Part shown: piece after piece, positions 1-32,076 of the stretch
Position numbering within the stretch: the first letter of the stretch is position 1
Layout of the letters: each line of letters starts with the position of its first letter
Assembly (NCBI GenBank): GCA_963169045.1
Contig: CAUJDF010000060.1
Span: forward strand, 1-32,076
DNA from: Myxococcota bacterium
Lineage (GTDB): Bacteria; Myxococcota_A; Bradymonadia; UBA7976; UBA1532
Direction: 5' to 3'
Length of the DNA stretch: 32,076 bases
Program-made: the position numbers and the translations under genes
The notes under the pieces: generated by a model
What the model was told of the DNA's origin: nothing
What the model saw: the letters and a program-made list of their open reading frames with translations, nothing else
Database searches by the model: none

Positions 1-86
1 GCCTGACACCGTCTGAACGCAGTCACCTCACCGACCCGGACAACGACGTGGCCGTGAGCGCATCTCACCGTGGACGGCGTCCCCAT

Positions 87-101
87 CCTCAGCGGCTGAG
101 G
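87..101. promoter_or_regulatory. Perfect 7-1-7 dyad upstream of the first toxin/antitoxin-like pair
   Basis: CCTCAGC-G-GCTGAGG is a perfect inverted repeat with a one-base centre, about 45 bp before the TATACT element of the downstream pair. It could be an operator for autoregulation or the end of an upstream transcript. No U-tract follows, so I favour neither strongly. The remaining sequence in 1-146 shows no supportable gene. Confidence 0.35.
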
Positions 102-146
102 TCCCCGCCCGGCGGGCGCCGGCGCCGCGCCGCCGCCGCCGGCGTG

Positions 147-152
147 TATACT
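147..152 (+). promoter_or_regulatory. Candidate -10 element TATACT of a leaderless transcript
   Basis: TATACT (five of six matches to TATAAT) stands out in very GC-rich sequence and ends 6 nt before the ATG at 159. Transcription normally begins about 7 nt after the -10 hexamer, so the mRNA would begin at or next to the A of the ATG. No clear -35 box and no Shine-Dalgarno sequence are visible. Confidence 0.5.
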
Positions 153-158
153 CGCGAC

Positions 159-371
159 ATGGACGACGCGGCCGCCCGGCGCCTCCTGCTCGCGTTCGAC
201 ATGTTCGACGCCGGGGTCGCGCTCATGCGTCAGAACCTGCGCCGCCGGCACCCCGACCTCGACGACGAGGCGATCGAGCGCCTCGTCGCGGCCTGGCTCC
301 GGGAGCGCCCCGGCGCCGAGTTCGGCGATTCGGCGGGTCGTCCCTGCGCACTCCGCCGCCCGCCCCGGTGA
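159..371 (+). CDS. Small helical protein, putative antitoxin partner of the AbiEii-like toxin
   Basis: A 70-residue protein. I chose ATG 159 because the TATACT element lies just upstream and the longer frame from 48 reads through low-complexity GC-rich sequence. It is mainly helical and charged (MRQNLRRRHPDLDDEAIERL), with a basic C-terminus, and I recognise no family. Its stop TGA overlaps the GTG start of the next gene as GTGA, so the two are translationally coupled. A small gene placed directly before an AbiEii-type nucleotidyltransferase suggests an antitoxin or an accessory subunit. The role rests on context only. Confidence 0.6.
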   Translation: MDDAAARRLLLAFDMFDAGVALMRQNLRRRHPDLDDEAIERLVAAWLRERPGAEFGDSAGRPCALRRPPR

Positions 372-970
372 ACACGCTCCTCGACGCCATCCGGCGCGCC
401 GGCGGGCATCTGGACGCCCTCGGACGCTCCTGGGCCCTCGTCGGCGGCCTGGCCGTGTCGGTGCGGACCGAGCCCCGTTTCACGCGGGACGTCGACCTCG
501 CCGTCGCGGTCAGCGACGACACGGACGCCGAACATCTCGTCGCCGAGCTGCTGGGACGCGGATACCGACTCCTCTTCACGGTCGAACAGGACGCGGTGGG
601 GCGCCTCGCCACCGTCCGACTCGCGCCGCCGGGTGGCGATGGGCGCGGCGCGGTGCTCGATCTGCTGTTCGCGTCGTCCGGGATCGAGCCCGAGCTGGTC
701 GCGGCCGCCGAGCGGCTGGAGGTCCTGCCCGGGCTCTCGGTCCCGGTGCCGCGCACCGGCCACCTGCTGGCTCTCAAGGTGCTGGCCCGGGACGACGTCA
801 CGAGGCCGCAGGACGTCGCCGACATCCGCGCCCTGCTGGCGGTCGCCGACGACGCCGAGCGGGCGCGGGCGCGCGAGGCGCTCGCGCTCATCTCCGCGCG
901 GGGATATCACCGGCAGAAGGACCTGCTGGCCGAGTGGGCCGTCTTGGCGGGTGGAGCGGACCGTCGGTAG
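368..970 (+). CDS. AbiEii/AbiGii-type nucleotidyltransferase toxin-like protein
   Basis: A 200-residue protein with a nucleotidyltransferase core: GG at residues 26-27, the metal-binding DVD at 41-43 (TRDVDLAV), and a likely third acidic residue near D98. Later comes the family hallmark LALKVLARDD-TRPQDVADI around 134-153, which corresponds to the conserved Lys and Asp of AbiEii-like proteins. Members of this family act as type IV toxins that modify RNA or tRNA; the exact substrate here cannot be seen. The GTG start at 368 overlaps the previous stop by 4 nt (GTGA), giving antitoxin-then-toxin order. It is one of two unrelated-looking AbiEii-type pairs in the window. Confidence 0.82.
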   Translation: MNTLLDAIRRAGGHLDALGRSWALVGGLAVSVRTEPRFTRDVDLAVAVSDDTDAEHLVAELLGRGYRLLFTVEQDAVGRLATVRLAPPGGDGRGAVLDLLFASSGIEPELVAAAERLEVLPGLSVPVPRTGHLLALKVLARDDVTRPQDVADIRALLAVADDAERARAREALALISARGYHRQKDLLAEWAVLAGGADRR

Positions 971-1022
971 CACGCTGTCCGGCGGCCTGGCGGCGCCGGC
1001 TCGCGGCATGGGCGGCGTGGAG

Positions 1023-1045
1023 ACCACCGAGCCGGAGCGGGTGGT
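1023..1045. terminator. Weak hairpin between convergent genes
   Basis: ACCACC (1023-1028) and GGTGGT (1040-1045) form a 6-bp stem with an 11-nt loop, followed by TTTCG. It lies in the 101-bp gap between the toxin-like gene ending at 970 and the minus-strand gene ending at 1072. It may terminate the rightward transcript. Confidence 0.3.
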
Positions 1046-1071
1046 TTCGATCGGAGCGGGGCGCGGGTGGG

Positions 1072-1953
1072 TCAGTCCTGGGGGGCGGGCTCGGCGGCGG
1101 GCGGCGACGCGGGCTGCGCGCCGGCGGCGGGCTGCGACGCGGGCTGCGCGCCGGCGGCGGGCTGCGTCGGGGGCTGCGCGCCGGCGGCGGGCTGCGACGC
1201 GGGCTGCGTCGCGCCCTTCGCCGGGCGCGCGCGCCGCGTGCGGGCCGCGATGGCGACCCGGCGCTGTGTCCGCTCGCTGCGCGACCCGCGGGCGATGGCC
1301 GGGTGCTGGCGGAACACATAGTCGGCGGCCTTCACGATGCGCCGCATCCGCACCTGCAGCAGGCGCATGAGCGCGTCGCGGCGCGCGACGATGGCCGCGG
1401 ACCGGTCGTCGCCGGGCTCGGAGAATGCCGCGACGAGCCGGCGCCCCTCGTCGAGGAGCGCCATGTCGAACGCCGGCAGATCGGCCAGCGCCTCCTGCTC
1501 GTCCGCGGCGACGCGCAGCCACTGGTCGAGGGCGACGATCTGGTCGCTCTCGCCCTTGTGGCGGGCCTGCTCGGCGCGGAGCTTCCCGGCCAGCTCGGCG
1601 AGCTGCGGGTCGTCCACGGCGATCCACTCGATCGCCAGCCGCACCTCGCGGCCGATCACGCGGGCACGCTGGTGCGGGAAGGCCTGGCCGACCTTCGACA
1701 CGGCCACGTGGGCGTCCTGGATCTGGCCGGCGAGGTAGCGCATCTCCTGCCCCAGGCCCGCGGGCAGCTTCGCATCCTTCAGGCCGGGGACGCGCGACTT
1801 CCCCTTGCCGCTCGGCTCGTAGTAGCGGTCGAACCAGGCCGCCAGTTCGAGCGCGTCGGCCACGGTCGCTGGCGGGTTCGCGTTCGGCTGCCGATCGCCG
1901 CGCTGGACCATCAGGACCTCGTTCTCGATGCGATCGCGGATCTCGTCGCTCAT
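1072..1953 (-). CDS. Unrecognised helical protein with a tandem Pro/Ala/Gln tail, sigma-54 promoter upstream
   Basis: A 293-residue protein with no signal peptide, membrane segment or cysteine. I chose the ATG at 1953 because a strong GAGGAGAG-type ribosome site precedes it; the frame continues upstream to 2082 but would swallow the sigma-54 promoter. The first ~230 residues are predicted helical and charged, resembling bundled helices or coiled coils. A basic stretch follows (RRIVKAADYVF then TQRRVAIAARTRRARPAKG). The end is four copies of a 10-residue unit like QPASQPAAGA. The basic stretch plus Ala/Pro-rich tail could suit nucleic-acid binding, but I do not recognise a family. It is convergent with the toxin-like gene and divergent from the kinase gene. 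Confidence 0.78.
   Translation of the reverse strand: MSDEIRDRIENEVLMVQRGDRQPNANPPATVADALELAAWFDRYYEPSGKGKSRVPGLKDAKLPAGLGQEMRYLAGQIQDAHVAVSKVGQAFPHQRARVIGREVRLAIEWIAVDDPQLAELAGKLRAEQARHKGESDQIVALDQWLRVAADEQEALADLPAFDMALLDEGRRLVAAFSEPGDDRSAAIVARRDALMRLLQVRMRRIVKAADYVFRQHPAIARGSRSERTQRRVAIAARTRRARPAKGATQPASQPAAGAQPPTQPAAGAQPASQPAAGAQPASPPAAEPAPQD
1087..1206 (-). repeat. Four tandem 30-bp in-frame repeats (QPxxQPAAGA coding)
   Basis: Four 30-bp units encode QPASQPAAGA, QPPTQPAAGA, QPASQPAAGA and a degenerate QPASPPAAEP at the C-terminus of the 1072-1953 gene. Near-identity at DNA level suggests recent slippage or recombination and likely copy-number variation between strains. Confidence 0.9.
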
Positions 1954-2015
1954 CGTCTCTCTCCTCTGGTTGGGGCCCCTCTCGGAGCCTCGTGTGTGTC
2001 GCGGCGAGACGTATG

Positions 2016-2031
2016 AGCAACGGGTGTGCCA
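2016..2031 (-). promoter_or_regulatory. Sigma-54 (RpoN) -24/-12 promoter
   Basis: On the minus strand the sequence reads TGGCAC-ACCCG-TTGCT, matching the RpoN consensus (TGGCAC, five-base spacer, TTGC) with the invariant GG and GC doublets correctly spaced. Start of transcription is expected near 2005, giving a leader of about 50 nt before the ATG at 1953. Such promoters need an AAA+ enhancer-binding activator; none is encoded in this window. Confidence 0.8.
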
Positions 2032-2086
2032 CGCCCGGATTTCGTGGGTTCCGAGGGGGAGAGCGGCCGGGCGCGTGCCCAAACAA

Positions 2087-2122
2087 CTAGAAATCTCGCG
2101 AGTCGACTAGCGCGATTTCTAG
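2087..2122. promoter_or_regulatory. AT-richer inverted repeat, candidate enhancer (UAS) for the sigma-54 promoter
   Basis: The left arm CTAGAAATCTCGCG (2087-2100) and right arm CGCGATTTCTAG (2111-2122) are inverted copies with one inserted base, around a 10-nt centre holding GTCGAC. The centre lies about 100 bp upstream of the predicted sigma-54 start, where enhancer-binding proteins usually bind. It also sits between two divergent genes and could control the kinase gene. Confidence 0.55.
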
Positions 2123-2131
2123 CCAGATCAC

Positions 2132-2236
2132 GAACGCTGCTCGACCGAGCTTGAACGCTGCCCGACCGAGCTTGAACGCTGCTCGACCGAGCTTGAACGC
2201 AGCTCGCCCGAGCACGAACCCGGCGCGCCCGAAGAC
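2132..2236. repeat. Five tandem 21-bp direct repeats in the divergent intergenic region
   Basis: Units start at 2132, 2153, 2174, 2195 and 2216. The first three begin GAACGCTGCTCG or GAACGCTGCCCG and are almost identical; the last two are progressively degenerate. Twenty-one bp is two helical turns, so every copy faces the same side of the DNA. Together with the dyad and the sigma-54 promoter this fills the 357-bp region 1954-2310, which holds no gene. A protein-binding array is the simplest reading. Confidence 0.85.
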
Positions 2237-2310
2237 GATCCTCTTCGCGCATGTGCCGATGGCGCCCCGACGATGGTACGAATGGGAGCTTCGAGTCCGA
2301 GAGTGGAGCG

Positions 2311-4011
2311 ATGTGGAACGACGAGCTGAAGGCGGGCGAGCGCATCGCGGACCGCTACCGCGTCGAGGGCGTGCTCGGCAGCGGCGGCATGTCGCGCGTG
2401 TACCGCGCCCACGACGAGCGGCTCGATCGCGTCGTCGCGATCAAGGTGCTGCAGGGGGCGCTCGCGGGCCACGCGGCGCGCTTCGAGCGCGAGGCGCGGG
2501 CCGCGGCCGGGCTGCGGCACCCCAGCGTGGTGCGCGTCTACGACTTCGGCGGCCTCGAGGACGGGCGGCACTTCCTCGTCCTCGAGCTGGTCGAGGGACG
2601 CACGCTGCGCGAGGTGCTCGTCGAGCAGGGGCGGATGGGCGCGCGCCGCGCGGTGCACCTGCTGCTGCCCATCGCCGGCGCGCTCGCCGAGGCGCACGCC
2701 GCGGGCATCATCCACCGCGACCTGAAGCCGGAGAACCTGATGTGGCAGCGCTCGCCGGGCCTGCCCGAGTGGCTGCGGCTGCTCGACTTCGGCATCGCGT
2801 CCATGGCGCCGGCGGAGGGCGAGGCCCGGCTGACGCACACCGGCGAGGTCTTCGGCACGCCGGAGTTCATGGCCCCCGAGCAGGCGCTCGGGCGGGCGGT
2901 GTCGCCCGCCACCGACGTGTGGGCGCTCGGTTGCGTCCTGCACACGGTGCTCGCCGGCACGGCGCCGTTCCGCGGGACCAGCGCGCCGGAGATCCTGCTG
3001 AAGATCGTGAAGGACGCGCCGCCGCCGCTCCCCGAGGACGTGCCCGCGCCGTATCGCGAGCTCGTCGCCGCGTGCCTCGCCAAGGAGGCGGCCTCGCGGC
3101 CCGCCGACGGGGCGGCGCTCGTGCGCGTCATGGAGTCGCTCGTCGCGCCGGTGGCGGAGGTGGTCGGAGGCACGCCGCCGACGGCTCCCCGGCGCACGCT
3201 CTTCCCGTCGCTGCGCACGCTGGGGACGCTGCTGCCCGGCGATCCGAAGGCGCGGCGTCCGGCGCTCACCGGCTTCGGCGCAGGCGCGGCGCTCGCCGCG
3301 GGCATCGTCGTGCTCGCGGCGGGGCGCGGCGGTCCGGAGGAGGTGCAGGAGGCGCCCCCCATCGAGTCGCCGCCCGCCGCCGAGGCGCCCCCGTCGGTCG
3401 CGTCGGGGGGCGCGCTCGCACCCGCCGAGAAGCTGCTCGCCGACGGCCAGGCGAAGGCCGCGCTGGCCTGGCTCGAGGCGAACGAGGGCGAGGGCGCGCC
3501 CGCCGATCGCCTGCTGGTCCGCGGGCTCGCGCGCCTCGGCGCCGGCGAGGTGAAGAACGGCGTCGCCGACGTGGCCGCGGCGCTCGCGAGCGAGGCGGGG
3601 CTGGCCGGCGATCCGCGGCTCGTGCCGGCGCTGCTGGCCCAGCTCGACCACCGCGACGCCGAGGGCGCCGTCGCGCTGCTCGCCGGACCGCTCGCGCCCC
3701 ACGCCGGCGCGGCCCTGCTCGAGCGGGCGGGCGGCGGCGGCTACCGGGCGCGCTGGCGCGCCGTCGAGGCGATCGAGAAGGGCGGCGGCGACGCGCGCGC
3801 CGCGAAGCTGGCGGCGCTGCGGCGCGACCTGCGGCTCGACGACTGCGACGCCCGCCGCGCCACCATCCGCAAGCTGGCCCAGCTCGGCGATCCGGCGGCC
3901 ATCCCCGACATCCAGCGCGCCGACCAGCGCCCCTTCCTCGACAACCTCTGCATGGGCGACACCATCCCGGACGCCCTGCGCACGCTCCGCGCCGCGGCCA
4001 AGGGCGGCTGA
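2311..4011 (+). CDS. Hanks-type Ser/Thr protein kinase with a single membrane segment and C-terminal domain
   Basis: A 566-residue eukaryote-like kinase with all key motifs: glycine loop GSGGMSRV (23-30), VAIK lysine K45, helix-C Glu E61, catalytic HRDLKPEN (135-142, Asp137), DFG (159-161) and GTPEFMAPE (182-190). It should be active on Ser/Thr. An Ala/Pro linker leads to one hydrophobic segment near 319-340, then a ~220-residue alpha-helical domain with TPR- or HEAT-like character, probably outside the membrane as a sensor or docking part. The ATG at 2311 begins just before the kinase domain; an in-frame ATG at 2251 would add an unstructured 20 residues. It is divergent from the sigma-54-controlled gene. 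The substrate is unknown. Confidence 0.93.
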   Translation: MWNDELKAGERIADRYRVEGVLGSGGMSRVYRAHDERLDRVVAIKVLQGALAGHAARFEREARAAAGLRHPSVVRVYDFGGLEDGRHFLVLELVEGRTLREVLVEQGRMGARRAVHLLLPIAGALAEAHAAGIIHRDLKPENLMWQRSPGLPEWLRLLDFGIASMAPAEGEARLTHTGEVFGTPEFMAPEQALGRAVSPATDVWALGCVLHTVLAGTAPFRGTSAPEILLKIVKDAPPPLPEDVPAPYRELVAACLAKEAASRPADGAALVRVMESLVAPVAEVVGGTPPTAPRRTLFPSLRTLGTLLPGDPKARRPALTGFGAGAALAAGIVVLAAGRGGPEEVQEAPPIESPPAAEAPPSVASGGALAPAEKLLADGQAKAALAWLEANEGEGAPADRLLVRGLARLGAGEVKNGVADVAAALASEAGLAGDPRLVPALLAQLDHRDAEGAVALLAGPLAPHAGAALLERAGGGGYRARWRAVEAIEKGGGDARAAKLAALRRDLRLDDCDARRATIRKLAQLGDPAAIPDIQRADQRPFLDNLCMGDTIPDALRTLRAAAKGG

Positions 4012-4030
4012 CAGCTCCGACCGGCGCCCC

Positions 4031-4086
4031 CCGGGCCAGCAGGCCCGGCCGCCGAAGCGAGAGCACTCGGCCAGGAGGCCGAGTGC
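4031..4086 (+). terminator. Two successive hairpins after the kinase gene
   Basis: Hairpin one is CCGGGCC-AGCA-GGCCCGG (4031-4048). Hairpin two is a perfect 10-bp stem GCACTCGGCC-AGGA-GGCCGAGTGC (4063-4086). They begin 20 nt after the kinase stop. No U-run follows, as is usual for very GC-rich genomes. The rest of the 244-bp gap contains a possible -10 (TTAGCGT near 4174) but no gene. Confidence 0.6.
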
Positions 4087-4255
4087 GTGTGCCAACCGAT
4101 CCGACCCGATCGCTCGTCCGTATCCACCACGAGCGCACGCTCGGGCGGTCGTTGACGACGCGGCGACCCCTTGTTAGCGTCGCGCGTCCAGCGGGCCGGC
4201 GCCGCCACAGTGGCGGTCGCAGGAAGCTGGGCACCGGGCGCCGGGACGAAGGCGG

Positions 4256-4891
4256 ATGAGTCGCGTGGGCGAAGATGTCCTCACCGAGTACGTGCTCGGG
4301 ACGCTCCCCGAGGCCGAGCGGGTGCGGATCGAGGCGGCGCTGGGGCACGATCGGGCGCTGGCGGCCGAGGTCGCCGCGATCGCCGAGGCGCTCGGCGCGC
4401 TGACCGACGCGCTGCCGCCGGCGGCGCCCGCCCCCGACCGCCGCGCGCTGCTCCTCGGGGCCGCGACGCGGCGCCCGCGCTTCGAGCGCCTGCTCGACCG
4501 CGTCGCGAAGCTCTTCGACCTCGGCCTCGAGGGCGCGCGGCGGCTCCTCGACAGCGTCGACGACCCCGCCGTGTGGTCGCCCAGCGGCCTGCCGCGCGTG
4601 CACTTCCTGCACCTGCAGGGCGGTCCGGCCATCGCCGGGGCCGACGCCGGCATCGTGCGCATCGAGGCGGGGGCGGCCTTCCCGTACCACGGCCACACCG
4701 GCCGCGAGCGCGTGCTCTTCCTGCAGGGCGCCTGCCGCGTCCCCGAGCTCGGCGGCCGCGTCTTGCGCGCGGGCGACGACGACTTCGTCGACGACACGAG
4801 CTTCGCGCACGAGCTGGTGGCCCTGCCGGGGCCCGACGTCCTCTACGCCGCCGTGCTCTTCGGTCAGGTGACGTTCCCCGAGCGGGCGTAG
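4256..4891 (+). CDS. ChrR-like cupin anti-sigma factor without a zinc-finger motif (orphan)
   Basis: A 211-residue protein. The N-terminus (EDVLTEYVLGTLPEAERVRI, 6-25) matches the anti-sigma domain of the ChrR/zinc-finger family. Where that family has its HxxxCxxC zinc ligands, this protein has AALGHDRAL and no cysteine. Residues ~110-205 form a ChrR-type cupin with a probable metal site H145, H147, E151 and H185 (YHGHTGRERVLFLQG). In characterised ChrR the anti-sigma domain holds an ECF sigma factor and the cupin senses oxidative signals such as singlet oxygen. No sigma-factor gene is adjacent, so the partner must be elsewhere. Its end lies 3 nt from the convergent protease gene. Confidence 0.8.
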   Translation: MSRVGEDVLTEYVLGTLPEAERVRIEAALGHDRALAAEVAAIAEALGALTDALPPAAPAPDRRALLLGAATRRPRFERLLDRVAKLFDLGLEGARRLLDSVDDPAVWSPSGLPRVHFLHLQGGPAIAGADAGIVRIEAGAAFPYHGHTGRERVLFLQGACRVPELGGRVLRAGDDDFVDDTSFAHELVALPGPDVLYAAVLFGQVTFPERA

Positions 4892-4894
4892 CGA

Positions 4895-6295
<1,401 letters not shown>

Positions 6296-6380
6296 GGTCG
6301 GGGTTCCTCCTGGGCCTCTCCCTCAGGGATGCCCTGGGGTGGCCCGCCGTTCCGGCGCCCCCGGTCCGACGGGGGGTGGA

Positions 6381-6409
6381 TTCGTGCCCCGCGGGTTTCG
6401 TGGTAGCCT
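6381..6409 (+). promoter_or_regulatory. Candidate promoter of the TPR-STAS-PAS-PP2C operon
   Basis: A weak -35 TTCGTG (6381-6386), a 17-bp spacer and -10 TAGCCT (6404-6409) end 7 nt before the GTG at 6417. As at 147-152, this spacing predicts a leaderless transcript, and no Shine-Dalgarno sequence is seen before the GTG. Confidence 0.4.
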
Positions 6410-6416
6410 CGCGGTC

Positions 6417-9400
6417 GTGCAGGACACCTCTCCGGTACGCACGCTCGAGTCGGTCTCCCTTCCCGACCGGGACGAATGGGCCCGGCTCGCGCGCCAGCTC
6501 GAGCGCCGCGCGCAGGCCCTGCGCGATCCCGCCGCGATCGCGCGCCAGCAGTTCCAGCGCGCCGAGATCTTGCAGCTCGAGCTCGGCGATCCGGCCGGCG
6601 CCCGTGCGGCATACGAGGCGGCGCTCGACGCCTGGCCCGGCCACCTGCCGGCGTTCCTCGCGCTGCGCGACCTGGCGATCCAGCTCGACGACGAGCGGCT
6701 CGGCGAGTCGCTCTTCGAGCGCGCGCTGACGCACTACGCGCGGCCCGGCGTCGACGCGCGCGACGCCGGCGAGATCTTCGGCACGTTCGCCCTGCTGTGG
6801 CTCTTCCGCTGGCGGCACCCCGACCGCGCCGAGGCCGCGCTGGCGGCGGCGGGGGCCGGGCTCGGCGTGGCGCGGGAGCTCGAGCCGCTGCTGCTCGACC
6901 GCGTGCGGCACGTGGGGCGCCTGCGCGAGCGGCTCGAGCGCGCCGACACGCCGGAGCGCCGCGCCGGCATCGCCGCCGACCTCGGCCGCCTGCTCCTCGA
7001 CGAGCTGGACCAGCCCGAGCCCGGCAAGCGCTTCCTCGAGGAGGCCGCGCTTCACGAGCCGTCGGCCCGCTGGCGGCTCGCCGAGGCCGCCGCCCGCGCC
7101 GGCCGCGCCCCGGACCTCGCGCGGCACCTCGAGCTGCTCTCCGAGGCGCTCACGGGGCCGCTCTCGACGGCGCTGCGCTTTCTCGCCGCCGAGCAGTACG
7201 AGTTCGTGCTGAACGCGCCGGCCCGCGCCGCCGCCCTCTACGAGGAGGCCCGCGGCGGCAGTCTGCTGGCGGTCGTGGGCCTCAAGCGCGTGCTCGCCGC
7301 CGTCGTCGACCCGGCGACCGCCCCCGGCGCCCTCGCCGCCCGCCTCGTCGACGAGGCCGACCGCCTCGCCGAGCTCGGCCTCGACCGCGCCCTCGGCACG
7401 CGCGCCGTCGAGCTCTTCGCCACCGCCGGCGAGGTGGCCGCCGCCGAGGCCGCCGCCCGCCAGCTGCTCGAGCGCCACCCCGACGCCCACGGCGCGCGCG
7501 AGGCCCTCGTCCGTCTGCTCTGGCGCGACCGTCGTTGGCCGGAGCTCTCCGCGGCCCTGCGCGAGCCGGCCCCGATCGACCGCGGCCGACGCCTGGCGAT
7601 CGCCGCCGTCCAGGAGCACGGCCTCCACGACGTCGAGGGGGCGCGCCAGGCGCTCGGCGATCCCGGCGCCCTCGCCCGCGGCGGCGGCGCGGAGGGCCTG
7701 CTCGTCCTGCGCACGCTGCAGCGCCTCTACGCGCGCACGCGGCCGACCGACGTCGTCCGCGCCTGGCAGTACGAGGCCGACACGCACGACGGCACCGAGC
7801 GCCGCGCGCACCTCTACCTGCGCATCGGCCGCCACTTCCTCAAGCACACCGTGGAGCAGGAGAAGGGCCTCACCTACCTGTTCTGGGTGCTCGACCACGA
7901 CCCCGAGAACCTGACGGCGCTGCGCCTCATCGAGTTCGTCAGCCGCGCCCGCAACAGCCACCGGCCGCTCATGGAGATCCTGGCGCGCGAGCTGCCGCTG
8001 CTCGACCGCCCGCTCGAGCGTTTCCCGCTCGAGCGCGAGCTGGCGCGGCTGCTCGAGGGGCCGGGCGGCGATCCGCAGCGCGCCGTCGAGCTGTACGAGG
8101 CGGCGCTCGCCGACCAGCCCGGCGATCCGGACACGGTGGCCGACCTCGCGCGCATGTACCAGCAGCTCGGCCGGCCGCAGGACCTCGCCGCCCTGCTCGA
8201 CGGCCTGCTGCGGCGGCCGGTCACCGCGGCGGAGCGCGTGCGCCTGCTCGTGCGGCTCGGGGAGCTGTACGAGGGCGAGAAGGTCCGCGAGCCGCGACGG
8301 GCGCGCCGGCGGTATGCCGAGGCGCTGAACGTGGTGCGCGAGGCGCGCGAGCCGCTGTCCGGCGACATCGCGACGTGGATCGCGCGGGCGGAGGCCGGGC
8401 TCGACCGCCTCGGCGGCCCGCCGCCGGCGACCGAGCGCGCGTTCACCGCACCGCCAGCCCCGCTCGAGGAAGACGGGCCGACGATGGTCGTCGACACGTC
8501 CGCCTTCGACGAGGGCGCGGCGCGCCTGCGCGCGGGCCCCGGCTCGTTCGAGGCGCTGATCGGCGTGCTCGCCGGCCAGGACGACGACGAGGCGCCGTCG
8601 CCGCGCCTCGAGATGGAGCGTACGCCGCCCGGCCGCGTCGAGCGCGGGCGCCTGCCGCCGTTGCCCCGGCCGCCGACGGGCGAGACGGCGCCCCCCGCGG
8701 TCATGCGCGGCGCCAGCGTGCGCGGCGAGGGCCGCCGCACGATGCAGGGCGGATGGAGCCGCGGCGAGCCCGCGCCCCGCCAGCCGCGCAGCGCGCAGGC
8801 CGCTGAAGACGCCGAGGACGAAGAGCCCGCCCCCTCCTCCCCACCGGATCGCGCGCCGTCGGCGCCGTTGCCGGGCGTTTCGCCGGCCGGAAGCGTGGCG
8901 CCGACGTCTCGTCACGCCGTTTCGCCGGACCGGAACGCGCCGACGAGGTCGCGCGACGCCGACGCCCGGAGCCCGGCCCCGGCGGCGCGCGACCGGATCG
9001 ACGCGGACGCGCCGGCGCTCGCGGCGGATGGCGGTGAGGAGAGCGTCCCGTTCGCGCCCTGGACGGACGACGACGAGCCCACGCTGCAGACCGAGCCCGG
9101 CCCCGCGACGCCCGACGAAGAGATCGACGTCGTCTTCGACGAGGAGCCCACCCCGGCCGCGCCCGGCTTCCCTCCGCCGGTCGCCCCGGCGCACGACGCG
9201 CCCGGCTTCCCGGCGGCGGCCCCGGCGGGCGACGTGCTCGGCGCCGAGCGCCAGCGCGCCCGCGACGAGGACCCCGCCCGCGCCGTCGTCGCCCGCAAGC
9301 TGCGCCGCGCCCGCGCCGGCAGCGACTGGCCGGACCTCGGCGACGACGCCGTCGCCGCCGCCGTCCGCGACCTCGAGCAGGCCGCCGACGAGTCCTCGCG

Positions 9401-12400
9401 GGCCGAGGCCGCCGCCGCGCTCGCCGAGCGTTACGAGGCCGCCGGCGCCCTCGAGCAGGCCGCCGCCGCCTGGCGCGCCGTCCTCTCGTGGCACGCCGGC
9501 GAGGCCCGCGCCGTCGCGCGCCTCGCCGACCTCTGCCGCCGCCTCGGCGACTGGCGCGGCCTCGCCGACGTGCTCGCCCGCGAGGCCGAGGCCACCGGCG
9601 ACCGCGACCGCCGCCGCGCCCTGCTGCTCGAGGTCGCCGGCCTCCACTTCGGACCGCTCGGCGATCCCGGCGCCTCCGTCCCCTTCTACCGCGAGGCCCT
9701 GAAATCGGGTCCGCCCTCGCCCGACGTGCTCGCCGCCCTCGCCGCCGCCCTGCGCACCGCCGGCCGCTGGGAGGACTACGCCGCCCTCCTCACGATCGGC
9801 ACCCTCGGCGAGGCGCTCGACGCCGAGCGGGCGCTCGAGCTCGGCCGCGTCTATCTGCGCCGGCTCGGCGCGCCGGAGAAGGCCGCCACCTTCGTCCGCA
9901 GGGCCGCCGAGGCCTTCCCCGACCGCGTCGACATCTCGATCGACCTCGCCGCGGTCGAAGCCGCGCTCGGCGATCTCGACGCAGCCGTCGCCCGGATCGA
10001 AGGCGCCATCGAGCGCGCGCCCGCCGAGGACGTCCCTGCCCTGCGCGTGCGCCTCGCCCGCCTCCTCGAGGACCGCGGCGCCGAGCCCGACCGCGTGCGC
10101 GCCGCCTACCGCGTCGCCGTCCAGGCCGGCCTCGACGACCCGGCGGTCCTCGAGCGCGTCGAGCACCTCGCCGTCGACGCCCGCGACTGGGAGACCGTCG
10201 CCGAGGTCCTCGAGCGCCGCCTCGCCGTGCTCCGCGAGGTCGACGATCCCGAGGCGCGCCGCGAGCTCGCCGTCCGGCTGGGCCACCTGTACTACAAGCG
10301 CCTCGACCAGCCCGCCCGCGCCGCGGCGTGCTTCGTCGAGGCCTTCGAGCTGCGCCCCGACGACGGCAGCCTCTACCGCGTCGTCGAGGGGCTGCTCGCC
10401 CGCAACCCCGCGCCCGCCCTTCAGATTCGCCTGTACGAGGCGCACCTGCGGCACGGCGAGCCGCGCGATCCGGTGGCCGTCGGCCTGCGCCTCGCGGCGG
10501 CCTACGAGGCCGACGGCCGCGTGGACGACGCCGCGCGCCAGCTCGTCGCCCTGCACCAGCGCGCGCCGAACGACGTCGAGGTCGTCGCCGGCATGGAGCG
10601 CGTCTTCCGCCGGGCCGAGCGGTGGGCGGAGCTCGTGGCGCTCTACCAGGCGCAGCTCGCCGCCGCCCCAGACGACCAGCAGATCGCGCTGCTGCGCCGC
10701 CTCGCGCACGCGCTCGAGGTCGGCCTGCGCGACCTGCCCGGCGCCACCGAAGTCTACGCGCGGATCCACGCGCTCGATCCCGCCGACGCCGGCGCGCTGC
10801 GGGCGCAGACGCGCCTGCTCGAGGCGCAGAAGCGCTGGCAGGAGCTGCTGGCGCTCTCCGCCGAGGAGCTGGGGACGACGCAGGACCGCCGCCAGCGCGC
10901 GCACATCCACTTCCGCATGGGCGGCCTGCGCGAGACCCAGCTGCGCGACCACGCCGGCGCCCGGACGGAGTACCGTCGCGCGCTCGAGCTCGATCCGCGC
11001 TGCTTCCCGGCGCTGCACGGCCTGCGCGAGCTCGCCACCGCCGCCGGCGACTGGCCCGAGGTCGTCCGCTGGCTCGAGCAGGAGGCCCGCCTCTGGGACG
11101 AGCCCCGCGAGCGCGCCGCGGTCCTCGCGCGCATCGCCGAGGTCTACGACCAGCGCCTCGGCGACCGCGAGACGGCCGTCGCCTTCTTTCGCCGCGCGGT
11201 GGCGACCTCGCCGGCGTGCCTGCCCGCCGCCCGCTTCCTCGCCGAGGATGCCTTCGGCCGCGGCGCCTGGGCCGACGCGGCGCCGTTCTTCCAGATCATC
11301 ACCCACCAGAACCTCGAGAAGTGGCCGCGCGCCGAGCGCGCCGACGTCTTCTACAAGCGGGGCGTCGTCGCGCTGCACCTCGGCCGCCTCATCGAGGCCG
11401 GCGAGTGCCTGAAGATCGCGCTCGAGGTGAACCCGGGCCACACCGAGGCGCTGCACGCGCTCGTGCGGGCGTGGGCCGGCGAGCGCCGCGACGCCGCCTT
11501 CGACGAGCTCATGAAGCGCCTCGACGAGCAGTACGAGCGCGCCGGCGAGCCCGCCGAGAAGGCGCGCATCGACATCCTGCGCGGGTATGCGGCCGAGCGC
11601 GCGCTCGACCTGCCCGGCGCCGCGCGCTTCTACGAGCGCGCCGCGGCGCTCGTGCCCGGCGATCTCGACGCGCTGCGCCCGCTCGTCGACCTGCACCTGG
11701 CCGCCCGCCGCTGGGACGCCGCCACCGCCGCCCTGCGCGCCTTCGCCGACCGCCAGCCCGGCACCCCGACCGCCCTCGCCGCGCTCACGCTCGAGGCGGG
11801 CGTCCACGCCGACTACGCCGTCGACCCCGGCCGCGCCCTGACGTGCTGGCGCCAGGTGCTCGCGCTCGACCCGTGGGGTCGCGACGCCCGCTTCCGCATG
11901 GCGCAGTGCCACTACCTGCAGGCCGACTACGAGCGCGCCCGCACGGTGATGCTCGACCTGCTCGGCATGGCCGGGGACGCGCCCGCCGCGGAGCAGGCGC
12001 TGTACCGCTTCTACCTCGGGCGCATCGAGCAGACGGGCTTCCAGCGGCCCGCCGAGGCCCTCGCGCACTACGCGTCGGCGCTCGAGGCCGATCCGCGGTG
12101 CGCGCCGGCGATGCTGGCGCTCCTGCGTCTGCTCTCGGAGCGCGGCGACGAGGTCCAGGTCGACGCCCTGCTGCGCCGTCACCTCGAATTCGTGCGCGGC
12201 GCCGACGGCGCCGACCCCGCCGCCGCCGCCCTGAAGACGTTCGCCGCGCGCCTGTTGCTGACCCGCGGCGACGACGAGGGCGCGCGCCGCCTGCTCGGCG
12301 ACCTCACCGACCGCCCCGGACCCGGCCGCCGCGACGCCCGCTTCGCCCTCGCCCGCATGCACCGCCAGCGCGGCGAGCCCGACGCCGCCGCCGCCCAGCT

Positions 12401-13412
12401 CTACCGACTGCTCGACGACAACGTCTGCGATCTCACGGCGCTGCGCTCGCTGCTCGAGCTGTTCGACGCCCACGGCGACGAGGAGCGCGCCTACCACGCG
12501 CTCTCGGTGCTCGAGCTGTTCGGCGCCCTCACCCCCGACGAGCAGGCGCGCCACGCGAAGCTCGAGGAGCGCGCCCGCCGTGCGCTCGAGCGCGCCGGAC
12601 GCGCGCTGCCCGAGGAGCTGATCGAGGAGCACCTCGTCCACCCCTCGTTCCACAGCCCGGTCGTCCCGCTGCTGCGGCTGTGCGACGCGGAGCTGGCGCG
12701 CCGCTTCCCGCTGCGCCCGCGCCCCGATCCGCGCCTGCTCGAGGCGGTCGACGGCCGCAAGCACCCGTTCTGGAACGAGCTCAAGGCGCTGCAGGGCCTG
12801 CTCGGCTTCCGCGCCGTCGACCTGTACCTGGCCCCCGACGAGCCCGCCGCGCTCGCGCTGTGGCCCGGGGAGCCGGCGCTGCTGGTGATCGGCGGCGAGG
12901 CGGCGACCGAGGCCTGGACGACGGCGGAGCGGCGCTTCCTCGTGGCGCGCGCCCTCGGCTGCGCCCGCACCGGCCTCGCCCGCCTGCACGACCTCGAGCC
13001 GGAACGCGCGCTCGACCTGCTCACGTTGCTCGAGGGCCTCTTCGCGCCGCGCCCGGAGGGCGACGACGAGCCCGACGCCTTCTTCGACGCGCTCCCCAAG
13101 AAGGTAGCCGAGGCCGTCCGGGGCGTGATAGAGGCAGCCTTTCAGGGGACGCTCCCCGCGCTGTATACGGGAGAGTCGGTGCTCGTCGGGCTCACGCACA
13201 CGTTCGATCGTGTCGGGCTGCTGGCCGGCGGCGTCCTGCGCCCCGCGGTCGAGTCGCTCGCACGCCTCGAGAGCGGCGTGGGCGCCGCGTTCTCGGGCGG
13301 CGCCGACCTCGGCTGGGCGGTCCGCAGCCGCTCCCGCCTCCAGGACGTCGTGAAGTTCGCGCTCTCCGAGCCCTACCACCGCCTGCGCCGCGCGGCCGGG
13401 CTGGCGATCTGA
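6417..13412 (+). CDS. Giant two-block TPR protein heading the partner-switch operon
   Basis: A 2331-residue, apparently cytoplasmic protein without signal peptide. Residues 1-670 are TPR-like helical repeats (for example RAEILQLELGDPAGARAAYE). Residues ~675-945 are a Pro/Asp/Glu-rich disordered linker. Residues ~950-2060 hold many further TPR units. The last ~260 residues are a globular domain (for example HPFWNELKALQGLLGFRAVD) that I do not recognise. The GTG at 6417 was chosen because upstream in-frame codons run antisense into the protease gene and a -10-like element ends 7 nt before it. It is probably a scaffold. The STAS gene follows after 3 nt, which argues for a shared function. Confidence 0.85.
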   Translation: MQDTSPVRTLESVSLPDRDEWARLARQLERRAQALRDPAAIARQQFQRAEILQLELGDPAGARAAYEAALDAWPGHLPAFLALRDLAIQLDDERLGESLFERALTHYARPGVDARDAGEIFGTFALLWLFRWRHPDRAEAALAAAGAGLGVARELEPLLLDRVRHVGRLRERLERADTPERRAGIAADLGRLLLDELDQPEPGKRFLEEAALHEPSARWRLAEAAARAGRAPDLARHLELLSEALTGPLSTALRFLAAEQYEFVLNAPARAAALYEEARGGSLLAVVGLKRVLAAVVDPATAPGALAARLVDEADRLAELGLDRALGTRAVELFATAGEVAAAEAAARQLLERHPDAHGAREALVRLLWRDRRWPELSAALREPAPIDRGRRLAIAAVQEHGLHDVEGARQALGDPGALARGGGAEGLLVLRTLQRLYARTRPTDVVRAWQYEADTHDGTERRAHLYLRIGRHFLKHTVEQEKGLTYLFWVLDHDPENLTALRLIEFVSRARNSHRPLMEILARELPLLDRPLERFPLERELARLLEGPGGDPQRAVELYEAALADQPGDPDTVADLARMYQQLGRPQDLAALLDGLLRRPVTAAERVRLLVRLGELYEGEKVREPRRARRRYAEALNVVREAREPLSGDIATWIARAEAGLDRLGGPPPATERAFTAPPAPLEEDGPTMVVDTSAFDEGAARLRAGPGSFEALIGVLAGQDDDEAPSPRLEMERTPPGRVERGRLPPLPRPPTGETAPPAVMRGASVRGEGRRTMQGGWSRGEPAPRQPRSAQAAEDAEDEEPAPSSPPDRAPSAPLPGVSPAGSVAPTSRHAVSPDRNAPTRSRDADARSPAPAARDRIDADAPALAADGGEESVPFAPWTDDDEPTLQTEPGPATPDEEIDVVFDEEPTPAAPGFPPPVAPAHDAPGFPAAAPAGDVLGAERQRARDEDPARAVVARKLRRARAGSDWPDLGDDAVAAAVRDLEQAADESSRAEAAAALAERYEAAGALEQAAAAWRAVLSWHAGEARAVARLADLCRRLGDWRGLADVLAREAEATGDRDRRRALLLEVAGLHFGPLGDPGASVPFYREALKSGPPSPDVLAALAAALRTAGRWEDYAALLTIGTLGEALDAERALELGRVYLRRLGAPEKAATFVRRAAEAFPDRVDISIDLAAVEAALGDLDAAVARIEGAIERAPAEDVPALRVRLARLLEDRGAEPDRVRAAYRVAVQAGLDDPAVLERVEHLAVDARDWETVAEVLERRLAVLREVDDPEARRELAVRLGHLYYKRLDQPARAAACFVEAFELRPDDGSLYRVVEGLLARNPAPALQIRLYEAHLRHGEPRDPVAVGLRLAAAYEADGRVDDAARQLVALHQRAPNDVEVVAGMERVFRRAERWAELVALYQAQLAAAPDDQQIALLRRLAHALEVGLRDLPGATEVYARIHALDPADAGALRAQTRLLEAQKRWQELLALSAEELGTTQDRRQRAHIHFRMGGLRETQLRDHAGARTEYRRALELDPRCFPALHGLRELATAAGDWPEVVRWLEQEARLWDEPRERAAVLARIAEVYDQRLGDRETAVAFFRRAVATSPACLPAARFLAEDAFGRGAWADAAPFFQIITHQNLEKWPRAERADVFYKRGVVALHLGRLIEAGECLKIALEVNPGHTEALHALVRAWAGERRDAAFDELMKRLDEQYERAGEPAEKARIDILRGYAAERALDLPGAARFYERAAALVPGDLDALRPLVDLHLAARRWDAATAALRAFADRQPGTPTALAALTLEAGVHADYAVDPGRALTCWRQVLALDPWGRDARFRMAQCHYLQADYERARTVMLDLLGMAGDAPAAEQALYRFYLGRIEQTGFQRPAEALAHYASALEADPRCAPAMLALLRLLSERGDEVQVDALLRRHLEFVRGADGADPAAAALKTFAARLLLTRGDDEGARRLLGDLTDRPGPGRRDARFALARMHRQRGEPDAAAAQLYRLLDDNVCDLTALRSLLELFDAHGDEERAYHALSVLELFGALTPDEQARHAKLEERARRALERAGRALPEELIEEHLVHPSFHSPVVPLLRLCDAELARRFPLRPRPDPRLLEAVDGRKHPFWNELKALQGLLGFRAVDLYLAPDEPAALALWPGEPALLVIGGEAATEAWTTAERRFLVARALGCARTGLARLHDLEPERALDLLTLLEGLFAPRPEGDDEPDAFFDALPKKVAEAVRGVIEAAFQGTLPALYTGESVLVGLTHTFDRVGLLAGGVLRPAVESLARLESGVGAAFSGGADLGWAVRSRSRLQDVVKFALSEPYHRLRRAAGLAI

Positions 13413-13415
13413 CGC

Positions 13416-14231
13416 ATGGCCCGCAAGTTCTACCTCGGCACGAACACCGTCGAAGACGTCACGTTCCTGAAGCTTTCGGGCGTCATCGACGAGGACAACA
13501 CCCTCGCCGGCAGCGTGAAGAAGATCGACGGGCGCACGGTCATCATCGATCTGAGCGGCGTCGAGCGCATCAACAGCTGCGGCGTGCGCGACTGGGTCAA
13601 CTGGCTCAACGACCTGCACCACAAGGGCAAGCAGACGATCCTCGTCCGGTGCAGCCCGTGCATCGTCAACCAGATCAACCTGGTCAACAACTTCGTGGGC
13701 GGCGGGATGGTGAAGAGCTTCTTCGCCCCCTACTACTGCGGCCGCTGCGACAAGGAACAGCTCGAGCTGGTGCAGGTCGAGAACTTCACCGAGCAGCAGG
13801 CGCCGCGCGCGCCGGTGATGCGCGGCGACGGCTGCAACCAGGTGAGCTGCGAGATGGCATTCGACGACATCGAGGACTCGTACTTCGCCTTCCTGCCGCG
13901 CAACACCGGCAAGGTGGTCGACGAGCGCCTGCGCAAACACATCGAGAGCCTGAGCCCCACGATCCAGGACCGCATCAAGCGCCTCGACACCGTCGAGAAG
14001 CAGAGCACGACCAAGGCGCCGGCCTCGTTGAGCCAGTACTCGCCGCTGACGGTGACGACGAGCGGCGTGAGCATGAACCGCGACTCGATCCACCGGCAGA
14101 CGGCGGCCGAGGCGCCCGCCGAGCCGCCGCGCAAGCGCACCGCCTCGGCGACGGCGCTGCTGCTCGGGGCCGCGCTGGCGCTCGCCGCGGTGATCGTGAG
14201 CTACGTCGTGTTCTTCGCGGGGGGCCGGTGA
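13416..14231 (+). CDS. STAS-domain protein with Cys4 insert and C-terminal membrane anchor
   Basis: A 271-residue protein. Residues 1-100 form a STAS domain of the anti-sigma-factor-antagonist type. IDLSGVERINSCGV (44-57) aligns with the DS[ST]G phosphoacceptor of RsbV/SpoIIAA, making S54 the likely phosphosite. Next comes a cysteine set C108-x2-C111 and C140-x4-C145 that could bind zinc, plus a C79-x2-C82 pair. A helical region and a Ser/Thr/Pro-rich linker lead to one hydrophobic tail segment (about 245-267), so the STAS domain should face the cytoplasm at the membrane. The gene starts 3 nt after the TPR gene and overlaps the PAS gene by GTGA. A membrane-tethered antagonist is unusual, as the classical ones are small and soluble. 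Confidence 0.85.
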   Translation: MARKFYLGTNTVEDVTFLKLSGVIDEDNTLAGSVKKIDGRTVIIDLSGVERINSCGVRDWVNWLNDLHHKGKQTILVRCSPCIVNQINLVNNFVGGGMVKSFFAPYYCGRCDKEQLELVQVENFTEQQAPRAPVMRGDGCNQVSCEMAFDDIEDSYFAFLPRNTGKVVDERLRKHIESLSPTIQDRIKRLDTVEKQSTTKAPASLSQYSPLTVTTSGVSMNRDSIHRQTAAEAPAEPPRKRTASATALLLGAALALAAVIVSYVVFFAGGR

Positions 14232-14749
14232 AGCCGCTGCTCGACCTGCTCGCGCGCATCGGCGCCGGCTTCCTCGACCCGTACGTCGTGGTCGACGCGG
14301 AGCGCAAGGTCGTCGCCTTCAACCGCCACTACCACGCGCTGTTCCCGCGGGCGGTCGCGCGCAAGCTCGAGGGCTCGACGTGCTGCCAGTTCCTCGCGCT
14401 CGGCGTGTGCGAGAAGGCGCAGAAGTGCCTGGCGCAGCGTTGCCGCAGCGAGGGCGCGCCGCTGCGCTTCGACGAAATCGACGCGCGCGTCGAAGGCGAC
14501 GAGGCCGACCGCCGTCTCATCGTCAGCGCCGTCGCGGTCGACGACGCGGCGCTGATCTTCCTCCGCGACGTCTCCGACGCGGCGGACGTCCAGCGCAAGT
14601 ACAAGAACGTGCAGGACCAGGAAGCGCGCGAGAAAGAACGTCTGCGCGAGGAGATCCTCCGCAAGACGAAGGAGCTCATGGACACGAACCAGGAGCTCAA
14701 CCGGGTGCAGAAGGAGCTCATGGGCTTCAAGAAGGGGCTTTTCGGGTAG
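14228..14749 (+). CDS. PAS-like domain protein with Cys cluster and coiled coil
   Basis: A 173-residue protein. The GTG at 14228 overlaps the STAS stop as GTGA. Residues ~12-118 look like a PAS fold (DPYVVVDAERKVVAFNRHYH ... LIFLRDVSD) with an inserted cysteine cluster C52, C53, C61, C67 and C72. Cysteine sets at this place in PAS domains can bind metals or act in redox sensing. Residues ~120-165 form a strongly charged coiled coil (EKERLREEILRKTKELMDTN), suited to dimerising or passing a signal to a partner. It ends 5 nt before the phosphatase gene. There is no kinase or output domain, so it presumably acts by binding a neighbour, most simply the phosphatase. Confidence 0.78.
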   Translation: MKPLLDLLARIGAGFLDPYVVVDAERKVVAFNRHYHALFPRAVARKLEGSTCCQFLALGVCEKAQKCLAQRCRSEGAPLRFDEIDARVEGDEADRRLIVSAVAVDDAALIFLRDVSDAADVQRKYKNVQDQEAREKERLREEILRKTKELMDTNQELNRVQKELMGFKKGLFG

Positions 14750-14754
14750 ACGGG

Positions 14755-16386
14755 ATGCTCAAGTCGCTCAAGAGCCTCCCGATCAGCACGAAGCTGATCG
14801 GGACGACCACGCTCCTGCTCGTCTTCACGGTCGGTCTGTACGGCCTGATGAACGTGCGCGACCTGATCACCGCCTACGACGAGTCGCGGGCCGACCAGCA
14901 GGCGATCATCCTGCAGTCGGTCACCGGCGACGCCCGCGACGTGACGCGGTTCCTCGCCGACTCGAGCGCCATCCACATCACCGCCTCGGCCTACGGCGAC
15001 CTGCGCCTGCTCGTCGAGCGCCTCGCCAAGACGCAGGAGCGCCTCGTCTGGGTCACCGTGAGCGAGGACGGCAAGCAGGTGCACAGCTTCGGCGAGCGCG
15101 ACAAGACGCTCGCCGGCCTCACCGGCAAACCCGCGCCCGGCTTCGACGACGGGCCGGCGAAGGTCGAGGTCTTCACGAAGGAGGGCGAGCCGCAGGTCAT
15201 CGCGGTGAGCACCGACTTCGCGGTGGGCGAGGCGCGCGGCCACGTCGACGTCGGCTGGTCGATCGCCGAGGTCATCCGCGACCGCAACGCGGTGGTCTCG
15301 CGGCGGGTCGAGGAGCGCAAGGCGGTCAGCCTGAAGAACACCGTGTTCGTCGGCGGGTTGATCGTGCTGCTCGGCGTGATCCTCGCCGTGCTCCAGAGCC
15401 TGCGCATCAGCCGCCCCATCCGCGAGCTGACCGAGAGCGTGGAGCGCATCGCCCACGGCGAGCTCGCCGAGCGCGCCCAGGTCGAGAGCACCGACGAGAT
15501 CGGCGTGCTCGGCCGCAACATCAACTACATGGCCGAGCGCCTCGGCGTCCTGCTCACCGAGACGAAGGAGAAGGCGACCCTCGAGAAGGAGATGGAGGTC
15601 GCCCGCATCATCCAGGAGTCGCTGCTGCCGCCCTCGCGCCTCATCGACCGCGGGTGGATGCAGTTCCAGGGCTTCTTCAAGAGCGCCAGCATCTGCGGCG
15701 GCGACTGGTGGAGCTTCTACGAGCTCTCGGGCGGCCGCCTGCTCATCGTCATCGGCGACGTGACGGGCCACGGCGTGTCGAGCGCGATGATCACCGCCGC
15801 CGCCAAGTCGTGCTGCGACACGCTGCGCCACGTCACCGAGGGCGAGCTGACCGTCAGCTTCCTGCTCGAAGAGCTCAACAAGACGATCTACGAGGCCGCG
15901 AACCGCAAGTTCGTGATGACCTTCTTCGCCACGATCATCGACCCGGCGAAGCGCGAGATCGTCTTCGGCAACGCCGGCCACAACTTCCCGCTGCTCTTCC
16001 GCGCGAAGGCGAAGGACGGCGAGCCCGACGTGGTGCCGCTCGTCACCCGCGGCAACCGCCTCGGCGACGTGATGGAGTCGCGCTTCCTCGAGCGCACCGT
16101 CACCTACGACCCGGGCGACGTCCTCGTCTGGTACACCGACGGCATCACCGAGGGCGTGGGCAAGAGCGGCGAGGAGTACGGCGAGCGCCGCTTCCGCCGC
16201 AGCATCGCCGCCATGCGCGACAAGCCCGCCGACGCCATCCTCGACCGCGTGCTGCGCGACGCCGAGTCCTGGTTCGCCAACTTCACGCAGCCCGAAGACG
16301 ACATCACGCTCATCGTCGGCAAGTTCGGCGAGCCGCCCGCGGCGCGCCCCGCCGCCAACCGCAGCGCCGCGAGCGCCGACGCCTGA
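14755..16386 (+). CDS. Membrane sensor PP2C-type (RsbU/SpoIIE-like) serine phosphatase
   Basis: A 543-residue protein. TM1 (13-33) and TM2 (195-216) flank a ~160-residue extracytoplasmic Cache-like sensor. HAMP follows at 217-270, then a short coiled coil and a PPM/SpoIIE phosphatase domain (about 285-525). Metal-binding motifs are intact: GGDWW (315-319), GDVTGHG (334-340), TDGITEG (461-467) and EDDITLIV (514-521). In this family the phosphatase removes phosphate from the serine of a STAS antagonist, which is exactly the protein encoded two genes upstream. The signal is presumably an external ligand of the Cache domain. The ATG at 14755 is 5 nt after the PAS gene, so it is the last gene of a tight operon. 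Confidence 0.95.
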   Translation: MLKSLKSLPISTKLIGTTTLLLVFTVGLYGLMNVRDLITAYDESRADQQAIILQSVTGDARDVTRFLADSSAIHITASAYGDLRLLVERLAKTQERLVWVTVSEDGKQVHSFGERDKTLAGLTGKPAPGFDDGPAKVEVFTKEGEPQVIAVSTDFAVGEARGHVDVGWSIAEVIRDRNAVVSRRVEERKAVSLKNTVFVGGLIVLLGVILAVLQSLRISRPIRELTESVERIAHGELAERAQVESTDEIGVLGRNINYMAERLGVLLTETKEKATLEKEMEVARIIQESLLPPSRLIDRGWMQFQGFFKSASICGGDWWSFYELSGGRLLIVIGDVTGHGVSSAMITAAAKSCCDTLRHVTEGELTVSFLLEELNKTIYEAANRKFVMTFFATIIDPAKREIVFGNAGHNFPLLFRAKAKDGEPDVVPLVTRGNRLGDVMESRFLERTVTYDPGDVLVWYTDGITEGVGKSGEEYGERRFRRSIAAMRDKPADAILDRVLRDAESWFANFTQPEDDITLIVGKFGEPPAARPAANRSAASADA

Positions 16387-16520
16387 AGCGCCGTCCCGGA
16401 GCGCCATCACTTCCCGCGGCGGACTCGAACGCCCGTCGCCGCGACGTCGGTCTGTGGACGCGATCCATCCTGCGCCGAATGGCGCGCGCTCTGTGCGCCG
16501 ATCGCATGCGCCCGCCAGTC

Positions 16521-16540
16521 GTGACGAACTGTCGGTTCAC
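16521..16540. terminator. Imperfect dyad after the phosphatase operon
   Basis: GTGACGAACTGTCGGTTCAC is an imperfect inverted repeat (GAAC-TGTCG-GTTC core) in the 200-bp gap between the operon end and the convergent AbiEii-type gene. It may be a terminator or binding site. No gene is seen in 16387-16586. Confidence 0.3.
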
Positions 16541-16586
16541 GATGGCGATCGACTTCGCAATGGCTTCGCAGCGGTCGGCTGGAGAA

Positions 16587-17252
16587 TCAGGCGCCGGACG
16601 GCCAGGCCATCCGCTGAAGACGCTCGACGAGCTCGTCACGAAACTGCCGGAGTTCGTCTGCGCCGACGGGACGCAACAGATGCAGGCGATGGGCGTCCGT
16701 CGGCGCCTGCGCCAGCACCCACGCGAGCGTGGCCGGATCGAGCCCGGCGTCCTTGTGCGCCGCGCCCTCGAGATGCGCCAGGAGATCGATCCCCTCGCGC
16801 GACAGCTGGTACAGGTCGACCAGGTCTTTGACCTCGGACCGGCCGAGGGCCGCACACAGCTTGTTCGCGACGAGGTCCGGCAGGGCGTCGTAACGGATGC
16901 CGCTCGCCTCCGGCTTCTCATGGATTGGTACGACCTGTGGGACGGGCTCGTGCACCACGTCGACGATCGTAGACTCGCCTTCCACGCGCGCTTCGTATCG
17001 GCGGAATCCGGGGGCCCGGCGCCGCTCCACGAGCGCGATGCCCGCGGTCTGCGCCACCGAGCCGAGCGCAGCGCTGACGACGTCGAGGTCGTCCGCCGTG
17101 GGGCAGAAAAGGTCGAGGTCCTCGGACAGACGGTGATGCAGGTAACCGGCGCTGAGCGCGGCGCCGCCGGACAGGTAGAAGCCGCCGACGCCGGCGAGCG
17201 CGTCGAGGATCCTACGTTGCGCTGCCGTCAGGCTCGTCTCGGAGAAGCCCAA
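16587..17252 (-). CDS. AbiEii-type nucleotidyltransferase toxin (second pair)
   Basis: A 221-residue protein with canonical AbiEii motifs: SGGAALSAGYLHHRLSEDLD (residues 28-47) carries the GG and the metal-binding D45/D47, D98 is a likely third acidic residue, and PDLVANKLCAALGR plus KDLVDLYQL (about 125-150) carry the conserved Lys residues. This motif set fits type IV toxins that transfer nucleotides to RNA. I place the start at TTG 17252 because GGAGG lies 4 nt upstream and no ATG or GTG fits. This start makes the gene overlap its upstream partner by 41 nt, implying coupling. It is more typical of the family than the protein at 368-970 and is not its close copy. Confidence 0.85.
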   Translation of the reverse strand: MGFSETSLTAAQRRILDALAGVGGFYLSGGAALSAGYLHHRLSEDLDLFCPTADDLDVVSAALGSVAQTAGIALVERRRAPGFRRYEARVEGESTIVDVVHEPVPQVVPIHEKPEASGIRYDALPDLVANKLCAALGRSEVKDLVDLYQLSREGIDLLAHLEGAAHKDAGLDPATLAWVLAQAPTDAHRLHLLRPVGADELRQFRDELVERLQRMAWPSGA

Positions 17253-17508
17253 GCCGCCTCCAACCGTCGAACAGCCAGGTCCAGAACGCAGCGCGACGGC
17301 CGACGAAGCGCGCGACGGCCGGCAGCTCGCGCGCGACGGACGCCGGGTCGACGTACGCCCACACTTCGTCCGGGCGCGCTTCGCGCAGCAAAAGGCCGAG
17401 CGTGGGGAGATGTTCCGGGTGCGCGGGATCGCGGACGATGCGCCGCAACTCACCGCGCGTGAGGCGGCGGTCCCAGCAGAAGGAGGGCACTTCGTCGTCC
17501 GCGGACAT
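17212..17508 (-). CDS. Putative antitoxin partner of the second AbiEii-type toxin
   Basis: A 98-residue protein starting MSADDEVPSFCWDRRLTRGE. It is acidic and basic in patches, mostly helical, with a Trp-rich C-terminal part (FWTWLFDGWRRLGLL). It shows no clear winged-helix DNA-binding domain of the classic AbiEi type and I do not recognise a family. Placement upstream of the toxin with a 41-nt overlap is the main argument for an antitoxin role. The start is 62 nt from the divergent lipoprotein gene, so the two may share regulatory DNA. Confidence 0.75.
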   Translation of the reverse strand: MSADDEVPSFCWDRRLTRGELRRIVRDPAHPEHLPTLGLLLREARPDEVWAYVDPASVARELPAVARFVGRRAAFWTWLFDGWRRLGLLRDEPDGSAT

Positions 17509-17558
17509 GCCGACCACCTTAGCCCGCATTCGGCTGCAGAGGAAGGCGCGCGCCGTGT

Positions 17559-17564
17559 CATGCT
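17559..17564 (+). promoter_or_regulatory. Possible -10 (CATGCT) of a leaderless lipoprotein gene
   Basis: CATGCT ends 6 nt before the ATG at 17571. The match to consensus is only moderate (A2, T3, T6), but the distance agrees with the arrangement at 147-152, 6404-6409 and 23854-23859. Confidence 0.3.
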
Positions 17565-17570
17565 GGGGCG

Positions 17571-17777
17571 ATGCGCGTCGCTCTCTTCGCTCTCGTCGCG
17601 CTCTGCGCGTGCTCGTCGCAGCGCAAGGACGCCTGGCGCGGCTGCTCCGCGGCGCTCGCCGCGGGCACCGGCGACTGCGACTTCCTGCGGATGTGCGCGA
17701 ACGAGGCGCCGCTCGACGCCGACCAGCGCGCGCGGCTGGCGCAGCGAGTCGCCGAGAAGGGCTGCGCGCCGCCCTGA
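17571..17777 (+). CDS. Small cysteine-rich lipoprotein
   Basis: A 68-residue protein. The N-terminus MRVALFALVALCAC is a short lipoprotein signal with probable lipidation at C14 (LCAC). The mature part of ~55 residues carries three more cysteines at C25, C36 and C42 and a last one at C64, spaced as if for two disulfides. I recognise no family. The stop abuts the stop of the convergent next gene with no spacer. Codon usage is like its neighbours, which supports a real gene despite its size. Confidence 0.65.
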   Translation: MRVALFALVALCACSSQRKDAWRGCSAALAAGTGDCDFLRMCANEAPLDADQRARLAQRVAEKGCAPP

Positions 17778-18407
17778 TCAGCGCAGACCGGGCTTCGCGG
17801 CCGGAAAGACGCCGGGCGGCACGCGCAGGAAGCAGGCGCTGCCGCCGTACACCGCGCCGTGCGCCTCGGTCTCGAACGGAATCTCGAGGAAGTGCGGCAC
17901 CTTGGCGGCTTTCGCCGCAGCGCACGCCCGCGCGATGTCGTCGGCGGTGCGCGCGCGCCGGAAGCCGTCGGCCAGCAGCAGCGCCGAGCCCTCGAGCGGC
18001 AGCAGCATCTGGACCTGGGAGCCCTCCGCGCGGACCGGCCACAGGTCGTACACGGCGCCGCCGCGCATGTACGACTGAATCGTGCGGCGGAGGAACGCGA
18101 CCATCACCGTGCCGCGGTCCCGGTGCTGGCGCAGCGCGACGCTGTCCGGCGCGCGCACCGAGAGGTGGACCGCCCCGGGCGCGCCCTTCGCCACCACCTC
18201 CGGCTGCAGCGTCATGCTGACGAGGTCCCGGTTCTTGCCGAGGTCCTCGCCCTGGGGCGGACCGACGACCTCGGTGAGGCGGCCGACGACGACCACGTCG
18301 GCGCTGGCGCACAACCACTCGACGCTGTCGGCGATGGCGATCTCGGCCCGCGCCGGCGCCGCCGTCGTCAGGACCGCCCACCACATCACGTGCGTTCCGT
18401 ATCGCAT
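17778..18407 (-). CDS. Secreted protein of unknown function
   Basis: A 209-residue protein. Residues 1-21 form a signal peptide ending APARA. The mature N-terminus (DSVEWLCASADVVVVGRLTE) resembles a recurring type of exported protein in myxobacteria and planctomycetes with a compact beta-rich fold; that is from memory of the motif and not a search. A region such as GTVMVAFLRRTIQSY follows, with a C-terminal half of mixed structure. There is no catalytic motif I can defend. Its stop touches that of the lipoprotein gene, and the start is 39 bp from the end of the next minus-strand gene, so the two may be co-transcribed unless the hairpin at 18440-18457 separates them. Confidence 0.7.
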   Translation of the reverse strand: MRYGTHVMWWAVLTTAAPARAEIAIADSVEWLCASADVVVVGRLTEVVGPPQGEDLGKNRDLVSMTLQPEVVAKGAPGAVHLSVRAPDSVALRQHRDRGTVMVAFLRRTIQSYMRGGAVYDLWPVRAEGSQVQMLLPLEGSALLLADGFRRARTADDIARACAAAKAAKVPHFLEIPFETEAHGAVYGGSACFLRVPPGVFPAAKPGLR

Positions 18408-18439
18408 GTACCGATCAACGCGCCGGCGGCGGGGAAGAT

Positions 18440-18457
18440 CCGCGGATCACTCCGCGG
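18440..18457 (-). terminator. Hairpin overlapping the stop of the lipoprotein hydrolase
   Basis: On the minus strand CCGCGGA-GTGA-TCCGCGG is a perfect 7-bp stem with a 4-nt loop. The stop codon TGA lies in the loop. It could terminate the long transcript or limit read-through to the downstream gene. Confidence 0.45.
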
Positions 18458-21400
18458 GGCGCGGGTACACGTTGAGGACGACGGGGCCGGCGTCCTCTTT
18501 GTCGTAGGCGGAGACGACGATGACCACGGACTGGCCGGCGCCGATCGTGAGGTGGATCTGCGAGGTGGGCACGCCGCCGACGTCGTCGGAGCAGCCGAGC
18601 TCGCGGGCCCGGTCGCAGTCGTCGGGGAAGAGGGTCAGCACCGTGTCGCCGGCGGAGCCCAGCGTCGAGACGACGTAGACGCCGTCGGCGGGCGCCGTCC
18701 AGCGCAGGGCGAGGTCCGGCGCGTCCTTGCCCGAGCCGAGCGGGCTGCAGTCGCCCGGATCCCAGGTGTCGGGGCGGCCCTCGAGCGTGCCCTGGTAGAC
18801 GGCCACCCCGACCGCCTGGCCGAGGTCGCCGGCGGCGCAGGTGCCCCCGCGGCAGGCCTCGAACGCGGCGCAGTCGGGGTCGGCGCAGTCGGCCGCGCCG
18901 TCGCCCTCGTCGTCGGCGCCGTCGTCGCAGGCGGTCTCGGCGGGCGCCGGGCAGGCGTCCGTGCCGGTGCAGCGGGGGTCGGCGCAGTCGGCGAGGCCGT
19001 TGCCGTCCTCGTCGCCGCCGTCGTCGCAGGCCGGCTCGGGGCAGGCGAGCGAGCGCAGGCACTCGTCGTCGGCGCAGTCGAGCAGGCCGTCGCCGTCGTC
19101 GTCGACCTCGTTGTCGCAACCGACCTCCCGGCACGCGTCGAGGTTCGCGCAATCGGTGTCGGCGCAGTCGATCGCGCCGTCGGCGTCGCCGTCGAGGCCG
19201 TCGCGGCAGGCGACCTCCATGCACGGCTCGCGGCCGTTGCAACCGGAATCGGCGCAATCGGTCGCGCCATCGCCGTCCTCGTCCTGGCCGTCGCCGCAGC
19301 TCGGCTCCTGGCAGGGTCCCCGCTCAAAGCAATCGGGATCGGCGCAGTCGATGGCGCCGTCGCGGTCGCCGTCGCCGCCGTCGTCGCACACCACCTCGTT
19401 GCAGGGCTCGCGGCCGGCGCACTCCGGATCGGCGCAGTCGGCCATGCCGTCGCCGTCGTCGTCGCCGCCGTCGTCGCACATGAGCTCGCGCGCCGGCTGC
19501 AGCGTCGGCACGCCGTCGGCGAGCGCCGTCTGCCAGAAGCGCACGGTCATCTGCCGCAGCGTGGCGTTGCGGTAGATCGTGAAGTGCCCCTCGGCCGGGT
19601 CGAGGTAGGTGGCCAGCGTCAGCGGCGCGCCCGACGCGGACTGCGCGTTGCCGCGCACCGGGAGCGGCGCGGGCTCCGGCGCGCCGACGCCGAACGGATC
19701 GACGTCCCAGCCCGGCGGGTCGAACGTCGGCAGCCCCGCCGACAACGTCAGCTGGTCCATGCCGCGCGGCGTCGTCGTGTCGTCGGTGAAGCCGTTGATC
19801 ACGAAGACGTGGTTGCCCGCCGGCCGCGCCGGCGTGCCGCGCCACAGCCGCGCGAAGTTGTGCGGGTCGACCACCTCGCTGCCGAGCTGCATCAGCTGCA
19901 GCGCCGGCGAGAACAGGTCGAGCGGGCCGTCGTTGCCGAGCATCGTGCGCACGACGCGCTCGAAGTCGAGCAGGTCCTTGCGCTCGAGGATCGTCAGCGT
20001 GAGATACGAGCTGAGCCCGTTGAACACGTACGCCGCATACTCGGACGAGACCGCCGCCGTCAGCGCACCGGCGAGCGAGCCCTGCGAGTGGCCGCCGTAG
20101 ACGATGCGCGAGGCGTCGATGGGCGGCAGGCCCTCGAGGCCGACGAGCCGCTCGCGAATGATGCGCGTGAAGAACGCGTTCTCGACCGCCTGCTGGCGGA
20201 AGTTCGTCCGGCCCGCCTCCGGGTTGAGGAAGTTGAACGTGGGCAGCTCCGGCCCGCCCATCACCCCGGCACGCTCGCCGTGGAACTGCGGCATGAACGA
20301 GAACACGACGAAGCCGGCGTCGAGGATCTCGCGGAGCCAGCCGCTGCGCAGGTGTTCCCACGGGCCCCAGCCGGTGCCGTCGATGAAGACGAGCGCCGGG
20401 CGCGGTCCTGCGGGCGGCGTCTCGAAGTCACGCATCGCCACCGCGAACGGCACCGGCTCCCAGCGCTGGATCGCGGGCGTGCCGTCCTCGGCGAGGACGA
20501 GACCGCCGCCGTTCTGGGTGTACGGCGTGGTGCCGGACTGGAAGACGGGCATCTCGACGAGGCCGCTGTAGGTCGTGATGCGCAGCCGTTTGCGGCTCCA
20601 GGCGGCGTCGCGCCGGAACGCGGTCGGCGCGCGCGTCTCGACGCGCCCCGGATCCATGACGAGGTCGCGCATGGCCTGGAGCTCAGCGACCGGGTCCTGC
20701 GGCGTGAACACCGTCGCCATCGCCACCGACGCCGGGTCGAGGCCCGCGGCGGGGACGCAGGCGCGCAGCGGGCCGAAGGACTCGCCCCAGCGTGAGCCGT
20801 CGCCGGCCCACGCCGCCTCGAAGGCCGGCGGCGGGGTCGCGGGGCGGCCCTGGACCGCGCCGAAGCTCCGCAGCACCACGAGGCCGTAGGGCGTGCCCGG
20901 CCGGAGCACCGTGCCGGCGGTGTTCTTCACCTGCAGCGTCTGCGCGGCGATGTACGTGCCGTCCGCCGCCCGCACCGAGACCTCGACCGGCACGCGACGC
21001 CCGCAGCCCTCGCCGAGCTCGAGCAGCTGGATGGGCGACGCCGGTGCGATGGACTCGGCCGGCGTCGGCAGCGGCAGGTCGGCGATCGGGTCCTGGAAGG
21101 CGACGTAGACGATGGGCATGTTCGCGAAGCCGCGGACGCGCCCCTCGATCTCGCGGAGGATGCGCGGCAGCGAGGCGCCGCGGACCGGGAAGGTCGACAG
21201 GTCGGGCGTGCCGGCCTCGGTCAGGCGCGCGTCCGAGGGCCAGGGCGTGTCGTAGAAGCCGGCGCCCGTCGGGTCGAAGCGCGGGCGGGCGGCGGGCGGG
21301 CCCGCGTCCGGCGCGGCATCCCGAGCGGCCGCGTCGGCGGGCGCGGCGTCCGGCGTCACCGCGTCGGGCGTGGCGGCGTCCGGCGGCGTGGCGTCGGGCG

Positions 21401-21512
21401 GCGCGGCGTCCCCGGCGGAGGCGTCTCCGAGCGGCGCGTCGTCGCTCTTCGGCGTGTCGTCGCAGCCGGCGAACAGCCCCACCAGCAGCAGGAGGGGAGC
21501 GGATCGAGTCAT
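18447..21512 (-). CDS. Large lipoprotein alpha/beta hydrolase with Asp/Cys repeats and a PPC-like domain
   Basis: A 1021-residue lipoprotein with lipobox LFAGC (Cys17). A 55-residue Asp/Ala/Pro linker (e.g. DATPPDAATPDAVTPDAAP) follows, as in myxobacterial surface lipoproteins. Residues ~80-670 form an alpha/beta-hydrolase with nucleophile S476 in YGGHSQGS. Some of its features (FVVFSFMPQFHGERAG) resemble virulence-factor lipase-like proteins. Next come seven Asp/Cys repeats (679-890, metal-binding type) and a PPC-like C-terminal beta domain (about 895-1021, VYVVSTLGSAGDTVLTLF). It likely sits on the outer membrane as an esterase or lipase; the substrate is unknown. The ATG at 21512 was chosen for the signal peptide. 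Confidence 0.88.
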   Translation of the reverse strand: MTRSAPLLLLVGLFAGCDDTPKSDDAPLGDASAGDAAPPDATPPDAATPDAVTPDAAPADAAARDAAPDAGPPAARPRFDPTGAGFYDTPWPSDARLTEAGTPDLSTFPVRGASLPRILREIEGRVRGFANMPIVYVAFQDPIADLPLPTPAESIAPASPIQLLELGEGCGRRVPVEVSVRAADGTYIAAQTLQVKNTAGTVLRPGTPYGLVVLRSFGAVQGRPATPPPAFEAAWAGDGSRWGESFGPLRACVPAAGLDPASVAMATVFTPQDPVAELQAMRDLVMDPGRVETRAPTAFRRDAAWSRKRLRITTYSGLVEMPVFQSGTTPYTQNGGGLVLAEDGTPAIQRWEPVPFAVAMRDFETPPAGPRPALVFIDGTGWGPWEHLRSGWLREILDAGFVVFSFMPQFHGERAGVMGGPELPTFNFLNPEAGRTNFRQQAVENAFFTRIIRERLVGLEGLPPIDASRIVYGGHSQGSLAGALTAAVSSEYAAYVFNGLSSYLTLTILERKDLLDFERVVRTMLGNDGPLDLFSPALQLMQLGSEVVDPHNFARLWRGTPARPAGNHVFVINGFTDDTTTPRGMDQLTLSAGLPTFDPPGWDVDPFGVGAPEPAPLPVRGNAQSASGAPLTLATYLDPAEGHFTIYRNATLRQMTVRFWQTALADGVPTLQPARELMCDDGGDDDGDGMADCADPECAGREPCNEVVCDDGGDGDRDGAIDCADPDCFERGPCQEPSCGDGQDEDGDGATDCADSGCNGREPCMEVACRDGLDGDADGAIDCADTDCANLDACREVGCDNEVDDDGDGLLDCADDECLRSLACPEPACDDGGDEDGNGLADCADPRCTGTDACPAPAETACDDGADDEGDGAADCADPDCAAFEACRGGTCAAGDLGQAVGVAVYQGTLEGRPDTWDPGDCSPLGSGKDAPDLALRWTAPADGVYVVSTLGSAGDTVLTLFPDDCDRARELGCSDDVGGVPTSQIHLTIGAGQSVVIVVSAYDKEDAGPVVLNVYPRPAE
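18843..19478 (-). repeat. Seven tandem ~90-bp units coding Asp/Cys metal-binding-like repeats
   Basis: Each 30-residue unit follows the pattern CDDGxDxDGDGxxDCADPDC followed by a third-turn Cys. The sixth unit has 32 residues. DxDGDG-like sequences resemble EF-hand and MopE loops, and the Cys residues pair within units. Units differ at DNA level, so the array is old and under selection. Confidence 0.9.
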
Positions 21513-21691
21513 GGCGCCTCCAGACGCGCGATCGGACGCCGGGCCGACACGTCCGGTCAAGTCCGTCTCGCGACCGGCCTTGACAGCGCGACGGCGCCAG
21601 CCTCCCCGCCGCGCCCCCTCCGATGGCGCCCTCGCGGCTGCGCACGCACCTGGACATGGGACGCCGCGAGCGCGGCGCGCCCGGCCTCGAC

Positions 21692-21781
21692 GGCGTCACG
21701 CCCCGCGAGAGCCGGCTCGTCGAGGGGGCGCCCGCTCCCGACGTTCGAGGCGTGACGCCGGGCGCGGCCGTCCGGTATCGT
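21692..21781 (+). promoter_or_regulatory. Promoter with two GGCGT-N-ACGCC operator-like sites
   Basis: GGCGTCACGCC (21692-21702) and GGCGTGACGCC (21749-21759) are odd palindromes of the same type on opposite strands, 57 bp apart centre to centre. The second covers the expected -35 region of the -10 TATCGT (21776-21781). A leader with GGGGAGG precedes the ATG at 21806. They look like repressor or activator sites for that gene. The rest of the 293-bp gap 21513-21805 shows nothing else. Confidence 0.5.
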
Positions 21782-21805
21782 CCGCGCATCCAACGGGGAG
21801 GCACC

Positions 21806-22375
21806 ATGAAGCTCGTACGCGTATCGATGGCGGTGGGGTTGCTGTGGGCGGCGCAGGCCGGCGCGCAGGCGCCCGGCGTGCAGATCGGGCCCGGCGGCGT
21901 GAAGGTGACCGGCGCCGACGGGCAGACCGTCGACATCAAGAAGGGCGGCGTGACCGTCGACAACGGCGCCGCCGGCAAGGTGAAGGTCGACAAGGGCGCG
22001 GCAACCGGCGGCGCGACGCCTCCGGCCAAGGTCGCGGCGCCGGGCGGCGCACAGGGCCCGGTCAACTGCCACGGCAACCAGAAGCTCGAGTTCGACGGCA
22101 TCACGATCCGCAACGGGAGCGGCCCGGCCATCCGCTCCAGCGGCAACTGCAGCATCACCGCGAAGAACTGCAGTCTCGAGGGCTCGTCCTTCGCCGTCGA
22201 GGCGTCGGGCAACTCGAGCGTGACGCTCCACGCCTGCAAGCTGACCGGCAAGGAGAACGCCATCAAGGCGAGCGGCAACTCGAGCGTCACCCTCAAGGAC
22301 ACGGCGCTCACCGGCGGCGTGTCGAAGTCGGGCCTCGCGGTGATCGAGAACGCCGGCGGCAGCACCGGGCTCTGA
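21806..22375 (+). CDS. Small secreted protein with beta-helix-like repeats
   Basis: A 189-residue protein with signal peptide 1-20 (AQAGA cleavage). A Gly/Lys-rich region (VDIKKGGVTVDNGAAGKVKV) is followed by three ~23-residue repeats from residue ~107 to 170: SSGNCSITAKNCSLEGSS, EASGNSSVTLHACKLTGK and KASGNSSVTLKDTALTGG. This is typical of right-handed parallel beta-helix turns with stacked Asn/Ser and Cys/Thr. It is short, so possibly a partial solenoid or a surface adhesin-like element. GGGGAGG lies at normal distance before the ATG. Function unknown. Confidence 0.78.
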   Translation: MKLVRVSMAVGLLWAAQAGAQAPGVQIGPGGVKVTGADGQTVDIKKGGVTVDNGAAGKVKVDKGAATGGATPPAKVAAPGGAQGPVNCHGNQKLEFDGITIRNGSGPAIRSSGNCSITAKNCSLEGSSFAVEASGNSSVTLHACKLTGKENAIKASGNSSVTLKDTALTGGVSKSGLAVIENAGGSTGL

Positions 22376-22474
22376 CTCGAGTTTCGCCACTTCGGCGTCG
22401 ACGAGGCCGAGCAACGAACGAGTCGCCGCAAGGAGCGAGGGCCGCAGGCAGCCGAAGGTGGTGAAACTCGAGTC
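22374..22474. repeat. Long inverted repeat between convergent genes, possible intergenic palindromic element
   Basis: The left arm (22374-22396) and right arm (22451-22474) are inverted copies of about 24 bp with one mismatch and one indel. Both carry GACTCGAGTTTC at the outer end and TTCGGC at the inner end. They enclose 54 bp made of GAGC/CGAACGAG-like tracts. The left arm includes the last bases of the upstream stop. It may be a bidirectional terminator or one copy of a dispersed mobile intergenic repeat. Confidence 0.7.
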
Positions 22475-22477
22475 TGA

Positions 22478-23215
22478 TCAGCGGAGGTCGCTGAAGCCGC
22501 GCACGCGCAGGTCGAGGCCGACGCCGCGCGCGATCTCGCCCCGGGGCGCCACCGCCCACGTCCACTCCCGACCGCCCGCCGGCAGCGCGGCGCCCGCCAG
22601 CGCGTCCTCCACCTCGCCCGTCGAGTACACGCGCTGCCAGTCGGTGACGAGGCACGCCCGCGGAAACGACCGCAGCCACGCCAGGTGGCCCTCGACGAGC
22701 GTCCGGGCGAAGGCGCCGTCCGGCTCGACGCCGAGCCACGCGCAGGGCAGCAGCGGCAGCTGTGAGAGCAGGTTGGCCGAGACGACGAGGTCGATACGCG
22801 GGTCGTCGAGGAACGGCCCGGCGGGCGCGGCAGGTCCGCGGGTGCGGTGCACGGCTTCGAGGCAGCCGGTCACGTCCGCCTCGACGTGGAACACGTTCGA
22901 GAGCGCGCGCGTGCGGCGCCGCGCCGTCCGCAGGTGCACCACGTCGGCGAGCAGCACGCGCGCGAACCGGGCGGCGAGCGCGTCGATCGGGACGTCCAGC
23001 AGCAGGCCGGACCCGGCGACGAGCACCGTGTCGTGGCGCGCGCAGCCGTCGGCCGCCTCGAGGACGGTCGCGCACGTCGCCTCGAGGTGCGGCGCCCACG
23101 CGGCCCGGTGCCGGCGGTGCCGCGCCTGGATCGCAATGATCTCACGGAGATGACCCATCTCGCGCCACGCCCGGGCGCAGGGCGTCGTCGCGTGCTCGAG
23201 CCACTCCGCGATCAG
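22478..23215 (-). CDS. Rossmann-fold, methyltransferase-like protein
   Basis: A protein of about 245 residues. A nucleotide-binding-like glycine segment (DTVLVAGSGLLLDVPIDALA, about 65-84) is followed by RVLLADVVHLRTA and a strand with catalytic-type DLVVSANLLSQLPLLP, as in SAM-dependent methyltransferases. An N-terminal RHRRHRAAWAPHLEAT segment recurs in a family of uncharacterised bacterial proteins I recall. The start is uncertain: a CTG at 23215 overlaps the Uma2 stop (CTGA), while an ATG at 23158 would lose a likely conserved N-terminus (TTPCARAWREMGHLREI). No Shine-Dalgarno sequence supports the ATG. Co-transcription with the Uma2 gene is likely. Confidence 0.7.
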   Translation of the reverse strand: MIAEWLEHATTPCARAWREMGHLREIIAIQARHRRHRAAWAPHLEATCATVLEAADGCARHDTVLVAGSGLLLDVPIDALAARFARVLLADVVHLRTARRRTRALSNVFHVEADVTGCLEAVHRTRGPAAPAGPFLDDPRIDLVVSANLLSQLPLLPCAWLGVEPDGAFARTLVEGHLAWLRSFPRACLVTDWQRVYSTGEVEDALAGAALPAGGREWTWAVAPRGEIARGVGLDLRVRGFSDLR

Positions 23216-23784
23216 GACGTCAGCTCGCGCAGCAGCTCGGCCTGGGCATAGATCTCGGGCAGCGGCACCTCGATCCCGAGCGAGGCGAACGGGACCACCT
23301 CGTCGCCGGTGTACGCGCGATAGGACCAGGCGCCGTCGTCCATGCGCGTGAACACCTCGACGCGGCGCTCGCCCGGCGTGACGAGGACGTACTCGCGCAG
23401 GGAGGCGCGCCGCTGGTAGTGCGCGAACTTCGCGCCGCGATCGTCGGCCTCGGTCGAGGGCGAGAGCACCTCGACGATGAGGAGCGGGTTCAGGAGCGTC
23501 GGCGGCCTGGTCGGCGCGAGCTCGGGGCGGCCGCACGTCGCGACGAGGTCCGGGTAGGCGTACGCGCCCGTCTCCTCGACGCGCACCCGTTGGCTGTGCG
23601 TCCAGAACAGGCAGAGTCGCTCGCTCGCCCCACCCCGAAGCACGCAGGCGAGCTGGCCGACGACGGCGCCGTGGACGGGGTCGCTCCCGGCCATCGCCAC
23701 CACGTCGCCGTCGAAGTACTCGTGCCGCTCGGCGCTGTTCGCGTCGAGCTCCAGGTACTCCGCTTCGGACATCGCCCGTCCCAT
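23212..23784 (-). CDS. Uma2-family (DUF820) endonuclease-like protein
   Basis: A 190-residue protein with the family pattern from its first residues: MGRAMSEAEYLEL, HEYFDGDVVAMAGSDPVHG (21-39), AYPDLVATCG with D79, and LLIVEVLSPSTEADDRGAKF (101-120) with E105. This is the PD-(D/E)xK nuclease-like core of Uma2 proteins. They are common and often multi-copy in cyanobacteria and myxobacteria; their biological role is poorly known. GAGG 6 nt before ATG 23784 decides the start. The gene ends by overlapping the methyltransferase-like gene. Confidence 0.9.
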   Translation of the reverse strand: MGRAMSEAEYLELDANSAERHEYFDGDVVAMAGSDPVHGAVVGQLACVLRGGASERLCLFWTHSQRVRVEETGAYAYPDLVATCGRPELAPTRPPTLLNPLLIVEVLSPSTEADDRGAKFAHYQRRASLREYVLVTPGERRVEVFTRMDDGAWSYRAYTGDEVVPFASLGIEVPLPEIYAQAELLRELTS

Positions 23785-23829
23785 GCGCCACCTCGGGTCC
23801 ATTGTCGCGGCGAGCCGGTGGGACGCAAG

Positions 23830-23859
23830 TTGCCGCGGGCCTCGCGGGCGTTCTAGAGT
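23830..23859 (+). promoter_or_regulatory. Candidate promoter of the second TPR-led operon
   Basis: TTGCCG (23830-23835), an 18-bp spacer and TAGAGT (23854-23859) make a recognisable -35/-10 pair. The -10 ends 7 nt before ATG 23867, again predicting a leaderless transcript. Confidence 0.5.
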
Positions 23860-23866
23860 CGGCGCG

Positions 23867-26311
23867 ATGCGGCTCATCTCACGCCTGTTGCTGGCGGCGG
23901 CGCTGCTCGGCGCGCCGGACGCGGCGTTCGCGCAGGGGCGGTACGCGCCGCAGGGGGCGGCGCAGCGCCACTTCTCCGAGGGCGAGGCGCTCGTCGAGGC
24001 CGGCGACGCGCTGCGCGACAAGGGTGACGCCGACGCCGCCAAGGCGAAGTACCAGGCCGCGGCGGAGTCCTTCCGCGAGGCGGTCGACGCCGACCCCGCC
24101 TACAGCGACGCCTACGCCAAGCTCGGGCTCGTCTACTACACGCTCGGGCGCTCCGCCGACGCGATTCCCCTGCTCGAGCGCGCGCTTCAGAGCGACCGTG
24201 GCAACGTCGAGCTGATGTATTGGCTCGGCAATCACATGATGCGCGCGGGGCGCGCCGCCGAGGCGCTGCGCCTGCTCGAGCGCGTCGCCGCCCAGCCCGA
24301 CGCCTTCCCCGAGGTCTATCTCGTCCTCGGGACGCACTATTACAAAGAGGCGAAGGACTATCCCAAGGCGCGCCTGTCGCTCGAGCAGTACGTCCGCCTG
24401 CGTCCCGACGACGTGAACGCGCGCGGCATGCTCGGCAACACCTACTTCAAGCTCGAGCTGTTCCGCGAGGCGCTCGCCGAGTTCGAGGCGATACAGCGCC
24501 TCGCGCCGGGCAACCTCAGCGTCCAGGTCAACATCGGCAACGCGCACTTCCAGCTCGGCCACTACGAGAAGGCGGTGGAGCTGCTGCAGGGCGCGCTGCA
24601 GAAGGACCCGAAGCGCGAGAGCGTGCTGTTCAACCTCGCGCAGAGCTACTTCCAGCTGCAGCGCTTCGACGACGCGGTGACCTACTACCGCCGCTTCCTC
24701 GCCGACAACCCGAAGAGCTTCAACGGCCACTACTTCGCCGGCAGCGCGCTGCTCGAGCTCGGGCGGCTCGACGAGGCCGAGAAGTCGCTGCGCGCGGCGA
24801 GCGCGCTGAAGAAGGACGTGGCGCAGCCCTGGTACAAGCTGGGGCTGATCCAGCTGCGGCGCGGGCAGGCGGCGGCCGCCGAGAAGGAGTTCCGCGAGGC
24901 GCTCGCCCGCAAGAAGGACGACGCCTGGATCCTCTCGGCCATCGGCACGGCGAAGCGCGCCGCCGGCGACCTCGAGGCGGCGGCGCAGCTCCACGGGCAG
25001 GCGGCGGCGAAGGCGCCGGACCAAGCGCGGCTGCACGGCAACGTGGCGCTGACGGCGCTGAAGGCAGGGCGCGTCGACGACGCGGCGCAGGCCGCCGAGA
25101 AGGCGCTCGCGCTCGACGCGAAGGACGCGTGGCTGCGGCAGCTCGGCGCGTCGGTGTTCGCGGCCCGCGCGGGCGCGCGCCTCGCCGCCGGCGACGCGGC
25201 CGAGGCCGAGGGGCTCGCGCGGCGGGCGCTCGACCTTGCGCCGGGCGACGCGGCGCTGAAGTCGACGCTGGCGGTCGCCCTGGCGGTCCGCGGCGACGCG
25301 GCGGGCGCGCAACAGCAGGCCGCCGAGGCGCTCGCGGCGCAGCCCGACCTCGGGGCCGCGCGCTACGCCGCCGGGCGCGCGCTCCTCGCCGCGAAGAAGT
25401 TCGCCGAGGCGCGCACGCAGTTCGCGGCCGCCTTCGAGAAGCTCCCGACGCCCGAGGTCGCCGCCGCCGAGGGCGCCGCCGCGCTGCTCGCCGGCGACGT
25501 CGACGGCGCGATCGAGCGTCTCGACGCCGCCGAGGCGCAGCGCGGCGCCGGCGACGCCGAACGGGCGCTGCGGACGATCCGCGCGCTGGCGCACGCCGTC
25601 CGCCTCGTCGCCCAGCTCAACGCCCAGCCGAAGCTGACCGACCTGCGCGTCGCGCTCGAGGCCGAGGACGCGCTCCCGAAGGCCATCGCCGCGCGCGTCC
25701 GTTACGCCGGCGTCGTGATGGGCCTGCGCGCCGGCGATCCGAACTCGTCGCGGGTACACCTCGGCCAGCTGCTCGCGCTGCTGAACGAGACGAAGACCCA
25801 GGAGGCGCGGGCCATCGCGGCCAACGCGACGCCCCGGCACCTCGACTACCTCGGCGCGTACGTCAACGTGCTCGCGAAGCGGCACGACCTGGCGAAGCCG
25901 GTGCTCGACCAGCTGCGCGCCGGCCGCAAGAAGGGCGCGCCGGAGCTGCGGCTGCTCCAGCTCGTGTACGCGCAGCTCGCCGAGAAGCGCTGGGAGGCCG
26001 GCGATCCGAACGGCGCCGCCGCCCTCTGGAAGGACGCCGCCGAGCTCGACCGCGACCCGGCCGCCGAGCACAACCTCGCCGTCGTCGACTGGACGCAGGG
26101 CCGCAAGAAGAAGGCCGAGACGAAGTGGCGCGCGCTGCTCGGCCAGGTGCCCGAGGCCGCGTTCAACCTCGGCGTCGCGCTCGAAGCCGCCGGCAAGCAC
26201 GCCGAGGCCTACGAGCAGTTCGCGCGCTACGGGAAGTCCGGCGGCACGTTCGCGGCGAAGGCGCGCGAGATCGCCGAGGCCAAGCGCCGCATCTTCGGGT
26301 ACGAGCCGTGA
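23867..26311 (+). CDS. Secreted TPR protein heading the second operon
   Basis: An 814-residue protein with signal peptide 1-23 (cleavage near AAFAQ). Residues ~40-500 are regular TPRs (for example AYAKLGLVYYTLGRSADAIP and LGNTYFKLELFREALAEFEA). The rest is helical repeats of lower regularity (RAGDPNSSRVHLGQLL, PEAAFNLGVALEAAGKHAEA). It should be a periplasmic scaffold. Its stop overlaps the GTG of the next gene as GTGA. ATG 23867 was chosen over upstream in-frame ATGs because of the signal peptide and promoter. It differs from the giant TPR protein at 6417 by being exported. Confidence 0.88.
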   Translation: MRLISRLLLAAALLGAPDAAFAQGRYAPQGAAQRHFSEGEALVEAGDALRDKGDADAAKAKYQAAAESFREAVDADPAYSDAYAKLGLVYYTLGRSADAIPLLERALQSDRGNVELMYWLGNHMMRAGRAAEALRLLERVAAQPDAFPEVYLVLGTHYYKEAKDYPKARLSLEQYVRLRPDDVNARGMLGNTYFKLELFREALAEFEAIQRLAPGNLSVQVNIGNAHFQLGHYEKAVELLQGALQKDPKRESVLFNLAQSYFQLQRFDDAVTYYRRFLADNPKSFNGHYFAGSALLELGRLDEAEKSLRAASALKKDVAQPWYKLGLIQLRRGQAAAAEKEFREALARKKDDAWILSAIGTAKRAAGDLEAAAQLHGQAAAKAPDQARLHGNVALTALKAGRVDDAAQAAEKALALDAKDAWLRQLGASVFAARAGARLAAGDAAEAEGLARRALDLAPGDAALKSTLAVALAVRGDAAGAQQQAAEALAAQPDLGAARYAAGRALLAAKKFAEARTQFAAAFEKLPTPEVAAAEGAAALLAGDVDGAIERLDAAEAQRGAGDAERALRTIRALAHAVRLVAQLNAQPKLTDLRVALEAEDALPKAIAARVRYAGVVMGLRAGDPNSSRVHLGQLLALLNETKTQEARAIAANATPRHLDYLGAYVNVLAKRHDLAKPVLDQLRAGRKKGAPELRLLQLVYAQLAEKRWEAGDPNGAAALWKDAAELDRDPAAEHNLAVVDWTQGRKKKAETKWRALLGQVPEAAFNLGVALEAAGKHAEAYEQFARYGKSGGTFAAKAREIAEAKRRIFGYEP

Positions 26312-27228
26312 GGCGGCTGCTCGCGCTCCTGCTGTTGCTCGCGGCGCCGGCCCGCGCGCAGGACGCGCCGCCCATCACGGTCGGCGTGTACGCGCCGCGC
26401 CTCGTCTTCACCGACTCGCTCGCGCGCACGAAGATGGCGGAGCAGATCGCCGGCGCGCTGCAGTCGGCCACCGGCCGCCCGATGCGCGGCCGCGGCTTCG
26501 CCACCGGCGAGGAGTTCTTTCACCAGGTGGCCGGCGGCGAGGTGCAGTTCGCCGTCGTCGACGCGCAGGTGCTCGCCGAGCGCGGCGACCTCGACCCGCT
26601 CGCGCAGGGCCTCTCCGGCGGGCAGGCGGCGAAGCCGATGGTGCTCGTCGTGCGCGCGTCGCTCGGCGCCGCCCGCATCGCCGACCTGCAGGGCCGCGAG
26701 CTCGCCAGCGTCAACGCCGGGGGCCGCGACGCGCAGTTCCTCGGCAACTTCCTGCTGCAGGGGCAGATCGACGCCGGCTTCTTCAAGCAGGCGCGCGAGG
26801 TGCGCGACGCGCAATCGGCGCTCAGCCTCGTGCGGCTCGGCAAGGCGGACGGGACGTTCACCTACGCGGGCACCGAGGGCGACCTGCCCGCCGCGTTCAC
26901 GAGCCGGCCGGTGCCGCTGCCGGTCTTCGTGCGCACGCGCGACGACGTCGACCCGGCGGTCCTCGCCGCGGTGAAGGGCGCCATCGCCGGCGTCCGCGTC
27001 GAGCACCCGTCGCTCGACGGCTTCGGCCGCTACGACGGCGGCGCCCACGGCGCCCTGCGCGGCGCGCTGAAGGCCGAGCTGGCGCGGCCCGGGACCGCCC
27101 CCGTCATCGCCTCCTCCGGGGCGACGCTGCCGCCGGTGCCCGCGTTCCCCGAGCCGATCGCGGACGTGCCCGTCGTGCTGCCCGCGCCGGCGCTGCCGCT
27201 CCCCGCGCCCCCCCCCGACGAGTTCTGA
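26308..27228 (+). CDS. PhnD-like periplasmic substrate-binding protein
   Basis: A 306-residue protein with signal peptide 1-18 (APARA). The order of segments (ITVGVYAPRLVFTDSL, VQFAVVDAQVLAERGD, LASVNAGGRDAQFLGNFLLQ, LGKADGTFTYAGTEGDLP) fits the phosphonate/phosphite-type binding fold (PhnD/SsuA family) with two lobes. No ABC permease or ATPase lies nearby, so it more likely senses a ligand for a regulator than feeds a transporter. A Pro-rich C-terminus follows (LPAPALPLPAPPPDEF). The GTG at 26308 overlaps the TPR stop (GTGA). The HATPase gene follows after 4 nt. Ligand unknown. Confidence 0.78.
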   Translation: MRRLLALLLLLAAPARAQDAPPITVGVYAPRLVFTDSLARTKMAEQIAGALQSATGRPMRGRGFATGEEFFHQVAGGEVQFAVVDAQVLAERGDLDPLAQGLSGGQAAKPMVLVVRASLGAARIADLQGRELASVNAGGRDAQFLGNFLLQGQIDAGFFKQAREVRDAQSALSLVRLGKADGTFTYAGTEGDLPAAFTSRPVPLPVFVRTRDDVDPAVLAAVKGAIAGVRVEHPSLDGFGRYDGGAHGALRGALKAELARPGTAPVIASSGATLPPVPAFPEPIADVPVVLPAPALPLPAPPPDEF

Positions 27229-27232
27229 TCCC

Positions 27233-28180
27233 ATGGCCACCCGGGTGCTCGTCTTCGGCGAGGAGCTGCCGCTGCGGCCGGCCATCCGGGTGGCGGTCTG
27301 CGCGGGGGCCCGCGTCGAGCTCGTGGCCGATCCCGCGCGCCTCGTGGAGCGCGCCGAAGCCTTCGCGCCCGATCGCATCCTCTTCCACCACGACCACGCC
27401 GGCCCCGCGGCGATGCTCCTCGCGCGCCGCCTGGCGACGGTGGTGCCCGAGGCATCGCTCGTGCTGCTGTGCCACGCGTCGCCGCCGCCGGACCTGCACG
27501 ATCTGTTGCTCGAGCCCTGGTTCGGCCACCTGCTCGGCCTCGACAGCCCGTGGTTCATGGAGGCCCTGGCGGCGACGCTGGCGAAGCTCGGCGGGCAGGA
27601 GATCTTCGGCCTCGGCAGCCATCTGCCCTGGGGCACGCGTCTGTCGTCCTACGAGGTGGCGGGCAGCGACGACAAGCGCCACGTCTTCGATGGCATCGAG
27701 GCGTTCATGGGCGAGATGGGCGTGCGCGGGCGCATCGTCGCGCGGCTCCAGGCCGTCGCCGACGAGATGCTGATGAACGCCGTCTACGACGCGCCGCTCG
27801 ACGAGGCGCGCACACCCAAGTACGCCTCCCTGCCGCGCACCGTCCCGGTGGCGCTGCTCCCGCACGAGCGGCCGACGCTGCGCTTCGGGAGCGACGGCCG
27901 CACGTTCGGCATCAGCATCACCGATCCCTTCGGCGCCCTGACGCCCGAGACGCTCAAGCGCTACGTGGCCAAGGGCATGCGCCGCGGCGCCGACCAGATC
28001 GATCGCAAGCAGGGCGGCGCCGGCCTGGGTCTGTATCTCTTGTACGATTCGCTTCACACGATGTGTCTCAATCGCGCGCCCGGCCGCTGCACCGAGATGG
28101 TGGGTCTCATCGACATCCGCGGGAGCTTCCGCGACGTGGTCGAGGCCCCCAAGTCGTTCGGCTGCTTCGTGCGCACCTGA
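27233..28180 (+). CDS. Receiver-like plus HATPase protein (RsbW-like kinase candidate)
   Basis: A 315-residue protein. Residues 1-115 look like a receiver-fold domain (VLVFGEELPLRPAIR, DRILFHHDHAGPAAMLLARR) without a clear phosphorylatable Asp pair, so probably pseudo-receiver. Residues ~150-310 are a GHKL ATPase: N-box ADEMLMNAVYDAP (176-188, E178/N182), G1 DPFG (231-234) and G2 GGAGLGL (261-267). There is no dimerisation/His-phosphoacceptor domain, so it resembles anti-sigma-factor or Ser kinases of the RsbW/SpoIIAB group more than a histidine kinase. It would phosphorylate a STAS antagonist like the one at 13416. Operon position suggests it responds to the adjacent binding protein. Confidence 0.8.
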   Translation: MATRVLVFGEELPLRPAIRVAVCAGARVELVADPARLVERAEAFAPDRILFHHDHAGPAAMLLARRLATVVPEASLVLLCHASPPPDLHDLLLEPWFGHLLGLDSPWFMEALAATLAKLGGQEIFGLGSHLPWGTRLSSYEVAGSDDKRHVFDGIEAFMGEMGVRGRIVARLQAVADEMLMNAVYDAPLDEARTPKYASLPRTVPVALLPHERPTLRFGSDGRTFGISITDPFGALTPETLKRYVAKGMRRGADQIDRKQGGAGLGLYLLYDSLHTMCLNRAPGRCTEMVGLIDIRGSFRDVVEAPKSFGCFVRT

Positions 28181-28191
28181 AGGGGGCAGCC

Positions 28192-30156
28192 ATGCGGAGG
28201 ACGCTGGCATTTCTGGGGGCGCTGCTCGTCGCCGGGGCGGCCGTCGCGGTGCCGCGCCAGCGCAGCGCGGAGAACCGCGACGACGACGCCACGATCACGC
28301 TCACCATCCTCGAGCAGTCGATCCGGGGGGACGTGCGCAGCTTCTGCCGCGTGCGCCTCGTGGTCGTCAGCGAGGAGGAGCCGTTCTCGAACGGCGACAC
28401 GATCTCGATCCGCGTCTACGAGGACGACGTCGTCGGCGACGACGAGATCTGGTCCACGTCGTTCGACGTCAGCGGCGACGAGGTCCGCGCCGGTCGCGTG
28501 GACCGCACGTTCGACTGCGCCGCCAACATGGGCGACGACGTCGGCGACGCGCTCGAGTTCTACGCCGAGGCCACCGTCGAGAAGGACGAGTGCGGCATCG
28601 GCTGCGCCTACGACCGCCCCGAGACCGACAACATCCCCGTCGACGAGGTCGACGACGACGGCGCCGAGCAGGACGACGGCGCCGACGCCGCCCGCCCGAC
28701 GCCGCTCGGCGCGACGCCGAACCGCATCGGCCGCGATCCCGACTGGTTCGCGGTGACCCTGCTCGACCGCTCGATCATCGAGTTCGACGCCCTGCACGAC
28801 GCGAACGTGGGCCGCCTCGACGTCACCCTCTTCGACCCGAACGGCGTGCCGGTCGCGCAGGGCGCGGGCCACGACGACGCCACGCGCGTCGCGAGCCAGC
28901 CGCTGTCGCGCGGCGACTACAAGGTGCGGGTCGCCCCGCGCAACGGCAACGACTTCAACTTCTACGACGCGCAGCTGCGCGTGCTCACCGCCGGCTGCGA
29001 GCCCGGCTCCGTCGAGGAGGAGGCCTGCGGCCACTGCGGCCGACGGCGCCGCACCTGCACGCCCGACGCGCAGTGGGAGGCCTTCGGGCCGTGCATGGAC
29101 GAGGGCATGTGCGCGCCCGGCGACGAGCGCATGGCCGCCTGCGGGCGCTGCGGCACGTCGCTCGAGCGCTGCAACGACCGCTGTGGCTGGGAGGGCGGCG
29201 CGTGCATGGGCGAGGGCGCCTGCGCGCCGGGCGACGTCGACGTGCAGGTGTGTGTCGGCGGGCAACAGACGCGTCAGTGCGGCGAGACATGCCAGTGGGG
29301 CGAGCTCGGCGAGTGCGTGGGCCAGGAGTGCGGCCCCGCCGACACGCGGGAGTGTTACGACGGCCCCGAGGGCACCCAGGGGCGCGGCATCTGCCGCTCG
29401 GGCCGCCAGGGCTGCGAGGACGGCCGCTGGGGCGCCTGCGAGGGCGAGGTCGGGCCGACGGCGGAGCGCTGCGGCGACGAGATCGACAACGACTGCGACG
29501 GCCAGGTCGACGACGAGGACGACGAGTGCGGCGACGGGCCGGCGGTGGGCGACGACTGCCGCGCCGATCCCGACTGCGGCGACGGCCTCGTCTGCCTGCG
29601 GCCGCCGGCGGACCGCGGCTTCACCGACGGCTACTGCGGCCGCGGCGGCTGCACGCCCGACTGCCCCGAGGGCGCGGTCTGCGGCAAGGTCTTCGGGCGC
29701 AGCTACTGCCTGAAGCCGTGCGAGCGCGACCCGGACTGCCGGCAGGGCTACCGCTGCGCCGACGCCGACACGCCCGACAACTCGTTCGCGTGCATCCCGC
29801 GCTGCGTCGACGACAGCGACTGCGCGGATCCCATGTTCCCGACCTGCGACGTGCCGATCGGGCTGTGCGTGCCCGCGGGCGGCGGCCCCGGCGGCGATCC
29901 GGACGCGGGCGCCGGCCCGGGCGGCGGTCCGGGCGCGGGCCCCGGCGGCGGTCCGGGCGCGGGTCCCGGCGCGGGCCCGGGCGCCGGTCCGGGCGCCGGT
30001 CCGGGCGGCGGCGGCTCGCCCGACGGCGGCGTCGCCCCCGAAGACGAGCAGCCGACGGCCGAGGGCTGCTCCGGCTGCGACGCCACCGGCGCCACCCCCG
30101 CCCTCCCCTGGTTGCTGCTCGTCGCCTCGCCCCTCCTGCGGCGACGCCGCCGCTGA
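28192..30156 (+). CDS. Cys-rich surface protein with MYXO-CTERM-type sorting signal
   Basis: A 654-residue protein with signal peptide (MRRTLAFLGALLVAGAAVA). A PPC-like beta domain lies at about 170-265 (DPDWFAVTLLDRSIIEFDAL). A Cys-rich region (about 268-560) includes several CxxC-type pairs and a MopE-like motif CGDEIDNDCDGQVDD at 427. A Gly/Pro/Ala repeat (about 563-617) works as a wall-spanning spacer. C626/C629 (GCSGCDATGATP), a short hydrophobic stretch (LPWLLLVASPLL) and RRRRR form a MYXO-CTERM signal, directing processing and attachment to the cell surface. It is the last gene of the operon with the HATPase, 11 nt downstream, which is unusual for a regulator operon. Confidence 0.92.
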   Translation: MRRTLAFLGALLVAGAAVAVPRQRSAENRDDDATITLTILEQSIRGDVRSFCRVRLVVVSEEEPFSNGDTISIRVYEDDVVGDDEIWSTSFDVSGDEVRAGRVDRTFDCAANMGDDVGDALEFYAEATVEKDECGIGCAYDRPETDNIPVDEVDDDGAEQDDGADAARPTPLGATPNRIGRDPDWFAVTLLDRSIIEFDALHDANVGRLDVTLFDPNGVPVAQGAGHDDATRVASQPLSRGDYKVRVAPRNGNDFNFYDAQLRVLTAGCEPGSVEEEACGHCGRRRRTCTPDAQWEAFGPCMDEGMCAPGDERMAACGRCGTSLERCNDRCGWEGGACMGEGACAPGDVDVQVCVGGQQTRQCGETCQWGELGECVGQECGPADTRECYDGPEGTQGRGICRSGRQGCEDGRWGACEGEVGPTAERCGDEIDNDCDGQVDDEDDECGDGPAVGDDCRADPDCGDGLVCLRPPADRGFTDGYCGRGGCTPDCPEGAVCGKVFGRSYCLKPCERDPDCRQGYRCADADTPDNSFACIPRCVDDSDCADPMFPTCDVPIGLCVPAGGGPGGDPDAGAGPGGGPGAGPGGGPGAGPGAGPGAGPGAGPGGGGSPDGGVAPEDEQPTAEGCSGCDATGATPALPWLLLVASPLLRRRRR

Positions 30157-30181
30157 TCCACGCCGGCCGTGACATTCCACG

Positions 30182-30256
30182 ATGCGCAAGCTCGGCATCG
30201 ACTGGTCGCGCTTCCGCGACGGGTCGCCGCCGGACGACAACCGCATCAAGGGGTGA
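30182..30256 (+). CDS. 24-residue ORF, possible gene remnant
   Basis: ATG 30182 opens MRKLGIDWSRFRDGSPPDDN and continues 4 more residues to a stop. The composition looks protein-like (no strong GC-shadow bias), but no family is recognised and no ribosome site precedes it. It overlaps the end of vapC on the other strand. It may be the start of a gene cut by arrival of the VapBC module, or simply a small protein. Confidence 0.25.
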   Translation: MRKLGIDWSRFRDGSPPDDNRIKG

Positions 30257-30659
30257 GCGGCGCGGCCCTCGCGGCGCACAGGCCGGACTCGAGGATGAAG
30301 CGGATGTCGCGGTCCTTCGCGAGGAGCAGGACGTCATGCTCCTCGGCGAGACGGGCGACGACGCAGTCGATGGTCGAGCGGATCGTGACGCCCTGCCTTC
30401 GGAGCCCTCGGAAGAGCGCGGCGGCCTCGAGCCAGGTGTCCGGGTCGCGCGTCGCGAGGTACGGCATCTCGCGGAAGTAGACTTCGAGCGCAGAGCGGCT
30501 GGCGTCCGCGCGCAATCCCTGAAACACCTCCGCGACCACCACTCCGCACGTGAGGACCTCGTCCTCGTCTGCGATGAGTCGCGCCAGGGTCCGCGCCTCC
30601 GCCGAGTCGTGGCCGTTGAAGAAGTCGGCCCAGACGGACGTGTCGACGAGCACCCTCAC
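30246..30659 (-). CDS. vapC: VapC-type PIN-domain ribonuclease toxin
   Basis: A 137-residue PIN protein with the full acidic set D6 (LVDTSVWADFF), E44 (VVAEVFQGL), D98 (STIDCVVA) and D116 (LLAKDRDI). VapC toxins cleave RNA, mostly tRNA or rRNA, and stay inactive while bound to VapB. The GTG at 30659 overlaps the vapB stop as GTGA. Normal length, no sign of decay. Confidence 0.93.
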   Translation of the reverse strand: MRVLVDTSVWADFFNGHDSAEARTLARLIADEDEVLTCGVVVAEVFQGLRADASRSALEVYFREMPYLATRDPDTWLEAAALFRGLRRQGVTIRSTIDCVVARLAEEHDVLLLAKDRDIRFILESGLCAARAAPLTP

Positions 30660-30850
30660 GTGCGGCGCCGCAGCGCGTCCAGGTCACCGTCCCAGGGGGC
30701 CTTGCCGCGCCAGTCGAGGAGCTCCTTCCGGCGCTTGCGGCGGGCGAACGTGCGCAGGGCCTCGTTGATGACCTCCGTCTTCGTACGCCCCGCAGCGAAC
30801 TTCATTGCCTCGGCGAGTGCCTCGTCGTCGATGTCGAGCGTCGTGCGCAT
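30656..30850 (-). CDS. vapB: VapB-type ribbon-helix-helix antitoxin
   Basis: A 64-residue protein. MRTTLDIDDEALAEAMKFA is the beta strand and first helix of a ribbon-helix-helix domain, followed by RTKTEVINEALRTFARRKR and a C-terminal toxin-binding tail (LLDWRGKAPWDGDLDALRRR). A GGAGG site 6 nt upstream decides the ATG at 30850, not the longer frame from 30919. It presumably represses its own operon. Confidence 0.9.
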   Translation of the reverse strand: MRTTLDIDDEALAEAMKFAAGRTKTEVINEALRTFARRKRRKELLDWRGKAPWDGDLDALRRRT

Positions 30851-30967
30851 CTTCTGCCTCCGGACGCAGATCGTAGCGTGGTCGGATCTGCGCAGCAACG
30901 CACACCGACCCGGCACCAACCACCCCGATGGGGCAGGTGGTCACGCCGTGTGCGATGGAGCGAAGTC

Positions 30968-31696
30968 ATGTCGGCAGGTCTGTCGTCCGATCCCCATCAC
31001 TGGGATCTGCGTCTCGTCCTCGAACACTTCCCGCTGCTGATGGATCGCCGCCGCGAGGTCGCCGAGCGGGCCTCGTGGCGCGACATCCAGGTGTACGGCT
31101 GCCACGCGTCGGTCGCGTTCCTCGGCGGCGGCCGGTTCGCGCTCGGCCCGCTGCTGCAGGCGTGGAGCGACTACCGGCTCACGACGCCCCGCGACGGGCG
31201 CCCGGTCTACGTGTACGAGGTCGCAGGCACGGTGGGCGGGCGCGGCGGCGCCTTCGCGCTCGACCCCGCGCGCGACGAGGTCGTCCGCGTCGGCCACGTC
31301 GTCGACTGGATGGACCGCGCGTCCACGAAGGTGCTCGAAGCCAAAGGCAAGACCGCGTGGAGCCTCGGACAGCTCCTCGCGACCTGGGGCGTCGCCGTCC
31401 CCGACATCGCGCTGCGCGACGGCGAGGCCGTGCTCGGCCGCTACGTCCACGCCGACGCCACGCTCTTCGACGCCGGGGACCGGCCCGTCGCGCGCTTCGA
31501 CTTCCCGCTTCCGGCGGACGCCCCGCCGCTCGAGACGTCGTGGCCGCCGGTGCCGGGCTCGGCCCTGGTGACGGTGGAGCGCGTCGGCATCACCCGCGAC
31601 GGCCCGGCGCCGCGCGAGATCGCGTTCGACGGGCCGCTGCCGCCGACGGTCGCCGGCGCCGCGGCCGCGTGGCTATACCGCGCCGGCCTGCTGTGA
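30968..31696 (+). CDS. Unrecognised protein, predicted cytoplasmic
   Basis: A 242-residue protein with no signal peptide or membrane segment. It is rich in Trp, Val and acidic residues, and beta-rich by pattern (GRPVYVYEVAGTVGGRGGAF, ALVTVERVGITRDGPAPREI). I recognise no family and see no catalytic motif. The ATG at 30968 follows a GGAGCGAAG sequence that could act as ribosome site; an earlier in-frame ATG at 30878 would add an Arg-rich leader and lies within 30 nt of the divergent vapB start. It stands alone between VapBC and the partial gene at the right edge. Confidence 0.65.
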   Translation: MSAGLSSDPHHWDLRLVLEHFPLLMDRRREVAERASWRDIQVYGCHASVAFLGGGRFALGPLLQAWSDYRLTTPRDGRPVYVYEVAGTVGGRGGAFALDPARDEVVRVGHVVDWMDRASTKVLEAKGKTAWSLGQLLATWGVAVPDIALRDGEAVLGRYVHADATLFDAGDRPVARFDFPLPADAPPLETSWPPVPGSALVTVERVGITRDGPAPREIAFDGPLPPTVAGAAAAWLYRAGLL

Positions 31697-31868
31697 CTCG
31701 AGCCGACCTCGGCGCGGCGCGCCTCGGAGTCGGGGCCGAGCGACGGCTGCTGTCTCGCCCCGAGCGACGCGACCTGCAGGTACCAGTCCTCGCGCCCCTT
31801 CACGCGCCTGCGCACGAATGAGAGCGCCTGACAAATCCGCCTGAGCGGGGCGCGACTGCGACGCCGTC

Positions 31869-31904
31869 GTGGACGTGGAGGTGGACGTGGCCGTGAACGT
31901 GACC
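31869..31904 (+). repeat. Three 12-bp GTGGACGTGGAG-like repeats
   Basis: GTGGACGTGGAG, GTGGACGTGGCC and GTGAACGTGACC lie head to tail in the non-coding stretch 31697-31942. Similar Val-Asp/Asn-coding low-complexity tracts are common between genes in myxobacteria (from memory). No gene is supported here; the rest of the stretch shows only GC-rich sequence with weak stem-loops. Confidence 0.7.
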
Positions 31905-31942
31905 GCGCTCGGTGACGCGCCACGCGCCACGCGCTCGGCCGG

Positions 31943-32076
31943 TCAGCGGCACATCCTGGTCCGCATGGCGACGATGCGTTCCGACAGCTCTTCCGCCTTC
32001 GTCGCGTCGTGCGCGCTCATGGCGCCAAGGAGGGCGCAGCTGTCGACGATGGCGCTGCACTCCATCCCTCGGACAG
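31943..32076 (-). CDS. C-terminal end of a minus-strand protein (partial, runs off the window)
   Basis: An open frame from the right edge to TGA at 31943 ends in a helical stretch KAEELSERIVAMRTRMCR. The sequence before it (ECSAIVDSCALLGAMSAHDA) also looks protein-like. A possible ATG at 32065 would give only 40 residues with no good ribosome site, so it is more likely the end of a longer gene. No family recognised. Confidence 0.4.
   Translation of the reverse strand, partial: VRGMECSAIVDSCALLGAMSAHDATKAEELSERIVAMRTRMCR

Follow-up and report, generated by a model that had tools for sequence, protein, structure and literature searches.

In most known partner switches, the sensor is cytoplasmic or part of the phosphatase, and the target held by the HATPase in the classical cases is a sigma factor. 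The canonical versions are the RsbU-RsbV-RsbW and SpoIIE-SpoIIAA-SpoIIAB systems (PMC8256260), and RsbU of Chlamydia is a membrane HAMP-PP2C phosphatase with a periplasmic sensor (PMC4552016, PMC8256260). In Sorangium, SpoIIE-like phosphatases occur as fusions in which the same polypeptide carries a binding domain for the periplasm (PF00532; PMC2887360). Separate binding proteins act as input elsewhere: AioX, ArrX and ArxX, orphan binding proteins of the PhnD-like type, pass their signal to a sensor histidine kinase (PMC5908839).

Here we analyzed a stretch of 32,076 nucleotides from a Myxococcota bacterium (genome G000), referred to as the window, which encodes components resembling those of RsbU/V/W of B. 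subtilis, namely a PP2C (SpoIIE) phosphatase, a STAS antagonist with a conserved serine and a putative GHKL kinase with the N-box Glu/Asn. As in Chlamydia RsbU, the phosphatase spans the membrane and carries a HAMP domain. Unlike RsbU/V/W, the gene unit includes separate periplasmic PhnD-like and TPR proteins as well as a PAS protein, the STAS protein is tail-anchored, the HATPase bears a degenerate receiver domain and no sigma factor gene lies nearby. The locus shares with AioX/ArrX/ArxX a PhnD-fold protein (Z 19.1–19.8) that lacks a transporter and whose operon also encodes a membrane signalling protein; however, its partner is a SpoIIE phosphatase instead of a histidine kinase, and the Cys and Ser-x-Ser/His residues are absent. 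The Sorangium fusions are the nearest myxobacterial precedent for binding-protein input to a SpoIIE phosphatase (PMC2887360), whereas here a separate PF12974 protein, which belongs to another binding-protein family, is accompanied by a TPR protein. By profile and by Foldseek rank, the PhnD-like protein is closest to BstB (PDB 7t1m; PMC10942540), a likeness of profile and fold; unlike the module described here, the gene for BstB belongs to a cluster of sterol genes that also encodes BstA and BstC (PMC10942540). In the open-access literature searched, we found no paper naming both SpoIIE and PhnD, and no relevant match for a binding protein combined with partner switching. The individual parts are all familiar; what is new, as far as that literature goes, is their combination with a two-protein periplasmic input and its phylum-wide conservation.

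Gene layout and the upstream phosphatase half

Window genes were delimited with a codon-usage caller (Table 1). An earlier sequence-only reading had described the four genes at 23867–30156 as one operon, and their open frames are all present as claimed: the stop codon of the exported TPR gene and the GTG start of the PhnD-like gene overlap in GTGA, the HATPase gene starts after a gap of 4 nt, and the gene for the Cys-rich protein follows 11 nt beyond the HATPase stop. Signal peptides are visible in the sequences of the first two proteins, which contain no Cys and no further membrane segment. Consistent with the same reading, which had the PhnD-like protein stand without transporter genes, neither an ABC permease nor an ATPase was found among the window genes scanned; lacking these adjacent genes, the locus is not a phosphonate ABC transporter. 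A scan of the window for promoters and terminators gave no more matches than expected by chance.

Table 1. Features of the window and their putative roles
Feature	Position	Strand	Evidence and remarks
Giant TPR protein	6384..13412	+	Pfam TPR families; length about 2330-2340 aa, as the start codon is uncertain; may be an accessory component
STAS protein, RsbV-like switch protein, tail-anchored	13416..14231	+	Pfam STAS E 4e-4; C-terminal TM 248-266
PAS-domain protein	14228..14749	+	Pfam PAS_4 E 0.0016, below cut-off; coiled-coil-like tail predicted
HAMP-SpoIIE/PP2C phosphatase, RsbU-like, two TM	14755..16386	+	Pfam SpoIIE E 2.2e-38, HAMP 8e-15
Intervening genes splitting the module	16387..23866	.	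AbiEii-like, Asp/Cys-rich protein, beta-helix, Uma2, others; unrelated
Exported TPR-repeat protein (gene 1)	23867..26311	+	814 aa; Pfam TPR; candidate periplasmic co-sensor/adaptor
PhnD-like periplasmic binding protein (gene 2)	26308..27228	+	306 aa; PF12974 E 1e-9; candidate ligand sensor
Degenerate receiver + GHKL ATPase (gene 3)	27233..28180	+	315 aa; RsbW/SpoIIAB-like; candidate STAS kinase
Cys-rich MYXO-CTERM surface protein (gene 4)	28192..30156	+	654 aa, 46 Cys; TIGR03382

The sequence-only reading had seen a puzzle in this arrangement, as no transmembrane linker appeared to be encoded. This claim was mistaken, since a gene for a two-TM HAMP-SpoIIE phosphatase (14755–16386) lies 7.5 kb upstream in the same window and on the same strand. 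The puzzle is thereby solved: STAS, PAS and HAMP-SpoIIE genes (13416–16386) form a second half of the module, on the same strand as the sensor half. In five relative loci (L026–L028, L041 and L042), these three genes lie upstream of the TPR gene in the same orientation; L041 and L042 have an unbroken STAS-PAS-SpoIIE-TPR-PhnD-HATPase array. Contiguous units lacking only the PAS gene occur in families f43 and f55, the full order is broken just by contig ends in G005 (L120 and L031) and G019 (L124 and L039), and in G053 and G054 the contig ends inside the TPR gene of a STAS-PAS-SpoIIE-TPR array. The gap between the SpoIIE and TPR genes measures 7480 bp in the window, compared to 862–2102 bp in L026–L028, 43 bp in L041 and 29 bp in L042. 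Because the same genes are contiguous or near each other in relatives, a longer unit is interrupted in the window genome; with 7.5 kb between them, the phosphatase and sensor halves are not one transcript here.

Many of the intervening genes are encoded on the strand opposite to the module. One of them (18447–21482, minus strand) specifies many Asp-rich Cys repeats of the DxDxDGxxDCxD type, which are likely calcium-binding, and a related gene occupies the same place in L027. The window contains two AbiEii-like nucleotidyltransferase genes (368–970, plus strand; 16587–17252, minus strand), and a VapC (PIN)/VapB toxin-antitoxin pair (30246–30850, minus strand) lies just 3' of gene 4 and convergent with it.

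The PAS gene, whose product is likely cytoplasmic, is kept between the STAS and SpoIIE genes in L026–L028, L041, L042 and L119–L124. The giant TPR protein may be a further part of the module. Its stop codon lies 3 nt upstream of the STAS start, and homologues precede STAS genes in several families (L026, L027, L120, L121, L124, L133 and L139), while in family f7 an OmpA-domain protein takes its place.

Conservation across the class and the phylum

A whole-genome profile search with gene 3 in a class sample of 57 genomes detected one copy in G000 and matches in 20 of the 57. Among 19 relative loci fetched for the HATPase alone, 17 show the order TPR-PhnD-HATPase on the same strand, with genes usually overlapping or a few nt apart. 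In one of the exceptions, L039, the HATPase gene sits at a contig edge and its partners are found on a different contig of that genome (L124); the other, L044 (G048), has a different arrangement. There, the HATPase gene overlaps a gene for a soluble SpoIIE protein, followed by genes for long proteins that contain STAS domains (one of these proteins apparently starts with a Ser/Thr kinase), as in a rearranged version of the switch. A TPR homologue lies upstream of the PhnD gene in all 39 PhnD loci (38/38 related loci). The recurrence of TPR-PhnD-HATPase is far beyond chance and marks a real conserved unit. The four-gene order proposed by the sequence-only reading thus recurs in Myxococcota for its first three genes; gene order is not peculiar to this strain, with the exception of the adjacency of gene 4.

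Gene 4 had been read as a Cys-rich surface protein with a sorting signal, and this description is well founded, as its C-terminal MYXO-CTERM/GC_trans_RRR signal scores 29.4 bits against TIGR03382, above the curated cut-off of 15.85 (NCBIfam), and the protein contains 46 Cys; against TIGR03901 it scores 18.0 (cut-off 20). In the original four-gene chain, this protein would be the outer sensor and the HATPase would have no membrane partner. Co-transcription of gene 4 with gene 3 is possible given their spacing, and a weak scan saw no terminator-like site between them. However, gene 4 is adjacent to the module in none of the fetched relative loci; full-length orthologues (41–47% identity) are found on other, unlinked contigs in G002, G005 and G006, an orthologue is also present in G004, which lacks the module, and a membrane partner, the HAMP-SpoIIE phosphatase, exists upstream. 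Synteny thus largely refutes the four-gene chain, which we regard as extremely improbable, and gene 4 was rejected as a chain member; it is a neighbour, possibly co-transcribed, outside the conserved module. The gene 4 family is Cys-rich and amplified, with 45 matching places in G000 and 77 in G002.

The two halves of the module are inherited together. A STAS profile matched in 21 of the 57 genomes, and every one of the 20 that have gene 3 is among them (Fisher p 1.7e-14 for co-occurrence over the 57 genomes, a value inflated by genome relatedness). Within the window's own family, seven genomes have both HATPase and STAS and six have neither (p 6e-4). The HAMP-SpoIIE profile tracks both, except in G033 (82% complete), where SpoIIE is missing; G004, without gene 3 and STAS, has just a distant SpoIIE. 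In family f4, HATPase, STAS and SpoIIE genes have all been retained although they reside on three separate contigs with different neighbours. As G000 yields a single clear match to each of the HATPase, STAS and SpoIIE profiles, the partners are unambiguous in this genome.

In a phylum-wide sample of 377 genomes, strong relatives of gene 3 occur in many families, and the PhnD profile, independently of gene 3, matches in 44 genomes. Twenty distant loci picked on PhnD alone have a TPR gene directly upstream in every case and a HAMP-SpoIIE gene upstream in 14 and downstream in one; of the five without SpoIIE nearby, at least two end near a contig edge. The SpoIIE-TPR-PhnD order therefore extends to more distant Myxococcota families, and several of these loci contain the complete STAS-SpoIIE-TPR-PhnD-HATPase unit, in which the genes overlap or abut. 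At L141 (f36), a 148-aa HATPase_c_2 protein above the Pfam cut-off takes the place of the HATPase, as would be expected if the role at this position is that of RsbW. Outside the class, a STAS gene adjoins the HATPase homologue in 13 of 16 loci; there, STAS is soluble and neither TPR nor PhnD accompanies it. STAS proteins encoded ahead of SpoIIE end in a membrane segment; where a HATPase gene alone is the neighbour, STAS is soluble and about 160 aa long (the L117 STAS in this comparison is cut by a contig end). In other families, proteins of ~1640–1690 aa are encoded near HATPase-STAS pairs (L104:3936-9005, L105:4641-9674, L106:12496-17409), the one in L104 combining Ser/Thr kinase, AAA, GAF and SpoIIE domains; from their neighbourhood, these giant proteins may provide a different input for the same switch.

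Features of the predicted switch and sensor proteins

The SpoIIE protein has predicted TM segments at residues 14–32 and 195–213, which enclose a periplasmic region of ~160 aa (about residues 33–194). Its motifs GGD, GDVTGHG, TDG and EDD are invariant, preserving the metal-binding Asp residues of PP2C enzymes, and its phosphatase domain matches solved PP2C phosphatases. The STAS profile aligns to the antagonist TM1442, placing Ser54 on the serine of its DSAG motif; this position is Ser in 47 of 48 homologues and Thr in one. Despite a Pfam match below cut-off (E 4e-4), Ser54 is thus a candidate phospho-acceptor. The STAS protein also has zinc-ribbon-like Cys residues.

Gene 3 matches Pfam HATPase_c_2 below cut-off (E 0.016), and PDB sequence searches with single proteins gave nothing useful. 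The N, G1 and G2 boxes are conserved in its family, with Glu178, D231 and G234 present in 40/40 homologues and Asn182 in 39/40, so that the protein is predicted to be a GHKL kinase. In its AlphaFold model (mean pLDDT 91.6), the second domain resembles SpoIIAB/RsbW (Foldseek TM-score by target 0.75–0.80). The N-terminal domain adopts a receiver fold, with Z 16.5 to Spo0F, a value that covers the receiver half and not the GHKL half, as receiver domains filled the VIA comparison of this model. The phospho-acceptor position holds an Asp in 24 of 40 homologues and a His in the window; the domain is therefore probably not phosphorylated in this genome. An active receiver was accordingly rejected for the window genome, as was the identity of a usual response regulator. 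Of the earlier label, a receiver-like/HATPase regulator, the receiver fold and the GHKL domain stand, but the protein is no usual response regulator or histidine kinase and is instead of the SpoIIAB/RsbW type.

Leptospira LvrC and LvrB are the best full-length Foldseek matches. Together with the receiver fold and a HisKA/HATPase gene that follows STAS in L137, these matches would fit a receiver-controlled histidine kinase or pseudokinase in a phosphorelay, instead of a serine kinase for STAS. Yet the architecture of gene 3 includes no Pfam-matched His-bearing pair of dimerization helices, the receiver Asp is a His in the window, STAS and SpoIIE are recurrent partners, and the replacement in L141 is a canonical RsbW-like protein. 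We consider a phosphorelay quite unlikely and a STAS kinase the preferred role.

The PF12974 match of gene 2 is above cut-off (E 1e-9), and its AlphaFold model (mean pLDDT 85.5) has the two-lobed PhnD fold. PtxB, ArrX, HtxB, PhnD and AioX are tied as structural matches at Z around 19–20 (best 19.8, PtxB/ArrX), with rmsd 2.9–3.0 over 228–232 residues for the best; BstB reaches Z 18.4, yet was ranked first by Foldseek and profile search. In AioX and PhnD, the oxyanion is held by Ser-x-Ser and a His (PMC5908839). When aligned by profile to ArrX, gene 2 preserves neither the second Ser nor the His; GGRD stands at this place in the window protein, which contains no Cys. Across the gene 2 family the oxyanion pocket residues are not conserved and an equivalent of AioX Cys106 is absent. 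Because the usual pocket residues are missing, a ligand is unlikely to be bound in the phosphonate manner, and phosphonate or arsenic sensing is unsupported.

Some loci have envelope-related neighbours. In f31, one or two TonB-dependent receptors are encoded between SpoIIE and TPR (L130:3092-7220, L132:13366-15438, L144:10475-12484), a hint at an imported ligand; in G350 (L143:13154-16431), TPR-PhnD has MlaE, ABC ATPase and MlaD genes next to it, a hint at lipid traffic; and in f4 the gene after the HATPase is Omp85/POTRA-like. As pointers to an envelope cargo, these neighbours are leads only. They are, together with the rank of the sterol binder BstB as closest solved relative by profile and Foldseek (PMC10942540), what speaks for PhnD and TPR as a transport or trafficking unit, for example for a lipid or another poorly soluble molecule, with the switch regulating the cargo path or being a passenger of the operon. 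Most loci lack a transporter gene, however, and the SpoIIE-TPR-PhnD order is kept while the envelope neighbours vary, which makes this alternative unlikely. Sensor and carrier roles of the PhnD/TPR pair are mutually compatible.

A proposed periplasmically gated partner switch

A partner switch of the RsbU/RsbV/RsbW type, gated by a periplasmic PhnD/TPR pair, is in our judgement the best explanation and a quite likely one. The parts with their intact catalytic motifs, their conserved order and their co-occurrence are read from sequence; against a switch, the HATPase, STAS and PAS Pfam matches are all below their cut-offs. A ligand or a state of the envelope would be read by the PhnD-like protein and the exported TPR protein, which, as gene order and co-inheritance suggest, may act on the periplasmic region of the SpoIIE protein. 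The HAMP domain would relay the signal to the PP2C domain, which would dephosphorylate the membrane-tethered STAS protein at Ser54. The receiver-HATPase would be the opposing kinase and STAS binding partner, judging from its fold, its motifs and the frequent adjacency of HATPase and STAS genes. Dephosphorylated STAS could then capture the HATPase, releasing whatever the latter holds; we infer every one of these contacts, the direction of signalling and the output. No sigma factor or other target turned up next to the module in the scan of window genes.

The sensing chain from surface to cytoplasm proposed by the sequence-only reading hence survives as a chain from periplasm to cytoplasm, which is the best reading, but without gene 4, which synteny excludes, and with its linker present upstream. 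In this six-gene system, which occurs across much of the phylum, a membrane phosphatase that is probably under the control of two exported proteins would flip a protein switch inside the cell. For a more specific version, we see an even chance: the PhnD-like and exported TPR proteins would jointly serve as receptor, controlling a HAMP-SpoIIE phosphatase whose substrate is a tethered STAS protein, and such systems would form a phylum-wide, as yet undescribed Myxococcota class that may sense an envelope lipid or a TonB-delivered molecule and whose output may not be a sigma factor.

Input through separate binding and TPR proteins would be a new way for a SpoIIE-STAS-HATPase switch to receive periplasmic signals, comparable to what AioX provides for a histidine kinase. 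At least six gene families of Myxococcota would thereby acquire a coherent function, and what these bacteria sense via their orphan PhnD proteins becomes a directly testable question.
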